DNA of 64,000 bases, taken from positions 62,001-126,000 of the forward strand of contig JACPNZ010000030.1 of the NCBI GenBank assembly GCA_016185245.1. The letters are read 5' to 3'. A model generated the notes under the pieces. The model saw nothing but the letters and a program-made list of their open reading frames with translations. It did not search any database and was not told the origin of the DNA. The DNA is from Hyphomicrobiales bacterium. GTDB lineage: Bacteria > Pseudomonadota > Alphaproteobacteria > Rhizobiales > Aestuariivirgaceae. Both the position numbers and the translations under genes were made by a program. Positions 1-64,000 of this stretch are shown piece by piece. Each line of letters begins with the position of its first letter. The stretch's first letter is position 1.

Positions 1-910
1 CGCCGGCCACGGCTTCACGGTGGTCGATGCCTTTTCGCGCATTGTGCGCCTGGGCGAGACCCTGTCGCAGACCGGAAAACTCACCGACCAGGCCATGGGC
101 CGTACCATCGATGCGCTGCGGGTCTGCGCCAACAAACTCAAATGGCGGAATGTGGGGCGCACCCGGCTGGTTGCCACCGAAGCCTGCCGCAGTGCCGCCA
201 ACGGAGCCGAGTTCATCGCCCGGGTGAAGGCCGAAACCGGGCTGGGGCTCGAGGTGATCGACCGGGAGACCGAGGCGGAACTCGCCGCCACCGGGGCCGA
301 GCCGCTGATCGACCCGGCCGCGGCGTCGGCCCTAGTTTTCGACATCGGCGGCGGCTCGACCGAAGTCATGTGGATGGAACGGCGGGGGCCGCGCTTTAAG
401 ATCGCCGCCTGGACCTCGCTGGCTGTCGGCGTCGTTACCATTTCCGAGCGCTTTGGCGGCGGAATTGACGTTACGGCATCGTCCTTTGCCGCCATGCGCG
501 CCTATCTCCGTCCGATGGTGGCCGAGTTCGTCGGAAAGGTTACCGAGTTGGGCGGCACGGCCCCGGTGCCGAGCCATCTGCTCGGCACCTCCGGCACCGT
601 CACCACCATCGCCGGGGTGCAATTGGGCCTGGCCCGCTACGACCGCTCGCGGGTCGACGGCTGCTGGCTTGCCTCGGCCGACACCGGCCGGGTGACGGCC
701 GAGCTTCTCGCCATGAGCTACGAGCAGCGCGCCGCCAACCCGTGCATCGGCCGGGAGCGGGCCGACCTCGTTCTCGCCGGCTGCGCCATCCTCGAGGAAA
801 TCCGCCTGGCCTTTCCGGCTCCGCGCATCCGCGTTGCCGACCGGGGTCTGCGCGAAGGCATTCTCACCCAGCTGATGAAGCAGGACGGCACCTACGGGAG
901 GGTGCCATGA
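1..910 (+). CDS. ppx: Exopolyphosphatase / pppGpp phosphohydrolase (Ppx/GppA family), 5' partial
   Basis: Ppx/GppA enzymes cut terminal phosphate from polyphosphate or pppGpp and belong to the ASKHA (actin/Hsp70-like) fold. The reading frame is open from base 2, so the gene begins upstream of the window. The missing part should hold the first phosphate loop (DLGTNN type). The second phosphate loop is visible as FDIGGGSTEV, followed by the family motif GTSGTVTTIAG and a C-terminal VADRGLREGIL segment. The stop codon overlaps the rlmE start in an ATGA arrangement at 907-910, so the two genes are translationally coupled, a common alphaproteobacterial pairing. Family assignment is firm; whether polyphosphate or pppGpp is the main substrate cannot be read from the sequence. 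Confidence 0.9.
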   Translation, partial: AGHGFTVVDAFSRIVRLGETLSQTGKLTDQAMGRTIDALRVCANKLKWRNVGRTRLVATEACRSAANGAEFIARVKAETGLGLEVIDRETEAELAATGAEPLIDPAAASALVFDIGGGSTEVMWMERRGPRFKIAAWTSLAVGVVTISERFGGGIDVTASSFAAMRAYLRPMVAEFVGKVTELGGTAPVPSHLLGTSGTVTTIAGVQLGLARYDRSRVDGCWLASADTGRVTAELLAMSYEQRAANPCIGRERADLVLAGCAILEEIRLAFPAPRIRVADRGLREGILTQLMKQDGTYGRVP

Positions 911-1602
911 GTCGGCCGGGCTCGGGCAAGGCCCGGGGCAGCCGCGCCCTCAAGGAGCGGGTGAGGACCGGCAAGGGCCGTACCGTGTCGCAAAAGATCT
1001 GGCTCGAGCGCCAGCTCAACGACCCCTATGTCAAGGAAGCGCGGAAGCTCGGCTACCGCTCGCGCGCCGCCTTCAAGCTCATTGAGATCGACGACAAGTA
1101 CCGGTTCCTCAAGCCCGGCGGGCGGGTGGTTGACCTCGGTGCCGCACCCGGTGGCTGGAGCCAGGTGGCGGCACAGCGGGTTGCCGCCGAGAAGGGGAGG
1201 GGCAAGGTTGTCGCCATCGACATGCATGGCATGGACCCGATCCCGGCAGTCACCATCCTGCACAAGGATTTCTACGATGCCGATGCGCCTTCGCTGTTGA
1301 TCGCGGCATTGGGCGGTGAAAAGGCCGACTGTGTGCTCTCCGACATGGCGGCCCATGCCACCGGCCATCGTCAGACCGATCACATCAACATCATGGCGCT
1401 GGCCGAGGCGGGCTATGACTTCGCCAGGACCATCCTCAAGCCCGGCGGCACCTATCTCGCCAAGGTCCTGCGCGGCGGCACCGAAGGCGATCTCCTCAAG
1501 CTGATGAAACTGGACTTCGCCACGGTCCGCCACGTGAAACCGATGGCGTCGCGCGACGAGTCGGCCGAGTTGTTTGTGCTGGCAACGGGGTTCAGGGGGT
1601 AA
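907..1602 (+). CDS. rlmE: 23S rRNA (uridine-2'-O)-methyltransferase RlmE
   Basis: RlmE (FtsJ/RrmJ) methylates U2552 of 23S rRNA using SAM, late in 50S assembly. The 231-residue product has the SAM motif VDLGAAPGGWSQ and the family catalytic residues in context: Lys in SRAAFKL, Asp in LSDMAAH, Lys in LAKVLRGG and Glu in RDESAELFV. The start at 907 was chosen because it overlaps the ppx stop and removes an unrelated upstream extension. The last 288 bases (1311-1598) are repeated at 2236-2523. This copy ends FRG-stop while the downstream copy ends FRGGQR, so the stop of the intact gene is supplied by inserted DNA. The gene looks functional. Confidence 0.95.
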   Translation: MSRPGSGKARGSRALKERVRTGKGRTVSQKIWLERQLNDPYVKEARKLGYRSRAAFKLIEIDDKYRFLKPGGRVVDLGAAPGGWSQVAAQRVAAEKGRGKVVAIDMHGMDPIPAVTILHKDFYDADAPSLLIAALGGEKADCVLSDMAAHATGHRQTDHINIMALAEAGYDFARTILKPGGTYLAKVLRGGTEGDLLKLMKLDFATVRHVKPMASRDESAELFVLATGFRG

Positions 1603-2523
1603 GAGTTAGATGAAACGACTCACCTTCGACACTGAGAGTAATTACTTCATGCCACCCGGGTCGGGGATTGGTAGCGTTGACGCGCATCGGGATTACTGGC
1701 GCGGCAAGAATCTGAGATTTGATTGCGGTGTTGTTTTCGAGGAGGAGACAGGAAAGTATCGCGAGTTCGACGATAAACAAACTTTCGATTTGCTTGCGCT
1801 TTTGACGACTGCAGCTGAATTGGTCTCGCACAGCGGCCCGAGAGTCGATCTCATTGTTCTTGAGCATGCATGCGGTGAAGACCGCGTTGCCCCGCTGCAT
1901 CGTATTAAACATCATGACTTGATGGAAATCCATAACATGGTGAGTTTAGATGATCTCTCAAAGGATTACATAGGCCCGTTCGACTTTAGAGTTATGGAAA
2001 CGAGATACAGGCAGCGAATTGGGGCCCTGGACGCTGAATGCAAGCGCGTGAATTGGTCCGATCATGCTAACTTCATTGCAACTAAAATGGCAAAGGCGCG
2101 ATACGATGTTGAGCGAACATATGCCGTTTTCAGGTCAGTCTCCGGCAGGTAGACTTACTCCATACACGGAACACGTTGCGCCTTTGCAGCGAACTCGAGG
2201 GCCAGGAACCGGCGCCGCATCTCCGCGAAGAAGCGGGGCGGTGAAAAGGCCGACTGTGTGCTCTCCGACATGGCGGCCCATGCCACCGGCCACCGTCAGA
2301 CCGATCACATCAACATCATGGCGCTGGCCGAGGCGGGTTATGATTTTGCCCGCACCATCCTCAAGCCCGGCGGCACCTATCTCGCCAAGGTGCTGCGCGG
2401 CGGCACCGAAGGCGACCTCCTCAAGCTGATGAAACTGGACTTCGCCACGGTCCGCCACGTGAAACCGATGGCGTCGCGCGACGAGTCGGCCGAGTTGTTT
2501 GTGCTGGCAACGGGGTTCAGGGG
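1311..2523 (+). repeat. 288-bp direct repeat of the rlmE 3' end flanking an insert
   Basis: Bases 1311-1598 and 2236-2523 align without gaps at a constant offset of 925. I count 8 mismatches in 288, all synonymous in the rlmE frame (for example AGG versus CGC for Arg). The interior 1599-2235 is the inserted DNA with the nuclease gene. Both copies therefore look like pieces of genuinely translated rlmE genes, not one functional copy and one decaying copy. Confidence 0.9.
1610..2152 (+). CDS. Predicted DEDD-type 3'-5' exonuclease-like protein (inserted gene)
   Basis: This 180-residue protein has a pattern resembling DnaQ/PolB-type DEDD exonucleases. FDTES near the N-terminus gives the D-x-E pair (D7, E9). 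ELVSHSGPRVDLIVLE matches the second motif (D80). HHDLMEI supplies another Asp (D103), and RYDVERTYAVF resembles the last motif (Y165, D166). The assignment is by eye and not certain. The gene starts 7 bases after the rlmE stop, is visibly lower in GC than its neighbours and uses AT-ending codons freely, all signs of recent transfer. It lies between two copies of the rlmE 3' end, so it forms most of the inserted segment. Its substrate is unknown. Confidence 0.6.
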   Translation: MKRLTFDTESNYFMPPGSGIGSVDAHRDYWRGKNLRFDCGVVFEEETGKYREFDDKQTFDLLALLTTAAELVSHSGPRVDLIVLEHACGEDRVAPLHRIKHHDLMEIHNMVSLDDLSKDYIGPFDFRVMETRYRQRIGALDAECKRVNWSDHANFIATKMAKARYDVERTYAVFRSVSGR

Positions 2524-2536
2524 CGGTCAGCGCTAG
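2236..2536 (+). pseudogene. Duplicated 3' fragment of rlmE
   Basis: This fragment encodes the last third of RlmE (from GGEKADCVLSDMAAH to FRGGQR) in frame, but has no start codon region, SAM motif or N-terminal lysine. It holds three of the four catalytic residues and cannot be an enzyme alone. It keeps a longer natural-looking C-terminus (GGQR) than the intact copy. Most likely it is the displaced end of the original gene after integration of the 1599-2235 segment. Confidence 0.85.
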
Positions 2537-2565
2537 GGCGGGATGAGCATTGATTGACCCACCCA

Positions 2566-2664
2566 ATTCTCTCCATCACCGGCCTTGAGCCGGTGAACCA
2601 GTCTTGCAACGCTCTCGCTGGCTGAATGCCTGGATGGCAGGCTCAAGGCCTGCCATGGAGAGAA
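2566..2664. repeat. Nested palindromic intergenic element (REP-like)
   Basis: Two perfect hairpins, CACCGGC (2577-2583) with GCCGGTG (2589-2595) and GGCAGGC (2636-2642) with GCCTGCC (2648-2654), sit inside an outer inverted repeat, ATTCTCTCCAT (2566-2576) with ATGGAGAGAA (2655-2664). The arrangement resembles the small palindromic elements scattered between alphaproteobacterial genes. No coding function. Confidence 0.7.
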
Positions 2665-2814
2665 GAAAATTCGCAAGTGATTCAGTCAATGGTCATCCGG
2701 CTTTAGGGCCGGTTGATCCGGCGCGGGAGGCTATCCACGGCAGCGTCGCCGTGCTTCACTCTCCTTCGCGCTGACTCCACCGTGCCGGGCGGCGGACAAC
2801 AGGGGACACCGGCA

Positions 2815-3042
2815 ATGACCGCCGACTCGCCGGCCGGCCCAAAACTCATGAGTTTCGCCGCGGTCATCAGCACCGCGACGGTGATTGGCGTCGGCAACGC
2901 CATGTTGACGCCCTCGATCTCCATCCGGGTCGAGGCGGCCGGCATATCGACCGCCTGGAACGGCCTGCTCGCCGCCATGCCGTCGGTCGCCATGCTGGCG
3001 TTCGCCTCGCTGCGGGCACCGCGCGCCGTGGTGGCGGGGTAG
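2815..3042 (+). pseudogene. Relic of an MFS transporter N-terminus
   Basis: From the ATG at 2815 the frame gives about 75 residues. A first transmembrane segment (FAAVISTATVIGVGNAML) and the start of a second (GLLAAMPSVAMLAFASL) have the look of YcaD-type major facilitator proteins. The frame then stops where a full transporter would continue for another 300 residues. As I recall, an MFS gene commonly stands between rlmE and guaB in related genomes, so this is probably what remains of it. The cysteine-synthase-like gene on the opposite strand ends 6 bases away and may have replaced the rest. Confidence 0.5.
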
Positions 3043-3048
3043 TGACCT

Positions 3049-3984
3049 TCAGGTCGGCCGGAACACGTCGGTGCTCAGATAGCGCAGGCCGGAATCGACG
3101 ATGAGGGTGGCAACGGTGGCGCCGCTGCCCAGCCTTGCGGCAACTCTGAGAGCGGCGACGATGTTGGCGCCCGTCGAGGTGCCCGCGAAAATTGCTTCGT
3201 CGCGGGCCAGCTGCCGCGCCATGGCCTTGGCCGCGGCGGTCGAGACGGTGAGAATTTCATCGACCTCATCGGGCTTCCACAGGGGCGGCAGGAAGCCCAA
3301 TCCGATGCCTTCGATCTTGTGGGAGCCCGGTGGTCGTCCCGACAGCACGGCGGATTCCTCGGGCTCGACGGCGGCCACATAAAGCCCGGCCTTGTGCCGC
3401 TTCAGCGCCCGGCTCATCCCGTGCAGCGAGTGGGCGGTGCTGACGGTGTGCACAAGCGCATCGATCCGGCCCCCGGTCTGGGCCCATAATTCATCGCCAA
3501 GCCCGCTATAGCCCGCCGCGCCATCCTCGTTGTTCAATTGATCGGCCCACCAATGGCCGGGCCGCTTGCTGATTTCGCCGGCCCTGGCGATCATCGCCAG
3601 AATCAATTCCTTGGTGATCTTCTTGTTGTCGCTGACGACATCGCTGATCTCGGCGCCATAGGCCCGCATGGTCCAGCGCTTTTCCTCGCTGAAGGCGTCC
3701 GAGAAGGCGAAATGCGTCTTGTAGCCCAGGGCGCTGGCGACGAAGGCGAGCGAAATGCCGGTGGTCCCGGCGGTGTACTCGACCACCGTGCCGCCCGGCG
3801 GAAGCAGTCCCTTGGCGGCGGCCCGCTGGATGATGGTTCGCGCCAGCCGGTCCTTCATGCTGCCGGTGGGATTGGCCGATTCGAGCTTGGCGACGATGCG
3901 GGCGCTGCCTTTCGGCACGATGCTGCGCAGTTCGACCAGCGGCGTATTGCCGATGGCGTCGAGAACATGATGCAATTCAGGCAC
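3049..3984 (-). CDS. PLP-dependent cysteine synthase family protein
   Basis: The 311-residue protein is a fold-type II PLP enzyme. The N-terminus IGNTPLVEL and the PLP-binding lysine in GSMKDR (K44) are those of O-acetylserine sulfhydrylase and cystathionine beta-synthase relatives. TAGTTGISLA provides the substrate loop and GTSTGAN the phosphate-binding region. The classical cysteine synthase loop TSGNTG is replaced by TAGTTG, so the substrate may differ from O-acetylserine. The gene is alone on the minus strand, next to the MFS relic and 14 bases from the stop of the cupin gene, with which it may be co-transcribed. The family call is firm but the exact reaction is not. Confidence 0.85.
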   Translation of the reverse strand: MPELHHVLDAIGNTPLVELRSIVPKGSARIVAKLESANPTGSMKDRLARTIIQRAAAKGLLPPGGTVVEYTAGTTGISLAFVASALGYKTHFAFSDAFSEEKRWTMRAYGAEISDVVSDNKKITKELILAMIARAGEISKRPGHWWADQLNNEDGAAGYSGLGDELWAQTGGRIDALVHTVSTAHSLHGMSRALKRHKAGLYVAAVEPEESAVLSGRPPGSHKIEGIGLGFLPPLWKPDEVDEILTVSTAAAKAMARQLARDEAIFAGTSTGANIVAALRVAARLGSGATVATLIVDSGLRYLSTDVFRPT

Positions 3985-3998
3985 GTCGCCACTTCATT

Positions 3999-4346
3999 TC
4001 AGGCTGGTGGCTTCAGAACATGCAGCGAGACATAGGGCTCACTGCCGACGACCCAGCTGTCATGGGGCTCGGTCGATATGTGGAACACCATGCCGGGGAC
4101 GAGATCGACATACCCGCCGCTTTCATACTGGACGGCGCCATGGCCCGACAGCACGGTGCCGGTATGCGGGATATGGCACAGGCGCGTTCCGGCCAGCGGG
4201 GCATTGTGGACCGACCATTTCCATCCGGGCTGATAGGTGGCGCGCCCCAGTGAAACGCCGGCCACGTGGATGATCTCAAATCGGCCAAGGGGAAACTCGC
4301 GAAGCTCGTCAGGCCGCTCGAACGCCTTTAGCAACGTCCCATGCAT
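3999..4346 (-). CDS. Cupin-domain protein
   Basis: This is a small single-domain cupin of 115 residues from the ATG at 4346. GATYQPG-like (RATYQPGWKWSVH) and GHGAVQYESGGYVDLVPGMVFHI give the two cupin motifs. The metal site is only partly conserved: histidines in VHNAP, HIPHTGTV and GHGAV replace the canonical set. A longer frame from 4505 exists, but its extra 53 residues contain no cupin sequence and would use most of the guaB upstream region, so the shorter start is preferred. The gene is divergent from guaB and directly upstream of the cysteine-synthase-like gene on the same strand. Its role is unknown. Confidence 0.75.
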   Translation of the reverse strand: MHGTLLKAFERPDELREFPLGRFEIIHVAGVSLGRATYQPGWKWSVHNAPLAGTRLCHIPHTGTVLSGHGAVQYESGGYVDLVPGMVFHISTEPHDSWVVGSEPYVSLHVLKPPA

Positions 4347-4522
4347 CGCAGCGCTCCCGGCCAGGTGGAAGGCCGGAACGCTAACATGGCTGTGATCATC
4401 GAGAAAGAACAAAGGCTGTGGCCGTGGCAGCACTTTGAACCCGAATGCGGCGCCATAATCGACGCTTGCCCCCGCCGTCTTGGGGGTGTTAAGGACAGCC
4501 GCCAACCAAGCGAGTCCCCTAG

Positions 4523-6010
<1,488 letters not shown>

Positions 6011-6013
6011 GCC

Positions 6014-6439
6014 ATGACCATCACCCAATTGCTGCTGCTGCCGGCCTTCGCCCATGTGGCGTTGGTCTTGACGCTGGTCGGGCGCACCGCGGTAGGTCGC
6101 GTCAGGGCGGTGCGCGGGCGGCAGACCGACCCGAGGAAGGCAGCACTCGACAACAGCCTGTGGCCGGCTGACCTGCGCAAGATCACCAACAATTACGAGA
6201 ACCAGTTCGAGCTGCCAGTGCTCTACTACGCCGCCCTGGCCTTGCTCCTTGCCACCGGGCTCACTGACGCCGTGGCGATCACCCTCTCATGGCTGTTCAT
6301 CGCCACGCGCTTCGTGCACAGTTACATCCAGACCCACAGCAATCACCTGTTCCATCGCTTCCTCGCTTTCGCCAGCGGGGTAACGGTGCTCCTGCTGCTG
6401 TGGGCGTGGTTCGTGCTCAGGCTCTATGTGATCGGCTGA
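6014..6439 (+). CDS. MAPEG-family membrane protein
   Basis: This 141-residue integral membrane protein has about four hydrophobic segments and belongs to the MAPEG superfamily (membrane-associated, eicosanoid and glutathione metabolism). The central NNYENQFELPVLYYAALAL with the following RFVHSYIQTHSNHLFHRF segment is the family hallmark. It starts 3 bases after the guaB stop and ends 4 bases before rsmB, so it is part of the guaB operon. The substrate of bacterial members is generally unknown. A second MAPEG protein is encoded at 41734. Confidence 0.88.
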   Translation: MTITQLLLLPAFAHVALVLTLVGRTAVGRVRAVRGRQTDPRKAALDNSLWPADLRKITNNYENQFELPVLYYAALALLLATGLTDAVAITLSWLFIATRFVHSYIQTHSNHLFHRFLAFASGVTVLLLLWAWFVLRLYVIG

Positions 6440-6443
6440 TCCC

Positions 6444-7733
6444 ATGCGCCTTCCCGGCCGCACCACCGCGGCGATAGAAATCCTCGCCGAGATTTTCGAG
6501 CGCCACCGGCCGGCCTCCGAGGCGCTGAAGGATTGGGGCAAGGCCCACCGTTTCGCCGGTTCCACCGACCGCCACGCCATCGGCACGCTGGTCTATGATT
6601 GCCTGAGAAAGCGCAATTCGCTGTCGGCCCGCATGGGCGACGGCAGGCCCCGCGCCCTGGTGCTCGGGGCGCTCCACGATTTGTGGGAACAATCGGCCGA
6701 AGCGATCGCCGCCATGGCCGGCGAACAGCATGGGCCGGGGGCCCTGACGCCGGCTGAATCAACCGCCCTTGCCCGCACCATGCGCGACGACCTGCCGGCC
6801 CAGGTGCAGGGCGACCTGCCGGAATGGCTGATGCCGTCCTTTACGGCGGCCTTCGGCGAGCGGGCGGCGGAAGAGGGCGAGGCGTTGTCCCGCCGGGCGC
6901 CCATCGATCTGCGCGCCAACACGCTGAAGGCTGCCCGCGAGGAGGTGCTCGAGGCGCTGAAGAAATACGGCGCCCTGCCGGGGCCGCTCTCGCCCTGGGT
7001 CGTGCGGATTGCGCCGCCGGGGCCGGAGGCGCGCAATGCCAATGTCGAAGCCGAGCCCGCCCATGGCCGGGGCTGGTTCGAAGTGCAGGATGCGGCCTCG
7101 CAAGTGGGCGCCCTGATGACGGGAGCCCGGCCCGGCGAGTCGGTTGCCGATATCTGTGCCGGTTCCGGCGGCAAGACGCTGGCGCTTGCCGCCATGATGA
7201 AAAACCAGGGCAGGCTCATCGCCCACGATAGCGATCGCCATCGCCTGCGGCCGATCTTCGAGCGCCTCACGCGGTCGGGGGCCTCGATGGTCGAAGTGAT
7301 CGCGGCCGATGAGGGCGAGAGGCTGTCAACCTTCGACGGCTTCGACTGCGTGCTGGTCGATGCCCCGTGCTCGGGCTCCGGCACCTGGCGGCGGAAGCCT
7401 GACGGCAAGTGGCGGCTCACTTCCAAGCAATTGCAACAAAGAATCAAAGAGCAACAGCAAGTCCTTGAAAGGGCAGCAAAACTTGTGAAACCCGGCGGGC
7501 GCCTCGTTTACCTCACCTGTTCCGTGCTGCCGGAGGAAAATTCAGCCCAGGTCTCCGTCTTTCTTGCCACCCACCGCGACTTCATGGTCATTCCCTATCG
7601 AGAGCAATGGCGCATAGCGACCGAGAGCGAGCCGCCGGTATCGGCGGATGGATCGGACCAGACCCTGCTGCTCACCCCGGCCCGACACGAAACCGACGGG
7701 TTCTTCGTGGCGGTGATGAAGAGGAGTGGATAG
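6444..7733 (+). CDS. rsmB: RsmB/NOP-family rRNA (cytosine-C5)-methyltransferase
   Basis: The protein (429 residues) resembles Sun/RsmB, which makes m5C967 in 16S rRNA. It has an N-terminal NusB-like helical half without obvious motifs. A SAM domain follows, with VADICAGSGGKTLALA, the catalytic VDAPCSGSGTWRRKPD and the second conserved cysteine in LVYLTCSVLPEEN. The start at 6444 lies 4 bases after the MAPEG stop. The end of the gene faces mntR. Core position between guaB and guaA fits the usual alphaproteobacterial order. The exact target base is inferred from the family. Confidence 0.88.
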   Translation: MRLPGRTTAAIEILAEIFERHRPASEALKDWGKAHRFAGSTDRHAIGTLVYDCLRKRNSLSARMGDGRPRALVLGALHDLWEQSAEAIAAMAGEQHGPGALTPAESTALARTMRDDLPAQVQGDLPEWLMPSFTAAFGERAAEEGEALSRRAPIDLRANTLKAAREEVLEALKKYGALPGPLSPWVVRIAPPGPEARNANVEAEPAHGRGWFEVQDAASQVGALMTGARPGESVADICAGSGGKTLALAAMMKNQGRLIAHDSDRHRLRPIFERLTRSGASMVEVIAADEGERLSTFDGFDCVLVDAPCSGSGTWRRKPDGKWRLTSKQLQQRIKEQQQVLERAAKLVKPGGRLVYLTCSVLPEENSAQVSVFLATHRDFMVIPYREQWRIATESEPPVSADGSDQTLLLTPARHETDGFFVAVMKRSG

Positions 7734-7773
7734 GGAGTGGCGAACAGGGGGTGACGCCCACGATACTCGCTAC

Positions 7774-8211
7774 TCACCCGCTTCGCGCCAGAAACCGCGC
7801 CATGGCCTTGAGCGTCTCTTCGCTCACATGGTGCTCGATCCCTTCCGAATCGATCCGTGCCGTCTCGGCCCCGACGCCAAGGGCCAGCAGGAAGCCTTCG
7901 ACGATCTTATGCTTGCGGCGGCCGTCCTCGGCCATTTTCCAGCCGTCACCGGTCAGGAAGATGGCGCGGTAAGGTTCCTGGCTGACGAGCCCTGCATCCT
8001 GCAGGCGCTTCAAGGTCTTGACCACCGTGGCATTGGCGACACCCAGACGCAGCGCGATATCGGTGCCGCGGGCTTCGCCGCGCTCGTCGATCAGGTCGGC
8101 GATCAGTTCGACATAGTCCTCGGCCAGTTCCGTCAGGTGATCGGCGCGGATGCGCCGGAAGGCGGCCGAGCGCAGCTTCGCCGACGAATTCCTTTTTCCT
8201 GCCAATGCCAT
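7774..8211 (-). CDS. mntR: DtxR-family manganese-responsive regulator MntR
   Basis: MntR is a manganese-sensing winged-helix repressor. The 145-residue protein shows the DtxR-type order: an HTH with ARGTDIALRLGVANATVVKTLKRLQDAGLV, a wing (LTGDG) and a dimerisation domain with the metal-ligand-type segment EGIEHHVSEETL. It lacks a C-terminal SH3-like domain, as expected for MntR and not for DtxR/IdeR. It is divergently transcribed from mntH with a 69-bp shared control region holding a perfect TTTAGC-N4-GCTAAA palindrome. The pairing makes repression of mntH in high manganese the likely job. Confidence 0.9.
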   Translation of the reverse strand: MALAGKRNSSAKLRSAAFRRIRADHLTELAEDYVELIADLIDERGEARGTDIALRLGVANATVVKTLKRLQDAGLVSQEPYRAIFLTGDGWKMAEDGRRKHKIVEGFLLALGVGAETARIDSEGIEHHVSEETLKAMARFLARSG

Positions 8212-8255
8212 CGCAGTCCGTCACGGTTTCGCGAAGATTAGCCTATTGACTATAG

Positions 8256-8271
8256 TTTAGCCAATGCTAAA
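8256..8271. promoter_or_regulatory. MntR-type operator between mntR and mntH
   Basis: TTTAGCCAATGCTAAA is a perfect 6-4-6 palindrome lying 9 bases before the mntH ATG. A plausible sigma-70 promoter for mntH overlaps it: TTGACT (8246-8251) and TAAATT (8268-8273) with a 16-base spacer. Repressor binding would cover the -10 region. Confidence 0.7.
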
Positions 8272-8280
8272 TTTACCCGC

Positions 8281-9627
8281 ATGACTGACGATAGCCTGGT
8301 CCTCGAACGTTCCTCCGGCTGGCGCCGCCAGCATGGCGAACCCTCGCTCGCCGAGGTCTTCCGCACCATCCACATCAACCGCTCGGGCGGGTTGTGGCGC
8401 CGCGCGCTAGCCTTCGTCGGACCGGGCTATCTCGTCGCCGTGGGTTATATGGATCCGGGTAACTGGGCCACTTCCATCGCCGGCGGGGCCCAATTCGGCT
8501 ATACGCTGCTGACGGTGGCGATGCTCTCCAACATCATGGCGATCATTCTGCAGTCGCTGTGCGCAAGACTGGCCATCGGCTCGGGCCGCGACCTCGCCCA
8601 GGCCTGCCGCGATGCCTTCCCGAAGCCGGTGACGTGGATTCTCTGGCTCTTCGCCGAAATCGCCATCGTCGCCACCGACATCGCCGAAGTGGTGGGTACC
8701 GCCATCGGCCTCAACCTCCTGTTCGGCATCCCGCTGGAACTGGGCGTCGTAATTACCGCACTCGATGTGTTCGTCATTCTCGCGCTGCAAAGGCTGGGCT
8801 TCCGCTGGATCGAGGCTTTCGTTATTTCGCTGCTGGGCGTGATCTTCGTCAGCTTCTTTTTCCAGATCGCGCTCGCCGATCCCGACTGGCGCGGCGTCAT
8901 CCTCGGCTTCGCGCCCACCGTCGAGATCGTCAGGAACCCGGCCATGCTCTATCTGGCGCTGGGCATCATCGGCGCCACCGTCATGCCGCACAATCTCTAT
9001 CTCCATTCCGGCATCGTGCAGACGCGCAACTATGGCCATACGCTGCCGGAAAAGCGCGAGGCGCTGAAATTCGCCACCATCGACTCGACCGTGGCGCTGA
9101 TGTTTGCGCTCTTGGTCAATGCCTCGATCCTGATCCTCGCGGCGGCCACCTTCAACCGCGCTGGGCGCACCGGCGTGGCCCAGCTTAGCGACGCCCATGC
9201 CATGCTGGCGCCGCTGCTCGGCTCGCTGTTGGCGCCCAAGCTCTTCGCCATCTCGCTGCTTGCCTGCGGTCTCAATTCGACGATCACCGCCACCTTGGCG
9301 GGCCAGATCGTCATGGAAGGCTTCCTCGATATCAAACTGCCGGCCTGGGCGCGGCGCCTGATCACCCGCCTGATCGCCATCGTTCCAGCGGCCGGCGTCA
9401 CCATATATTTTGGCGCGGAGGGCACCGGCCTGCTGCTCGTCCTTAGCCAGGTGGTGCTCGCCTTTCAGCTGCCCTTCGCCATTTTGCCGCTGGTCATGTT
9501 CACCAGCGATCGGGCGAAGATGGGAGCTCTCGTCGCGCCGGGCTGGCTCACCGCCGTCTCGGCCGCCGTCGGCGCCCTCATCATCGGGCTCAATGTCAAG
9601 CTGATCTACGACCTGCTCTTCGGCTGA
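8281..9627 (+). CDS. mntH: Nramp-family manganese (divalent metal) transporter MntH
   Basis: MntH is a proton-coupled importer of Mn(II) and related ions in the inner membrane. The 448-residue protein has about 11 hydrophobic segments. The DPGN metal-binding motif (MDPGNWATS) is in TM1 and the [13 protein letters not shown] motif in TM6, both diagnostic of Nramp. The start is set at 8281 by the conserved pre-TM1 region. With the promoter placed as above, transcription would begin at or within a base or two of the ATG, so the mRNA may be leaderless. The mntR/mntH pair interrupts the usual rsmB-guaA neighbourhood. Confidence 0.95.
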
Positions 9628-9676
9628 ATCCGGACACCATCTTGCAGACTCCGGCGGCCTACTTTATGGGCTCGCC

Positions 9677-11224
9677 ATGCAAGACCGCATTCTGATCGTC
9701 GACTTCGGCTCCCAGGTCACCCAGCTCATCGCAAGAAGGGTCCGCGAGGCCGGCGTCTATTCGGAAATTGTACCGTTCCAGGCGGCGGAAAAGGCCCTCG
9801 ACTGGCCGGGGCTCAAGGGCATCATCCTGTCGGGCGGGCCGGCCTCGGTGCACGAGGGGGGAAGCCCCCGGGCCCCCGACCGGGTGTTCACCCGGGGCCT
9901 TCCGGTTCTCGGCATCTGCTATGGCGAACAGACCATGTGCGCCCAGCTCGGAGGCAGCGTCGAGCCGTCGGGCCACCGCGAATTCGGCAAGGCCTTCGTC
10001 GAAGTGAAGGAGCCCAATGCGCTGTTCGATGGGGTGTGGAACCGGGGCGAGCGCCACCAGGTGTGGATGAGCCACGGCGACCGGATCACCGCCATCCCCA
10101 GGAGCTTCAAGGTTGTGGCCGCCACCGAGGGCGCTCCCTTCGCGGCAATCGCCGACGAGACCCGGCAGTTCTACGCCACCCAGTTCCACATGGAGGTCGT
10201 CCATACGCCTGACGGCGCCCGGCTGCTGGCCAATTTCGTGCGCGAAATTTGCGGCTGCAAGGGCACCTGGTCGATGGCCTCGTTCAAGGCCGAGATGATC
10301 GCCCGCATCAAGAAGCAGGTGGGTTTCGAGCGGGTGATCTGCGGGCTCTCCGGCGGGGTCGACTCGGCGGTCACCGCGGTCCTGATCCATGAGGCGATCG
10401 GCGAGCAGCTCACCTGCATCTTCGTCGATCACGGATTGATGCGCCTGAACGAGGCCGACGAGGTGGTGCAGCTCTTTCGCAAGGCCTACAACATCCCGCT
10501 CGTCCATGTCGATGCCTCGCGGCAGTTCCTCGCCGCACTGGAAGGGATCTCCGACCCGGAAGCGAAACGAAAGACCATCGGGAAGCTGTTCATCGAGGTA
10601 TTCGAGGTGGAAGCCAAGAAGGTGGGCGGCGCCGCCTTCCTCGCTCAGGGCACGCTCTATCCCGATGTGATCGAAAGCGTATCCTTCACCGGCGGGCCAT
10701 CGGTCACCATCAAGTCGCACCACAATGTCGGCGGCCTGCCCGAACGCATGCACATGAAACTCGTCGAGCCGCTCCGCGAGTTGTTCAAGGATGAAGTGAG
10801 GCTGCTCGGCCAAGAGCTTGGATTACCTCAACATTTTGTCGGCCGCCATCCCTTCCCCGGCCCCGGCCTGGCGATCCGCATTCCGGGCGAAGTCGGCCCT
10901 GAGGCGCTCGACCTATTGCGCCGCGCCGACCGCATCTATCTCGATGAAATCCGCAAGGCCGGACTCTACGACGCCATCTGGCAGGCCTTCGCGGTGCTCA
11001 CTCCGGTGCGCAGCGTTGGCGTCATGGGCGATGCCCGCACCTATGACCGGGTGCTGGCGCTCCGGGCCGTCACCTCGACCGACGGCATGACCGCCGAGAG
11101 CTTTCCCTTCGACCATTCCTTCCTCACCCATGTGGCAACCCGCATCATCAACGAGGTCAAGGGCATCTCCCGCGTGGTCTATGATGTGACGTCGAAGCCG
11201 CCGGGGACGATCGAGTGGGAGTGA
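9677..11224 (+). CDS. guaA: GMP synthase (glutamine-hydrolysing)
   Basis: GuaA converts XMP to GMP using ATP and glutamine. The 515-residue protein begins with a class I glutamine amidotransferase domain: nucleophile C81 in LGICYGEQ, and a His-Glu pair in FHMEVVHT. An ATP-pyrophosphatase domain with the P-loop SGGVDSAV and the C-terminal dimerisation domain ending PPGTIEWE complete it. Length and motif order match full GMP synthases. It is the last core gene before an 18-kb accessory block. Confidence 0.98.
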
Positions 11225-11456
11225 GGAGAATCGGCGCTTTTCGGATACTTTCGGCGGTTCTAGCGTAACTTAGCGGGAGGCTCTCGGCGATGCCGTTGGA
11301 CGGTCGTGAAAACCGTAAAGCGCCGGTCATCGATTCTGCGGGCACTGGTCACCCGGCGTTGTTGCGAATATGGAAGTAGCGCCAACGCTGGAGAAAAGAC
11401 ATGGGGTGCCAGATTGCTGTCTCGCGAAAAACCTCAACTGAGCGGAATGTACTTCG

Positions 11457-13937
11457 ATGAAATCCAAGCGCCGAAACCTGAATTCCGCGGCCAAGCCGAA
11501 CAAGGAACCCAAGCTCTCGCGCAGCCATGCGCCCGCCGATCTTTCGCCACTGGATTGGCAGCGGGCTTTACGCCGCCAATTCGGCCGCGAGCAGGCCTTC
11601 GGGCTTGAAAATCTGAGCGGCGAACCGTTTTTCTCCGAGTTCCGGGTCAGCAATCCGGTTTCGAAATCCAGCTATCGCGTGGCGATTCGAGGCTTGGGGC
11701 CAGGTGGCAATTTCTGTTCATGCCCCGACTATGCCACCAGCGAGTTGGGCACCTGCAAGCACATCGAATTCACGCTTGCCCGGCTGGTGAAAAAACGCGG
11801 CGCCAAGACGGCGTTTGCGCGCGGCTACCATCCGGCGTTTTCCGAACTGTATTTGCGTAATGGAGGCCGTTGTCGAATACATTTTCACGCTGGTGCCGAT
11901 TGCCCGCCGGCGATGCGCGAGGCCGCCGCCGATTTGTTCGACGCCGAACACAACGGGATGCTGCCGGAGGAGCGCTTTGGCGAGCTGGAGCATTTCATGA
12001 CCATAGCGTCTAAGTCCGGCCATGAGTTGCGGGCCTATGACGATGCGCTCGATTTCGTCGCCGGAAGGCGCGATGCCGACCGGCGCGCCTCAAAACTCAA
12101 GCAGTTGTTCCCGCGCGGTGCCGCCGATCCCAAGCTGCTGGCACTTCTGAAGGTGCCGCTCTATCCCTATCAGGCCGAGGGGGCGCTGTTCGCGGTGCGG
12201 GCCGGCCGGGCGCTGATCGGCGACGATATGGGCCTGGGCAAGACCATTCAGGCAATTGCCGCGGTAGAAATACTGGCACGGCATTTCGGCGTCGCGAAAG
12301 TGCTGGTGATCTGCCCCACATCGCTCAAGTACCAGTGGCAGAGTGAGATCAAGCGGTTCTCCGGGCGGCAAGGTAAAAATGCGGCGCGTGTCATCAACGG
12401 TGGCCGGGCGCAGCGGCAGAGGGATTACGCCGTGGATGACTTCTACAAGATCACAAATTACGAGAAACTCAAACCCGATCTCGACCTGATCGCCGCCTGG
12501 ACGCCCGAACTGGTGATCGTCGACGAAGCGCAGCGGGTGAAAAACTGGAATACCATTGCGGCGCGCGCCTTGAAACGCATCGATAGCCCTTACGCGATCG
12601 TACTGACCGGCACGCCTCTGGAAAACAAGTTGGAGGAACTGATTTCCATTGTCCAGTTTGTCGATCAGCATCGGCTGGGGCCAACCTGGAAGCTGCTGCA
12701 CGAGCATCAGGTCAAGGACGAAGCCGGGCGCGTCACCGGCTATACCGGGCTGGAGAAGATCGGCCAGACGCTGGCGCCGGTCATGATCCGCCGGCGCAAG
12801 TCCGAGGTGCTGCGGCAACTGCCCAGCCGGACCGACCAGAACCTGCTGGTGCCGATGACCGAGATGCAAATGCTCTATCACCAGGAAAACGCCGACGTGG
12901 TGGCGAGAATCGTCCAGCGCTGGCGCAAGACGAGGTTCCTGTCGGACAAGGACCAGCGGCGGCTGACCTGCGCCCTGCAGAACATGCGCATGTCGTGCAA
13001 CAGCACCTATCTGCTCGATCGAGAAACCGACCATGGTGTCAAAGCTGACGAACTCGCCGCATTATTCGACGACCTGTTCGCTGAGCCTGAAACGAAGGCT
13101 GTGGTGTTTTCACAATGGACGCGGACCCACGACATCGTCATCCGGCGCCTCGAAGCGCGCGGGCTTGGCTACGTGAGCTTTCACGGCGGCGTGCCATCGG
13201 AAAAACGGCCGGCGCTGGTCGAACGGTTTCGTGACGACCCTACCTGCCGCGTGTTCCTGTCCACCGATGCGGGCAGCACTGGCCTCAATCTGCAGCATGC
13301 CTCGACCTTGGTGAACATGGACTTGCCATGGAACCCGGCGATTCTCGAACAGCGTATTGCGCGCATCCATCGCATGGGCCAGATAAGGTCGGTGCGGGTT
13401 ATCAATTTCGTGGCAAAGGGCACCATTGAGGAGGGCATGCTCTCGGTGCTGGCGTTCAAACGCTCCCTGTCGGCGGGAATTCTCGACGGCGGCAGCGGCG
13501 AGATTTCGCTCGGCGGAACGCGTCTCTCCCGTTTCATGAAGGACGTGGAAAACGTTACGGGACGTATGGGTGAGGGCGAGGCTGTGACACCGGCCGAGGA
13601 AGTGCGGAATATCGCCGCTGCCGATGACGCCATATCCATGGCGGAGGCCAACGAGGCTGCTGGCGAGATGGCAATCGTGCGGCTGGATACGCCCGTGTCG
13701 CCGCCACGCGAGGCAGCGTCCGATCCGTGGCAAGCCTTGCTGCAAGTGGGCACGCAGTTTATTGCCGCTCTGGCGGCTGCCAACGATCCCAAGGCTCCGG
13801 CGCATCCATGGATTGAGCGCGATCCAGCCACCGGCCTGCAAAACCTCAAGGTGCCGCTGCCGCCACCGGAAACGGCGGGACAACTTGCCAATGTGCTTTC
13901 GGCGCTCGCAGACAGCTTGCGGGGAAAGATTGCGTGA
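11457..13937 (+). CDS. SWIM-domain SNF2-family helicase-like ATPase
   Basis: This 826-residue protein combines an N-terminal SWIM zinc finger (C87, C89, C100, H102 in the FCSC...CKH pattern) with a Snf2/RapA-type superfamily 2 motor. Motor motifs are visible in order: DDMGLGKT (Walker A, near 257-263), VDEAQRVKNW (motif II, DEAQ at 356-359), LTGTPLENKLEEL (motif III), DAGSTGLNLQHA and the motif VI arginines in EQRIARIHRMGQ. Such proteins translocate on DNA and remodel protein-DNA complexes or help repair. An extra tail of about 150 residues follows the motor. It stands alone directly after the core guaA gene, with no partner methylase or nuclease. A role in DNA repair or defence is possible but not shown by context. 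Confidence 0.88.
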   Translation: MKSKRRNLNSAAKPNKEPKLSRSHAPADLSPLDWQRALRRQFGREQAFGLENLSGEPFFSEFRVSNPVSKSSYRVAIRGLGPGGNFCSCPDYATSELGTCKHIEFTLARLVKKRGAKTAFARGYHPAFSELYLRNGGRCRIHFHAGADCPPAMREAAADLFDAEHNGMLPEERFGELEHFMTIASKSGHELRAYDDALDFVAGRRDADRRASKLKQLFPRGAADPKLLALLKVPLYPYQAEGALFAVRAGRALIGDDMGLGKTIQAIAAVEILARHFGVAKVLVICPTSLKYQWQSEIKRFSGRQGKNAARVINGGRAQRQRDYAVDDFYKITNYEKLKPDLDLIAAWTPELVIVDEAQRVKNWNTIAARALKRIDSPYAIVLTGTPLENKLEELISIVQFVDQHRLGPTWKLLHEHQVKDEAGRVTGYTGLEKIGQTLAPVMIRRRKSEVLRQLPSRTDQNLLVPMTEMQMLYHQENADVVARIVQRWRKTRFLSDKDQRRLTCALQNMRMSCNSTYLLDRETDHGVKADELAALFDDLFAEPETKAVVFSQWTRTHDIVIRRLEARGLGYVSFHGGVPSEKRPALVERFRDDPTCRVFLSTDAGSTGLNLQHASTLVNMDLPWNPAILEQRIARIHRMGQIRSVRVINFVAKGTIEEGMLSVLAFKRSLSAGILDGGSGEISLGGTRLSRFMKDVENVTGRMGEGEAVTPAEEVRNIAAADDAISMAEANEAAGEMAIVRLDTPVSPPREAASDPWQALLQVGTQFIAALAAANDPKAPAHPWIERDPATGLQNLKVPLPPPETAGQLANVLSALADSLRGKIA

Positions 13938-14001
13938 TGGGCTGTGGCTGAACGCACGATCGCTTCAGTTGCTGGACCGGTGATGAAACCTCTACCGGCG
14001 C

Positions 14002-14022
14002 GGCCGACAGCGGCCTCGTTTT
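14002..14022 (+). terminator. Possible weak terminator after the SNF2 gene
   Basis: GGCCG (14002-14006) and CGGCC (14011-14015) form a 5-bp stem followed by TCGTTTT. It lies about 65 bases past the helicase stop and before the LacI operator. The stem is short, so this is tentative. Confidence 0.3.
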
Positions 14023-14066
14023 AAATCTGAAATTTCAGCTAACCCTATACCCGCTGCAGCCACGGA

Positions 14067-14095
14067 TTGACTTTTCATACAAAGTGGTTCACTAA
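14067..14095 (+). promoter_or_regulatory. Predicted promoter of the lacI-type operon
   Basis: TTGACT (14067-14072) and CACTAA (14090-14095), 17 bases apart, make a reasonable -35/-10 pair. The -10 lies inside the left arm of the palindromic operator, which would allow autorepression. Confidence 0.4.
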
Positions 14096-14116
14096 AGCGA
14101 TTTAGTAAACCGCTTT
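14081..14116. promoter_or_regulatory. LacI-family operator palindrome
   Basis: Arms AAAGTGGTTCACTAAA (14081-14096) and TTTAGTAAACCGCTTT (14101-14116) match as inverted repeats at 14 of 16 positions across a GCGA spacer. It is 11 bases upstream of the TTG start of the LacI-type gene and is the obvious binding site for that regulator. Confidence 0.7.
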
Positions 14117-14127
14117 ACGGAGCTTGC

Positions 14128-15219
14128 TTGCTCAGGAGGCCTACCATAGCCGATGTCGCCCGGCGGGCGGGTCTATCTCCCGCTGCGGTTTCGCGCTGGC
14201 TGAATGGCAGCATGCAGCTTCCGGCAGCGACAGGCGACAAGATCCGGGAAGCCGTCGAGGCGTTGGACTATCGCCCGCATGCGCAAGCCCGCCGCCTCTC
14301 GCGCGGCCGATCGGACACTATCGGCATCGTGGTACCCGACATTTCCAATCCGTTTTTTGCGGTGATCGCGGGCGAAGCCGAACGCGTCGCGACTGACGCG
14401 GGGCTTGACCTGGTGATCTGGTCTTCGCGCAATCTCATCACGCGGGAACTCGCCTGCTTCGACCGGCTGGCGTCCGGTTTCATCGACGGCCTCATTCTCA
14501 TCACCAATCATGAAGATGATGGCCGGCTGGCCGTTGCCATCAACAGGAATAAAGGCCGCGTGGTCATCGTCGATGAGGACGTGAGAGGGGTGCATGCCCC
14601 GCGCTTCTTTGTCGAGAACGAGGACGGCGGCTATCAGGCGACGAAACACCTGATTGAGCGCGGGCATCGCCATATTCTGCACATCGGCGGACCCAGTGGC
14701 GTCATGAGCGCCATCGAACGCGCGGCGGGATGGAAGCATGCACTCGCGGACGCGTCGATCACGCCGTCGGCCAATTGGCAGATATTCACGGAATATGAAG
14801 TAGGACTGGCAACCGAGGCCGCCGCCGCCATATTCAGGCTGTCGCCACGGCCCACTGCCGTGTTTGCAGGCAGCGATGCCATTGCGCTTGGTGTTCTGAC
14901 ACAGGCCCGTGCCCAGAATGTTGCGATTCCGGCAGACATGTCGCTTGCGGGATTCGACGGCATGCCGATCGTCGATCTGCTCGGGCCACCGTTGACGAGT
15001 ATCGCGCAGCCCATTGATGTGCTCGGCCGGCTTGGCGCCGAGCAGCTGATCAGGATGCTCAACGGAGCCGCGGATTCAGCGGCCCCAATCCGGCTTCCGG
15101 TGACGCTCGTTGTGCGTGGCTCCGTTAGCGCTCCAAGTCATAGACTCGGGTTTGCATCGCAGACCCCAATCCATCGAACCGGGGGAATGATCCCACAGTC
15201 GATTAACCAGGGAGAGTGA
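14128..15219 (+). CDS. LacI-family transcriptional regulator
   Basis: The 363-residue regulator has the LacI HTH and hinge (TIADVARRAGLSPAAVSRWLNG, then DYRPHAQARRLSRGRS) followed by a periplasmic-binding-protein-like sensor (IGIVVPDISNPFFAVIAGEAE onward). Translation apparently starts at a TTG (14128), since no ATG precedes the HTH and the frame matches the family from the third residue. The gene heads an operon: the binding-protein gene begins 1 base after its stop. The 36-bp palindrome just upstream suggests autoregulation together with all downstream genes. The effector is probably the imported sugar-like compound or a product of it. Confidence 0.93.
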   Translation: MLRRPTIADVARRAGLSPAAVSRWLNGSMQLPAATGDKIREAVEALDYRPHAQARRLSRGRSDTIGIVVPDISNPFFAVIAGEAERVATDAGLDLVIWSSRNLITRELACFDRLASGFIDGLILITNHEDDGRLAVAINRNKGRVVIVDEDVRGVHAPRFFVENEDGGYQATKHLIERGHRHILHIGGPSGVMSAIERAAGWKHALADASITPSANWQIFTEYEVGLATEAAAAIFRLSPRPTAVFAGSDAIALGVLTQARAQNVAIPADMSLAGFDGMPIVDLLGPPLTSIAQPIDVLGRLGAEQLIRMLNGAADSAAPIRLPVTLVVRGSVSAPSHRLGFASQTPIHRTGGMIPQSINQGE

Positions 15220-15220
15220 A

Positions 15221-16171
15221 ATGCAATACGTGACACGCAGAAGCTTGCTGTCGGCCGCCGCCGCTACCGCGCTCGCGCTCATGGGCGGACTGGCGTCAGC
15301 CCAGGAAAAGCCGACATTCGCGCTGATTCAAATCAATCAGCAGGCCTTGTTCTTTACGCAAATGAATGAAGGCGCACAGAAGGCCGCCGATGCGGCCGGC
15401 GCCAATCTGGTCATCTTCAACGCCAACAATGACCCGGCGGCGCAGAACAATGCGATCGAAACCTACATGCAGCAAAAGGTTAATGGACTGATTGTCGTCG
15501 CCATCGATACCAACGGCATCATGCCGGCTGTGAACGCCGCTGCTGCGGCCGGCATACCGGTCGTGGCGATCGACGCCGTGCTGCCTGCCGATGGCCCGCA
15601 GAAGGCGCAGATCGGCGTCGATAATGAGGGTGCGGGCCGAATGATCGGCGAGTACTTTCTGAAAGTGATGAAAGACAGCATGGGCGGCAAAGCGAAGCTC
15701 GGCATTGTCGGTGCGCTGAACTCCACCATTCAGAATATCCGGCAGAAGGGATTCGAGGATGTGGTTAAGGCCGATAGCAACGTGACGATAGCGGGCGTGG
15801 TCGATGGCCGCAACGTGCAGGACAACGCACTTGCCGCTGCCGAGAACCTGATCACGGCCAACCCCGATCTGACCGCCATCTATGCCACCGGCGAGCCGGC
15901 CTTGCTCGGCGCTGTGGCGGCCATCGAGAGTCAGGGCAAGCAGGGCCAGGTGAAGCTTGTCGGTTGGGATCTCACGGCCTCCGCCATCAAGGGCATCGAT
16001 GGCGGCTATGTTGTGGGCGTCATCCAGCAGGATCCATCCGGCATGGGGGCTGCGGGTGTTAACGCGTTGATGAAACTCTATGGCGGCGGAACGGTCGAGA
16101 AAAAAATCTCCGTGCCGGTTACTATCGTCACCAAGGACAACGTCGAGCCCTATCGCGCCGTCTTCAAATGA
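15221..16171 (+). CDS. Ribose-type ABC importer, periplasmic substrate-binding protein
   Basis: This is the substrate receptor of a carbohydrate-type ABC importer (RbsB/type I periplasmic fold). The N-terminus has a signal peptide (MQYVTRRSLLSAAAATALAL, cleavage near ASA-QEK). The mature part follows the family pattern: FFTQMNEGAQKAADAAGANLVI, then GLIVVAIDTNGIMPAVNAA and VVAIDAVLP. The C-terminal half contains NPDLTAIYATGEPALLGAVAA, where sugar binders usually have an N-D pair, so the ligand may not be plain ribose. The stop overlaps the ATPase start (ATGA). Confidence 0.92.
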   Translation: MQYVTRRSLLSAAAATALALMGGLASAQEKPTFALIQINQQALFFTQMNEGAQKAADAAGANLVIFNANNDPAAQNNAIETYMQQKVNGLIVVAIDTNGIMPAVNAAAAAGIPVVAIDAVLPADGPQKAQIGVDNEGAGRMIGEYFLKVMKDSMGGKAKLGIVGALNSTIQNIRQKGFEDVVKADSNVTIAGVVDGRNVQDNALAAAENLITANPDLTAIYATGEPALLGAVAAIESQGKQGQVKLVGWDLTASAIKGIDGGYVVGVIQQDPSGMGAAGVNALMKLYGGGTVEKKISVPVTIVTKDNVEPYRAVFK

Positions 16172-16989
16172 CAGGAAGCGGCCTGAGCGAGGCGGCGCAA
16201 GCCGCCTCGCATTCCAATCCGCACGGCTTGGCGCGCGTTACGATGCGCGGCATCCAGAAGCGTTTTGGTTCTATCGAAGCGCTGCGTGGCGTCGATCTCG
16301 ATCTGATGCCGGGAGAGTGTCTTGGTCTCGTCGGCGACAATGCGGCGGGCAAATCGACGCTGACGAAGGTATTGTCCGGCGCCTATGTGGCGGATGAAGG
16401 AACAATTACCATTGATGGCGCGCTAGCGTCTTTTCGCACCCCCGCCGAAGCGCGCCGGCACAGAATAGAAATGGTCTATCAGGATCTCTCCCTGTGCGAC
16501 ACGATCGATGTCGCCGGAAACCTGTTTCTGGGCCGCGAGAAATTCGTCGGCGCATCGCTGTTCGGCTTCCTCGCCAAACGCCGGATGGCGGAAGAAGCCC
16601 GCCGCATGCTCGATGGGCTCGAAATCAACATTCCCAACATGTCAGCGTTGGTGGCGCAGCTCTCGGGCGGCCAGCGCCAATCCATCGCCATTGCCAGAGC
16701 CGCGGCCTTCGATCCCCAGGTCTTGATCATGGACGAGCCCACCTCGGCGCTCGCCGTGGCGGAAGTTGAGGCGGTGCTGGCGCTCATCCAGCGCCTGAAA
16801 GCGCGTGGTGTCAGTGTTGTTCTCATCACCCACCGGCTTCAGGATCTGTTCCGCGTCTGCGACCGTATCGCTGTCATGTATGAAGGAACCAAAGTGGCGG
16901 AAAGGCAGATTGCCAAGACCGATCTCACGGAGATCGTAAAGCTCATCGTCGGCGAAGGTCATGTCTCGAAGCGTGGAACGGCCTCATGA
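16168..16989 (+). CDS. Ribose-type ABC importer, ATP-binding protein (single domain)
   Basis: The 273-residue ATPase has one ABC domain: Walker A GDNAAGKST, signature LSGGQRQS, Walker B VLIMDEPTSALA and switch ITHR. Ribose-type systems usually have a fused double ATPase of about 500 residues; this one resembles the single-domain FrcA-like subtype, so two copies should assemble with the permease. It overlaps both neighbours by 4 bases, which argues for strict co-translation. Confidence 0.92.
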   Translation: MTGSGLSEAAQAASHSNPHGLARVTMRGIQKRFGSIEALRGVDLDLMPGECLGLVGDNAAGKSTLTKVLSGAYVADEGTITIDGALASFRTPAEARRHRIEMVYQDLSLCDTIDVAGNLFLGREKFVGASLFGFLAKRRMAEEARRMLDGLEINIPNMSALVAQLSGGQRQSIAIARAAAFDPQVLIMDEPTSALAVAEVEAVLALIQRLKARGVSVVLITHRLQDLFRVCDRIAVMYEGTKVAERQIAKTDLTEIVKLIVGEGHVSKRGTAS

Positions 16990-17984
16990 GCGGATATAGC
17001 GGTAGGCCGAAGACTTCTCCACGCGCCGATTTCCTCGCCGCTCACGCGCAAGTGCTTTCCATCGCGGTGTTCTTCGTGCTGTGCCTTGCCGTGTTCTCGG
17101 TGGTGAGCGATGCGTTTTTTTCGACGGGCAATTTTCTCAATCTGCTGCGTCAATCCGCGCCGATGCTCATCGTGGCAGTGGCGATGACCTTCGTGATTAC
17201 CACGGGTGGGATCGATCTCTCCGTGGGTTCGACCGTTGCACTGGTGAATGCGCTGGCGGCGATACTTTTGCAGGTGGGAATTCCTTGGTCGGTGGTGATC
17301 CTGGCCTTGCTATGTGCCGGAGCCGCAACCGGCGCCGTGCAGGGCTGGTTCGTGGCTTTCGAAGGCATACCGGCCTTCATCGTCACACTGGCCGGCCTTT
17401 CGATCCTGCGCGGCGTCGCACTGCTCATGACGCAAGGCTTCTCCATCCCGATTGCGCCCGATAGCCTGTTTGTTCAGATCGGACGTGGCTGGCTCGCCGG
17501 CATTCCGTTCCCGGCGGTCATTGCCATCATATCGCTCCTTGCGGGATTCGCGGCCCTGAACCTGATGCAATTTGGCCGCCATGTCGTGGCGATCGGCGCC
17601 AACATGGAGGCGGCGCGCCGGGCTGGTGTGCCGGTGAAGTGGCGGCTCATCATGTGCTATGTGCTGAGCGGGATTGCCGCCGCCGTTGCCGGTATTGTTA
17701 TTGCCGCGCGCCTGGGGTCGGGATCTTCAAATGCGGCCGTGGGATTTGAGCTCGAGGTGATTGCAGCCGTGGTGCTGGGCGGCACGTCGCTCATGGGGGG
17801 CAAGGGTACGATCATCGGAACGGCGCTCGGCGCCTTGACGATCGCCGTCATCGGCAATGGCCTGATCCTCTCGCATGTGTCGCCGTTCTTTACACAAATC
17901 GTGACCGGCCTCATCATCCTCATCGCAATCTGGCTCAACACCAGAGTCTTCGCGAGGCTCGCCGCGCCGGTGCGCCGACCGTGA
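16986..17984 (+). CDS. Ribose-type ABC importer, permease
   Basis: The 332-residue integral membrane protein is of the RbsC/BPD-transp-2 family, with about 8-10 hydrophobic segments. The motifs TTGGIDLSVGSTVALVNALAA near the N-terminus and VVLGGTSLMGGKGTIIGT near the C-terminus are typical of ribose-type permeases. It presumably forms a homodimer. The following hydrolase gene begins 13 bases after its stop. Confidence 0.93.
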   Translation: MSGYSGRPKTSPRADFLAAHAQVLSIAVFFVLCLAVFSVVSDAFFSTGNFLNLLRQSAPMLIVAVAMTFVITTGGIDLSVGSTVALVNALAAILLQVGIPWSVVILALLCAGAATGAVQGWFVAFEGIPAFIVTLAGLSILRGVALLMTQGFSIPIAPDSLFVQIGRGWLAGIPFPAVIAIISLLAGFAALNLMQFGRHVVAIGANMEAARRAGVPVKWRLIMCYVLSGIAAAVAGIVIAARLGSGSSNAAVGFELEVIAAVVLGGTSLMGGKGTIIGTALGALTIAVIGNGLILSHVSPFFTQIVTGLIILIAIWLNTRVFARLAAPVRRP

Positions 17985-17997
17985 AGGGCGGGATCGC

Positions 17998-19080
17998 ATG
18001 ATGGAACTGGCGGAAGCGCATATCGGCTCGGGAAAAGTCATGACGGTGCGGGGGGCTGTTCCCGCAGCCAACCTGGGCATCACGCTGCCGCATGAACATA
18101 TCCTCAATGACTGCCGGTGCTGGTGGCACAAACCTGTCGAGGCGGACCGGCACTCTCTCGCGGATGGCCCTGTTCATATGGGGATCATCGGTGAACTCCG
18201 CATGGACCCCTTCGTCAATCGCGACAATTGCACGCTCGATGACGAGGCCCTCGCCGTCAGTGAGCTGCTGGCGTTCAAGACCGCGGGAGGGGCGACGGTT
18301 GTCGACCCCACCTGCCGGGGAATCGGCCGCAACCCGGAAGCACTCGTGCGCATCTCGCTGGCTACAGGCCTCCACATTGTCATGGGCTCCGGTTACTACC
18401 TTCAGACCTCGCACCCGCCGGAACTTGCGCGACTTTCCATCGATAACATCGCCGATGAAATCGTTACCGAGGCACTGCGTGGCGTCGGGGATACAGGCGT
18501 GAAGATCGGCCTCATCGGCGAAATTGGCGTATCGGGCGAGTTCACCAGGGATGAAGAAAAATCGCTGCGTGGCGCGGCGCGCGCCCAGGACCGCACCCAA
18601 CTGCCATTGATGGTGCATCTCCCGGCCTGGTACCGCCACGCCCATCGAGTGCTCGACATCGTTGCCGAGGAGGGCGGCAATATCCGCCATACGGTCCTCT
18701 GCCACATGAATCCCTCCGGCAGTGATCCCGGATATCAAATGTCGCTTGCCGAGCGTGGGGCCTTCATCGAGTATGACATGCTGGGCATGGATTATTGGTA
18801 TGCCGACCAGCAGGTGCAGTGCCCTTCCGATGAGGAAAACGCCCGCGCCATCGCCGGACTCGTCGCCGCCGGTCACACCAGCCGCCTGCTCCTCTCCCAG
18901 GACGTGTTCCTCAAGATGATGCTCTGCCAGTATGGCGGTTTCGGTTATGCCTATGTCCTCAAACACTTTGTTCCACGCCTGAGACGGCATGGCGTGCCCG
19001 AGGCCGCGATATCGGCAATGCTGATCGACAATCCCCGTAGCGTCTTTCACGCGGCCTCGTTTTCACGGAGAATATCATGA
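17998..19080 (+). CDS. Phosphotriesterase-family metal-dependent hydrolase
   Basis: This 360-residue TIM-barrel amidohydrolase belongs to the phosphotriesterase (PTE) family. All metal-site positions can be placed: H32 and H34 in LPHEH, bridging E175 in LIGEIG, H207 in LMVHLP, H236 in VLCHMN and D302 in LLLSQDV. The bridging residue is a glutamate, as in the E. coli phosphotriesterase homology protein, where classical PTE has a carbamylated lysine. Family members include lactonases, esterases and organophosphate hydrolases. In this operon it probably opens or cleaves the imported compound or a metabolite of it. The stop overlaps the next start (ATGA). Confidence 0.9.
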   Translation: MMELAEAHIGSGKVMTVRGAVPAANLGITLPHEHILNDCRCWWHKPVEADRHSLADGPVHMGIIGELRMDPFVNRDNCTLDDEALAVSELLAFKTAGGATVVDPTCRGIGRNPEALVRISLATGLHIVMGSGYYLQTSHPPELARLSIDNIADEIVTEALRGVGDTGVKIGLIGEIGVSGEFTRDEEKSLRGAARAQDRTQLPLMVHLPAWYRHAHRVLDIVAEEGGNIRHTVLCHMNPSGSDPGYQMSLAERGAFIEYDMLGMDYWYADQQVQCPSDEENARAIAGLVAAGHTSRLLLSQDVFLKMMLCQYGGFGYAYVLKHFVPRLRRHGVPEAAISAMLIDNPRSVFHAASFSRRIS

Positions 19081-19847
19081 AGAAGAAAAACGTTTTGCTT
19101 GTCGGCGAAAGCTGGGCCAGTTCGGCAAATCACAGCAAGGGCTGGGACACGTTTTCGAGCGTCACGTTTCATCTCGGCGCCGCGCCGCTGGTCGATGCGC
19201 TCGTGGGCAGCCCTTTCGAACTCACCTACATGAAGGCCCATGAGGCGGCTTCCGAATTTCCTCTCTCACTCGAGGGGCTGAAAGGTTTCGATGCCATACT
19301 CCTTTCCGATATCGGTTCGAATACACTGCTGCTTCATCCCGATGTGTGGCTTCACGGAAAAACCGTTCCCAACCGCTTGTCGCTGATCAAGGATTATGCC
19401 GCGGCTGGCGGCGGGCTGATGATGATCGGTGGCTACTTTTCGTTCCAGGGCATCGACGGCAAGGCCCGCTGGCACAAGACGGCGGTGGAAGCGGCGCTGC
19501 CTGTCACCTGTCTTCCCTATGACGACCGGCTGGAAACGCCCGAAGGCATTGTGGCGGAGGTGGTCTTGCCATCGCATCCGATCGTCGCGGGGTTGGACCA
19601 GCCTTGGCCGGCCCTGCTTGGGGTCAACGAGGTGAAACTGAAGGCGGGCGCCGATGTGCAGGTAATCGCGCGGTTGCCCGAGGCCCAGGGCGGCCATCCG
19701 CTACTGGTCGCCGGAAGCCATGGCAAAGGGCGCACCCTGGTGTGGACCTCCGACATTGGCCCCCATTGGTTGCCCAACACGTTTGTCTCCTGGCCCGGTT
19801 ACAAGAAGCTCTGGACCCAGGCGCTGGCCTGGCTGACGCGATCTTAA
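19077..19847 (+). CDS. GATase1-like (glutamine amidotransferase fold, DUF1355-type) protein
   Basis: The 256-residue protein resembles the class I glutamine-amidotransferase-like flavodoxin fold annotated as 'glutamine amidotransferase' in many operons with ribose-type ABC importers. Recognisable pieces are NVLLVGESW, YDAILLSDIG-like (FDAILLSDIGSN), a GGGLMMIGGYFSFQG strand-turn and a C-terminal GKGRTLVWTSDIGPHW. No nucleophilic cysteine is in the usual position (MIGGYFSFQG), so amidotransferase activity is doubtful. The downstream kinase starts at the next base. Confidence 0.75.
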   Translation: MKKKNVLLVGESWASSANHSKGWDTFSSVTFHLGAAPLVDALVGSPFELTYMKAHEAASEFPLSLEGLKGFDAILLSDIGSNTLLLHPDVWLHGKTVPNRLSLIKDYAAAGGGLMMIGGYFSFQGIDGKARWHKTAVEAALPVTCLPYDDRLETPEGIVAEVVLPSHPIVAGLDQPWPALLGVNEVKLKAGADVQVIARLPEAQGGHPLLVAGSHGKGRTLVWTSDIGPHWLPNTFVSWPGYKKLWTQALAWLTRS

Positions 19848-20741
19848 GTGGTGATGCTGCTCGTTCTTGGGAATGCCTGCAGGGATATTACCTTCCGTGT
19901 TGCGGCGCTTCCCGCCCCCGGGGAAACGCTCAACGCACTTGATACAGTCAGCGGCTTGGGCGGCAAGGGGCTCAATCAAGCCATTGCTGCGGCCCGGACC
20001 GGAGCGGTTGTCCGGTTTGTCGCCGCTGTTGGCAACGATGCAGTTGCGGACACCATTCGCGCCGCCTTGCGGGCTGAAAGCATGACGGATGCGGGCCTTA
20101 TTGCAAAGCCCGGCGAAACCGACCTTTCGGCCATCATTGTCGCAAGCAGCGGGGAGAACATGATTGTGACGAATGCGGTCCACGCCGCAAGCCTCGGCAT
20201 CGAAGACATCGCAGAACACATGTCGTTCGCAGGCGGCGACACGTTGCTGCTGCAAGGTAACCTTCCCGCCGAAACCAGCATCCATGCAGCAAAGCGTGCA
20301 AGAGCTTCAGGCGCCAGGGTGGTTTTCAATCCCGCTCCCTACCACGATTGGTGCAAGATAATTGCGCATGACATCGATGTCTTAATTCTCAATGCTGTCG
20401 AAGCCGAACGCTGGTCGGGCGCCAGCGGTCTGGAACGGTCTATTGAACAATTGAGTGCACCCGTCGGAATAGTGACTTGCGGACCCATGGGCTGCCTGGT
20501 GAAAAAAGGCCGTGAGTCCGTGCAGGAATGCCTCGCGCCCCGGGTGAAAGCGGAAGATGCCACAGGTGCCGGAGATACCTTCTGTGGTGTATTCACGGCG
20601 GAGTGGATGCGTACCGGAGAGGCCGCCGCCGCGGTCCGCCTGGCGCTCGCGGCGGCGAGCGATTCAGTCACGCGGCCGGGCGCGCTGGCATCGGTTCCGA
20701 GCCGGGAGGCGCTGGCGCACATGCGGCGTGAACTCAGATGA
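19848..20741 (+). CDS. PfkB-family (ribokinase-like) carbohydrate kinase
   Basis: The 297-residue kinase is of the ribokinase/PfkB family: N-terminal GGKGLNQAIAAAR motif and C-terminal DATGAGDTFCG with catalytic D243. Family members phosphorylate sugars or nucleosides. It starts with GTG immediately after the preceding stop, with no spacer. In context it should phosphorylate the sugar part released from the imported compound, most simply ribose or a ribosyl derivative. The substrate cannot be fixed from motifs. Confidence 0.88.
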   Translation: MVMLLVLGNACRDITFRVAALPAPGETLNALDTVSGLGGKGLNQAIAAARTGAVVRFVAAVGNDAVADTIRAALRAESMTDAGLIAKPGETDLSAIIVASSGENMIVTNAVHAASLGIEDIAEHMSFAGGDTLLLQGNLPAETSIHAAKRARASGARVVFNPAPYHDWCKIIAHDIDVLILNAVEAERWSGASGLERSIEQLSAPVGIVTCGPMGCLVKKGRESVQECLAPRVKAEDATGAGDTFCGVFTAEWMRTGEAAAAVRLALAAASDSVTRPGALASVPSREALAHMRRELR

Positions 20742-21955
20742 TGGTGCAAGACCTTCTCACTGCGGCGGCAGTGCGTGGTGCGGCGGCCCGCATGCTCGCC
20801 GATGCGCGGGCAGGGGGGCTGCAACACTGGACGCTCGATGAACAGGCGCTGCCGCAGATCGCGACACTCGTGGCCCGCATTACGCAGCGGAATTATCCCG
20901 ATCTGAAGATTCCGTTTCATGCGCGCTGGCGGCATTTCACCGCGGGCGGGGTGGACCGCTGGCTGGCACTCGCAGCGGCACTGCCGGAGGCCGATCCCGT
21001 CGAACGCGCGCGCCGGGCGTTTGATCTCGTGATCATGTCAGTTCTTGTCGATGCCGGGTCCGGCGGCGCCTGGAGTTACTTCGACGCCATCACGAAAGAG
21101 CGTTATCATTCCTCCGAAGGCCTGGCCCAGGCGTCGCTGGACCTTTATCGGGATGGAATTCGGAAGACGCGGGGCCGCGCGCTTGCAGCACAATGGCTTG
21201 CAGCGCTTGACATCGGCGAATTCGAGCGGGCCTTTCAAGTCCGCGACGACAATCCCTTGAGCGGAACGATGGGCCGGGTTTCGCTCTTGAACCGCCTTGG
21301 CCGGGTGTGTCTTGCGCGCCCGGACGTCTTCGCCACGTCTGGTATCCCGCGCCCCGGCGGTCTCGTCGATACCATCCTGAAGCACGCCGTGAACGGGCAG
21401 ATTGCGGCGGACGCCACTCTCGAACTTGTGCTCGACAGCCTGGGGGCGATCTGGCCGTCACCCGTCACGCTTGAAGGCATACCGCTCGGCGATGCCTGGA
21501 TTTACCCTCCCTGGGCCTCGGACGATGGCCTTACCGCGAGCGCCATCGTGCCATTTCACAAGCTCTCGCAATGGCTCACCTACTCGCTCATCGAGCCGCT
21601 CGAGGACGCCGGCATCACCGTGACCGGCATCGGCCAACTCACGGGTCTCGCCGAATACCGCAATGGCGGACTGTTCGTTGATGGCGGCGCCTTGCAGTTG
21701 AAGCGGCCGGCTGACGCTGCGCTGGTTCATGCGCCCGATTCAGCCCTTGTGATCGAATGGCGAGCGATGACTGTTGCCCTGCTCGATCTCCTCCATCCGC
21801 TTGTCGCGGAAGAACTCGGCATTGCCTTCGCCGGCTTTCCCCTGGCCCGCATGCTGGAAGGCGGCACATGGGCCGCGGGCCGGGATATGGCCAGACGATC
21901 CCGCACGGACGGCAGGCCGCCGATTACCGTCGTGAATGACGGAACAGTATTCTGA
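20738..21955 (+). CDS. DUF1688 (URC4-like) protein
   Basis: The 405-residue protein resembles the DUF1688 family, whose fungal member URC4 is required for growth on uracil through the URC pyrimidine-degradation pathway. Supporting segments are AVRGAARMLADARAG, FDLVIMSVLVDAGSGGAWSYFD, YHSSEGLAQASLDLY, GIPRPGGLVD and QWLTYSLIEPLEDAGI. The biochemical activity of the family is not established to my knowledge. The usual partners, a GTP-cyclohydrolase-like URC1 and a uracil phosphoribosyltransferase, are absent here. It closes the LacI-type operon, overlapping the kinase stop by 4 bases. Confidence 0.8.
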   Translation: MMVQDLLTAAAVRGAAARMLADARAGGLQHWTLDEQALPQIATLVARITQRNYPDLKIPFHARWRHFTAGGVDRWLALAAALPEADPVERARRAFDLVIMSVLVDAGSGGAWSYFDAITKERYHSSEGLAQASLDLYRDGIRKTRGRALAAQWLAALDIGEFERAFQVRDDNPLSGTMGRVSLLNRLGRVCLARPDVFATSGIPRPGGLVDTILKHAVNGQIAADATLELVLDSLGAIWPSPVTLEGIPLGDAWIYPPWASDDGLTASAIVPFHKLSQWLTYSLIEPLEDAGITVTGIGQLTGLAEYRNGGLFVDGGALQLKRPADAALVHAPDSALVIEWRAMTVALLDLLHPLVAEELGIAFAGFPLARMLEGGTWAAGRDMARRSRTDGRPPITVVNDGTVF

Positions 21956-22029
21956 TGGCTTGCCTTTGCCTCTCCACCACGCCTTCTGCCCTTGCAAAAT
22001 CAAAACTTTGCCGCCATACTTTTGATGTC

Positions 22030-22389
22030 ATGCCGCAACCCTTGATCCGGCGCATGCTTGTCATGTTGCTCGCAGTCTTCTTGACTGGGGGGTTCGGCTT
22101 GTCCGCCGTTCAAGCAAGCAGCATGAGCATCACGATGATGGACATGGCCCCCGGCATGGGCAATTCCGCCAACGGGAAGTGCCTTGATTGCGAAAGCCCC
22201 GGCGGTTCCAAGGGAATGGCTGCCTGCGTGGCGCCGGCCTGTGCTGGAAACTTGGCGGCGCGTCTGCCTTCCCTGGAAAATTCCCGTCTTGGCTCCATGG
22301 CGGTCCATCATCCGCGTCCGGACCGGGCGCTTCTCGGCCGTGGCTCGGAGCCCGACCCCTACCCTCCACGAACCATCGACATCGCCTGA
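22030..22389 (+). CDS. Small exported Met/Cys-containing protein of the copper cluster
   Basis: The protein has 119 residues from the ATG at 22030. It has a signal peptide (LIRRMLVMLLAVFLTGGFGLSAVQA), then a metal-binding-looking stretch with several Met (SMSITMMDMAPGMG) and Cys pairs (CLDCES, CVAPACAG). The C-terminus ends in a PDPYPPRTIDIA pattern that I associate with small proteins near copper-resistance genes. The frame is open further upstream, but the earlier start adds no signal-like sequence. No known domain is assigned. It is the first gene of the copper/thiol cluster and begins 74 bases after the DUF1688 stop. Confidence 0.6.
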   Translation: MPQPLIRRMLVMLLAVFLTGGFGLSAVQASSMSITMMDMAPGMGNSANGKCLDCESPGGSKGMAACVAPACAGNLAARLPSLENSRLGSMAVHHPRPDRALLGRGSEPDPYPPRTIDIA

Positions 22390-22516
22390 CGCACCTTCTG
22401 CCGCCGTGAGCGGCGAGGAGCGCGGTCGAACGCGCATGTACGCAAACTCCCTCGTGGAGACCCGCCATAATGGCGGCGCGGCATGCCATCCAAGGTGGTT
22501 GTCGAAGGATCGGAAA

Positions 22517-23956
22517 GTGATTTCAAGTTTCAGCAATTCCATATCCCGCCGGACGTTTGTGCTAGGCGGCGCAGGCATCGTTTTGGCGGCGATTGCAGGT
22601 TCTCGGGTTTCGCGGGCCGGAGGCCCCGCCGAATATCGGCTGCGCGCTGCGCCGGGTGCCGCCCGTCTCACATCCGGCGACGGCCCGCAGACCAATGTAC
22701 TAGCATACAACGATTCGATGCCGGGACCGGTATTGCGCCTCAAGCAAGGCGATCCGGTACGTTTCATCGTCGCGAACGGGCTCGACCAGGATACGACGGT
22801 TCATTGGCATGGCATCCGGTTGCCCAACGCCATGGACGGTGTGCCGGGCCTCACCCAGCCGCCGATCAAACCCGGCGAGAGCTTCGTCTATGAATTCACG
22901 CCGCCCGACGCGGGGACATTCTGGTATCACCCGCACGCCAACAGTCTGCAGCAGATTGGGCGCGGCCTCGCCGGTCTTCTGATCGTCGAGGAACGCGAGA
23001 CCGTCGCCGTTGATCGCGACATCCTGTGGATGTTGCAGGACTGGCGGCTGACGGGCAGCGGCGAGATCGCCTCCGGCTTCGGCAGCATGATGGACGCATC
23101 CATGTCCGGCCGGGTCGGCAATCTTGTCACCATCAACGGTTCCAAGCCGCGCGATCTATCGGTTCGCGCCGGAGAGCGCGTCCGGCTGCGTCTGGCCAAC
23201 GCGGCGCTCGCCCGCATCCTGGCACTCCGATTCGAAGGACATCGCCCCATTGTCATCGCCGTCGACGGCCAGCCCTGCGAGCCACACGCACCGGAAAATG
23301 GCCGCGTTGTAATCGGTCCCGCCATGCGCATCGACGTCGTGCTCGACATGCAGGGCGACCCCGGCAAGCGCTACGCCGTTATCGACGATTTCTACGACGG
23401 ACTTTCCTACGAGTTGACCAATCTTGCCTACGAGAAAGCGCCACTCCGCGCGCGCGCGCTTGATACCGCGTTTGTGCTGCCAGCCAATCCGCTCCCTGAA
23501 CCGGACCTCGCCAAAGCGGTGAAGCAGGAGATCGTCCTGCAGGGCGGCATGATGGGCGGTGGCAAGCTGGCAGGCGTCGGCGGCTTGAATGGCATGGCCA
23601 TGCCCGGCATGGGCGGCGGACCCGTCTGGGCGATCAACGGCATGTCGATGACCGGCGACGGTGGGATGGACATGCCGCCCTTATTCACCCTGCGGCGCGG
23701 GGTGAGCTGCCTGCTTGCCATGCGCAATCAGACCGCATGGTGGCACACCATGCATATTCACGGCTTCAGCATGCTGGTGCTCACCCGCAATGGGGCACCC
23801 GTGCCCTATCGGCAATGGCAGGACAGCGTGCTGATGGCGCCGAAGGATGCCGTCGAATGCGCCTTCGTTGCCGATAACCCCGGCAACTGGATGCTCCATT
23901 GCCATGTCACCGACCACCAGATGACGGGCCTCATGACCGTGTTCCGTGTAGCTTGA
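22517..23956 (+). CDS. Multicopper oxidase (CopA/laccase type), Tat-exported
   Basis: Multicopper oxidases oxidise Cu(I), metals or phenols with O2 in the periplasm. The 479-residue product starts at a GTG (22517) preceded by AAGGA at good spacing. It carries a twin-arginine signal (ISRRTFVLGG). All four copper motifs are present: HWHG (H96, H98), WYHPH (H138, H140), HTMHIHG and HCHVTDHQMTGL. The axial position after the last motif is Leu, not Met, as in high-potential laccases. A Met/Gly-rich loop (GGMMGGG..MAMPGMGGG) is typical of copper-handling members such as CueO or CopA. Confidence 0.93.
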   Translation: MISSFSNSISRRTFVLGGAGIVLAAIAGSRVSRAGGPAEYRLRAAPGAARLTSGDGPQTNVLAYNDSMPGPVLRLKQGDPVRFIVANGLDQDTTVHWHGIRLPNAMDGVPGLTQPPIKPGESFVYEFTPPDAGTFWYHPHANSLQQIGRGLAGLLIVEERETVAVDRDILWMLQDWRLTGSGEIASGFGSMMDASMSGRVGNLVTINGSKPRDLSVRAGERVRLRLANAALARILALRFEGHRPIVIAVDGQPCEPHAPENGRVVIGPAMRIDVVLDMQGDPGKRYAVIDDFYDGLSYELTNLAYEKAPLRARALDTAFVLPANPLPEPDLAKAVKQEIVLQGGMMGGGKLAGVGGLNGMAMPGMGGGPVWAINGMSMTGDGGMDMPPLFTLRRGVSCLLAMRNQTAWWHTMHIHGFSMLVLTRNGAPVPYRQWQDSVLMAPKDAVECAFVADNPGNWMLHCHVTDHQMTGLMTVFRVA

Positions 23957-23983
23957 CTCCCGTTCAACTAAAGGAGAAGTGAA

Positions 23984-24448
23984 ATGAAAACTATCTACCG
24001 TCTCGCAACAACAGCCGTGCTGATCGCCCTGCCGCATCATGCCTTCGCGGCGGTGATCAAAGGTTCAATGTACAAGAACCCAACGTGCACCTGCTGCGAG
24101 ACCTACGCCGCCTATCTCGAGAAGAATGGCCTGAAGATCAAAATCATACCGACGAACGATCTCGATCAGATCGCGGCAACCGAGGGTGTGCCCGACCAGC
24201 TGCGCAGCTGCCACACCATCAAATTCGGCAATCTCGTCATCGAAGGTTTCGTGCCATTCAAGCAGGTCAAGAAGATGTTGACCATGCCGTTCAATGCCAA
24301 GGGCCTTTCAATGCCAGGCATGCCCATGGACATTGCGGAAATGGGTTTCGACTCGATGCCCGGCATGGAAAAGGCGACCTACACCATCTACGCCTTCACC
24401 ACGGACGGGAAGGATCCGACGATCTTCGGCACCTATTCTTCGAATTAG
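23984..24448 (+). CDS. DUF411 metal-binding protein
   Basis: The 154-residue exported protein (signal MKTIYRLATTAVLIALPHHAFA) belongs to DUF411, small copper-cluster proteins. The CTCC motif (C35, C37, C38) after YKNPT and a further cysteine in LRSCHTIKFG are the likely metal ligands. A Met-rich C-terminal half (GLSMPGMPMDIAEMGFDSMPGM) adds soft-metal sites. An AAAGGAG-type ribosome site lies just upstream, 27 bases after the oxidase stop, so the two are co-transcribed. It may deliver copper to the oxidase. Confidence 0.88.
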   Translation: MKTIYRLATTAVLIALPHHAFAAVIKGSMYKNPTCTCCETYAAYLEKNGLKIKIIPTNDLDQIAATEGVPDQLRSCHTIKFGNLVIEGFVPFKQVKKMLTMPFNAKGLSMPGMPMDIAEMGFDSMPGMEKATYTIYAFTTDGKDPTIFGTYSSN

Positions 24449-24528
24449 GGGGCTCACAAAGACAGACCTGGCGCCGCGGCAACACATTCGCGCCGGGCGA
24501 TCACCACTCCTCGTGACGAGGTTCTAAG

Positions 24529-25134
24529 ATGGCTGAACAACTATCGGCTAATCCATCCACGCCCCCGGACGTTCGCGTCGCTCGCCGGCGGCTTCTGCTT
24601 GCCTTGCCCGCAACGGGCTTTGTCGCCCTGGCGGGTTTATTCGCCGTGGGCCTCGGCCGCGACCCAAGCCTGCTGCCATCCACGCTCATCGGCAAGAAAG
24701 TGCCGGAGTTCGAGCTCCCGCCGGTCAAGGGCCGGACGTTGGGGCTGTCGAGCAAGAACCTCGTGGGCGAGGTGTCGCTGGTCAATGTCTTCGCCTCCTG
24801 GTGCGTCGCCTGCCGCCAAGAGCATCCGGTATTCATGGAACTGACGCGCAAGAAGCTCGTGCCTCTGCACGGCCTCAACTACAAGGATGCGCCCGACGAT
24901 GCCGCCCAATGGCTCAACACCATGGGCGATCCCTACACCCGCATCGGCGCCGACCTGAATGGCCGCGTCGCCATCGACTGGGGTGTTTATGGCGTCCCCG
25001 AAACCTTCGTGGTCGGGGCCGATGGCACCATCGCTTACAAGCATATCGGCGCCGTCACCGAACAGGTACTCGGTCAAACGATCATGCCGCTCGTCGAAAG
25101 CCTGCGCAAATCGGCGAAAGGAGCGGGGGTATGA
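24529..25134 (+). CDS. CcmG/DsbE-like thioredoxin-fold protein
   Basis: This is a membrane-anchored periplasmic thiol reductant of the CcmG/DsbE type, 201 residues. One transmembrane anchor (LLLALPATGFVALAGLFAVGL) is followed by a thioredoxin domain with WCVAC (C92, C95) and the cis-Pro loop GVPETFVV. In cytochrome c maturation CcmG reduces apocytochrome, but no ccm genes are nearby. Here it is more likely to keep cysteines of SCO, DUF411 or another copper protein reduced, fed by CcdA. It overlaps the next gene by 4 bases. Confidence 0.88.
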   Translation: MAEQLSANPSTPPDVRVARRRLLLALPATGFVALAGLFAVGLGRDPSLLPSTLIGKKVPEFELPPVKGRTLGLSSKNLVGEVSLVNVFASWCVACRQEHPVFMELTRKKLVPLHGLNYKDAPDDAAQWLNTMGDPYTRIGADLNGRVAIDWGVYGVPETFVVGADGTIAYKHIGAVTEQVLGQTIMPLVESLRKSAKGAGV

Positions 25135-25673
25135 GACAGCTCCGCCGCGCGGCCGTCGGCGCACTGTTCCCGCTGGCCGTTTCGATCGCCAACGCGGCAC
25201 AACCTCCCTTCGCGATGAGCGATCCCCTGAAGGAGCTTCCCGAACTTCAGTTCACGGGCGGCGCCGGCCAGGCGAGGACACTGGCGAACTTCACGGGGAA
25301 GGTTGTGTTGCTTAACATCTGGGCCACCTGGTGCGTGCCCTGCCGCAAGGAAATACCGACATTCGACCGGCCGCAGGCCGCCCTTGGTGGTCCCGATTTC
25401 GAAGTTGCAGCCCTCTCCATCGACGCCAAGGGGATGGATGCTGTCAACAAGTTCTATGCCGAGACCGGCATCCGGCATCTCGCCCGCTATGTGACCTCGG
25501 CCGGTAACGCCGCACTCGAAACGCTCGGTGTCTTCGGGCTTCCGGCAACGTTTCTGATCGGCCGGCGGGGCGGGGAACTGGGTAGAAAAATCGACCCCGC
25601 CGAATGGGACTCGCCCGAAATGACCGAGTTTCTGAAGCAAGTAATCAAGCAGCAAAAGGAGACCAACCCATGA
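25131..25673 (+). CDS. TlpA-family thioredoxin-like protein
   Basis: The 180-residue TlpA/ResA-type protein has a signal peptide (LFPLAVSIANA) and the active site WATWCVPCRKEIP (C68, C71). A GLPATFLIGRRG cis-Pro loop confirms the fold. TlpA proteins reduce the copper-binding cysteines of SCO and CoxB-type proteins during cytochrome oxidase assembly. It follows directly on the CcmG-like gene and its stop overlaps the next start. Two thioredoxin-fold proteins plus CcdA in one operon imply a dedicated periplasmic reducing chain. Confidence 0.9.
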   Translation: MRQLRRAAVGALFPLAVSIANAAQPPFAMSDPLKELPELQFTGGAGQARTLANFTGKVVLLNIWATWCVPCRKEIPTFDRPQAALGGPDFEVAALSIDAKGMDAVNKFYAETGIRHLARYVTSAGNAALETLGVFGLPATFLIGRRGGELGRKIDPAEWDSPEMTEFLKQVIKQQKETNP

Positions 25674-26071
25674 GTGCTTACGATTCCGGCAACTCCGGAA
25701 AACGATCCCTGACCCAGGATCTGTGGTCCGCCACGCGCTATTACCTGAGCAACCGCACCGGCATGATTGCGACGGCCGCCGTGGTGGTCGGCGCCGGCGT
25801 CTGGTTCAACTGGGGCTGGTTGGTGGCCGCCGGCCTCGCGCCGATCATCCTCTTATTGTTGCCGTGCGCCGCCATGTGCGCCCTCGGACTTTGCATGAAG
25901 GGCGGTGCCACGTCCCCGGGCGATGCTCAGGTGCCTCAAAGAGATTCCGCTCGCGAGGCGGGCCAAAGTCCAACATTGCGGCTCGCGGCCACGGATGGAA
26001 AGGCCGAGCCTGCGGGCGAGACCAAGGAGCAGGACAAAGTCACTTCGCGCAATCACAAAGGTTGCTGCTGA
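25670..26071 (+). CDS. Cys-rich small membrane protein of the copper cluster
   Basis: The 133-residue protein has two hydrophobic segments (GMIATAAVVVGAGVWFNWGWLVAAGLAPIILLLLPCAAMC region), an intramembrane cysteine set (PCAAMCALGLCMKGG) and a C-terminal HKGCC. The tail between is polar and low in complexity. These look like metal-binding features. I do not recognise a named family. The start at 25670 overlaps the TlpA stop (ATGA), and a longer frame upstream would only duplicate TlpA sequence. Confidence 0.65.
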   Translation: MSAYDSGNSGKRSLTQDLWSATRYYLSNRTGMIATAAVVVGAGVWFNWGWLVAAGLAPIILLLLPCAAMCALGLCMKGGATSPGDAQVPQRDSAREAGQSPTLRLAATDGKAEPAGETKEQDKVTSRNHKGCC

Positions 26072-26097
26072 TCAACATTAACCAAAGGAGAACTGCA

Positions 26098-26373
26098 ATG
26101 AACAGGAAACTTCGCATACTTACGCTCGCCGCCCTCGTTTTGGCAACCGTTGCGGCTGCATCGCCGCTCTATGCCCACGCGAAAGCAAAGCCATCCGCCG
26201 ATGAAAGTTCGATGATGGGTGGCGGCAACAAAGGCGGCATGGACATGATGGGCCAGATGAACAAGATGATGGAGAACTGTAACAAGATGATGGAGATGGC
26301 GATGAACAATATGGGCGGCTCCGGCATGCAGATGCCAATGGGCGACGGAAAAGCGCCCGAGAAAAAGAACTGA
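26098..26373 (+). CDS. Small Met-rich exported protein
   Basis: The 91-residue protein has a clear signal peptide (LRILTLAALVLATVAAASPLYAHA) and a mature part dominated by Met and Gly (MMGGGNKGGMDMMGQMN, MMENCNKMMEMAMNNMGG). Such composition favours Cu(I) or Ag(I) binding. A strong AAAGGAG site stands 7-8 bases before the ATG at 26098. It lies within the copper/thiol operon and is followed by a long hairpin. Confidence 0.7.
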   Translation: MNRKLRILTLAALVLATVAAASPLYAHAKAKPSADESSMMGGGNKGGMDMMGQMNKMMENCNKMMEMAMNNMGGSGMQMPMGDGKAPEKKN

Positions 26374-26380
26374 GGAAGAA

Positions 26381-26407
26381 GCCCGGCTCCGTTTCGCGGG
26401 GCCGGGC
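26381..26407 (+). terminator. Strong hairpin between the Met-rich gene and SCO gene
   Basis: GCCCGGCTCCG (26381-26391) pairs with CGGGGCCGGGC (26397-26407) around a TTTCG loop: 11 pairs including one wobble. No T-tract follows, so it may attenuate or protect mRNA instead of ending transcription. Confidence 0.5.
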
Positions 26408-26426
26408 CAATCGGATCGAATCCGGG

Positions 26427-27080
26427 ATGCCATCCCGGACACAAATTTCCAGGCGGGCCTATTCGCATTCGCTGGAGGAACTCTCCCAGGGCTTCATCAG
26501 TGAGGCGAAGTATTTCCAGTCGGTTGACACGGAAGCGACGGGCTTCACCTTGCAGGATACCGGTGGCCGCGCCGTCAGCCTCGCCGATTTCGGGGGCAAG
26601 GTCGTGGTGCTGAACTTCGTCTACATCAACTGCCCGGATTTCTGCCCGCTGCAATCGGAGAAGATCGCCGAGATACAGAAAATGGTGAACATCACGCCAA
26701 TGAAGACACAAGTGGAGTTCATCTCGATTTCCACCGATCCCAAGCGCGATTTTGGCCGGGCCTTAACTGACTACGGCGATAATCACGGCCTCGACCCGGT
26801 GAACTGGGTTTTTCCCACGGCCGCGCCCGGCCAGCCCGAGGACTCGACCCGGCAACTTGCCGCATCCTATGGCCTGCAATTCAAACTTGCGGCGGACGGC
26901 GAGCAGATGCATGGTGTCGTTACCAATGTGATCAGTCAGGATGGACGCCTCGTGGCGCGGTTTCACAGCCTCAAATTCGAGTCCCTCAATCTCGTCAAGT
27001 TCATCAATGCGCTGACCAATGATCCCCATCCCGGCAGTAGCAGGCCGGGCCTATGGGCAAGACTGAAAGCGTGGTTTTAA
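26427..27080 (+). CDS. SCO1/SenC-family copper chaperone
   Basis: SCO proteins carry copper to the Cu(A) site of cytochrome oxidase or act as thiol-redox proteins. The 217-residue protein has the NCPDFCP copper motif (C69, C73) and the downstream histidine in EQMHGVVTN. Normally SCO is anchored by an N-terminal membrane helix; here no signal or anchor is visible from the ATG at 26427, and the upstream frame is open but has no usable start. Either the 5' end was lost or the start lies in degenerate sequence around the hairpin. The ccdA gene overlaps or follows immediately. Confidence 0.85.
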   Translation: MPSRTQISRRAYSHSLEELSQGFISEAKYFQSVDTEATGFTLQDTGGRAVSLADFGGKVVVLNFVYINCPDFCPLQSEKIAEIQKMVNITPMKTQVEFISISTDPKRDFGRALTDYGDNHGLDPVNWVFPTAAPGQPEDSTRQLAASYGLQFKLAADGEQMHGVVTNVISQDGRLVARFHSLKFESLNLVKFINALTNDPHPGSSRPGLWARLKAWF

Positions 27081-27082
27081 GC

Positions 27083-27817
27083 ATGGCGGCGATTTCCGAA
27101 ATCGGCCTGATCGCGGCCTTCGCCGCCGGGATGATCTCGTTCCTGTCGCCCTGTGTTCTGCCCCTGGTGCCCGGGTATGTCTCCTATGTATCCGGATCGG
27201 CGGCTTTGAACGCACCGCGATCCTCACCGGCAAGGTGGCTGACCCTTTTGCCAAGCGGTTGCTTTGTCCTGGGCTTCTCGTCGGTGTTCATAGCCCTGGG
27301 CGCCAGTGCGACGCTGCTCAGCCGGGTTCTTCTTTCCTATCGCTATGAGACCAACCTGATCGGCGGTGCCATCATCATTGTGTTCGGCATCTTCGCAACC
27401 GGCCTGATTCCCATGCCGTGGCTGGCGCGCGACGTCCGCTACCACGGTCAATTGCCCGGTGGAAAACTACCGGGCGCCTATGTGCTGGGCCTTGCCTTCG
27501 GCTTCGGCTGGACGCCCTGCATCGGTCCGATTCTAGGCGCCATCCTGACGGTGAGCGCGGCATCGGCGACCGCATCGGCCGGTATTGTTCTGCTTACCGC
27601 CTACGCCCTTGGTCTCGGGGTTCCGTTCCTGGTTTCCGCGGTGTTCACGGAAAGTCTGATGCGGCGCATGTCAGCGATGCGCCGGGCAGGGCGCGTCCTC
27701 AAGATCGGCGCCGGCGCCGTGATGATTGTCATGGGGATCGCGATGGTAACAGGCTATATGTCAATCATGTCATATTGGCTGCTCGAGAATTTTCCGATCT
27801 TTTCGAGGATCGGCTGA
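27083..27817 (+). CDS. ccdA: CcdA-family cytochrome c biogenesis / thiol transporter
   Basis: CcdA passes reducing equivalents from cytoplasmic thioredoxin across the inner membrane. The 244-residue protein has six hydrophobic segments and the paired cysteines in FLSPCVLPL and GWTPCIGP. The start at 27083, just after the SCO stop, puts the first helix at the expected distance; an in-frame ATG at 27053 would give 10 extra residues and overlap SCO by 28 bases. It probably feeds electrons to the CcmG-like and TlpA-like proteins of this operon. Confidence 0.92.
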   Translation: MAAISEIGLIAAFAAGMISFLSPCVLPLVPGYVSYVSGSAALNAPRSSPARWLTLLPSGCFVLGFSSVFIALGASATLLSRVLLSYRYETNLIGGAIIIVFGIFATGLIPMPWLARDVRYHGQLPGGKLPGAYVLGLAFGFGWTPCIGPILGAILTVSAASATASAGIVLLTAYALGLGVPFLVSAVFTESLMRRMSAMRRAGRVLKIGAGAVMIVMGIAMVTGYMSIMSYWLLENFPIFSRIG

Positions 27818-27835
27818 CAAAGCGGAGGATATCCC

Positions 27836-28759
27836 ATGTCGATAACCGAAAGACGAAGCGGATTTCTTTCACGGCGGGCCGTCATGGCGGGCGCCGCGAT
27901 GGCCGCGACAGGCATGATCGGCAGAGTTGAGGCCGAAGCCGGGGCACGGCTCTATCGGCAGCCGCGGGACAAGGCATACCCGCTCTATGACGAAGCCACC
28001 GCGAACGTCATTCCCCCCGCTGGATACCAGAGCCGCATCGCGCTCGGCGGCAGCATCGTCAAATTGGTCCGCAACGGCGTCATTTCACCCGACAAATTCC
28101 GGCAACTTGAGAAATTCAACGGCAAGATGCCCGAGGAACTTGCCACTGTCCTGGAAAAGCCATCCGGCGGCCCGATCCGCCTCACGCAAGAAAACGCCTT
28201 TCACTATGTCAATCTGCTCTGGCCGGTCGGCCTTTCCAACCGCCTTGACGCCAACAAAGAAAGCCCCATTGCCGGCCCCGACTTGCCCGGTTTCGCCTCA
28301 ACGGGCGGGTGGAATTTGGGCATGGCGCCGGAGGGGAGCGTTTACTTCAACAAATTCCCCATTATCCAACTGAAGCCAGAGGCGGAAACGCTGGGGGTGC
28401 GCGTCGCCAAATCGACCTATCGCCCGTGCTGCAACAATTCGACGTTTTTCCAGGATTGCAATCACGGCTCGGCGCTTTTTGCGGTTTTGCAACTGGGTGC
28501 CGCGCAGGGGCTGAATGAAGAACAGCTCTACAAGGAAGCCCTCGCCTTCAATTCATTCTGGTTCCCGGATTATTATATCCGCACCGCGCTCTATTTCAAA
28601 GTCGTCCGCAAAACCGAATGGCGCGACGTCGATGCCAGGACGATCACCGGACCGGGCTTCTCCGCCGGCGGGCCGTGGCAGCAGAATGTCTTGGCGCCCC
28701 TTGTGGCCTATCCGGACCTCATTCCTCAGCCGGCAGGCGGCGCCAATTGCGGAACGTAA
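27836..28759 (+). CDS. Uncharacterised Tat-exported protein of the copper/thiol cluster
   Basis: This 307-residue protein begins with a twin-arginine signal (FLSRRAVMAGAAMAATGMIG). I do not recognise a domain. The mature part contains a cysteine cluster, YRPCCNNSTFFQDCNHG, in the middle and a final NCGT near the C-terminus, so it may bind metal or form disulphides. Aromatic-rich segments (FNSFWFPDYYIRTALYFKVV) suggest a compact globular fold. It starts 18 bases after ccdA and is last in the operon, so it may be the client of the thiol chain upstream. IS debris begins about 90 bases after its stop. Confidence 0.75.
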   Translation: MSITERRSGFLSRRAVMAGAAMAATGMIGRVEAEAGARLYRQPRDKAYPLYDEATANVIPPAGYQSRIALGGSIVKLVRNGVISPDKFRQLEKFNGKMPEELATVLEKPSGGPIRLTQENAFHYVNLLWPVGLSNRLDANKESPIAGPDLPGFASTGGWNLGMAPEGSVYFNKFPIIQLKPEAETLGVRVAKSTYRPCCNNSTFFQDCNHGSALFAVLQLGAAQGLNEEQLYKEALAFNSFWFPDYYIRTALYFKVVRKTEWRDVDARTITGPGFSAGGPWQQNVLAPLVAYPDLIPQPAGGANCGT

Positions 28760-28849
28760 ATCAGGACATGGAGGTGGATCGCCCAATGCCTGAAGTTCGA
28801 AGGCCGAAGGGCGTTCTCTCGCGGGGCCGTTGCTTGCCCGGAACGCTGT

Positions 28850-29112
28850 GATTTGCGAACTCGGATGGCGTCAGCCATCCGAGCCCTGAGTGAGGTCTGT
28901 GGATATTGTCGTCGTCTTTCCAGACCGAGCACGGCACGGGCCTGGGCGAGCGAGGTGAACAGGGTCTCGTTCAGCAGTTCGTCGCGAAGCCTGCCGTTGA
29001 AGCTTTCGACGAAGGCATTTTGCTGCGGCTTGCCGAGGTCGATGTAATGCCATTCGACCGAGTTGGCCCGTGACCAGTCGAGAATAGCCAGGCTGGTGAG
29101 TTCCGGGCCGTA
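28850..29112 (-). pseudogene. IS3-family transposase (OrfB) C-terminal remnant, frameshifted
   Basis: Read on the minus strand, the DNA encodes GPELTSLAILDWSR, then QQNAFVESFNGRLRDELLN (with the last catalytic Glu of the DDE set) and, after a frameshift, RPHSGLGWLTPSEFA. These are the end of an IS3-family integrase core. The rest of the transposase and both IS ends are missing. Confidence 0.8.
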
Positions 29113-29280
29113 GCACCTACGGAAGAAGCACGATTGTTCCGCCGAGACAGCGGAGCGCGAAGCCCTTCAGGGGCGAGCGCGCTCCGCACGAGGCGGCCCC
29201 GCTCAGCCTGCTGGCGGTCATGGAGGGCCGGATATCTCTAGAATGCAGTTGTCCAAAACTCTTTCAGGAGATGACCCGCC

Positions 29281-29391
29281 ATGATCAATCGCAATCCTAT
29301 TCCCGATGATGCCGTGTTGGTAGCCATCGATGTTGCCAAGAACCGGAATGAGGTTTTGATCGAGCTGCCGGGAGGTAAAAGACGGCATATG
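29281..29391 (+). pseudogene. IS110-family transposase N-terminal remnant
   Basis: The first 37 codons (INRNPIPDDAVLVAIDVAK, then NRNEVLIELPG) match the start of IS110-family RuvC-like transposases, including the first catalytic Asp in AIDVAK. Homology ends near 29391 and the sequence runs into the NnrU gene. The 160 bases upstream (from about 29121) look like the non-coding left end of such an element. An apparent 429-codon frame continuing into the second NnrU gene is accidental. Confidence 0.75.
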
Positions 29392-29425
29392 GCCGGAGCG
29401 CCCGATTTGCGCCATAAGGGCCAAG

Positions 29426-30013
29426 ATGAAAGTCTACATGATCGTACTCTATGCCGGATTGCTGCTGTTTGCCCTGCCGCATCTCGGCTCGATCCTGCTG
29501 CCCGGCCGTCGCGACTGGTTGGTGGCGCGCTTCGGCAAGCGGCACTGGCGCAACGGCTACGCGCTGGTGACCCTGCTGGGCCTCCTCCTCATGGTGTGGG
29601 CCGTGGCGCGGGCAAGGTCCGGGGAAGCGGCGACCGACTGGATCTACGTGCCGGCCCCGTGGACACGGCCGGTCACCACGCTGCTGGTGGCCCTGGGCTT
29701 CGTTTCGCTCGCCGCCGCCTTCGTCAAAGGCCATCTCCGCCAGCTCTTGCAGAATCCCATGTCGATCGGTGTGGCGCTGTGGGCGCTGGGTCATCTGATA
29801 GCCAACGGCAAGCGGGTCGATGTCTATGTCTTCGCCACTTTCCTCCTTGTGGCGCTCACCGACATCGTCATCTCGATGCGGCGGGGAAAGCGGCCGGCCG
29901 GGCCTGCCTCTCTCATCTGGGATGGCGCCGCAGTGGCCGGCGGGCTTGTTCTGTTTGCCATCTTCCTGTTCGGCTTCCACCCCTACGTCCTCAAGCTTCC
30001 GGTGACCAATTGA
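29426..30013 (+). CDS. NnrU-family membrane protein (first of two)
   Basis: The 195-residue integral membrane protein belongs to the NnrU family, named after a protein linked to nitric-oxide metabolism in denitrifiers. About five hydrophobic segments are seen, with the family motifs FALPHLGSIL, WRNGYALVTLLGLLLMVWA and LRQLLQNPMSIGVALWALGHLIANG. The biochemical role is unknown. The stop overlaps the TTG start of the second NnrU gene. Confidence 0.88.
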   Translation: MKVYMIVLYAGLLLFALPHLGSILLPGRRDWLVARFGKRHWRNGYALVTLLGLLLMVWAVARARSGEAATDWIYVPAPWTRPVTTLLVALGFVSLAAAFVKGHLRQLLQNPMSIGVALWALGHLIANGKRVDVYVFATFLLVALTDIVISMRRGKRPAGPASLIWDGAAVAGGLVLFAIFLFGFHPYVLKLPVTN

Positions 30014-30570
30014 TCCTGCTGAGCATCGGCATTGTTGCCTTCGCCGTGCTGCATTTGGCCCCGGCTCTGCCGGAGGTGAAGGCGAAACTCACCCGCCGAT
30101 TCGGTCGGGCCTATGGTCCGCTCTATGGCGCGGCCTCGCTGCTGGCCCTTGCTCTTATCGTCCTCGGCTGGCGGGCCTCCGCCGTCATTCCGGTCTATGC
30201 TCCGCCGGAGTGGGGGAGGGCGGCCAATTTCGTCCTGACTTTCGTGGCATTTCTCTGTCTCGGCGTCTTCCTGTTCCGTGGGGCGCTGCGCCAGCGGCTG
30301 CGCTTTCCCATGGCCATTGCCGTCCTGTTCTGGGGCACCGGCCATCTTCTCGCCAATGACGATCTCCGCGGCCTCATCCTGTTCGGCGGGCTGATGGTCT
30401 ATGCGGCGCTCCATATCGCTATGGGTCTGGCCCGGAGCCTCAGCCCCAGTACCGATGTGCGGGTCGGCCATGATCTCATGTCATTGCTCGCGGGAGTTGC
30501 CCTTTACGTCGTGATGATCCAGTTGCACCCCATTCTGATCGGTGTTCCCGTGCTCGTGCTATCGCGGTAA
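30010..30570 (+). CDS. NnrU-family membrane protein (second of two)
   Basis: The 186-residue membrane protein repeats the NnrU pattern: AVLHLAPALPEVKAKL, AYGPLYGAASLLALALIVLGW, then LRQRLRFPMAIAVLFWGTGHLLANDD. It begins with TTG at 30010, inside the stop of its paralogue, so the two are translationally coupled and may form a heteromer. The two proteins are homologous but clearly diverged, so the duplication is old. Confidence 0.88.
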   Translation: MILLSIGIVAFAVLHLAPALPEVKAKLTRRFGRAYGPLYGAASLLALALIVLGWRASAVIPVYAPPEWGRAANFVLTFVAFLCLGVFLFRGALRQRLRFPMAIAVLFWGTGHLLANDDLRGLILFGGLMVYAALHIAMGLARSLSPSTDVRVGHDLMSLLAGVALYVVMIQLHPILIGVPVLVLSR

Positions 30571-30579
30571 GGTGTAGCT

Positions 30580-31398
30580 ATGTCGGTCCAGTCCCCCATC
30601 AAGCGCATCACCGCTCCCGAGATCGGCGCCCGCAAGGGTGGTGCCCCGATCGTCTCGCTCACCGCCTATCATGCTCACACGGCGGCGATCGCCGACAAAT
30701 ATGTCGACTTCCTGCTGGTCGGCGACTCCCTCGGCATGGTGATGCACGGCTTCGAGTCAACCCTCCCCGTTCCGCTCGAGCTGATGATCATGCACGGCCG
30801 GGCGGTGATGCGCGGGGCCAAGCGCTCTCTCGTCGTCGTCGATATGCCCTTCGGCTCCTATGAGGAAAGCCCGGCCCAGGCCTTTCACAACGCCGCCAAG
30901 GTGATCAAGGAAACCCAGTGCGGCGCCATCAAGCTGGAAGGCGGCCGGCGCATGGGCGAGACCATCCGCTTTCTCTCCGAGCGCGGCATTCCGGTGATGG
31001 CCCATATCGGGCTCACGCCACAGTCGATCAACATTCTCGGCGGCTACAAGACGCAAGGCCGCGAGCGGGCCCAATGGGCGGCAATCGAGGAGGATGCGCT
31101 GGTGGTCGCCGAGGCCGGCGCCTTCGCCGTGGTGCTGGAGGCGATCGCCGAGCCGCTGGCCGCCAAGATCACCGCCGGGATTCCCATCCCGACGATCGGC
31201 ATCGGGGCGTCGGCTGCCTGCGACGGGCAAATCCTGGTGATGGAAGACATGCTGGGTCTGTCGCCGCAGGTGGCGAAGTTCGTCAAGGAGTTTGGCGAAG
31301 TCGGCAAGGCCATCGAGGGCGCCATCCGTTCCTATGCCGACGAGGTCCGGGCCCGCAGCTTCCCGGCGCCTCAGAATACCTACACGGCGAAGGACTGA
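30580..31398 (+). CDS. panB: 3-methyl-2-oxobutanoate hydroxymethyltransferase
   Basis: PanB makes ketopantoate from 2-oxoisovalerate and methylene-THF, the first step of pantothenate synthesis. The 272-residue protein has the family segments [32 protein letters not shown]-type (IKLEGGRRM), [12 protein letters not shown] and [14 protein letters not shown]. The usual ligand pair D (in GDSLG) and Glu (in KLEGG) are present. Starts 9 bases after the second NnrU gene. No panC in the window. Confidence 0.97.
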
Positions 31399-31444
31399 AG
31401 CGACCCCGCCCTTCTTCCATGCCCCAGACTCGGGCGAGGGGTGT

Positions 31445-32347
31445 TCACATCGGTTGCGGGGGTGGCTTCATCGCCGGAGCGCGGGGCGCGGCCGATTGCT
31501 GCGCCAGGGCGGTCAACCCGGCGATGCCGCCGAGTTGCATCGACTCCAGCGCCGTACTCGGCACCACCACGATGGTGGAATTCTGCTTCAGCCCCTCATA
31601 GAGCATGTTCATGGCGCGCAGGTGAAAGGCGGTGGGGTCGCCGGCATAGGTGCGCGCCGCCTCGACGAATTTTTCCGCCACCTGGCGCTCGGAGTCGCCC
31701 AGGATGACGCGGGCCTGGCGTTCGCGCTCGGCCTGGGCCTGCATCGACATGGCGTTTTCGAGGCCCGACGGGATGAGCACGTCCTTGACCTCGACCGAGA
31801 TCACGTGAATGCCCCAGGGCTCGCTGCGCTCGTCGATGATCGTCCGCAGTTCGCGGCCGAGCTTCTCGCGGCCTTCCAGCATGTCGGCCAGCATGGTCTT
31901 GCCGATCACGTCGCGCAACGCCGTCTGCGATGCCCAATTGACGGCGGTTTGATAATCGGCCACATCGAGTGCCGCTTTCTTGGCATCGATCACCTTCCAG
32001 AACAGCACGGCATCGACGTCGACCGGGACGGTGTCCTTGGTGAGCGTCTTTTCCGCCTTGAAGGTGGTGGTGATGACGCGGGTATCGATCCAGTAGGGCA
32101 CCGTCTCGATGACCGGCACGATGAAGAACAGGCCGGGCCCTTCCAGCGAGCGGAACCGGCCCAAGCGCAGAATGATCGCCTTTTCCCACTGATCGGCAAT
32201 CTTGATGGCCGACCAGGCAATGAGGGCGATTGCGACCACCACTGCGGCGATCGCCGGATTGGGGCCACCGGCCGCCAGCATCAGCCCGCCGCCGGCGGCG
32301 AGAATGAGAACGGCGATCAGCAACGCAAAGGAATTGGTTCTCCGCAT
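31445..32347 (-). CDS. SPFH/Band 7 protein (slipin)
   Basis: The 300-residue protein has two N-terminal hydrophobic segments (about 7-27 and 32-50) and an SPFH domain beginning KAIILRLGRFRSLEGPGLFF. Family motifs DTRVITTTFKAEKTLTKDTVPVDVDAVLFW and LGRELRTIIDE follow, then an Ala/Glu-rich coiled stretch (QAQAERERQARVILGDSERQVAEKF). Bacterial slipins organise membrane microdomains and often pair with an NfeD protease, which is not adjacent here. It is divergent from the pseudo-multicopper-oxidase gene. Confidence 0.9.
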   Translation of the reverse strand: MRRTNSFALLIAVLILAAGGGLMLAAGGPNPAIAAVVVAIALIAWSAIKIADQWEKAIILRLGRFRSLEGPGLFFIVPVIETVPYWIDTRVITTTFKAEKTLTKDTVPVDVDAVLFWKVIDAKKAALDVADYQTAVNWASQTALRDVIGKTMLADMLEGREKLGRELRTIIDERSEPWGIHVISVEVKDVLIPSGLENAMSMQAQAERERQARVILGDSERQVAEKFVEAARTYAGDPTAFHLRAMNMLYEGLKQNSTIVVVPSTALESMQLGGIAGLTALAQQSAAPRAPAMKPPPQPM

Positions 32348-32518
32348 TTCGCTAGCTCCACCAACACCCTAATTAGTATAGCACAATTTGGCGGACGGAT
32401 ATGTACCTGCCGGATTTCGGGACTCCGCGCGCGCCGGTGTCGCAGGATGGCCGGCATCACGCATTCGCCACAAGCGGCGGCTAGCGTCGTCGCCGGTTTG
32501 GCCAAGGTGCTTGCACGG

Positions 32519-33877
32519 ATGGCGATTTCGCGGCGGAACTTCCTGGCCGGGGCGGCGCTAGCGGGTCTGGCGCCACGCCTGGTCCATGCCGAGACCACGG
32601 CTGACGGCTTTGAAGCGGTCCGGGCCCGGCGCGGACTAGCGCAGCTTCTCGAAAATCCTGCACCGGCCACGCCGGTGTGGAGTTTTACCGGCAGCGCCGC
32701 CCCGGCGGTCATTCGGGCGCGCCAGGGCGAAAGCCTCAAGCTCCGCTTGTTCAACGAGCTCGATTTCGAAATCTGGCTGCATTTCTTCGGGGTGCGGGGG
32801 CCATCGGAACTGATGACCATCAATGTACCGGCGGGAACGGCGCGCGGCGTCGACTGCGTCTTCACCCCGCCCGACGCCGGAACCTTCTGGATCGGGCCGA
32901 TGGCGGACGTGTCGCGACTGCGCGACATGGGACTCTATGCGCTGCTGGTGGTCGGCGAGGCAGCGACTTTGCCGGATATCGACGATCTGCCGCTCATCAT
33001 CGACGACTGGAAACTCGGTGACAATGGCGCCATGGAAGGCCACTTCGGCGACATCGAGACCATGGTGGGCGAGGGACGGCTCGGCAACTGGTTCACCGTG
33101 AACGGCGTCCACCGTCCGCGCCTGACATTGCCGGCGGCAAAACTCACAAGGCTGCGGCTTCTCAATGCCGCCAATGTTCGGCGCATGAACCTGCTGTTCA
33201 AGGGCGGCGACATTGCCTTGATCGGCCTCGACGGCCAGCCGGTGCCATTGGCCCCGCTCGGCAGCGAGCCTTTGGCGCTGGCGCCGGGTCAGCGGGCCGA
33301 TCTTCTGGTGTCGCCGGGCTCGGACGTGAGCCTGGCGCTCGATTTCTTCGGGGACGTGGCGGGGCTCGCCGATCTCATACGCGGTGGAACCGGCGATGCC
33401 CCCGCACTTCCCGACACGTCCCCGTTGCCGGCCAATCCGACCGCCACGCCGGCCGATCCTGCCACTGCCCGGCGCGTGCCACTCGCTATCGAAGGTGGTC
33501 TGAAGGGCGGTCTCAAGTCCGCTCTCTATCGAGGTCAGCCCATGGAACTGCGCGGCCTCCTCGAGCATGGGCTGGGCTGGGCCTTCAACGGGGCGGCAGG
33601 CCCCGGCGGTCCGCCACTGGTCGAAGCCAAACGCGGCGAGACGCTGATCATCGCCGTCGACAACCGCACCGGCTTCGAGCAGCCCATCCATCTCCACGGC
33701 CATATCTGGCGCGAGGCGGGTTCGCCCGGGTCCCCCTGGCGCGATACGGCGGTCATCGCCGCGCACCGGACCATGGACCTCCTCATGGTGGCCGACAATC
33801 CGGGAAGCTGGGCAGTGCAGAGCCTCATCGCCGAGCGCGCCGATGGCGGGCTCCTTACCGGCTTCACCGTCGCCTGA
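32519..33877 (+). CDS. Multicopper-oxidase-fold protein lacking copper ligands, Tat-exported
   Basis: The 452-residue protein starts at 32519 with a Tat signal (ISRRNFLAGAALAGLAPRLVHA). It follows the three-cupredoxin layout, but almost every copper motif is altered: HWHG is WLHFFG, WYHPH is FWIGPMAD, the first His of the HPxHxHGH motif is Gln (EQPIHLHGH), and the terminal HCHxxxH is replaced by AVQSLIAERAD. It therefore cannot hold the T1 or trinuclear sites. Compare SufI/FtsP of enterobacteria, a copper-free MCO fold with a structural role in cell division. Reading frame and fold are well preserved, so it is not a pseudogene. The long upstream open frame is antisense to the slipin gene and is ignored. 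Confidence 0.8.
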   Translation: MAISRRNFLAGAALAGLAPRLVHAETTADGFEAVRARRGLAQLLENPAPATPVWSFTGSAAPAVIRARQGESLKLRLFNELDFEIWLHFFGVRGPSELMTINVPAGTARGVDCVFTPPDAGTFWIGPMADVSRLRDMGLYALLVVGEAATLPDIDDLPLIIDDWKLGDNGAMEGHFGDIETMVGEGRLGNWFTVNGVHRPRLTLPAAKLTRLRLLNAANVRRMNLLFKGGDIALIGLDGQPVPLAPLGSEPLALAPGQRADLLVSPGSDVSLALDFFGDVAGLADLIRGGTGDAPALPDTSPLPANPTATPADPATARRVPLAIEGGLKGGLKSALYRGQPMELRGLLEHGLGWAFNGAAGPGGPPLVEAKRGETLIIAVDNRTGFEQPIHLHGHIWREAGSPGSPWRDTAVIAAHRTMDLLMVADNPGSWAVQSLIAERADGGLLTGFTVA

Positions 33878-33943
33878 CGCCGCGTTCAGCCTCGCTTAAC
33901 CAATTGCGCTCCTAATCGGGGGAGATTCGTCAAGGGGCAGACC

Positions 33944-34111
33944 ATGTCCGTCGAACTTTTGGGCTTTGTGGCCGGTGCCGCGGTGGCATGTTGCGTGGGT
34001 CTGGTGCTGATGCGCCACGAACGCTGGAAGGAAATCGCCACGGCCTATCGCGGCCGGCCGGAGGCTTCCCGCAAGCCCCACGGAAATGCCTTGATTTGGC
34101 CCAGCCGCTGA
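33944..34111 (+). CDS. Small single-pass membrane protein, 55 residues
   Basis: An ATG at 33944 with AAGGGG 9 bases upstream opens a 55-residue frame. Its N-terminal hydrophobic helix LLGFVAGAAVACCVGLVLM is followed by a basic, polar tail (RHERWKEIATAYRGR). No known family. The position, clear ribosome site and membrane-plus-basic layout support a real gene. It lies between the MCO-like gene and the YfgM-like gene. Confidence 0.55.
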   Translation: MSVELLGFVAGAAVACCVGLVLMRHERWKEIATAYRGRPEASRKPHGNALIWPSR

Positions 34112-34160
34112 TCTACGCCCGCTCTCTAACCCAGCAAACTGGTTTCAGGAGCCTCCGGCG

Positions 34161-34817
34161 TTGAGCGATGAATCCCTGTTCCGCGAGGTGGACGAGGAAG
34201 TCCGCCAGGATCAGCTGAAGAAAATATGGGACCGTTACGGCAATGCGATAATCGGGTTGTGCCTGGTCGTCGTCATCGGCGTTGCCGGTTTCAAGGGTTG
34301 GCAATATTGGCAGGTGAAGCAGTCGGAAGCGGCCGGTCAGGTGTTCTTCGATGCGGCAAGACTTGCCGATGCCGGTAAGGCCGACGAGGCGGTGAAGCTC
34401 TACAGCACCATCGGTCACGCGGGCTATGGCCAGCTCGCCAGGTTGCGTGAAGCCGCGGTCTTTGCCGCCTCCGGCAATTCCGACGCAGCGGTCAAGGCCT
34501 ATGACGGGGTGGCGGCCGATGCCTCCGCCGACCCGGCAATCCGCGATCTCGCCCGCATCCGGGCGGGCTATGTGCTGGCCGAGACGGCCAGGCCCGACGA
34601 TCTCAAGGCCCGCATCGGGAGCTTTGACGTGGGCGGCGGGCCGTGGCGTCACGCCGCCCGGGAGATCATCGGTATCGCCGCCTATCATAGCGGCGACTAC
34701 GCTACCGCCGACCGCTACATGAGCGCCATTCTCGCCGATCCGGAAACGCCCGCGGGGTTGCGCCAGCGGGCCCGGACGCTTGGCGATCTCCTCGTGCCCT
34801 TGCTGGCGAAATCCTAG
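34161..34817 (+). CDS. YfgM-like TPR-fold membrane-anchored protein
   Basis: The 218-residue protein has a short cytosolic N-terminus, one transmembrane helix (IIGLCLVVVIGVAGFKGWQYW) and a helical-repeat domain rich in Ala. It is of the Tpr_21/YfgM type, an ancillary SecYEG/periplasmic chaperone factor in E. coli. It starts with TTG at 34161 after an AGGAG site. In many alphaproteobacteria, as in E. coli, a gene of this kind lies just upstream of der, as here. Confidence 0.82.
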   Translation: MSDESLFREVDEEVRQDQLKKIWDRYGNAIIGLCLVVVIGVAGFKGWQYWQVKQSEAAGQVFFDAARLADAGKADEAVKLYSTIGHAGYGQLARLREAAVFAASGNSDAAVKAYDGVAADASADPAIRDLARIRAGYVLAETARPDDLKARIGSFDVGGGPWRHAAREIIGIAAYHSGDYATADRYMSAILADPETPAGLRQRARTLGDLLVPLLAKS

Positions 34818-34825
34818 GACACCAG

Positions 34826-35164
34826 ATGCACAAATTCGCCATGGCCATGGGCCTTCTGCTTCTTGTCTCGCCGCTGACGGGCTGCAGTTCGGTCAAGAAT
34901 CTTCTCGGAATGGGCGTCGACGATACGGTTCTGCCGGGAGCCCGCGAAGCCGCCATTCCGGGCAAGCCATCGTTTCCCGATCCCAACGACGCCCCGCCGA
35001 CCATCGAACAGCCGGGCGGCGGCGTGGCCCAGAGCGCCTCGCCCAACCAGGCGCCAGGCCAGCAAACGGCAAGCGGTCCCTTGCCCGAGGTCAAGTCGGC
35101 CTGCAAGCCCAGCGATCCCAAGTGCAAGCCGGCAACGGGCGGAACCTTCAACGATCCGCAATGA
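34826..35164 (+). CDS. Small lipoprotein upstream of der
   Basis: The 112-residue protein carries a lipoprotein signal with the lipobox SPLTGCSS (cysteine near residue 20). A low-complexity mature part rich in Pro, Gly, Asn and Gln follows, with two late cysteines in CKPSDPKCKP. Its position between yfgM-like and der is where E. coli has bamB, but there is no beta-propeller: it is far too short for BamB (about 390 residues). It could be the stub of that gene or an unrelated lipoprotein. The stop overlaps the der start. Confidence 0.65.
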   Translation: MHKFAMAMGLLLLVSPLTGCSSVKNLLGMGVDDTVLPGAREAAIPGKPSFPDPNDAPPTIEQPGGGVAQSASPNQAPGQQTASGPLPEVKSACKPSDPKCKPATGGTFNDPQ

Positions 35165-36510
35165 CCGCGACCGTCGCCATTCTCGGTCGCCCCAATGTCG
35201 GCAAGTCCACCCTGTTCAACCGCCTGGTGGGGCGCAAGATCGCCCTCGTCGACAATCAGCCCGGCGTTACCCGCGACCGGCGCGAGGGCGAGGGCCGTAT
35301 CGGCGATCTGAAATTCCGCGTCTTCGACACGGCCGGGCTCGACGATGCCCGCAAGGACAGTCTCGAGGCCCGCATGAGCGCTCAGGCCGAGACCGCAATC
35401 GATGCCGCCGATCTGGTGTTCTTCGTGATCGACGCCCGCGCCGGAATAACGCCGGTTGACCGGGCCTTCGCCGAGCGCATCCGCCGGCGCGGCAAGCCTA
35501 CCGTCGTCGTCGCCAACAAGGCGGAAGCCCGCGAGGCCATGGCCGGGGTCCACGAAGCCTTTGAACTGGGCTTCGGCGAGCCGCTTGCCGTCTCCGCCGA
35601 GCACGGCGAGGGGATGGATCTTCTCTACGACGCCATCCTCCCCTATGCCAAATCGGCCGAAGGCGTGGTCGAGGAAGCGGAAGAAACCGCCAGCGGTCCC
35701 TTGCGGCTCGCTATCATCGGCCAGCCCAATGCCGGGAAATCGACGCTGGTCAACGCTCTCCTCGGTGAGGAACGCATGCTGACCGGCCCCGAGGCCGGCA
35801 TCACGCGCGATGCCATCGCCACGGCCTTCCGTTTCGAAGGCAACGACATCCGCCTGTGGGACACGGCCGGCATCCGGCGCAAGGCCAAGGTGGCGGGCAA
35901 GATCGAGAAGCTCGCCGTCGGAGATGCGCTGCGCGCCATCCGCTTCGCCGATTGCGTGGTGGTGCTGATCGATGCCTCGCTGCCGATCGAAAGCCAGGAC
36001 CTGACGCTGCTCGATCTCGTATCGCAGGAGGGTCGCGCCGTGGTGCTGGTGCTCAGCAAGTGGGATCTGGTCGAAGACAAGCAGAAGACCCTGAGGGAAG
36101 TCACCAGCAAGCTCGAAGACGTGCTGCCCGACATCCGCGGCGTGCCGGTCGTCACCCTGTCGGCCCAGCGCGAGCGTGGCCTCGATAAATTGATGCAGGC
36201 GGTGTTCGCCGCCGACAAGCGCTGGAACCACCGCATCCCGACCTCGCAAATCAACCGCTGGCTGGAAGCGGCGATCGAGCGTAACCCGCCGCCGGCACCG
36301 GGGGGCCGGCCCATCAAGATCCGCTATGCCACCCAGGCCAATGCCAGGCCGCCGACCTTCGCGCTGTTTGGCAACCAGTTGGCCAAGTTGCCGGAGAGCT
36401 ATCTGCGCTATCTGATGAACGGGCTCCGTCAGGACTTCGATCTCAAAGGCGTGCCCATCCGCTTCAGCCTGCGCGGCGGGAAAAACCCCTACGACAAGGA
36501 TCGGCGCTGA
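35161..36510 (+). CDS. der: Ribosome-biogenesis GTPase Der
   Basis: Der (EngA) is an essential double GTPase for 50S assembly. The 449-residue protein has two G domains, with P-loops GRPNVGKST near the start and GQPNAGKST around residue 185. Walker B-type motifs are DTAGL and DTAGI, specificity motifs NKAE and SKWD, and a C-terminal KH-like domain ends YDKDRR. The start at 35161 overlaps the lipoprotein stop (ATGA). A longer upstream reading of this frame is antisense-free but has no family sequence. Confidence 0.97.
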   Translation: MTATVAILGRPNVGKSTLFNRLVGRKIALVDNQPGVTRDRREGEGRIGDLKFRVFDTAGLDDARKDSLEARMSAQAETAIDAADLVFFVIDARAGITPVDRAFAERIRRRGKPTVVVANKAEAREAMAGVHEAFELGFGEPLAVSAEHGEGMDLLYDAILPYAKSAEGVVEEAEETASGPLRLAIIGQPNAGKSTLVNALLGEERMLTGPEAGITRDAIATAFRFEGNDIRLWDTAGIRRKAKVAGKIEKLAVGDALRAIRFADCVVVLIDASLPIESQDLTLLDLVSQEGRAVVLVLSKWDLVEDKQKTLREVTSKLEDVLPDIRGVPVVTLSAQRERGLDKLMQAVFAADKRWNHRIPTSQINRWLEAAIERNPPPAPGGRPIKIRYATQANARPPTFALFGNQLAKLPESYLRYLMNGLRQDFDLKGVPIRFSLRGGKNPYDKDRR

Positions 36511-36520
36511 CTAAAAACCA

Positions 36521-36553
36521 GGCCGCGGAACCCCTGATGCTGGCTCCGCGGCC
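36521..36553. terminator. Bidirectional terminator between der and hsp20
   Basis: GGCCGCGGA (36521-36529) and TCCGCGGCC (36545-36553) form a perfect 9-bp stem between two convergent genes. A short A-tract (AAAAACC) precedes it on the plus strand, giving a T-tract for the minus-strand gene. Confidence 0.65.
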
Positions 36554-36579
36554 CGTCGCCGTCCCTCGTACCCTGCGTC

Positions 36580-37068
36580 TCAGGCGGCGGCCTTGACCGC
36601 TATTTTCTGTACTTTTTGCTGGGCGGCCGGAGCCTTCGGCAGCACCACCTTGAGAACGCCCTTGTCGAAGGAGGCGTTGACCTTGTCGCCCATCACCTCA
36701 GTGGGAAGCGAGAATGAGCGCTCGAACATACCGTAGCTGCGCTCGACCAGATGATAATCCTTGTTCTTCTCGTCCTTCTCCTCCTTCTTCTCACCCCTGA
36801 CGGTGAGAATGCCTTCGCGCAACTGAACGTCGATGTCCTTGACGTCAACGCCCGGGATATCGGCGGTCACTTCGATCGCGCCATCGGTCTCGGCGATGTT
36901 GAACTTGACCGGCATCATGCCGTCGCGGCCCTCGGCCAGGGCCGGCACACTGCGGCCGAAATCGCGGAATACCTGGTCGATCTCCTTCTGCAAGGAGGAA
37001 AAGAGATCGCCGCCATAACCGCGTCCGAACAGATCGGGAAGGAAATGCTTTGTCATTTCAGTCTCCAT
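36580..37068 (-). CDS. Small heat-shock protein Hsp20
   Basis: The 162-residue alpha-crystallin-type chaperone has the core domain from KFNIAETDGAIEVTADIPGVD through ILTVRGEKKEE to YGMFERSFSLPTEV, and the conserved SFDKGVLKVVLPK near the end. It prevents aggregation of unfolded proteins. The start at 37068 and an in-frame ATG at 37056 both have GGAG upstream. The divergent promoter region shared with radA contains two perfect palindromes, one of them of FNR/FixK type. Confidence 0.93.
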   Translation of the reverse strand: METEMTKHFLPDLFGRGYGGDLFSSLQKEIDQVFRDFGRSVPALAEGRDGMMPVKFNIAETDGAIEVTADIPGVDVKDIDVQLREGILTVRGEKKEEKDEKNKDYHLVERSYGMFERSFSLPTEVMGDKVNASFDKGVLKVVLPKAPAAQQKVQKIAVKAAA

Positions 37069-37101
37069 CTTTCTCCATTCCCCTGCATCGGATTAACCAT
37101 A

Positions 37102-37116
37102 GCCGAATAATTCGGC
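37102..37116. promoter_or_regulatory. Perfect palindrome in the hsp20/radA control region
   Basis: GCCGAATAATTCGGC is a perfect 6-3-6 inverted repeat about 35 bases upstream of hsp20. The binding protein is unknown. Confidence 0.4.
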
Positions 37117-37122
37117 CACACA

Positions 37123-37136
37123 TTGACACACGTCAA
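37123..37136. promoter_or_regulatory. FNR/FixK-type box between hsp20 and radA
   Basis: TTGACACACGTCAA fits the TTGA-N6-TCAA half-site layout of FNR/FixK regulators, with extra symmetry (TTGAC-N4-GTCAA). It is about 55 bases upstream of hsp20 and 41 upstream of radA. Confidence 0.45.
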
Positions 37137-37177
37137 ATCCCCTTGCGTTCGTCATTTGTTCTAGGTTAAATGGCATA

Positions 37178-38569
37178 ATGGCTAAGGCATTATCCACTTT
37201 CGTCTGCCAGTCCTGTGGGGGCACCTCGTCCAAATGGTCGGGGCGTTGCGATGCCTGCGGGGCCTGGAACACCATCATTGTCGAACCGGCGGCAGCCCCC
37301 ATTTCGGGCGCCAAGGGGGGGCGCCTTACGGCCGGCAGCCCCACCCGGCTGGTCGGCCTCAAGGGCGAGACCGCGACACCGCCGCGCATCGTCACGGGGA
37401 TAAGCGAACTGGACCGGGTGGCGGGCGGCGGCTTCGTGCCGGGCTCCGGCGTGTTGATCGGCGGCGATCCCGGCATCGGCAAGTCGACGCTTCTGCTGCA
37501 GGCGCTGGCGGAACTCGCCCGGGCCGGCCGGCGCGTCGTCTATGTGTCGGGCGAAGAGGCGGTAGCCCAGGTGCGGCTCAGGGCCGAACGCCTGGGCCTG
37601 GCCGACACGGGCGTGCTGCTGGCGACCGAAACCAACGTTTCCGACATCATCGCCACCCTGAACGAAGGCGGCCCGCCGGCGGTTGCCGTCATCGATTCGA
37701 TCCAGACCCTGTGGGCTCCGGCAATCGAGGCCGCCCCCGGCACGGTGTCCCAGCTCAAGGCGGGGGCCGAGGCGCTGATCCGTTTCGCCAAGCAGAAGGG
37801 CACGGCCGTGCTGCTGGTCGGCCACGTCACCAAGGAAGGTCAGATCGCCGGCCCCCGGGTGATCGAGCACATGGTCGACACGGTGCTCTATTTCGAAGGC
37901 GACCGGGGCCACCAGTACCGCATCCTGCGGGCGGTCAAGAACCGCTTCGGCCCCACCGACGAGATCGGCGTGTTCGAGATGTCGGATGGCGGCCTCGCCG
38001 AGGTCGCCAACCCATCGCGGCTGTTCATGGGGCAGGGCGAAGCGCCGGCTCCCGGCACGGCGGTGTTCGCCGGCATCGAGGGCACCAGGCCCTTGCTCAT
38101 CGAGGTGCAGGCGCTGGTGTCGCCGTCGCCCTTGGGAACGCCCCGCCGCACCGCGGTTGGCTGGGATTCCAACCGGCTTGCCATGATCCTCGCGGTGCTC
38201 GAGGCCCGCGGCGGCATCGCCATCGGTGCCAACGACGTGTTCCTCAACGTGGCGGGTGGGCTGAGAGTCAAGGAGCCCGCCGCCGATCTGGCGGTGGCGG
38301 CTGCACTGCTCTCCTCGCTCACCGGTACGGTTATACCCGCCGGCACGGTGATCTTCGGGGAGATTGCGCTGTCGGGCGCCATCCGTCCGGTGGGCCAGAC
38401 CGAGGCCCGCCTTAAGGAAGCCCAAAAGCTCGGGCTGAAGGAGGCGGTTATCGCCGCGGCGGCCGATCCACCGGCGTCCAGGGGGCTCCGGGTTAAGTCG
38501 CTCGAGACCATCATGGACCTGGTGGCGTGGACCGTCGCGCAGGACAAGGGACTGCGTCGAATAGCCTAG
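37178..38569 (+). CDS. radA: DNA repair protein RadA (Sms)
   Basis: RadA is a RecA-like, DnaB-type motor that promotes branch migration in recombination. The 463-residue protein has a four-cysteine zinc finger (C10, C13, C24, C27), Walker A GGDPGIGKSTLLLQ, the RadA-specific VKNRFGPTDEIG motif and a C-terminal Lon-protease-like domain (SGAIRPVGQTEARLKEA). It leads into cvpA-purF, the usual alphaproteobacterial order. Confidence 0.97.
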   Translation: MAKALSTFVCQSCGGTSSKWSGRCDACGAWNTIIVEPAAAPISGAKGGRLTAGSPTRLVGLKGETATPPRIVTGISELDRVAGGGFVPGSGVLIGGDPGIGKSTLLLQALAELARAGRRVVYVSGEEAVAQVRLRAERLGLADTGVLLATETNVSDIIATLNEGGPPAVAVIDSIQTLWAPAIEAAPGTVSQLKAGAEALIRFAKQKGTAVLLVGHVTKEGQIAGPRVIEHMVDTVLYFEGDRGHQYRILRAVKNRFGPTDEIGVFEMSDGGLAEVANPSRLFMGQGEAPAPGTAVFAGIEGTRPLLIEVQALVSPSPLGTPRRTAVGWDSNRLAMILAVLEARGGIAIGANDVFLNVAGGLRVKEPAADLAVAAALLSSLTGTVIPAGTVIFGEIALSGAIRPVGQTEARLKEAQKLGLKEAVIAAAADPPASRGLRVKSLETIMDLVAWTVAQDKGLRRIA

Positions 38570-38621
38570 AATGACTGGCCAAAGCTCCCTATAAGGTGCG
38601 CTTCAGGCACGGATACGGTTC

Positions 38622-39311
38622 ATGGGTTTCCAGCTTCTCGACCTCATTCTTCTCGGCATCATGTTGATTTCCGGCCTTCTGGCGTTGGCCCGCGGCTTTA
38701 CCCGCGAGGCTCTGTCGCTGGTCGCCTGGGGCCTCGCGGCCCTTGCCGCCTATTTTGCCATCAAGCAGCCGAAGCTCCTCGACCTTGCCATGACCAAGGT
38801 TCCGTTCATCACCACGCCGATCCTGGCACAGATCGCGGTGGGGGCGGCTGCCTTCCTGGTGGTGCTGGTGGTCGTTTCGGTGGTCAGCGTCAAAATTTCC
38901 GACATGGTGGTCGATTCCTCGGCCGGCGGCTTCGACCGCACGCTGGGCTTCTTCTATGGGCTGGCCCGCGGTTTCGTGCTGGTGGCCATCGCTTATCTGT
39001 TCTACGGCTGGCTTCTGCCGTTTGACCGCCAGGAGGTGTGGGTGAAGGAGGCGCGCAGCCTGCCCTACATCAAATATGTGGGTGACAAGCTGCTGGCCTT
39101 CATGCCGGCGGAGATTGCCGATACGCTCTCCAAGACAGCGCTGCAGAAAACAACCGAACCCCCCGCGGCGGCCAAGGGAAACAATGAGGCCGGCTATCAG
39201 AACAACGAGACCCAGGGCCTCGGCAATCTCATCGAAGGAACCGGCGGCGATACCGCTGCCCCGCAAGCCCCGCAGTTCGGCCAAAGCAGCGGCCAGAGCA
39301 CCGGACAATGA
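38622..39311 (+). CDS. cvpA: CvpA-family membrane protein
   Basis: The 229-residue protein has four hydrophobic segments and the family pattern FQLLDLILLGIMLISGLLALARGFTREALSLVAW, then GFFYGLARGFVLVAI. A low-complexity Gln/Ser/Gly tail follows. CvpA proteins are tied to colicin V export or envelope homeostasis and often precede purF. The stop overlaps the purF start by 4 bases. Confidence 0.9.
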   Translation: MGFQLLDLILLGIMLISGLLALARGFTREALSLVAWGLAALAAYFAIKQPKLLDLAMTKVPFITTPILAQIAVGAAAFLVVLVVVSVVSVKISDMVVDSSAGGFDRTLGFFYGLARGFVLVAIAYLFYGWLLPFDRQEVWVKEARSLPYIKYVGDKLLAFMPAEIADTLSKTALQKTTEPPAAAKGNNEAGYQNNETQGLGNLIEGTGGDTAAPQAPQFGQSSGQSTGQ

Positions 39312-40768
39312 ACAGTACCATTAACATCGATCTCGATGGCGACCGGCTGCGCGAGGAGTGTGGGGTTTTCGGAGTCTTCGGCCATGCTGACGCGGCGGCC
39401 CTGACCGCTCTTGGCCTCCATGCCCTGCAGCATCGTGGACAGGAGGCGGCCGGCATTGTCTCCTTCGACGGCGAGCGCTTCCAGACCGAGCGGCGTCTGG
39501 GTCTGGTCGGCGACCATTTCTCCAGCGGCAAGATCATCGAGCGGTTGAAAGGCTCGATGGCGCTGGGACACGTGCGCTATTCGACCACCGGCGAAACCAT
39601 CCTGCGCAATGTCCAGCCGATGTTCGCCGAACTGGCGTCGGGGGGCCTGGCGGTTGCCCACAACGGCAATATCACCAATGGGCTAACGCTTCGCCGCGAG
39701 CTCATTTCCCAGGGCTGCATCTGCCAATCGACCTCCGACACCGAGGTGGTCCTGCATCTCGTCGCCAGGTCGCAGAAGTCGCGCATGGTCGAGCGCTACA
39801 TCGACGCGCTCCGCTCGCTGGAAGGCGCTTATGCGCTGGTGGCTCTGACCAACAAGAAGCTGATCGGCGCCCGCGATCCGCTCGGCATCCGGCCGCTCAT
39901 TCTCGGCAAGCTGAACGACGCCTATATCCTGTGCTCGGAGACCTGCGCCCTCGACATCATCGGCGCCAAGTTCGTGCGCGAGGTGGAGAACGGCGAGGTG
40001 GTGGTGATCTCGGAGGAGGGGATCGAGTCGCACCGGCCCTTCCCGCGCCAGCCGGCCAGGCCCTGCATCTTCGAATATATCTACTTCTCGCGGCCCGACT
40101 CGGTTCTGGGCGGGCGCTCGATCTACGAGGTGCGCAAGGCCATGGGCCGGCAGCTGGCGCTCGAATCTCCGGTTGCCGCCGACGTCGTGGTGCCGATCCC
40201 CGATTCGGGCGTGCCGGCGGCCTTGGGCTTTGCCCAGGCGACCGGAATTCCCTTCGAGCTGGGCATCATCCGCAACCATTATGTCGGCCGCACCTTCATC
40301 GAGCCGACCCAAACGATCCGCTCGCTCGGCGTCAAGCTCAAGCACAACGCTAACCGCGCGGCGGTGGCGGGAAAGCGCGTGGTGCTGATCGACGATTCGA
40401 TCGTGCGCGGTACCACCTCGGTCAAGATCGTGCGCATGATGTACGAGGCCGGTGCCCGCGAAGTGCACATGCGGATTTCGAGTCCGCCGATAGCACACCC
40501 GGATTTCTACGGCATCGACACGCCGGAGCAGACATCGCTGCTCGCCGCCACCCACACGCTGGCCGAAATGCGCGACTATATCGGCGTCGCTTCGCTGGCC
40601 TTCCTGTCGGTCGATGGCATCTACAAGGCGGTGGGCTTCGAGGGCCGCGACGCGCACCGGCCGCAGTTCACCGACCATTGCTTCACCGGCGATTATCCAA
40701 CACCCCTCACGGATCTCACCGGCGAGCGCGGCAAGCAGCAGCTGTCGCTTCTGGCGGAAGCGGGCTGA
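39308..40768 (+). CDS. purF: Amidophosphoribosyltransferase
   Basis: PurF makes 5-phosphoribosylamine from PRPP and glutamine, the first step of purine synthesis. The 486-residue protein begins with a 17-residue propeptide. Processing would expose the nucleophile C18 in EECGVFGVFG. The Ntn glutaminase domain (RYSTTG, NGNITN) is followed by the PRPP-binding motif VLIDDSIVRGTTS. Together with guaB and guaA it shows that the window holds much of the purine pathway. Confidence 0.98.
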   Translation: MNSTINIDLDGDRLREECGVFGVFGHADAAALTALGLHALQHRGQEAAGIVSFDGERFQTERRLGLVGDHFSSGKIIERLKGSMALGHVRYSTTGETILRNVQPMFAELASGGLAVAHNGNITNGLTLRRELISQGCICQSTSDTEVVLHLVARSQKSRMVERYIDALRSLEGAYALVALTNKKLIGARDPLGIRPLILGKLNDAYILCSETCALDIIGAKFVREVENGEVVVISEEGIESHRPFPRQPARPCIFEYIYFSRPDSVLGGRSIYEVRKAMGRQLALESPVAADVVVPIPDSGVPAALGFAQATGIPFELGIIRNHYVGRTFIEPTQTIRSLGVKLKHNANRAAVAGKRVVLIDDSIVRGTTSVKIVRMMYEAGAREVHMRISSPPIAHPDFYGIDTPEQTSLLAATHTLAEMRDYIGVASLAFLSVDGIYKAVGFEGRDAHRPQFTDHCFTGDYPTPLTDLTGERGKQQLSLLAEAG

Positions 40769-40773
40769 GGTCC

Positions 40774-41523
40774 ATGGCCGGCCTCTTGAAGGACCGCGTC
40801 GCGGTCGTCACTGGCGCGTCGCGCGGGCTTGGCCGGGCTACCGCACTGGTTCTGGCCCGCGAAGGCGCCCATGTCATCGCACTCGCCCGCACCGAGGGGG
40901 GCCTGGTCGAGCTTGACGACGAGATCAGGACGCTGGGCGGCTCGGCCACTTTGGTGCCGGCCAGCATGACCGACTATGCGGCGCTCGACCGGCTGGGGGC
41001 GGCGATCTTCGAACGCTGGAAGAGGCTCGACATCGTGATCGGCAATGCCGGCATCCTCGGCAAGCTGACCCCCATCACCCATGTCGACCAGAAACTGTGG
41101 GACGAGGTGATGGCGGTCAATGTCACCGCCAACTATCGTTTGCTCCGCTCGCTCGATCCGCTGCTGCGAGCCAGCGATGCGGGGCGCGCCGTGTTCGTCA
41201 CCTCCGGACTTGCCCAACGGTGCTGGGCCTATTGGGGGCCCTATTCGATCTCCAAGGCGGCGCTGGAGGCGATGGTCAAGACCTATGCGGCCGAAACCCT
41301 GACCACGCCGGTCCGCGCCAACTGCTTCAGCCCCGGCGCGACGCGCACCCGGATGCGCAGCCTTGCCATGCCGGGCGAGGACCCCGAAACGCTGCCGGCG
41401 CCGGAAACCGTGGCCGAACAAATCCTGCCCATGTGCCTGCCGGACTTCACCGATGCGGGGGCGGTGTGGAAATACGCCGAGGCCGGGCTCTACCGGCAGT
41501 ATCCGGGGATTGAGGGGGCGTAG
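40774..41523 (+). CDS. SDR-family oxidoreductase
   Basis: The 249-residue protein is a short-chain dehydrogenase with the nucleotide motif VTGASRGLG, the NAG motif in GNAGILG and the catalytic YSISK. The substrate is unknown. An SDR directly after purF is a conserved alphaproteobacterial arrangement. The start at 40774 lies 5 bases after the purF stop and gives the standard N-terminus LLKDRVAVVTGAS. Confidence 0.92.
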   Translation: MAGLLKDRVAVVTGASRGLGRATALVLAREGAHVIALARTEGGLVELDDEIRTLGGSATLVPASMTDYAALDRLGAAIFERWKRLDIVIGNAGILGKLTPITHVDQKLWDEVMAVNVTANYRLLRSLDPLLRASDAGRAVFVTSGLAQRCWAYWGPYSISKAALEAMVKTYAAETLTTPVRANCFSPGATRTRMRSLAMPGEDPETLPAPETVAEQILPMCLPDFTDAGAVWKYAEAGLYRQYPGIEGA

Positions 41524-41526
41524 AGA

Positions 41527-41610
41527 GCACTTTCTGCCTCTCCGCAAGGGGGAGGGATGGCTCAGCTCCCACCCCGCAAACCTCCCCCGCCCGTCGCCCA
41601 TGGCTAGGAG
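41527..41610. repeat. GC-rich palindromic intergenic element
   Basis: GGGGGAGG (41548-41555) and CCTCCCCC (41581-41588) form the core of a hairpin between the SDR and MAPEG genes. The composition resembles the larger element at 62728-62864. Confidence 0.5.
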
Positions 41611-41733
41611 TTTTCTATTGCCGATGATAAGATTGTCTTGCTCATGAGTCTGGCGCGTCCCCCGAGGTCTGCCGACTGTGGCGGGCTATCGGTTGGACGG
41701 CAATCGCCAGGCCTGCAAAAGGGGGACTGACAA

Positions 41734-42123
41734 ATGACCACCGATCTCAAGATGCTGGCCTGGGTCGCCGGCCTCACCGCGCTGATGTGGGTGCCCTATA
41801 TCCTCGCCCGCATGCAAACATCCGGCATCATGAACACGCTCACCTATGCCGCCGATAACGATCCGCTGCCGGCCTGGGCCGAGCGGGCCAAGCGGGCCCA
41901 TCGCAACGCCGTCGAAAATCTCGTGCCCTTCGCCGCCGTGGTGCTGATAGCCCATGCGGCAGGGGTGGCCAATGACACCACGATCACCTGGTCGGTCATC
42001 TATCTCTTGGCCCGCATTGTCCACTATTTCGGCTATCTCTCGACCGTGCCGTTCGTCCGCACCGGTGCCTTCGCAGTGGGCTGGCTCGCCATCATGGTGA
42101 TCTTCCTGCAGATCGTCGCTTGA
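41734..42123 (+). CDS. MAPEG-family membrane protein
   Basis: The 129-residue protein has four hydrophobic segments and the MAPEG pattern AKRAHRNAVENLVPFAAVVLIAH, then LARIVHYFGYLSTVPFVRT. It is only distantly similar to the MAPEG protein at 6014. The substrate is unknown. Starts after a GGGGGAC-type site. Confidence 0.88.
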   Translation: MTTDLKMLAWVAGLTALMWVPYILARMQTSGIMNTLTYAADNDPLPAWAERAKRAHRNAVENLVPFAAVVLIAHAAGVANDTTITWSVIYLLARIVHYFGYLSTVPFVRTGAFAVGWLAIMVIFLQIVA

Positions 42124-42181
42124 AACCGCCGGTGGGCGTGCCATACTGGGCAATCGTCAACAGCTGAAAGGGGGTGATCCG

Positions 42182-42253
42182 ATGTCGAGTGAGTTCACTG
42201 CGTTTGGAGAACGCCTCGTGCGGATCGTCGGCCTTGCGGGAGCAATGGCCTGA
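42182..42253 (+). CDS. Candidate micro-ORF, 23 residues, ahead of a strong terminator
   Basis: AAAGGGGGTGATCCG precedes an ATG at 42182 that opens a 23-codon frame (MSSEFTAFGERLVRIVGLAG, then AMA). An intrinsic terminator follows 42 bases after the stop. Either a tiny protein gene or the coding part of a small RNA; there is no downstream gene on this strand for it to regulate as a leader peptide. Confidence 0.4.
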   Translation: MSSEFTAFGERLVRIVGLAGAMA

Positions 42254-42294
42254 CGCTCACGATATCGGGATGCTCCAAGCGCATCTCACGGGAA

Positions 42295-42320
42295 GGGCCG
42301 CCGAAAGGTGGCCCTTTTTT
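42295..42320 (+). terminator. Rho-independent terminator
   Basis: GGGCCGCC (42295-42302), a GAAA loop and GGTGGCCC (42307-42314) are followed by six T. It closes the transcript carrying the 23-codon frame. Confidence 0.85.
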
Positions 42321-42329
42321 GTGGGCTGA

Positions 42330-42992
42330 TCAGGCAGCCGATGCCGGCTCGGAGAGATTTTCTTTCACCAGGGCCACTACCCGATCCCTCTTGTCTTTGC
42401 GCCATCCTCGCGGATGCCTCGTAACTATAGCAATTGAATCCTTCAATTCGAACGCCTGCCTAACCCCATCTTGAAGCAAGATCGCGCTATGCTTGTAGCC
42501 TCGATCTCGAATGAGCTCTTGTATTTCATGCTCGGCGAAGCTCCCAGTGACAAACAACAATACTCTTGGTTGAAGCGCGTCCATTTCGTCGTGTAGAGCT
42601 GCAATATGGGCAGAAGACAGATGTGGCCAATACTTTCTCGGCGGTTCGCCGCCACCCCTTTTGTCCATCTTGCAAACATTTGTCCAAGCAAGGTTCCTTC
42701 GTGTGGGGTCCAAATCGTCTGCCATGTGCCAAAACAACGAATTTGGGTGCAGTCTTTCAACCATCCAACGGGTAGAGGCCGCAATACTTCGAGACTGTTC
42801 GTAGTCTGAACCCACGTCGGCACCTAGCGGTCCAGCGCTCTGCCCAATGTAGAGCAGACCATCCGGCTTGACGTGCGGACCAATTCCAGTGGCAAACACA
42901 CCTGCTTCAGCCCAACCGGCCCTCACCGCCTCGCAATTCATCTCAACCAAGGCATTCCAATTTTTTACCGAAATCGTCGTTTTCCGCTGCAT
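42330..42992 (-). CDS. Uracil-DNA-glycosylase-superfamily-like protein (tentative)
   Basis: The protein has 220 residues from the ATG at 42992, which has GAGG nine bases upstream. Segments resemble the UDG superfamily: GLLYIGQSAGPLG for the first motif, LAWTNVCKMDKRGG with a central Asn, VLLFVTGSFAEHEI for a core strand, and VTRHPRGWRKDKRD in the position of the HPS-type motif. The match is weak and only the fold is suggested. GC content and codon use are lower than the neighbours, which points to recent acquisition. It is isolated between a terminator and the mlaF operon. Confidence 0.5.
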   Translation of the reverse strand: MQRKTTISVKNWNALVEMNCEAVRAGWAEAGVFATGIGPHVKPDGLLYIGQSAGPLGADVGSDYEQSRSIAASTRWMVERLHPNSLFWHMADDLDPTRRNLAWTNVCKMDKRGGGEPPRKYWPHLSSAHIAALHDEMDALQPRVLLFVTGSFAEHEIQELIRDRGYKHSAILLQDGVRQAFELKDSIAIVTRHPRGWRKDKRDRVVALVKENLSEPASAA

Positions 42993-43106
42993 GGTGGTCG
43001 CCCTCAATGTGCCGAGCCGAAGCACACGCTGCCCTATCGCTCTAAACTATCAATTATGTCGAGGGGTAAATTTCTATTAACAGTTAAAGTGTGATCAAGC
43101 TGGCGG

Positions 43107-43880
43107 CTAGGGCCGCAACACGTCCATATGGATCGGGCCTTCGGCGCGGCCGTTGATGAATTGTTCGACGAAAGGGTTGCCGGAGCGGTCGATCTTCTTG
43201 GCCGGGCCCTGCCAGACGATCTCGCCCTTGTGGATCATGGCGATGTCGTCGGCGATCTTGCGGGCCGAGGCCATGTCATGGGTGATCGAGATGGTCGTGG
43301 CGCCGAGGCGCTCGACGCAGTCGACGATCAGATTGTTGATGACGTCGGCCATGATCGGATCGAGCCCCGTCGTCGGTTCGTCGAAGAAGATCACATCCGG
43401 GTCGGCGGCGATGGCGCGGGCGAGCCCCACCCGCTTCTGCATGCCGCCGGAAAGCTCCGCCGGATAGAGCTGGGCCACGTCCTCGCCGAGGCCCACCTGG
43501 CCGAGTTTTTCAAGCGCAATCTCGCGGGCCTGGCCCCTCGCCATGTTGCGGCCCTGGATCAGCCCGAAGGCGACATTCTCCCAGACGGGAAGCGAGTCGA
43601 ACAAGGCCGAGCCTTGGAACAGCATGCCGAAATGCTGGAGATAGGCGTCGCGAGCCTTGCCCCTGAGGCCCGTCACCTCCTCGCCCGCCACCTTGATCGA
43701 GCCCGCCTCGGGGCGGAGGATGCCGAGGATACATTTGAGCATCACCGACTTGCCCGTGCCTGAGCCGCCGATCACCACCAGCGAATGGCCGCGCGGCACC
43801 GACAGCGTCAGGCCGTTCAGCACCGGCTTTGCCCCGAATGACTTGTGCACGCCCGAAAGTACGATGTGCGCGTCAGTCAT
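43107..43880 (-). CDS. mlaF: Mla-type lipid transport ATPase
   Basis: The 257-residue ABC ATPase of the MCE/Mla lipid transport system has Walker A GGSGTGKSV, signature LSGGMQKR and Walker B VIFFDEPTTGLD. It energises phospholipid movement across the envelope with MlaE. It starts 3 bases after the mlaE stop. No mlaD (MCE) gene is adjacent in this window; the operon instead continues from alr. Confidence 0.93.
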   Translation of the reverse strand: MTDAHIVLSGVHKSFGAKPVLNGLTLSVPRGHSLVVIGGSGTGKSVMLKCILGILRPEAGSIKVAGEEVTGLRGKARDAYLQHFGMLFQGSALFDSLPVWENVAFGLIQGRNMARGQAREIALEKLGQVGLGEDVAQLYPAELSGGMQKRVGLARAIAADPDVIFFDEPTTGLDPIMADVINNLIVDCVERLGATTISITHDMASARKIADDIAMIHKGEIVWQGPAKKIDRSGNPFVEQFINGRAEGPIHMDVLRP

Positions 43881-43883
43881 CGC

Positions 43884-44657
43884 TCACTCCGAGAACAACA
43901 GCGAGGTGAGCGCGAAGTTCGAGGCGAGGATCAGGATCGCGGCGGAGACGACCGCATTGGTGGTGGCGCGGCCCACGCCCGCGGCCCCGCCCTTGGAATT
44001 AAAGCCGTGATAGCAGCCCATGGCGGCGATGATGAAGCCGAACACCGCAGCCTTGATCAGGCCGGAGGTCACGTCACCCACTTCGAGAAAGTCGGCGGTA
44101 TTCTTGATATAGGCGTAGCCGTTGAAGCCAAGCGAACGGGTTCCCACGATATAGCCGCCCATGATGCCGATGGTATCGCCGATGCCGACGAGAATGGGCA
44201 GCGTCACGACAGCGGCGACAAGGCGGGGCCCCACCAGATACTTGAACGGGTTGGTCGCCAGCGTCACCAGGGCGTCGATCTGCTCGGTCACCCGCATGGT
44301 GCCAAGCTCGGCGGCAATCGAGGCGCCCACCCGGCCCGCCACCATCAGGCCGGCCAGCACCGGGCCGAGCTCCCGGGTGATGCCAAGCGCCACGATCGAA
44401 GCGACCAGGCTTTCGGCATTGAAACGCGAGGAGCCCAGATAGATCTGCAGGGCCAAGGCGCCGCCGGTGAAAAAGGCGGTGAGGCCGACGACGGGTAGCG
44501 AGAAATAGCCGATCTTCAGGATCTGCTCGAGGATCTGGCGGAAGAAGATGGTGGGGGTCAGGCCCTGGACCAGGCTGTCTTTGATGAACAGGGCAATCCG
44601 GCCCACCTCCTCGAAGAGGGCAAGAGCGGCGCGTCCGATATGGGCGAGGAGGTTCAA
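43884..44657 (-). CDS. mlaE: Mla-type lipid transport permease
   Basis: The 257-residue MlaE/YrbE-family permease has the motifs ALALQIYLGSSRFNAESLVA, ITRELGPVLAGLMVAGRVGASIAAELGTMRVTEQIDAL and YRGFNSKGGAAGVGRATTNAVV-like end (CYHGFNSKGGAAGVG). It partners mlaF. The start overlaps the alr stop by 4 bases. Confidence 0.94.
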   Translation of the reverse strand: MNLLAHIGRAALALFEEVGRIALFIKDSLVQGLTPTIFFRQILEQILKIGYFSLPVVGLTAFFTGGALALQIYLGSSRFNAESLVASIVALGITRELGPVLAGLMVAGRVGASIAAELGTMRVTEQIDALVTLATNPFKYLVGPRLVAAVVTLPILVGIGDTIGIMGGYIVGTRSLGFNGYAYIKNTADFLEVGDVTSGLIKAAVFGFIIAAMGCYHGFNSKGGAAGVGRATTNAVVSAAILILASNFALTSLLFSE

Positions 44658-45793
44658 GCGCTGGCGTCCGATTCGTGTTCCGAATAGAGCCTTGCATAGC
44701 GGCTGCCAAGGCGGGTCAGCAACTCATAGGATATGGTGCCGGCCCAAAGCGCCGCCTCGTCGATGGTTACGTGGCGCCCGAGGATTTCAGCCCTGGTGCC
44801 GCGGGCGACCGCTTGCGGCGGCAGGTCGGTCACGTCGATGGCCATCATGTCCATGGAAATGCGCCCGACGATTGGGCACCGCCTTCCGCCCAAGAAAACC
44901 TGGGCTGGGCCGTTGTCCTGCCGCGAGCTCAAGTGGCGCGGCACGCCGTCCTTGTAGCCTGCACCCAAGACGGCGATGCGGCTCGCGCGTTTTGCTTCCC
45001 AGGTGGCGCCATAACCCACGGTCTCGCCCGTCTTCACCTGGCGCACCTGCATCACGGCTCCTTCGAGATGAGCAACCGCCGTCATGGGATTGGCGGCGGC
45101 GGGTGTGGGGTTGCCGCCATAGAGCGCAATGCCCGGCCGCACCAGATCATGGGTGAAGCCATCGCCGAGAAATATGCCGCTGGAATTGGCGAGACTCGCC
45201 GGCACGCTGGGAAGCCTTTGGCGCGCCTCGGCGAAAGCTTCGCGCTGTCTGGCATTGAGCGGATGGGAAGGCGCGTCGGCGCAAGCGAGATGGCTCATCA
45301 ACAAAGTGACGTTGAGCCCTTCCATGGTGAACGGCTCGTCGAGCAGGCTCTGGAATTCGGCCATGGCAAGCCCAAGCCGGTTAATGCCGGTATCGACATG
45401 GATGGCGCAGGGGAGTTTGCGCCCATAGACGCGGCCGAAGCCCGCCCATTCGCGCGCCTCCTCTACGGAGATCAGCGCCGGCGTCAGGTTGAACTTGGCG
45501 TAAAATTCGGCTTGTCCGGCAAACAACCCGTCGAGCACAAAGATCGCCGCCTCGGGCAGGAGGTGGCGCAGTTCCTCGCCTTCCATGGGTCTCGCCACGA
45601 AGAAATCGCGGCAGCCCGCCTCCCACAGGGCGCGGGCCACCGGAGCGATGCCAAGCCCATAGGCGTTGCCCTTGACCGCCGCCCCGCAGCGCGCCGGGCC
45701 GGCCTCATTCGCCAGCCGCCGCCAATTGTCCTTGAGCGCCATCAAGTCGATGGTGAGGACGGCACCGGCCAGGTCTTGGGGGATCAGGGTCAT
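44654..45793 (-). CDS. alr: Alanine racemase
   Basis: Alr interconverts L- and D-alanine for peptidoglycan. The 379-residue PLP enzyme has the PLP lysine K41 in AAVKGNAYGLG and the N-terminal barrel LTIDLMALKDNWRRL. The catalytic tyrosine lies in TVGYGATWEA and a late PLP-phosphate region in GRISMDMMAIDV. It heads the alr-mlaE-mlaF transcript. Confidence 0.95.
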   Translation of the reverse strand: MTLIPQDLAGAVLTIDLMALKDNWRRLANEAGPARCGAAVKGNAYGLGIAPVARALWEAGCRDFFVARPMEGEELRHLLPEAAIFVLDGLFAGQAEFYAKFNLTPALISVEEAREWAGFGRVYGRKLPCAIHVDTGINRLGLAMAEFQSLLDEPFTMEGLNVTLLMSHLACADAPSHPLNARQREAFAEARQRLPSVPASLANSSGIFLGDGFTHDLVRPGIALYGGNPTPAAANPMTAVAHLEGAVMQVRQVKTGETVGYGATWEAKRASRIAVLGAGYKDGVPRHLSSRQDNGPAQVFLGGRRCPIVGRISMDMMAIDVTDLPPQAVARGTRAEILGRHVTIDEAALWAGTISYELLTRLGSRYARLYSEHESDASA

Positions 45794-45946
45794 TGTCGCT
45801 TCGTTTCTCGCGCCGGAGGCATAGGGTGAGACGACGGCGGGATCAAGCCCACCTTCCGGAGACGATTGTTTCGGTTGACATGCCGCGGGCCGCCAGCCTT
45901 TAGGGGTAGTGACCTGGCGAGCGAACCACAGGAGAACCTATCGGCC

Positions 45947-47722
45947 ATGACCAACGAACCCGGTGCCGCGGCGCGGCCCATGATCGACCGTTCCGCGCGG
46001 CGGCTCCGGGTTCATGCCCACCGCTTGCTGGCCGATGGCCAGTTTTCGATACTGCTGCTCGGTTGTCTTGCGGGAGCGGCCGGTGGGGCCGTCGCCTCGT
46101 TGATGAGCCGGGCTACCCTCGTCATGCATCGCCTGCTGTTCCTGGTGCCCGACGGCGAGAGGCTGAGTGGTGCATTCAGCCCCGCGAACCAGACCGTGTT
46201 CCTGGCGCTGGCGCTCGGCGGCCTCGCGGTTGGGGTCGGCGAATGGCTGTGGAAGTGGAAGCCGACGTCGGAAGTCGCCGACCCGATTGAGGCCAATGCC
46301 CTGTTCGGCGGGCGCATGTCGATACGCGGCAGCCTGTTCGTGGCGTGGCAATCGATCCTGTCCAATGGTCTGGGGGCCTCGGTCGGGCTCGAAGGCGGGT
46401 TCACCCAGCTTGCCTCCGCTCTCGGCTCATGGCTGGGCCGGGTCATGAAGAGGTCGCGCGACGATATGCGTATTCTGGTGGCCTGCGGTGCGGCCGGCGG
46501 CATTGCCGGGGCCTTTGATGCGCCCTTCGCCGGGGCGGCTTACGGTTTCGAACTCATCCTCGCTTCCTACTCCCCCAACATTTTGGCGCCCGTCGTGCTG
46601 TCGGCCCTAAGCGGGAAGTATGCCGCCGCCCTCACCGCCGCGCATGGCTATCACCTCACGATCGGCGGCGTCTTCAGCAACGTCGCCTTGCCGGTGTCGC
46701 TGACGGTTTCGGTCGGCGTGGCCTGCGGCCTTCTGGCAATCCTGCTGATGCGCGGCGTCACCCTGGTGGAGCGTGCCGCCAGCGCCACGCGGCTGCCGCG
46801 GCCGCTGCGGACCATGGCGGGCGGGATTCTGGTCGCAGGCCTGGCGTTGCTGTCGCCGCATGTGCTCGGGGCCGGTCATGGTGGCATCGACGAAATCTTC
46901 GTCGCGCCGGGCTCCGCGCCGCTGCTTGCCGCCGTACTCCTGCTCAAGATCGCCGCCTGCATGCTGTCGATCGGTTCGGGGTTTCGCGGCGGACTGTTCT
47001 CGGCCTCGCTCTATCTCGGAACGCTGGTGGGCGGAACGGCCGGTGTCCTCCTGGTTGGCTTGAATCTTCTCGATCCCGACCAGCTGGCGACGGTCATGGT
47101 TGTGGCGATGAGCTCCTTCGCCGCCGCGGTGGTCGGCACGCCGCTGGCTATGGCCATTCTCGCCGCGGAAGTAACCGGGCGCATCGAGTTCATGCCGGGG
47201 ATGCTGCTGGCGGTGGTGGCGGCCACCATCGTGGTCAGGGGTCTTTTCGGTTATTCCTTCTCGACTTGGCGGCTGCATGTGCGGGGCTCGCCGGCCCGCA
47301 GCGCCGGCGACATTGCCTGGGCTCGGGCCATCCCGATCGCCGAGATCATGCGCCCCGACGTGCACAAGCTGCCCGACACGGTGAGTTGCGAGGAGCTGTT
47401 GCGGCGCTTTCCGCCGGGTTCGGCAAAACGCGTCGTGCTGGTCGACGGCGAGGACCGCTATCGCGGTCTGTGCGATGTTGCCGAAATCGCTTTCAACGTC
47501 ACCGACCGGTCCGTGCCGGCGCTTGCCTATGCCCGGCAGCAGGAGGAGGTCCTCACCCTGGCACAATCCCTCGACGATGCGCTGCACTGGGTCGAGCGGC
47601 TGGGCCGCGAGGCCGTCGTTGTGGTGTATGACGAGAAAGACAGGCGCATTGCCGGCCTGGTGACCGACGCCTACGTCCTCAAGCGCTATACGCACGAGCT
47701 TGAACGCCGCCGCCTAAGTTGA
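45947..47722 (+). CDS. ClC-family chloride channel/antiporter with CBS tail
   Basis: The 591-residue membrane protein is a ClC channel or Cl-/H+ exchanger. The gating-glutamate region reads GASVGLEGGFTQ (Glu present), and the later filter region reads GSGFRGGLFSASLYLG. The last 130 residues (from IPIAEIMRPDVHKLPD) resemble a CBS-domain pair. The start at 45947 follows AGGAG and matches a short cytosolic N-terminus. The frame extends 27 codons upstream without family sequence. Divergent from alr. Confidence 0.9.
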   Translation: MTNEPGAAARPMIDRSARRLRVHAHRLLADGQFSILLLGCLAGAAGGAVASLMSRATLVMHRLLFLVPDGERLSGAFSPANQTVFLALALGGLAVGVGEWLWKWKPTSEVADPIEANALFGGRMSIRGSLFVAWQSILSNGLGASVGLEGGFTQLASALGSWLGRVMKRSRDDMRILVACGAAGGIAGAFDAPFAGAAYGFELILASYSPNILAPVVLSALSGKYAAALTAAHGYHLTIGGVFSNVALPVSLTVSVGVACGLLAILLMRGVTLVERAASATRLPRPLRTMAGGILVAGLALLSPHVLGAGHGGIDEIFVAPGSAPLLAAVLLLKIAACMLSIGSGFRGGLFSASLYLGTLVGGTAGVLLVGLNLLDPDQLATVMVVAMSSFAAAVVGTPLAMAILAAEVTGRIEFMPGMLLAVVAATIVVRGLFGYSFSTWRLHVRGSPARSAGDIAWARAIPIAEIMRPDVHKLPDTVSCEELLRRFPPGSAKRVVLVDGEDRYRGLCDVAEIAFNVTDRSVPALAYARQQEEVLTLAQSLDDALHWVERLGREAVVVVYDEKDRRIAGLVTDAYVLKRYTHELERRRLS

Positions 47723-47729
47723 AGCCTTC

Positions 47730-49229
<1,500 letters not shown>

Positions 49230-49426
49230 GGGACCTGATTAGCCGAGATGGGGCACTGGGCCGCCACCAGAATCACATTATGCGCGTTATCCACAGCGCC
49301 GGGCAAATGCCTTGATTGGAACCATCGGACGCCGCGTAAGAAAAATGTTATGAGGCTATCCCGGCCGGCCGCATCCGAGCCATGTGGCCGGGACGTTCAG
49401 GGAATCGAAAAGGGGAGGACATTGCC

Positions 49427-50797
49427 ATGACCAGTACATCCGGGGTTTCGCAAGCGATCGAGACCCTGGCCAAGAGTTTTTCCGGCAGTCTGCTGAGGCC
49501 GGGCGAAGCGGGGTATGACGAGGCCCGCAAGGTTCATAACGGCTTGATCGACAAGCATCCGGCGGTGATTGCCCGCTGCCGCGGTGCCGCCGACGTCGCC
49601 GACGCGATGAAATTTGGCCGCGAGGCGGGGCTCGAGATCGCCGTCCGCGGTGGCGGCCACAATGTGGCTGGCAAGGCGACCGTCGAGGGCGGGCTGATGA
49701 TCGATCTCGCTCAGATGACCGGCGTTCACGTCGATCCCAAGACCCGCACGGCAAGAGCTCAGGGCGGTGTCACCTGGGGCCTGTACAATCGCGAGACGCA
49801 AGTGCACGGCCTTGCCTCCACCGGTGGCCTCATCTCGACCACCGGCATCGGCGGCCTCACCCTTGGCGGCGGCGTCGGCTGGCTTATGTCGAAGCATGGC
49901 CTGGCACTCGACAATCTCCTGTCGGTGCAACTGGTCACTGCCGACGGCAAGCTGATCACCGCCAGCCAATCGGAAAACCCCGATCTGTTCTGGGGCCTGC
50001 GCGGCGGCGGCGGCAATTTCGGCATCGCCACGGCGCTGGAATACAAACTGCATCCGGTGGGGCCGATGGTCACCGGCGGACTTGCCGCGCACCCTTTCCC
50101 CAAGGCCCGCGAGGTCATGCGCTTCTTCCGCGACTTCGGCGGCTCGCTCCCCGACGAGATGTCCACCCTTGCAGCCCTGACCCATGCGCCCGATGGCTCG
50201 GGCATGTCGGTTGCGGCCATGGCCGCCGCCCATTTCGGTTCGCTCGCCGAGGGCGAGAAAGCGGTAAAGCCGGTCAAGGCCTTCGGGCCGCCGGTCATGG
50301 ATGCGATCGGGCCCATGCCCTATTCGGCCCTCAACTCGATGCTCGATGCCGGCTATCCCAAGGGCGCTCTCAATTACTGGAAGTCGAATTTCCTGGCCGA
50401 ACTCAGCGATCAGGCGATCGACACCATGATCGATTGCTTCTCGCGCTGTCCCACTCCCATGGGGGCGATGGTGCTCGAGCATTTCCATGGTGCCGTCACG
50501 CGCGTGCCGGTTTCGGAGACGGCTTTCCCGCATCGCAGCCCCGGCTACAACATGCTGATCCTGGGTCAGTGGATGGATCCCAAGGATAATGTCCGCTGTG
50601 TGAGCTGGGCCAGGGAGTCCTACGAGCTGATGCGGCCCTTCATGGGCAAGGGCCGCTATGTCAATTACATGGGCGACGACGAGGCCACGGACGCGGTGGC
50701 CGCGGCCTATGGCCCCAACTACGCGCGGCTGCGCGAACTCAAGGCCAAGTACGATCCCGGCAACGTCTTCCACCTCAACCAGAACATCAGGCCCTAG
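49427..50797 (+). CDS. FAD-binding (berberine-bridge-like) oxidoreductase
   Basis: The 456-residue oxidase belongs to the FAD-linked oxidase (VAO/BBE) family. AVRGGGHNVAGKATVEGGLMIDL contains the histidine that binds FAD in this family. HGLASTGGLISTTGIGGLTLGGGVGWL and LFWGLRGGGGNFGIAT are diagnostic, and the C-terminal BBE segment (YGPNYARLRELKAKYDPGNVFHLNQNI) is complete. No signal peptide. The start at 49427 follows GGGGAGGA. The substrate is unknown. Confidence 0.9.
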   Translation: MTSTSGVSQAIETLAKSFSGSLLRPGEAGYDEARKVHNGLIDKHPAVIARCRGAADVADAMKFGREAGLEIAVRGGGHNVAGKATVEGGLMIDLAQMTGVHVDPKTRTARAQGGVTWGLYNRETQVHGLASTGGLISTTGIGGLTLGGGVGWLMSKHGLALDNLLSVQLVTADGKLITASQSENPDLFWGLRGGGGNFGIATALEYKLHPVGPMVTGGLAAHPFPKAREVMRFFRDFGGSLPDEMSTLAALTHAPDGSGMSVAAMAAAHFGSLAEGEKAVKPVKAFGPPVMDAIGPMPYSALNSMLDAGYPKGALNYWKSNFLAELSDQAIDTMIDCFSRCPTPMGAMVLEHFHGAVTRVPVSETAFPHRSPGYNMLILGQWMDPKDNVRCVSWARESYELMRPFMGKGRYVNYMGDDEATDAVAAAYGPNYARLRELKAKYDPGNVFHLNQNIRP

Positions 50798-50803
50798 GCC
50801 GGA

Positions 50804-51823
50804 TCAATCGAAATACCGCGCGATGCCGCCCTCGATGCTGCTGTAGCTGCTGGCCTGAAAGCCCATCTTGCGGCGGAACACAAGAAACCGCCCGCCTTCC
50901 TGCAATGCGCACCAGGAGCGGTCGGTAGCGTAGCGTCCGGCCTCGCCGGTTTCGATCAATTTCGCCAGGGCTTCGCGCCAGATGACAAGCAGGTCCCGGG
51001 CGCCGCCCGGCGACACCAGATAGGCTTCGGCGTTGGTGCAGGGCTGCATGGAATAGCAAACGAGATCGTCGCGCGGCACCAGCCTGCCATACTTGCTGGT
51101 GCCCAGCAGGCAGACGGCATAGTCATAGGAAGACTGGGTGAACGCCGCGAGATCGCGCCGGTGCAGATCGAGGTCGCTGGTGAAGGAGAAATCATCCTCC
51201 AGAACCAGGGAGTGCTGGTGATTTGACCGGGCAATGCGCCCGGCGACCGCCAGATGACTCTGGAGGCAGCCGATGGCGCCGCGCAGTGCCGGCGGAGCAC
51301 CTGTCACGTCGGCGGGACCGGCTTCCTCAGCGGCGTAACATTCGATGCGGTCGAAGGGAGCGCGGGCCCGCGCCAGCTCGTTGAGAATCATGTCGAGCCG
51401 GTCTGGCCGCGAGCTCTGGTTGATGATGTAGATGCGGCCGATGCCGTCCCAGGCGCGGTCGAATTCGCAGGCGTCGTGGGGAATGTTCCAGAACCAGGAC
51501 ACATGCCGCCGCACCTGGGCGTTGACCAGGAGGTTGTCATAGCAATGGGGGTAATTGCCGTAGACGATGACCTGTTCGCCCGGCGCCGGTTGGCGGGCCG
51601 GGTCGCAAGTGGCAACGCGGCTGGCCGCACGGCGGAGCCCCGCTGCGAACAGGCGATCGGATGCCGCCAGGGCGGTCTCGTCGATGGTTGCCGCCGACAG
51701 CCCCCGCAAGCTATCGAGCGCTGCCTCCGGCCGCCCGGCAGCCAGATGCTGCGAGGCCGCGGCGATCAGGCGGTCGCGGAGAGCTTCCGGATCCCCGTCT
51801 TCTTCCCGTTCCAGGCTTGCCAA
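50804..51823 (-). CDS. Glycosyltransferase family 25-like protein
   Basis: The 339-residue protein has an N-terminal Ala-rich helical part (about 1-110) and a C-terminal GT25-like domain. The domain runs IYIINQSSRPDRLDMILNEL, then GAIGCLQSHLAVAGRIA and LVLEDDFSFTSD with the acidic DD motif. GT25 proteins add sugars to LPS. It begins at a TTG (51823) 22 bases after the cfa stop, so the two may be co-transcribed, an envelope-modification pair. Confidence 0.75.
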   Translation of the reverse strand: MASLEREEDGDPEALRDRLIAAASQHLAAGRPEAALDSLRGLSAATIDETALAASDRLFAAGLRRAASRVATCDPARQPAPGEQVIVYGNYPHCYDNLLVNAQVRRHVSWFWNIPHDACEFDRAWDGIGRIYIINQSSRPDRLDMILNELARARAPFDRIECYAAEEAGPADVTGAPPALRGAIGCLQSHLAVAGRIARSNHQHSLVLEDDFSFTSDLDLHRRDLAAFTQSSYDYAVCLLGTSKYGRLVPRDDLVCYSMQPCTNAEAYLVSPGGARDLLVIWREALAKLIETGEAGRYATDRSWCALQEGGRFLVFRRKMGFQASSYSSIEGGIARYFD

Positions 51824-51845
51824 GAGATTGTCCTGGACCTGCTGT

Positions 51846-53105
51846 TCATTCCGCCGAGATCGACTTGAAGCGCGGGCGCTTCTGTTCCTCGGCGCGAAGC
51901 CCGTTTTCCTGCTCGGCGATGTAGCCGCGGGTCATCGGCAGGACGTGCTGGTTCTTGGTGAACTGGATCTGGAAATTGTTCATGCCGGCGAAGCGGAAGG
52001 CGGCTTCCGAGGCGGCGAGGTAAAACTCCCACATGCGGCAGAAGCGCTCGTCGTATAGCTCGCGGGCCCGCTCGCGGTGATCGGCGAAGCGCCTGGCCCA
52101 TTCGCGGAGCGTATGGGCATAGTGCAAACGCAGGATCTCGATGTCGGTCACATAGAGGCCCTGGCGCTCGAGATGCGGCAGGACCTCGGAGAGTGCCGGG
52201 ATGTAGCCACCCGGGAAAACATATTTCTTGATCCAGGCCGAGGTGGCGCCGGGTCCGTCGGAGCGGTTGATCGAGTGCAGCACGGCGATGCCGTCATCGG
52301 CGAGGAGCGCCCGGCATTTGGCGAAGAACTCCTTGTAGTGGCCGACGCCGACATGCTCGAACATGCCGACCGAGACGATGCGGTCGAAGCGCTCGTTGAG
52401 ATTGCGGTAGTCGAGCAGGCGGAAGCGGACCCGGTCGGCGATGCCGCGCTGGCCGGCACGCTCGTTGGAAAGCTTGTGCTGTTCTTCCGAGAGTGTCACG
52501 CCGGTCACCTCGGCGCCGCAGGCTTCCGCCAGATAGAGGCCAAGCCCGCCCCAGCCCGAGCCGATGTCGAGCACCTTCATGCCGGGCTTGATGCCGAGCT
52601 TGGCGGCGAGGTGGCGCTTCTTGGCGAGCTGGGCTTCCTCCAGCGAACTTTCGGGGCTTTCGAAATAGGCGCAGGAATATTGCCGGTCACGGTCGAGGAA
52701 CAGATCATAGAGGGCGCCGTTCAAGTCGTAGTGGTGGGCGACATTGGCCTTGGCCTTGCCTACCGTATTGTGCTGGTGCAGGCGCTTGGCGGCGACGCGG
52801 AGCGCGTACATCCACCGGGCGATGCGCGGATAGTCCTCGACCCGTCCGGCATTCTGCAGGAGCAGCGCCAGGAGGTCGTAGACCCCTCCGCTCTCGATGG
52901 TGAGGGTGCCGTCCATGTAGGCTTCGCCGAGCGCCAGATCGGGATCGACCGCGATGCGCCGTGCCGCGGTCTCGCTGCTGATGCGGATTGCCACCGGGTT
53001 TCCGGCTGCGTCGCCGTAGCTGTAAAGGCGACCCGATGGGGCGGTCACCCGCAGGTTACCTTTCTTCATCACTATCCGGAAGGCCCGGTCGAGCAATGCA
53101 TACAT
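51846..53105 (-). CDS. cfa: Cyclopropane-fatty-acyl-phospholipid synthase
   Basis: Cfa adds a methylene bridge from SAM to unsaturated acyl chains of phospholipids. The 419-residue protein has an N-terminal lipid-binding domain, then NVAHHYDLNGALYDLFLD, SAM motif VLDIGSGWGGLGLYLAE and SVGMFEHVGVGHYKEFF with the bicarbonate-site residues. The start at 53105 gives the usual N-terminus; 13 further upstream codons are not family-like. Confidence 0.93.
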   Translation of the reverse strand: MYALLDRAFRIVMKKGNLRVTAPSGRLYSYGDAAGNPVAIRISSETAARRIAVDPDLALGEAYMDGTLTIESGGVYDLLALLLQNAGRVEDYPRIARWMYALRVAAKRLHQHNTVGKAKANVAHHYDLNGALYDLFLDRDRQYSCAYFESPESSLEEAQLAKKRHLAAKLGIKPGMKVLDIGSGWGGLGLYLAEACGAEVTGVTLSEEQHKLSNERAGQRGIADRVRFRLLDYRNLNERFDRIVSVGMFEHVGVGHYKEFFAKCRALLADDGIAVLHSINRSDGPGATSAWIKKYVFPGGYIPALSEVLPHLERQGLYVTDIEILRLHYAHTLREWARRFADHRERARELYDERFCRMWEFYLAASEAAFRFAGMNNFQIQFTKNQHVLPMTRGYIAEQENGLRAEEQKRPRFKSISAE

Positions 53106-53233
53106 CGGTGAGCCTCCTGCACGTGCGGGTAGGATTGTTCCCACGTTACAATCCTTAACGAAACCTTAATCCCAGAATGCGGGGGCCGGCAAGGGGAGGA
53201 CTGACGGTAAGGTAAAGCCGGCTCCAACGAAAA

Positions 53234-53254
53234 GGGCCGCCCACCGGGCGGCCC
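53234..53254 (-). terminator. Terminator of the rpsF-rpsR-rplI operon
   Basis: GGGCCGCCC (53234-53242) and GGGCGGCCC (53246-53254) form a perfect 9-bp stem with a 3-base loop. On the minus strand the stem is followed by TTTTC. It lies 23 bases past the rplI stop. Confidence 0.8.
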
Positions 53255-53276
53255 TGGCAGCGATAGGGGGCTCGGT

Positions 53277-53849
53277 CTATTCGGCGACCGCCTCGGCGGC
53301 CTGGGCTTCCTGCTCGAACAGCGCCTCGGCGGCGGCGCGCACCTCGGCCCGGTCGGAGACGGGGCCGGTCAGCACTTCGCCTCTGGCCTGGGCAGCGGCT
53401 TCATCGGGCGAGCGGGCGACGTTCACGGTGATCTTGACCTCGACCTCCGGGTGGGGGGCAACCGTCACCTGGTAGACGCCGATGGTCTTGATCGGGGTGT
53501 CGAGGAGCACGTGCGAGCGCTCGACCTTGACACCAGCGGCACTCGCCGCTTCGGCGATGTCGCGGGGACTGACCGAGCCATAGAGCTGTCCCGATTCGCC
53601 GGCCTGGCGGATCAGCACGAAGCTCTTGCCGTCGAGGCTCTTGGCTTCGGTCTCGGCATCCTGGCGGCGATCGGCATTGCGGGCTTCGAGTTCGGCGCGG
53701 TCGCGCTCGAACTTGGCCTTGTTGGCGTCGGTGGCGCGCAGCGCCTTGCCGCGGCGCAAGAGAAAGTTGCGGGCAAAGCCGTCCTTCACCTTGACCACCT
53801 GACCCATGGCGCCGAGCTTCGGCACGCGCTCGAGAAGAATAATGTCCAT
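53277..53849 (-). CDS. rplI: 50S ribosomal protein L9
   Basis: L9 has 190 residues with the invariant N-terminus [36 protein letters not shown], long central helix and C-terminal RNA-binding domain. A 40-residue acidic/Ala-rich tail ([12 protein letters not shown]) is typical of alphaproteobacterial L9. It starts 12 bases after rpsR; the DUF2232 membrane-protein gene often found between rpsR and rplI in relatives is absent. Confidence 0.97.
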
Positions 53850-53861
53850 CGCACTTGCTCC

Positions 53862-54107
53862 TTACTTCAGCACATAGGGCAGGAGGCCCAAAAAGCGGGC
53901 GCGCTTGATGGCCTGGGCCAGCAGGCGCTGCTTCTTGGCGCACACTGCGGTGATGCGCGAGGGCACGATCTTGCCGCGCTCGGAAATATAGCGCTGCAAC
54001 AGGCGGGTATCCTTGAAGTCGATCTTCGGCGCATTGGTGCCGGTGAACGGGCAGCTCTTGCGCCTACGGAAGAACGGACGGCGGGCGGCGGGTTGGGCGG
54101 TTGTCAT
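53862..54107 (-). CDS. rpsR: 30S ribosomal protein S18
   Basis: S18 has 81 residues with the family core [44 protein letters not shown]. An N-terminal [13 protein letters not shown] basic stretch precedes it. The start codon shares a base with the rpsF stop, so S6 and S18, which bind 16S rRNA as a dimer, are made in a coupled way. Confidence 0.98.
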
Positions 54108-54583
54108 CAGCTGGCCTCCACCGGGGTTTCCACTCTCTCCTCGCGCCGGCCACGGCCGCCACGATCGCCGCGATCTCCACGGTCGCCGCCGCCGAAGCCG
54201 CGGCCGCCGCCAAAGCCGAAGCTACGGTCATCGCCGAAGGAGGAGCGCTCCTCGCGATCGTCCCTGCGGCGCATCTGGGCCGAGGGGCCGTCCTCGAGGG
54301 CTTCGACCTTCACCGTGATGTAGCGGATCACGTCCTCGCTGATCGACATCTGGCGTTCCATCTCGGCCACGGCGGCCGGCGGAGAATCGATGTTCATCAG
54401 GGTGTAGTGGGCCTTGCGGTTCTTCTTGATGCGGAAGGAGATGGTCTTCACCCCCCAGTTCTCGACCTTGGCGACCTTGCCGCCACCGGCCGCGATTACG
54501 CCCTTGAACTGCTCGACCAGGGCGTCGACCTGGGCGGTCGAGGCATCCTGGCGGGTCAGGAATACGTGCTCGTACAGAGCCAT
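54107..54583 (-). CDS. rpsF: 30S ribosomal protein S6
   Basis: S6 has 158 residues: the ferredoxin-like core ([24 protein letters not shown] to [10 protein letters not shown]) followed by an extended tail. The tail is rich in Arg, Asp, Gly and Phe ([20 protein letters not shown]) and about 50 residues longer than E. coli S6. Such disordered tails are seen in other alphaproteobacteria. First gene of rpsF-rpsR-rplI. Confidence 0.97.
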
Positions 54584-54632
54584 GTGCGCATGTGCCTTTC
54601 AGTTACGTTTCGGGCCTTCAACATCCGGCGCA

Positions 54633-54662
54633 GAGCCTCTTTCGAACCTGGTTGAAAGGCTC
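54633..54662 (-). promoter_or_regulatory. Hairpin in the rpsF leader
   Basis: GAGCC (54633-54637) and GGCTC (54658-54662) with inner TTTC/GAAA pairs and a 2-base bulge form a stem 50-80 bases upstream of rpsF. It could be part of an S6:S18 autoregulatory leader, but the known motif was not clearly matched. The rest of 54663-54894 shows nothing I recognise. Confidence 0.25.
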
Positions 54663-54894
54663 GAAAGACCGGTCGACGAAAGAGCGGAGACACGGGAAGA
54701 CGGGATTTCACACCCTCTCCGGAAAACCGGAGCTTCCGTTCAGCCCCCAGCCGGGTGCCAATAGGCGAGGGGGCTTATGGCGGAATTGGCGGGGGAAGGC
54801 AAGCGTCTTGCAAGCTGCCGGACGGCGCGGGCAGAATGGCCCTTGGAACATTGAACAGCATTCTGAAACAGGCTGGATTGGAGGAGACCCACCG

Positions 54895-55101
54895 ATGCAC
54901 TACGCGATCGTGATCGAAAAGGCCAATGCCAACTATTCGGCCTATGTCCACGACCTGCCGGGCTGCATCGTCACTGGAGCGACCATTCGCGAGGTCGAAA
55001 ACGAAATCCGCAAAGCCATCCGCTTTCACATCGACGGACTAAGGGAAGACGGCATCCCGGTTCCCGCGCCGACCAGTATCGCGGAATATGTGGAGGCATA
55101 G
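54895..55101 (+). CDS. HicB-like antitoxin-fold protein, orphan
   Basis: The 68-residue protein has the HicB partial RNase-H-like fold: YAIVIEKANANYSAYVHDLPGCIVTGATIREVENEIRKAI, then FHIDGLREDGIPVPAP. There is no C-terminal DNA-binding domain and no hicA toxin on either side. A GGAGGAG site precedes the ATG at 54895. Stand-alone HicB-like proteins of this length are frequent in bacteria; the function is unknown. Confidence 0.8.
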   Translation: MHYAIVIEKANANYSAYVHDLPGCIVTGATIREVENEIRKAIRFHIDGLREDGIPVPAPTSIAEYVEA

Positions 55102-55284
55102 CGGTCTCCAATATCGTCGATTGGGCGGGAACCCGCCGTGCGACCACGCCGAATGCAAGAATTCTTGCCGCGTTCAATTGAATAGGATGCAGCGTCACCG
55201 CAATTCCGCCCTTCGCCACCCTATGCGCTCAACCAGGTGGCCCTCACCATGCAACTGAAGACATTTCACCAGCTATCGCGTCTG

Positions 55285-55449
55285 TCATATCTTGCCAAGC
55301 AACATCAGTACGACCACGATAATCAGTATGGTGCCAAGGATTCCGACGCCACCATGACCAAAGCCGTAGCCATAACCGCCAAAGCGGCCACTGAAGCCAC
55401 CGAGCAGGAAGATAACGAGCAGGATAACGAGGATAAGCCCGATCGACAT
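55285..55449 (-). CDS. DUF3309-type small membrane protein
   Basis: The 54-residue protein has two hydrophobic helices (SIGLILVILLVIFLLGGF and LGTILIIVVVLMLLGKI) around a Gly/Tyr/His-rich loop (GRFGGYGYGFGHGG). This is the DUF3309 layout, small proteins common in alphaproteobacteria and often induced by stress. AAAGGAG stands upstream of the start at 55449. The stretch from 55450 to 55700 has no further gene. Confidence 0.75.
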   Translation of the reverse strand: MSIGLILVILLVIFLLGGFSGRFGGYGYGFGHGGVGILGTILIIVVVLMLLGKI

Positions 55450-55700
55450 TACATTTACTCCTTTTGCTTTTGCGGACCAATCATGCTGAGGGGTCCAATT
55501 GCTATACCAATTTGTTGTTGGCCGGTTGTGTCGGCGCTCGCCTAGTCGGAGAAGTGGGTCGAGGGTAAGTCATCGGAATTGTGAAGAAAGCTGCTCAATC
55601 ACTCTCAGAGCGTCTCGGCTACTTCCGAGAGACCCTCGCACTCTTGTAACTCATCCGTGAAGTATCAAACAGCTATCGCTTTCGCATCGTTGACCTGCCC

Positions 55701-56072
55701 TCAAGGTATCCGGCGACCGTCAACTGACCGTTGGCGACTTAGCAGGCCGATGACAAATCCGACGCCGAGCGCTACAAGAACAACAGTCACCGGGTTTCGG
55801 GCGATCTGCGTTTGAATTTGGTCGCTGGCGGCAGAGGCCGTATTCACCGCATCGTGCCCGAGCGTGGCGGCATCCTTATGTATCTGATGACTGGCGGACC
55901 GGCCCCCGCGAGTTGCCCCGTTGACCGCATTGCTCACTTGCGATTGTACGCTTGCTGCACTTTCGGAAGAAAGTCGCTTCACCGTCTCGGACAGAGTCGC
56001 GAAGTCTGCACGTAGACGCTCAAGGTGTTGGCCGGCGCCTTCTTCGTTCCTAGGAGTCGAGATGCTAGCCAT
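55701..56072 (-). CDS. DUF883/ElaB-like membrane-anchored protein
   Basis: The 123-residue protein has a long amphipathic helical region ([22 protein letters not shown] onward), a Gln/Ala/Ser-rich middle and a C-terminal transmembrane helix NPVTVVLVALGVGFVIGLL followed by Arg. This is the layout of DUF883/ElaB proteins, which tail-anchor to the inner membrane and are linked to stationary phase and stress. It is divergent from the DUF6600 gene. Confidence 0.8.
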   Translation of the reverse strand: MASISTPRNEEGAGQHLERLRADFATLSETVKRLSSESAASVQSQVSNAVNGATRGGRSASHQIHKDAATLGHDAVNTASAASDQIQTQIARNPVTVVLVALGVGFVIGLLSRQRSVDGRRIP

Positions 56073-56374
56073 GGTAACTTCCTCGGTTGGTAAACTGTCT
56101 ATTTTCAGGGCAGGAATCGAATATCCACGTCAACTGCTGTTGGCATCCCCTGTCGTAGAGACAGCGTGTCGACGTTACGTTACCGCTGTAGATCCGTTCA
56201 AGCATCGCGCAAGGGTCATATTTTGTCCGGACAGAAGCACCGGGTAGCCATATAATAAGCAAAGACTCTAGCAAGATACACTGATAGCAATTTAACATTC
56301 TGTCTGGTCAAAAGTGATCATCGTCTGTGAATGTGTTGGTGCATCCTACACGGCAACACGGGCCATAGTTGGAT
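56073..56374. other. AT-richer divergent intergenic region
   Basis: The 302 bases between the DUF883 and DUF6600 genes should hold both promoters. I see no strong consensus promoter, no tRNA and no repeat. Base composition is lower in GC than the coding DNA around it. Confidence 0.4.
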
Positions 56375-57682
56375 ATGAAAATGGACTTCAAATCGCTCAT
56401 CATTGGCACCGCCACGGCTGCCGCTCTCGCGGTAGTCACCCCAGCGATGCTTCCAGAACCATGGAACCCGGTGCCTGCTGCGCAAGCCGGGGTGGACGTT
56501 TCGGTCAGCTTCAATACTTTTTATGACCGCCTTGGCAGCTATGGCGAGTGGACCGATTTCAGCGGCGCCTACGTCTTCGTGCCGGGCAACATGAGGCCAG
56601 GCTGGCGCCCTTATACGGTTGGCCACTGGGTGCTCACCAGACAATATGGCTGGATGTGGATTTCCGACGAGCCCTTTGGCTGGGCGACCTATCACTATGG
56701 CAGATGGGGCTACGACAACGATATCGGCTGGTACTGGGTTCCGGGTTGGCGCTGGGCGCCCGCTTGGGTAAGCTGGCGCCGGAGTAAGGAAGATGTGGTC
56801 TGGGCGCCGCTGCCCCCGTCCTATGACGACAACCTCCAATTCAATGCCTCCTTTGGTGTCATCCCGGACTACTACTGGGTTGGCGTGCCAACCAGAAGGT
56901 TTCTCGAGCCTAATCTATCGCTTGTTATCAATTTCGATGTTCACGAGCAGCGGCGAGTATACGAACAAACGCGATCGGTCGGCAATGTGATCATCAGGAA
57001 CAACATCGTCGTCAACAACGCGATCGACGTTAATGTCATCGAAAGGCAAACGGGACGGCGGATCAAGCCGCTCGCCGTCAGGCAGACCAACCAGCTCGGC
57101 GACGCCAAGGTAATGTCTAGCGAAGTAACGGCTTTCACCGGAAATGCCGTAAACACGGGGGACGCGAAGCCTGCCAAGATCATGGACCTGACCGAGGTCA
57201 AGAAGATCAGAGCCGATCGTAAGGATAAGATCAATCTCGATAACTTGAACCAGCCGGGAGCAACCGGACAGCCGCAGCTTGACCAGAATGGCCAGCCTGT
57301 GGGACAGCCCAAGAATACGAAGAAGAACCTCCAACTGCAGCAGGACCAGAACGGTCAGCCGCAGCTTGATCAGAATGGCCAGCCTGTGGGGCAGCCCAAG
57401 AACACGAAGCAGAACCTCCAGCTCCAGCAGGACCAGAACGGTCAGCCGCTCGACCAGAACGGCCAGCCCGTGGGGCAGCCCAAGAATACGAAGAAGAAAC
57501 TCCAGCTCCAGCAGGACCAGAACGGTCAGCCGCTCGACCAGAACGGCCAGCCCGTGGGGCAGCCCAAGAATGCGAAGAAGAAACTCCAGCTCCAGCAGGA
57601 CCAGAACGGTCAGCCGTCCGCGAAAGAAAAGAAACTCAAGTGCGATCCAACAACAGATCCCAACTGTCCGCCGCCGCAATGA
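56375..57682 (+). CDS. DUF6600-type exported protein with tandem QNGQP repeats
   Basis: The 435-residue protein has a signal-like N-terminus (LIIGTATAAALAVVTPAML), then a Trp/Tyr-rich domain of DUF6600 type (YGEWTDFSGAYVFVP, WRPYTVGHWVLTRQYGWMW, GWATYHYGRWGYD, WYWVPGWRWAPAWVSWR). A C-terminal tail holds four tandem 28-29-residue repeats of LDQNGQPVGQPKN type and ends with two cysteines (CDPTTDPNCPPPQ). The tail is flexible, polar and low-complexity, suited to a cell-wall or surface role. A TTG two codons earlier or the ATG at 56381 are alternative starts. Confidence 0.75.
   Translation: MKMDFKSLIIGTATAAALAVVTPAMLPEPWNPVPAAQAGVDVSVSFNTFYDRLGSYGEWTDFSGAYVFVPGNMRPGWRPYTVGHWVLTRQYGWMWISDEPFGWATYHYGRWGYDNDIGWYWVPGWRWAPAWVSWRRSKEDVVWAPLPPSYDDNLQFNASFGVIPDYYWVGVPTRRFLEPNLSLVINFDVHEQRRVYEQTRSVGNVIIRNNIVVNNAIDVNVIERQTGRRIKPLAVRQTNQLGDAKVMSSEVTAFTGNAVNTGDAKPAKIMDLTEVKKIRADRKDKINLDNLNQPGATGQPQLDQNGQPVGQPKNTKKNLQLQQDQNGQPQLDQNGQPVGQPKNTKQNLQLQQDQNGQPLDQNGQPVGQPKNTKKKLQLQQDQNGQPLDQNGQPVGQPKNAKKKLQLQQDQNGQPSAKEKKLKCDPTTDPNCPPPQ
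57278..57619 (+). repeat. Tandem repeat, four units of 87/87/84/84 bp
   Basis: Units start at 57278, 57365, 57452 and 57536. Each encodes LDQNGQPVGQPKN, a basic linker (TKKNLQLQQ type) and DQNGQP. Units are nearly identical at DNA level, so copy number may vary between strains. Confidence 0.9.
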
Positions 57683-57783
57683 TGCGGCTGGTACACAGTT
57701 AACTCACCGGCGCAGTTTTCCTTTCGCTGATAGCGGAGCCGCAAAACGAATCCTTTTACCGAACAACCAGCCTTCTCAAGGTT

Positions 57784-57873
57784 ATGGGGGACGGTGGTGT
57801 GACGGTTTTGAAGAAGGAGCCGAAGCGAGCGCAGGTCTTGCCGTTCTTCGCCAGGCTCGAAGCCTGCCGGATC
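57784..57873 (+). pseudogene. IS110/IS1111-family transposase fragment
   Basis: The frame GGVTVLKKEPKRAQVLPFFA followed by RLEACRI matches the region just after the first catalytic motif of IS110-type transposases (pattern R..VLPFFA.L..C). Nothing of the element is recognisable beyond about 57873. Confidence 0.45.
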
Positions 57874-57921
57874 ATACGTTACGGACAGTTACGGTGCATG
57901 ACAGTGCATTTAATAGGACGA

Positions 57922-58125
57922 TCATGCTATCATTCCGCCGAGTTGGCCGGAATGATTTCGTCCCAGCCATCCCGCTGGAACATCAAGAGCTTCCGCCAAC
58001 TTCGACAGCGTCTCCATCGTCCCCGCTTTGCCGCGGTTTTCGATTTCGCTGATGTGGTTCTGATGTAGCCCCGACTGATGCCGAAGCATTTGGCCAGTCC
58101 GACTGGCGCATTCTTCAAGCCGCAT
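57922..58125 (-). pseudogene. Degenerate XRE-family HTH regulator
   Basis: Read on the minus strand: SGLHQNHISEIENRGKAGTM, then ETLSKLAEALDVPAGWL, the second half of a Cro/CI-type HTH. Between RTG and SGLHQ about three residues of helix 2 are missing compared with the usual pattern (G-LSQ-LAR-SGLHQ). The 67-residue frame is complete from ATG to stop, so a functional mini-protein is possible, but the damaged HTH makes decay more likely. Confidence 0.5.
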
Positions 58126-58407
58126 CAGCAGGATGGACGTGCTTGGCGATTATGGCGCCGCGCTGGCGCCTCGTCGGTCGCATCCTGAAACTGGATGGTT
58201 CCGGCCATGGCCCTCCATGTCCATTATTGGCCTTCGGACGCCCGCCCTTTTCCCGCCAGGGGGAGCGCGCCGCCGGCCGGTCGTTTCCCTGTTGTTTCCG
58301 GGCGAATTTGGGAATACCCATAGCCAAGCTTGTATTTGCGAAATCGCTTTCGCTCGCCGGTCATCGGCCGGAAAGCGGGAGGTGATGAATCGCTGGAGAT
58401 CAGGCTC
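58126..58407. other. Gap without recognisable gene
   Basis: Between the XRE relic and the methyltransferase gene I find no supported coding region, RNA gene or repeat. The frames open here are antisense shadows or lack family sequence. Confidence 0.4.
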
Positions 58408-59190
58408 ATGGCCACTGTCACCAATGTCGCAGTCGATCCCAAGGAACTCGAAGTCAAGGTGAAGGCGATGTACCGCGAGGTGGCCGAGAACCCGCTCGGC
58501 GAGTTTCATTTCGAAATGGGTAGGGACCTCGCCGAACGTCTCGGCTACCCGGCGGCCGAGCTCGACCGCGTGCCGCGGGAGGCAATCGAATCCTTCGCCG
58601 GCGTTGGCTATTACTTCCATTTGGCGGCGTTGCAGCCGGGCGAATGCGTCGTCGATCTCGGCAGTGGCTCTGGCATGGACAGCTTTGTCGCCGCCCTGGC
58701 GGTCGGGGCCGGCGGCAAGGTCATCGGCGTCGACATGACCGACGAGCAACTGGCAAAGGCGGGGCGGCTCGGCGATCGCGACGGGTTTGGCAACGTGACC
58801 TTCCTCAAGGGCTATATCGAGGATGTGCCGCTCTCCGGCGGCACGGCGGACGTAGTGATCAGCAATGGCGTCATCAATCTGGCAACCGACAAATCGAAGG
58901 TGTTCCGGGAAGCGGCGCGATTGCTCAAGCCGGGTGGCAGGTTCGCCATCTCGGACATCGTGACCGAAGTGCAGCTGCCGCAAAACATCGTATGCAACTC
59001 GACACTGTGGGCCGCCTGTATCGGAGGTGCTGCCCAGCAGGAGAACTACCGCAGCCAGATCGAGGCGGCGGGGCTGCGCCTGGCCAGGCTCGAGGATAAT
59101 CCGCAGTACCAGTTCATTTCCGACAATGCCAAGGGCGCCAGCAAGAAATTCGGGGTCAAAAGCGTTTCGCTTCTCGCCATCAAGTCGTGA
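58408..59190 (+). CDS. ArsM-like SAM-dependent methyltransferase
   Basis: The 260-residue protein resembles arsenite methyltransferases throughout: MYREVAENPLGEFHFEMGRDLAERLGYP, SAM motif VVDLGSGSGMDSF, VIGVDMTDEQLAKA and KSVSLLAIKS. But the arsenite-binding cysteine expected in SNCV is Gly (G153 in ISNGVINL), and no N-terminal cysteine pair is present; C196 and C204 (IVCNSTLWAACIGG) remain. Arsenic methylation is therefore doubtful and another substrate possible. The start at 58408 follows GGAG. No arsR or other ars gene is nearby. Confidence 0.8.
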   Translation: MATVTNVAVDPKELEVKVKAMYREVAENPLGEFHFEMGRDLAERLGYPAAELDRVPREAIESFAGVGYYFHLAALQPGECVVDLGSGSGMDSFVAALAVGAGGKVIGVDMTDEQLAKAGRLGDRDGFGNVTFLKGYIEDVPLSGGTADVVISNGVINLATDKSKVFREAARLLKPGGRFAISDIVTEVQLPQNIVCNSTLWAACIGGAAQQENYRSQIEAAGLRLARLEDNPQYQFISDNAKGASKKFGVKSVSLLAIKS

Positions 59191-59286
59191 AGCCTGCGCC
59201 GGCAGTGGGGCGATGTTCGGCGTCATGCGTTCTTCGCCTCTTCGTCACCGGCGCGCCAGTAGGACATCGTAATCACGGTGGCTCTG

Positions 59287-59436
59287 CTAGACGACCAGTG
59301 CCACAATGGCCAGAGCGACGATCAATCCGGCGATTCCGAAGGCCAGCACGTAGCGCACGTGATGGCCGGTGACGCCGCTTCTTGTATTGTCGGTGTCGAT
59401 GACGGTCGCTTCGTCTGTCTCTTCATCCTGCATCAT
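59287..59436 (-). CDS. Small single-pass membrane protein, 49 residues
   Basis: From the ATG at 59436: an acidic N-terminus (MMQDEETDEATVIDTDN), then GVTGHHVRYVLAFGIAGLIV, followed by ALAIVALVV, a single membrane helix. Similar short proteins with a GVTGHNVRYVL motif are common in alphaproteobacteria; the function is unknown. A longer frame from 59496 adds 20 unlikely residues. Confidence 0.65.
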   Translation of the reverse strand: MMQDEETDEATVIDTDNTRSGVTGHHVRYVLAFGIAGLIVALAIVALVV

Positions 59437-59554
59437 GTCCGCACCCCCTTCGCCCGCCTTCAGACGAACCGGATCCGCCACGGAAGCGGGCAGCACAACG
59501 ACGCAAATTCAAAATTGAAGTCTAGCACAAATGTACCGCCTGGGCCATGTTGCT

Positions 59555-59717
59555 TCAGCCGCGGGCATATTCGTCATGCCGCTTGACCCAATAGGGTCCG
59601 CGGCTGCCTTCGTCGCGGCCCTTGGGGGTGATGTCGAGATAGTTGTAGTCGGTGGAGAACAGGTCGATGCCGCGGGCATAGGCCGAATAGGTATGGAACA
59701 CCCGGGGCCGGCGGGGC
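59555..59717 (-). pseudogene. C-terminal relic of a DUF899 protein
   Basis: On the minus strand the DNA encodes VFHTYSAYARGIDLFSTDYN, then YLDITPKGRDEG and WVKRHDEYA before a stop. This is the end of DUF899 thioredoxin-like proteins. The first three quarters of the gene are gone, replaced by the DsbA-like gene directly upstream. Confidence 0.65.
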
Positions 59718-60377
59718 CTAGACCGCCAGTTCCGACTCGATTGCCGTCTTGAATTCCGCGACGGCCTCGTGACCTGCGATGACCCGGCCGTTGACGTAGA
59801 TCGCCGGCGTCTTCCTTATGCCGAACTCCGCCTGAGCCGCCTTGCCCGCCTCGAAAATCGCCTTGGCGATGTCGTTTCGCCGGATGCTGCTTTCGAATGT
59901 CGCCCGGTCCATTCCGGCCTGCTGCATGATGCGGAACATCTCTTCCTTCGGCGTCGCGGTACGCCACAGTTTCTGCCGCGCGAACAGCAGGTCGAGGATC
60001 GGGAAGAACTTGTCTTCGGGAAGGGAGCGGACGAGAATGAAGGCCCCCAAGGCCAGGTTGTCGAGGGGAAGTTCGCGGAAGATGAAGCGCATCTTGCCGC
60101 TCTCGACATAGTCGCGGCGGAGCTCGGGCCAGACATTCTGATTGAACTCGGCGCTATGCTCGCAGGTCGCCGAGCCGTACTCCACCATGACGACGGGTGC
60201 GTCGATGCGGCCCAAGCTGCGCTCGCCAAGCGAGGGTGCTGCCGCCAGCAACTTGGCGGCCAGGGCCTTAGCTTCGCCCGCTTCTTGGGCCAAGGCAGGC
60301 AGGGCGAAACGGCCCGCTCCGGCGAACGCCAATGCCACCAACCCGGTTACTGCTGTCCGGCGATCCATGATTTTCAC
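59718..60377 (-). CDS. DsbA-like thioredoxin-fold protein with a single active-site cysteine
   Basis: The 219-residue exported protein has a signal (AVTGLVALAFAGAGRFALPALAQ) and a DsbA/thioredoxin-4 domain (APVVMVEYGSATCEHSAEF to TPAIYVNGRVIAGHEAVAEF). The usual C-P-H-C active site is C72-E-H-S75, so it cannot form the normal disulphide and may act as an isomerase-like or glutathione-linked monothiol enzyme. The cis-Pro loop (KTPAIYV) is intact. It is divergent from potA. Confidence 0.85.
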   Translation of the reverse strand: MKIMDRRTAVTGLVALAFAGAGRFALPALAQEAGEAKALAAKLLAAAPSLGERSLGRIDAPVVMVEYGSATCEHSAEFNQNVWPELRRDYVESGKMRFIFRELPLDNLALGAFILVRSLPEDKFFPILDLLFARQKLWRTATPKEEMFRIMQQAGMDRATFESSIRRNDIAKAIFEAGKAAQAEFGIRKTPAIYVNGRVIAGHEAVAEFKTAIESELAV

Positions 60378-60489
60378 TTCCGTTCAGGTTGAGGGAGAGG
60401 ATTGGCGGCAGACTAAAAGCGCCGGAGTCGGCTGTCAATCGTCGGGGCGTTGACAAAGGTCGGGCGCCGCCTCAAACCTAGCGATCTTC

Positions 60490-61533
60490 ATGTCTTTGGC
60501 GGAAAACGTGACTTTGAGACAGCCGGTCGTCGAGTTCAGGAATGTCACGAAGCGTTTCGGCGAGGTCGTGGCGGTCGACCGCAATTCGCTGAGCGTGGAA
60601 TCGGGCGAGTTCCTGTCGATCCTTGGGCCCTCGGGCTGCGGCAAGACGACGGCGCTCCGCATGATGGCGGGGTTCGATCAACCGACCTCCGGCAAGGTTT
60701 ATATCCGTGGCGAGGACGTGACCGGCGTTCCCGCCTTCAAGCGCCCGGTCAACATGGTGTTCCAGCATTATGCGCTGTTTCCGCATCTTTCGGTTGCGGG
60801 TAACGTCTCCTACGGGCTCCGGCAGCGGCGTCCCAAGCCTTCGCCCGCCGAACTCCAGAAGGCGGTGGGCGAGGCGCTCGCCATGGTCAGGTTGGAAGGC
60901 TATGAGAACCGGCGGAGCTACGAGCTCTCCGGCGGCCAGCAGCAGCGGGTGGCGCTGGCCCGCGCCCTGATCAACCGCCCCGCCGTGCTGCTCCTCGACG
61001 AGCCGCTCGCCGCCCTCGACCGCAAGCTCCGCCGCGAAATGCAGATCGAGCTGCAGAACCTGCAGCGCGACGTCGGCATCACTTTCCTGCTGGTCACCCA
61101 CGACCAGGAGGAAGCGCTGTCGATGTCGGGCCGGGTCTGCGTCATGCGCGATGGCCGCATCGTGCAGACCGGGTCCCCCCGCGAGCTCTACGACCGGCCG
61201 GTCAACCGCTATGTCGCCGATTTCGTCGGCAAGTCGAATTTCTTTGCCGGACCCCGCCCCGATACGGTGGTCAGTATCCGCCCCGAACTGGTCGAGATCG
61301 CGGCGAACGAGACGGCTCTCCCGACAGGGCTGGTGGTCACCCTGTCGGTCAAGGTCCTCAATCGCATCTTCCTCGGCGAACACACGGAATATCGCGTCGC
61401 TCACGAGAAGATGGGCGAGTTCATGGTGCTGAGCCCACGCAAGTCCGAGCGCGGCAGTGGTATCTTCGAGATCGGCGACACGGCGGCAGCCGGCTGGCGG
61501 CCGGAAGCGGCCCTGGTGCTCGCCGCCAATTGA
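60490..61533 (+). CDS. potA: Spermidine/putrescine ABC importer, ATP-binding protein
   Basis: PotA-type ATPase, 347 residues: Walker A GPSGCGKTT, signature LSGGQQQR, Walker B VLLLDEPLAALD, then a C-terminal TOBE-type domain. It powers the importer encoded by the three following genes. Polyamine use is inferred from similarity of the whole potADBC cluster; related systems take up other amines or opine-like compounds. Confidence 0.92.
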   Translation: MSLAENVTLRQPVVEFRNVTKRFGEVVAVDRNSLSVESGEFLSILGPSGCGKTTALRMMAGFDQPTSGKVYIRGEDVTGVPAFKRPVNMVFQHYALFPHLSVAGNVSYGLRQRRPKPSPAELQKAVGEALAMVRLEGYENRRSYELSGGQQQRVALARALINRPAVLLLDEPLAALDRKLRREMQIELQNLQRDVGITFLLVTHDQEEALSMSGRVCVMRDGRIVQTGSPRELYDRPVNRYVADFVGKSNFFAGPRPDTVVSIRPELVEIAANETALPTGLVVTLSVKVLNRIFLGEHTEYRVAHEKMGEFMVLSPRKSERGSGIFEIGDTAAAGWRPEAALVLAAN

Positions 61534-61573
61534 GTGCTTGGAAACACAACAGAAGACAACAGGGAGAAACGTC

Positions 61574-62725
61574 ATGAGCAAACTGATCGGCTACATCACG
61601 CCGCAGAAATTCCTGGACGAGCTGCGGCGCTACCAGAAGGGATCGGTCACCCGGAGACACTTCCTCGGGGTGACGGGCCTCGGGCTCGCCACCGCGGTGA
61701 TGAGTGCGGCGGTGCCGGGCCTTCGTCCGCGCAAGGCCTATGCGGGGCTTTCGGGAACTCTGAATTTCACCACTTGGCCCAACTATTTCGCCCAGGAAAA
61801 TCTCGACAATTTCACCAAGAACACCGGCGTCAAGATCAATGTAGCGATCTTCGGCTCGAACGAGGAAATGCTGGCCAAGCTGCAAGCCGGCTCCACCGGC
61901 TGGGACGTGTTCGTGCCCACCAACTACACGATCTCCACCTACAAGAAGCTCGACCTGATCGAGCCGCTCGACCTCAAGAAGCTGCCGAACTACGATCAGT
62001 CGGCGCAAGATCCCCGCTTCCTCGGTCCCGGCACCATCGATGGCGTGGTCTATGCCGTGCCCAAGGACTGGGGCACCACCGGCTTCGTCATCAACACCAA
62101 GAAGGTGACGCAGAATCCAACCTCATGGAAGGAGTTCTGGGACCTCACGCAAGGGCCGATCTCCGGCAAAGTCATGGTGCACGATTACCAGCTCACCACC
62201 ATCGGCAATGCGCTGAAATATTACGGCTACTCGTTCAACTCCAACGACGAGAAGCAGTTGGGCGAGGCCGAGAAGCTGTTGCTCGCCGCCAAGCCGCATC
62301 TCTTCGGCATAAATTCCGATTACCAGCCGGCGATTCGCAACGGCGATGCCTGGATGAGTATCGCGTGGACGGGCGACGCCACCCAGTTGCACCGCGACAT
62401 TCCCGAGATCATCTACGTGCTGGGAAAGGAAGGCGGCGAAATCTGGGTCGACCATTATGCCGTGCCCAAGGGCGCGCCCAACCGCGAGGCGGCCTACGCG
62501 TTCGTCGACTATCTGCTAACCCCGGACATCAACGCCAAGGAGGTTCAGGCGCACGGCTATCCCTCGACGGATGCCCGCACCAACAAGCTGGTGCCGAAAG
62601 CAATGCTGGAGAACCCGATTCTCTATCCGGCCAAGGAGGCGCTGGCGCCGCTGGAATTCGGCGCGGCGGAAACGCTGACCAACCCGCTGCGCGCCGAAAT
62701 CATGGCCCGCTTCAAGGCGGCGTAG
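61574..62725 (+). CDS. potD: Polyamine-type ABC importer, substrate-binding protein
   Basis: The 383-residue PotD/PotF-like receptor has a Tat-type signal (TRRHFLGVTGLGLATAVMSAA) after an unusually long 26-residue lead. Family segments follow: LNFTTWPNYFAQENLDNFTKNTGVKI, GWDVFVPTNYTIS, then VPKDWGTTGFVINT and WVDHYAVPKGAPN. The start at 61574 follows GGGAG. It lies 40 bases after potA. Confidence 0.9.
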   Translation: MSKLIGYITPQKFLDELRRYQKGSVTRRHFLGVTGLGLATAVMSAAVPGLRPRKAYAGLSGTLNFTTWPNYFAQENLDNFTKNTGVKINVAIFGSNEEMLAKLQAGSTGWDVFVPTNYTISTYKKLDLIEPLDLKKLPNYDQSAQDPRFLGPGTIDGVVYAVPKDWGTTGFVINTKKVTQNPTSWKEFWDLTQGPISGKVMVHDYQLTTIGNALKYYGYSFNSNDEKQLGEAEKLLLAAKPHLFGINSDYQPAIRNGDAWMSIAWTGDATQLHRDIPEIIYVLGKEGGEIWVDHYAVPKGAPNREAAYAFVDYLLTPDINAKEVQAHGYPSTDARTNKLVPKAMLENPILYPAKEALAPLEFGAAETLTNPLRAEIMARFKAA

Positions 62726-62727
62726 AA

Positions 62728-62864
62728 CCATCCCTCCTCGCAGAGCGGGGAGGGTGCTGACTCTGGACTTGCTCCGGCGGCGGCGGGTGGGGTGCGTCAC
62801 TGACATTGGCCCCACCCGGCGCGTTCCGCGCCACCCTCCCCATGCTTCGCATGGCCAGGGATGG
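62728..62864. repeat. Long GC-rich palindromic intergenic element
   Basis: An outer inverted repeat, CCATCCCT (62728-62735) with AGGGATGG (62857-62864), encloses GGGGAGGGTG (62747-62756) with CACCCTCCCC (62832-62841) and a GGGTGGGG / CCCCACCC pair. The 137-bp element sits inside the pot operon between potD and potB. It may fold in the mRNA and lower permease expression relative to the binding protein. Confidence 0.75.
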
Positions 62865-62911
62865 AGACAGCCCATGATTCGAGACCGGAAAGGACGCCTT
62901 GTCAGGTGAAC

Positions 62912-63766
62912 ATGACGCGACGCAGTTCCGCCGTCACCGCCCTCTTGCTGACGCCCGCGGGAGTGTTCTTCTTCTTTCTGCTGATCCTGCCGCTCGCCGT
63001 CGTCGTCGTCTATTCCTTCGGCGAGCGGGCGGAAGCCGGCGGCTACGCGCCGGGCTTCAATTTCGGCAACTACCTGAATCTGCCGGCGCGCGGCAAGGCC
63101 TTCTTCAACACCCTGACGCTTGCTCCCCTCGGCACGGCGGTCACCGCCCTCTTCGCCTACCCCATGGCCTATTTCCTGGCCGTCAAAGTGTCGCCCAAGT
63201 ACCGCGTCGCCATGCTGGTCTTGGTCATGGCGCCGTTCTGGACCAGCCAGCTCCTGCGCTATTACGCCTGGATGATGATCCTCGGCTCGAAAGGCATTCC
63301 GTCGTGGCTCGCCTGGCTGGGCTTCAATGATATTCAGATCATCAATACGCCTTGGGCGGTGCTGATCGGCGCCATCTACGGCTTCATGCCGCTGATGGTG
63401 CCGCCGATCTATGTGAGTCTCGAGAAACTCGACAAGCGGCTCCTGGAAGCTTCCGCCGATCTGGGCGCCTCGCCATGGGCGAGCTTTGTGCAGGTGACGC
63501 TGCCCCTGTCGCTGCCCGGTGTCGCCACCGGCTCGATGCTGGTCTTCATTCTCTTGATGGGCGATTACATCCTGCCGCAATTCCTGGGCGGCGGTAAGGT
63601 GTTCTTCATCGGCAACGCGCTGGTCGATCTCTTCCTGCAGTCGCGCAACTGGCCCTTCGGCGCGGCGGTGGCCATGGCGCTGGTCGCCATCATGTTCGTC
63701 ACCATCTTTTTCTATATGCGCTTCGTGCTGGGAAAATCCGGCACGAGGCGCGTCGCCCTGGTGTAG
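62912..63766 (+). CDS. potB: Polyamine-type ABC importer, permease B
   Basis: The 284-residue permease has six hydrophobic segments and the EAA loop LLEASADLGASPWASFVQVTLPLSLPG. The start is uncertain: ATG at 62912 with an AGGTG nearby, GTG at 62906 with AAAGGA at good spacing, or ATG at 62861 overlapping the palindromic element. The shorter forms give the standard N-terminus. potC follows 4 bases after the stop. Confidence 0.9.
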   Translation: MTRRSSAVTALLLTPAGVFFFFLLILPLAVVVVYSFGERAEAGGYAPGFNFGNYLNLPARGKAFFNTLTLAPLGTAVTALFAYPMAYFLAVKVSPKYRVAMLVLVMAPFWTSQLLRYYAWMMILGSKGIPSWLAWLGFNDIQIINTPWAVLIGAIYGFMPLMVPPIYVSLEKLDKRLLEASADLGASPWASFVQVTLPLSLPGVATGSMLVFILLMGDYILPQFLGGGKVFFIGNALVDLFLQSRNWPFGAAVAMALVAIMFVTIFFYMRFVLGKSGTRRVALV

Positions 63767-63770
63767 ATGC

Positions 63771-64000
63771 ATGCGCTACTACGCCGCCTTCATCTATATC
63801 TTCCTCTATGCGCCGATCGCGCTGATCGTCGGCTTTTCCTTCAATTCCGGGCGCTATGCCATGGACTGGCAGGGCTTCTCGCTGCAATGGTACGGCAAGG
63901 CCTTCTCCAATCCGCTGATCGTCCAGGCCCTGACCACCAGCCTCACCATCGCCGGCACGACGGCACTGCTTTCGGCCATCATCGGCACGCTGACCGCCCT
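63771..64000 (+). CDS. potC: Polyamine-type ABC importer, permease C, 3' partial
   Basis: From the ATG at 63771 the frame gives RYYAAFIYIFLYAPIALIVG, then FSFNSGRYAMDWQGFSLQWY and LTTSLTIAGTTALLSAIIGTL, the start of a PotC-type permease. The gene continues past the window. It completes potADBC. Confidence 0.88.
   Translation, partial: MRYYAAFIYIFLYAPIALIVGFSFNSGRYAMDWQGFSLQWYGKAFSNPLIVQALTTSLTIAGTTALLSAIIGTLTA

What the first reader, a model, noticed from the sequence alone, without database searches (positions are those of the whole stretch)
14128..21955. LacI-controlled operon linking ribose-type import, PTE-like hydrolase, kinase and DUF1688/URC4
Eight genes are packed with 4-bp overlaps or near-zero gaps: LacI regulator, binding protein, single-domain ATPase, permease, PTE-like hydrolase with a complete metal site, GATase1-like protein, PfkB kinase and DUF1688. 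DUF1688 (URC4) is tied to uracil breakdown through ribosyl intermediates in fungi, but its usual partners URC1 and UPRT are absent. The set looks like a route that imports a ribosyl- or nucleoside-like compound, opens it, phosphorylates the sugar and processes the rest. I know of no described pathway with this composition.
Basis: partly seen in the sequence, partly recalled or inferred. Interest (0 to 1): 0.7.

Follow-up and report, generated by a model that had tools for sequence, protein, structure and literature searches.

The report
Operon for an unknown ribose-linked compound
Eight tightly packed bacterial genes probably import a ribose-linked molecule, add a phosphate to its ribose and cut the ribose off with a protein of the uracil-breakdown family URC4, whose predicted fold matches the enzyme that frees queuine, which gives URC4 a testable chemistry.

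Summary
The eight genes are real and in the stated order, but the operon is not unique. Among 397 genomes of the order, 35 (own included) carry this PTE type: 26 have BtpA in the operon (10 of them TenA too), 9 do not. One of the nine, G627 (same family), has the same eight genes ending in DUF1688. Among these 35, both genomes with DUF1688 in the operon lack URC1; all nine with a canonical DUF1688 elsewhere have it.

The window DUF1688 branches inside URC4. Its AlphaFold model (pLDDT 93.8) significantly matches only Qng1/DUF2419, the queuosine-5'-monophosphate glycosidase (11 of 11 PDB hits at E<=0.001). Qng1's key Lys and Asp map to K275 and E306, invariant in 124 of 124 canonical homologues.

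Best reading: a ribosylated compound is imported, PTE and the GATase1-like protein trim its aglycone, PfkB phosphorylates the ribose, DUF1688 cuts the N-glycosidic bond. The substrate is unknown; a ureide such as ribosylurea is the leading guess. Two LacI operators lie just upstream.

The parts
14093..14104 (+). LacI-type operator 1, TAAAGCGATTTA
   Evidence: Exact match, (2 matches in the window with up to 1 mismatch, 0.27 expected); same motif close before the LacI genes of the G627, G535 and G657 operons
14106..14117 (+). LacI-type operator 2, TAAACCGCTTTA, in tandem, ending 10 nt before the LacI start
   Evidence: the own genome has only one other pair, before another LacI gene
14128..15219 (+). 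LacI-family regulator (TTG start), first gene of the operon, presumably autoregulated
   Evidence: Pfam LacI + Peripla_BP_3; 65-68% identical in G627, G535, G657
15221..16171 (+). Ribose-type periplasmic binding protein (SBP)
   Evidence: Peripla_BP_4; PDB 5hsg E 2e-118, (its Klebsiella origin is recalled); ribose-site comparison
16168..16989 (+). Single-domain sugar ABC ATPase
   Evidence: ABC_tran; matches only the N-terminal half of RbsA/YtfR-type models
16986..17984 (+). Ribose-type ABC permease
   Evidence: BPD_transp_2; best NCBIfam ribose permease PRK09512, below its cut-off
17998..19080 (+). PTE-family metal hydrolase, close to PDB 3k2g
   Evidence: PTE PF02126 2e-61; 3k2g E 1e-150 with HxH, the GEIG glutamate, two further His and an Asp aligned, (its identity as R. 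sphaeroides Rsp3690 and the ligand list are recalled)
19077..19847 (+). GATase1-like protein PF07090 without the elbow cysteine
   Evidence: PDB 2gk3 and 3soz; elbow G-G-Y 43/43
19848..20741 (+). PfkB kinase, ribokinase-like (GTG start)
   Evidence: PfkB; best NCBIfam ribokinase TIGR02152 1e-54, below cut-off
20738..21955 (+). DUF1688/URC4, predicted 5'-phosphoribosyl N-glycosidase of the Qng1 fold
   Evidence: PF07958; AlphaFold model; Foldseek; tree
21560..21562 (+). Codon of K275, counterpart of Qng1 K199
   Evidence: invariant in 124/124 canonical rows
21653..21655 (+). Codon of E306, counterpart of Qng1 D231
   Evidence: invariant in 124/124 canonical rows

Best explanation
A LacI-controlled catabolic operon for an N-ribosylated compound. 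(1) The CUT2-type importer takes up a molecule with a free ribose and a bulky or open substituent (inferred from the SBP pocket). (2) The PTE-family hydrolase and the GATase1-like protein open or trim the non-sugar part (family chemistry; order and substrate inferred). (3) The PfkB kinase phosphorylates the 5'-OH of the ribose (inferred; the kinase of a related Enterobacterial cluster is a proven ribose kinase). (4) DUF1688, a URC4 recruited from the uracil pathway, hydrolyses the N-glycosidic bond of the 5'-phosphoribosyl compound with the Qng1-type Lys/carboxylate pair K275/E306, giving ribose-5-phosphate and a small nitrogen compound, most likely urea or a ureide (fold, residues and descent shown by computation; reaction inferred). 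In most sister operons BtpA (in 10 of 26 with TenA) may fill this step. LacI represses through two tandem operators upstream of its own gene (inferred). Confidence 0.6 for the architecture and the glycosidase step; about 0.35 that the aglycone is urea or a ureide.
For: Fold: all 11 PDB matches at E<=0.001 are Qng1/DUF2419 (E 7e-10 to 2e-7, TM 0.61-0.65 by query, 0.73-0.80 by target); the next is E 0.53, with NTHL1 and EndoIII, Lys/Asp glycosylases (recalled), at ranks 12 and 14. Residues: the Qng1 K199/D231 segments fall on K275/E306 (hhalign alignment; two-block register 25.9 against 6.9 for the next, 0 of 300 shuffles reach it); K275, E306, Y307, R308 are 124/124 in canonical rows, and kept in window and G627 (two divergent copies left out). 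Known role: URC4 degrades ribosylurea to urea in L. kluyveri, as stated in PMC7530994 (passages). Descent: window and G627 DUF1688 are sisters (SH-aLRT 94), inside alphaproteobacterial URC4. Context: of 35 genomes, 2 of 2 with DUF1688 in the operon lack URC1; 9 of 9 with a canonical one elsewhere have URC1. Exchange: canonical DUF1688 in 7 of 9 genomes with BtpA-less operons against 4 of 26 with BtpA operons, Fisher p 0.0013; counting the two divergent copies, 6 of 26, p 0.006. PfkB and DUF1688 overlap by 4 nt. Kinase: RikA/STM3547 is a ribose kinase next to GATase1-like and PTE genes (PMC13432705). SBP: F15, F16, D89, R141, D215, Q235 kept; N13A, R90A, F164G, N190G, F214W (contact list recalled).
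Against: No substrate, activity or ligand is known for any of the eight proteins. Sequence alone does not prove the Qng1 link (hhalign P 0.043, probability 1.2%); the blocks were chosen after seeing the motif, and the best shuffle reached 24.0. The Qng1 Asp is a Glu here. The own genome does have BtpA elsewhere (C57, E 1e-70, and a match on C38 split over two frames), as have BtpA-less G440 and G432, so DUF1688 does not simply stand in for a missing BtpA; BtpA was sought genome-wide in only 15 of the 35 genomes. At genus level the exchange is p 0.057, with relatedness uncorrected; G432 and G583 have no DUF1688 and no BtpA in the operon, and G466, G480, G658, G727 have BtpA operons and DUF1688. 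The window DUF1688 has a long branch (0.83), SH-aLRT 94 is under the 95 mark, and R125S, A108S, H256Y and a change at S400 are shared with G627, so its substrate may have shifted. M20 deacylase and oligopeptide-importer variants of the operon point to an acylated or peptide-like substrate rather than a plain ureide.
Confidence: 0.6

Rival explanations
1. The operon scavenges free ribosylurea itself: import, 5'-phosphorylation, cleavage to urea and ribose-5-phosphate, with PTE and GATase1-like protein acting on ester or amide conjugates of it.
For: Yeast URC4 degrades ribosylurea as stated in PMC7530994; URC1, which would make it inside the cell, has no match in both genomes with DUF1688 in the operon; catalytic residues unchanged.
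Against: No environmental source at scale is known to me; PTE and GATase1-like are then hard to explain; 33 of 34 foreign operons mapped lack DUF1688.
Confidence: 0.2
2. The substrate is an acylated N-ribosyl amino acid or peptide-like conjugate; PTE deacylates it as mammalian PTER does N-acetyltaurine (recalled), and DUF1688 or BtpA splits the ribose-nitrogen bond.
For: Pantoea variant has an ArgE/DapE-like M20 deacylase; Roseomonas variant has an oligopeptide-type importer; the second PDB match of the PTE is 9efa, 'phosphotriesterase-related protein'.
Against: Neither extra is in the window operon; the window importer is ribose-type.
Confidence: 0.2
3. Ordinary ribose or pentose uptake operon; DUF1688 and PTE are passengers or side functions.
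For: Ribose-type importer and ribokinase-like PfkB; RikA is a ribose kinase in vitro and in vivo.
Against: SBP ribose site changed at 5 of 11 recalled contacts; ribose-system models score below cut-off; the GATase1-like gene accompanies PTE in 29 of 34 foreign operons, which were chosen by PTE; eight-gene order conserved in G627.
Confidence: 0.1
4. Salvage of a modified tRNA nucleoside (queuosine-like) rather than carbon or nitrogen catabolism.
For: DUF1688 has the Qng1 fold.
Against: DUF1688 nests in URC4 of uracil operons; Qng1 itself was not in the tree; none of the eight operon genes is a TGT or other Q gene by Pfam.
Confidence: 0.05

Closest known systems
URC pathway (URC1-URC4-UPRT), Lachancea kluyveri and bacteria such as Azospirillum (L035) and Gordonia (L036)
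   Same: DUF1688 is a member of the URC4 family and nests within it
   Different: No URC1 match in the genome, no UPRT in the window; kinase, importer, PTE and GATase1-like instead
Qng1/DUF2419, queuosine-5'-monophosphate N-glycosidase
   Same: Fold over most of the protein and the Lys + carboxylate positions
   Different: 15-18% identity, no Pfam cross-match, Glu for the Asp; substrate almost certainly different (inference)
RikA/STM3547-STM3550 cluster of Enterobacterales (PMC13432705)
   Same: PfkB ribose kinase, PF07090-type protein and PTE-family protein together; substrate unknown
   Different: DMT transporter instead of ABC importer; no DUF1688 and no BtpA among its four genes; PTE about 37% identical in such a cluster (H107)
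Rhizobium LacI-SBP-ATPase-permease-PTE-GATase1-BtpA-TenA-ribokinase operon (L002; same in Phyllobacterium L004)
   Same: Same first six genes, at 64-74% identity for SBP to GATase1 in L002, and a PfkB kinase
   Different: BtpA + TenA stand where the window has DUF1688; kinase only 33-37% and LacI 42-43% identical
PDB 3k2g (R. sphaeroides Rsp3690, recalled)
   Same: Close relative of the window PTE (E 1e-150)
   Different: Its reported carboxylesterase activity (recalled; one passing mention of metal-stimulated esterase activity seen in PMC5341072) has no known physiological substrate

Membership tests
URC4/DUF1688 | Pfam PF07958 over full length | tested here: met
   419 bits against cut-off 25, profile 2-420 of 420
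URC4/DUF1688 | Places within URC4 of URC1-linked operons | tested here: met
   In a three-row set with URC1-linked L024, SH-aLRT 96; long branch
URC uracil pathway | URC1 (PF12471) in the genome | tested here: not met
   0 matches in G000 and G627
URC uracil pathway | UPRT next to URC4 | tested here: not met
   No UPRT in the window; rest of genome not searched
URC4/DUF1688 | Ribosylurea (or its 5'-phosphate) hydrolysis | not testable with these tools
   Needs assay
Qng1/DUF2419 | Fold | tested here: met
   11 of 11 hits at E<=0.001
Qng1/DUF2419 | Catalytic Asp (D231) | tested here: not met
   Glu at the aligned position, invariant
Qng1/DUF2419 | Pfam PF10343 match | tested here: not met
   Only DUF1688 reported up to E 10 (filters drop most matches above about 0.1)
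PTE/PLL amidohydrolases | PF02126 and metal ligands | tested here: met
   ligand positions identical to 3k2g (ligand list recalled)
Class I glutamine amidotransferase | Nucleophile cysteine at the elbow | tested here: not met
   G-G-Y at the presumed elbow in 43 of 43; C145 kept in 39 of 43
RbsB ribose-binding protein | Ribose contact residues | tested here: not met
   6 of 11 recalled positions kept; RbsB model 115 bits against cut-off 337
Ribokinase RbsK | NCBIfam equivalog cut-off | tested here: not met
   186 bits against 299.65; closest model nonetheless
RikA cluster | PfkB + PF07090 + PTE together | tested here: met
RikA cluster | DMT transporter | tested here: not met
   ABC importer in the window

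The most novel reading that the evidence does not exclude
URC4/DUF1688 and Qng1 are one superfamily of 5'-phosphoribosyl N-glycosidases. The operon degrades an undescribed natural N-ribosyl metabolite, in which DUF1688 and BtpA are interchangeable ribose-releasing enzymes; this would give the BtpA/SgcQ family a catalytic role and explain the unknown substrate of the RikA cluster.
Probability: 0.27. Interest if true: 0.78.

Novelty: new variant of a known kind. Interest (0 to 1): 0.6.

Why it matters
URC4's reaction has been an open step in the URC pyrimidine-degradation pathway; PMC7530994 still calls the steps leading to ribosylurea uncharacterised. A confident fold match to a glycosidase turns the question into a direct assay. 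The operon separates URC4 from URC1 and puts it next to a kinase, which suggests that URC4 works on 5'-phosphorylated ribosides in general. Relatives of the PTE lie on 89 Rhizobium plasmid records of 166 records hit, and loci of this operon type were also inspected in Phyllobacterium, Roseivivax, Pantoea and Klebsiella, so finding the substrate would name a nutrient that many plant-associated bacteria may use.

Tried and rejected
Viral contigs: no relatives of DUF1688 or BtpA. Single genome-contig scan with DUF1688 (at least 580 relatives, best 80 kept): none of the 80 kept loci, several of them short, carries PTE or GATase1-like. Six of these 80 lack adjacent URC1 (L040, L045, L049, L062, L065, L095); a seventh such locus, L015, came, but that stretch is only 4 kb. 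Three were looked at briefly. Class sample: DUF1688 in 38 of 385 genomes and a strong GATase1-like match only in the window genome (3 weak ones, E 9e-12 to 3e-5). That sample lists only four other genomes of the order, so the order samples were used instead.

PF10343 (Qng1) rang in 0 of 249 phylum genomes and in no control, so it says nothing about presence or absence. DUF1688 has no PDB relative by sequence up to E 10, nor BtpA up to E 0.1. hhalign of the DUF1688 profile with two 50-residue Qng1 segments is weak by itself; I rely on the fold. The VIA-align second look was unavailable. No sigma-70-like promoter was found in 13900-14200 or 21900-22550 and no terminator-like site in the latter. 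ORF lists around eight operons were cluttered by shadow frames and not used. The third-position GC of the multicopper-oxidase-like gene was computed out of frame and is dropped. The second AlphaFold job was not used. Considered and dropped as main readings: plain ribose uptake, queuosine salvage, chance adjacency.

Literature searches: DUF1688 (4 papers), URC4+uracil (3), BtpA/SgcQ (218, 30 listed, none on this family's catalysis by title), Qng1/queuosine/DUF2419 (34, 20 listed), ribosylurea (4), Rsp3690/STM35xx/KPN_01730 (2), DUF1688/URC4/Urg3 with queuosine terms (182, 40 listed, none of them with both sets), BtpA/SgcQ/TenA/PTE/ribokinase combination (0 with four of six terms). I found no mention of a URC4-Qng1 link, but this rests only: 142 of the 182 papers were not listed, subscription papers and preprints are not held, and Pfam clan membership was not checked.
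Full report
What is there. Eight genes run on the + strand from 14128 to 21955: LacI, binding protein, single-domain ATPase, permease, PTE-family hydrolase, GATase1-like protein, PfkB kinase and DUF1688. Gaps are 1, -4, -4, 13, -4, 0 and -4 nt. Two exact LacI-type operators, TAAAGCGATTTA and TAAACCGCTTTA, lie at 14093-14104 and 14106-14117, directly before the LacI start. The window holds no others with up to one mismatch; 0.27 matches are expected, and 2 of 100 shuffles reach two. The same element precedes the operons of G627, G535 and G657. Genome-wide the exact pattern occurs at four places in the own genome (control, the pattern read backwards, 0), two in G627 (control 3), one in G535 (control 1) and three in G657 (control 0), so the position before the operon, not the count, is the evidence. 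The own genome's other pair lies before another LacI gene.

Not chance, not unique. A PTE search of 397 genomes of the order found 35 at E<=1e-80, own included. None of the 12 other listed genomes of the window's genus and one (G627) of the seven listed others of its family had it; four of the former and two of the latter were also tested for DUF1688, with none. GC at third codon positions is 0.65-0.75 in the operon against 0.80-0.85 in guaA, the RsmB-type gene and Nramp, but 0.74 in the neighbouring helicase gene. Together these suggest a mobile or patchily lost operon. I fetched stretches of 5.5 to 20 kb around all 34 foreign hits and mapped them with tblastn. Twenty-six hold BtpA, 10 of these with TenA as in Rhizobium leguminosarum; 29 of 34 hold the GATase1-like gene. 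Nine genomes, own included, have no BtpA in the operon. G627 has exactly the window's eight genes, with DUF1688 at 52% identity.

DUF1688 against BtpA. Canonical DUF1688 occurs in 7 of 9 BtpA-less genomes (window, G627, G535, G657, G440, G481, G738) and in 4 of 26 with BtpA operons (G466, G480, G658, G727); two more of the 26 (G666, G617) have a divergent form without the catalytic lysine. Fisher p is 0.0013 by genome, 0.006 if the divergent copies count, and 0.057 by genus, without correction for relatedness. Against the pattern: G432 and G583 have importer, PTE and GATase1-like genes but neither BtpA in the operon nor DUF1688; the own genome has BtpA elsewhere, on C57 and in two frames on C38, as have G440 and G432, while G535 and G481 have none; the 20 genomes were not searched for BtpA outside the operon. 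URC1 was found in 9 of 35 genomes: exactly the nine with a canonical DUF1688 outside the operon, and not in the window genome or G627. In those nine, DUF1688 lies next to URC1, and next to UPRT in six. In a quick tree of 128 sequences the window and G627 copies are sisters (SH-aLRT 94, no bootstrap) and join URC1-linked L024 (96), inside alphaproteobacterial URC4, with long branches of 0.83 and 0.55. One recruitment is the simplest reading, but long branches make the placement less sure.

What DUF1688 is. An AlphaFold model from 52 sequences (window and 51 of the 80 loci) has mean pLDDT 93.8 and pTM 0.92. Against 350,542 PDB chains the only significant matches are 11 chains of Qng1/DUF2419 (E 7e-10 to 2e-7, 15-18% identity); the next match is at E 0.53, with NTHL1 and EndoIII at ranks 12 and 14. 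Qng1 frees queuine from queuosine or its monophosphate (PMC11130926, passages; the mechanism paper is not held). The mutants K199C and D231N named in the PDB titles place the key residues in FYKRAQ and FADYK. On DUF1688 these fall on FHKLSQ (K275) and LAEYR (E306): hhalign chooses this register (P 0.043, probability 1.2%, so weak alone), and my two-block scan gives it 25.9 against 6.9 for the next, with 0 of 300 shuffles reaching it (best shuffle 24.0; blocks chosen after seeing the motif). K275, E306, Y307 and R308 are invariant in 124 of 124 canonical homologues (some of them identical rows; the two divergent copies and L039, which has a stop codon, left out) and kept in the window and G627. 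Since URC4 degrades ribosylurea to urea in L. kluyveri, as stated in PMC7530994 (passages), a Qng1-like N-glycosidase acting on a 5'-phosphoribosyl urea or amide is the natural inference.

The other parts. The binding protein is closest to PDB 5hsg (E 2e-118; Klebsiella origin recalled, no ligand known to me) and keeps F15, F16, D89, R141, D215 and Q235 of E. coli RbsB but not N13, R90, F164, N190 and F214 (contact list recalled). The sugar grip stays while four of the five changes are to Ala or Gly, as for a substituted riboside. The PTE protein is close to 3k2g (E 1e-150; R. sphaeroides Rsp3690 recalled) with the metal-ligand positions kept. The GATase1-like protein is unlikely to be a normal amidotransferase, since the presumed elbow reads G-G-Y in 43 of 43, though C145 is kept in 39 of 43. 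The kinase is ribokinase-like but below the equivalog cut-off. In Salmonella the kinase of a related four-gene cluster with GATase1-like and PTE genes has ribose kinase activity, and its authors suggest that this may be off-target for an unknown substrate (PMC13432705, abstract and passages).

Mechanism. Shown by computation: gene order, conservation, operators, fold and active-site match, URC4 descent, no URC1 match. Inferred: import of a riboside, trimming by PTE and GATase1-like protein, 5'-phosphorylation, glycosidic cleavage to ribose-5-phosphate and a small nitrogen product. The logic mirrors the URC route: there UPRT makes the nucleotide and URC1 acts before URC4; here a kinase makes the 5'-phosphate and PTE/GATase1-like may prepare the aglycone. 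The substrate is open: ribosylurea or another ureide first, an acylated N-ribosyl amine second, because variants carry an ArgE/DapE-like M20 deacylase (Pantoea) or an oligopeptide-type importer (Roseomonas).

Verdict. The core was known or annotated; what appears new is URC4 moved into it, and the assignment of URC4 to the Qng1 fold with a conserved catalytic pair. Interest 0.6.

Noticed in passing
L200 (1504-2685), L201 and L208/L209 in genomes G666 and G617: A divergent DUF1688 (30-32% identity to the window) next to UPRT and PfkB, in genomes without a URC1 match; it lacks the catalytic Lys and the EYR motif, so it may be a different enzyme.
   Followed up: partly
L040, L045, L049, L062, L065, L095: DUF1688 without URC1 in the fetched stretch, followed by UPRT in L040, L045, L049 and L062; L095 sits among frames that look to me like CoA-transferase and decarboxylase genes.
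   Followed up: partly
L003 (Roseomonas plasmid), 7955-16886: LacI-GATase1-like-BtpA-PfkB operon with an oligopeptide-type importer and no PTE annotated beside it: a variant that may hint at the substrate.
   Followed up: no
L202 (Klebsiella), 1318-10035: The same operon type with an IS1 element between BtpA and the binding-protein gene; neither PfkB nor GATase1-like is in the (incomplete) gene table of the stretch, where the sister Pantoea locus L203 has both.
   Followed up: no
window 14002-14015: A short GC-rich hairpin with a T-rich tail between the helicase gene and the operators, a possible terminator of the upstream gene.
   Followed up: no
window 21955-25673: Directly downstream: a multicopper-oxidase-like frame (my reading) and a redoxin/AhpC-type gene, apparently unrelated to the operon; the frame starting at 21955 overlaps the DUF1688 stop by one base.
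   Followed up: partly
G000 C11:33141-33174 (L219, L221): A second tandem pair of TAAACCGATTTA operators in the own genome, between another LacI gene and a gene that looks to me like a hydroxyacid dehydrogenase.
   Followed up: partly
G000 C38:62367-63127: A BtpA match in the own genome that is split over two reading frames, besides a full-length one on C57.
   Followed up: no
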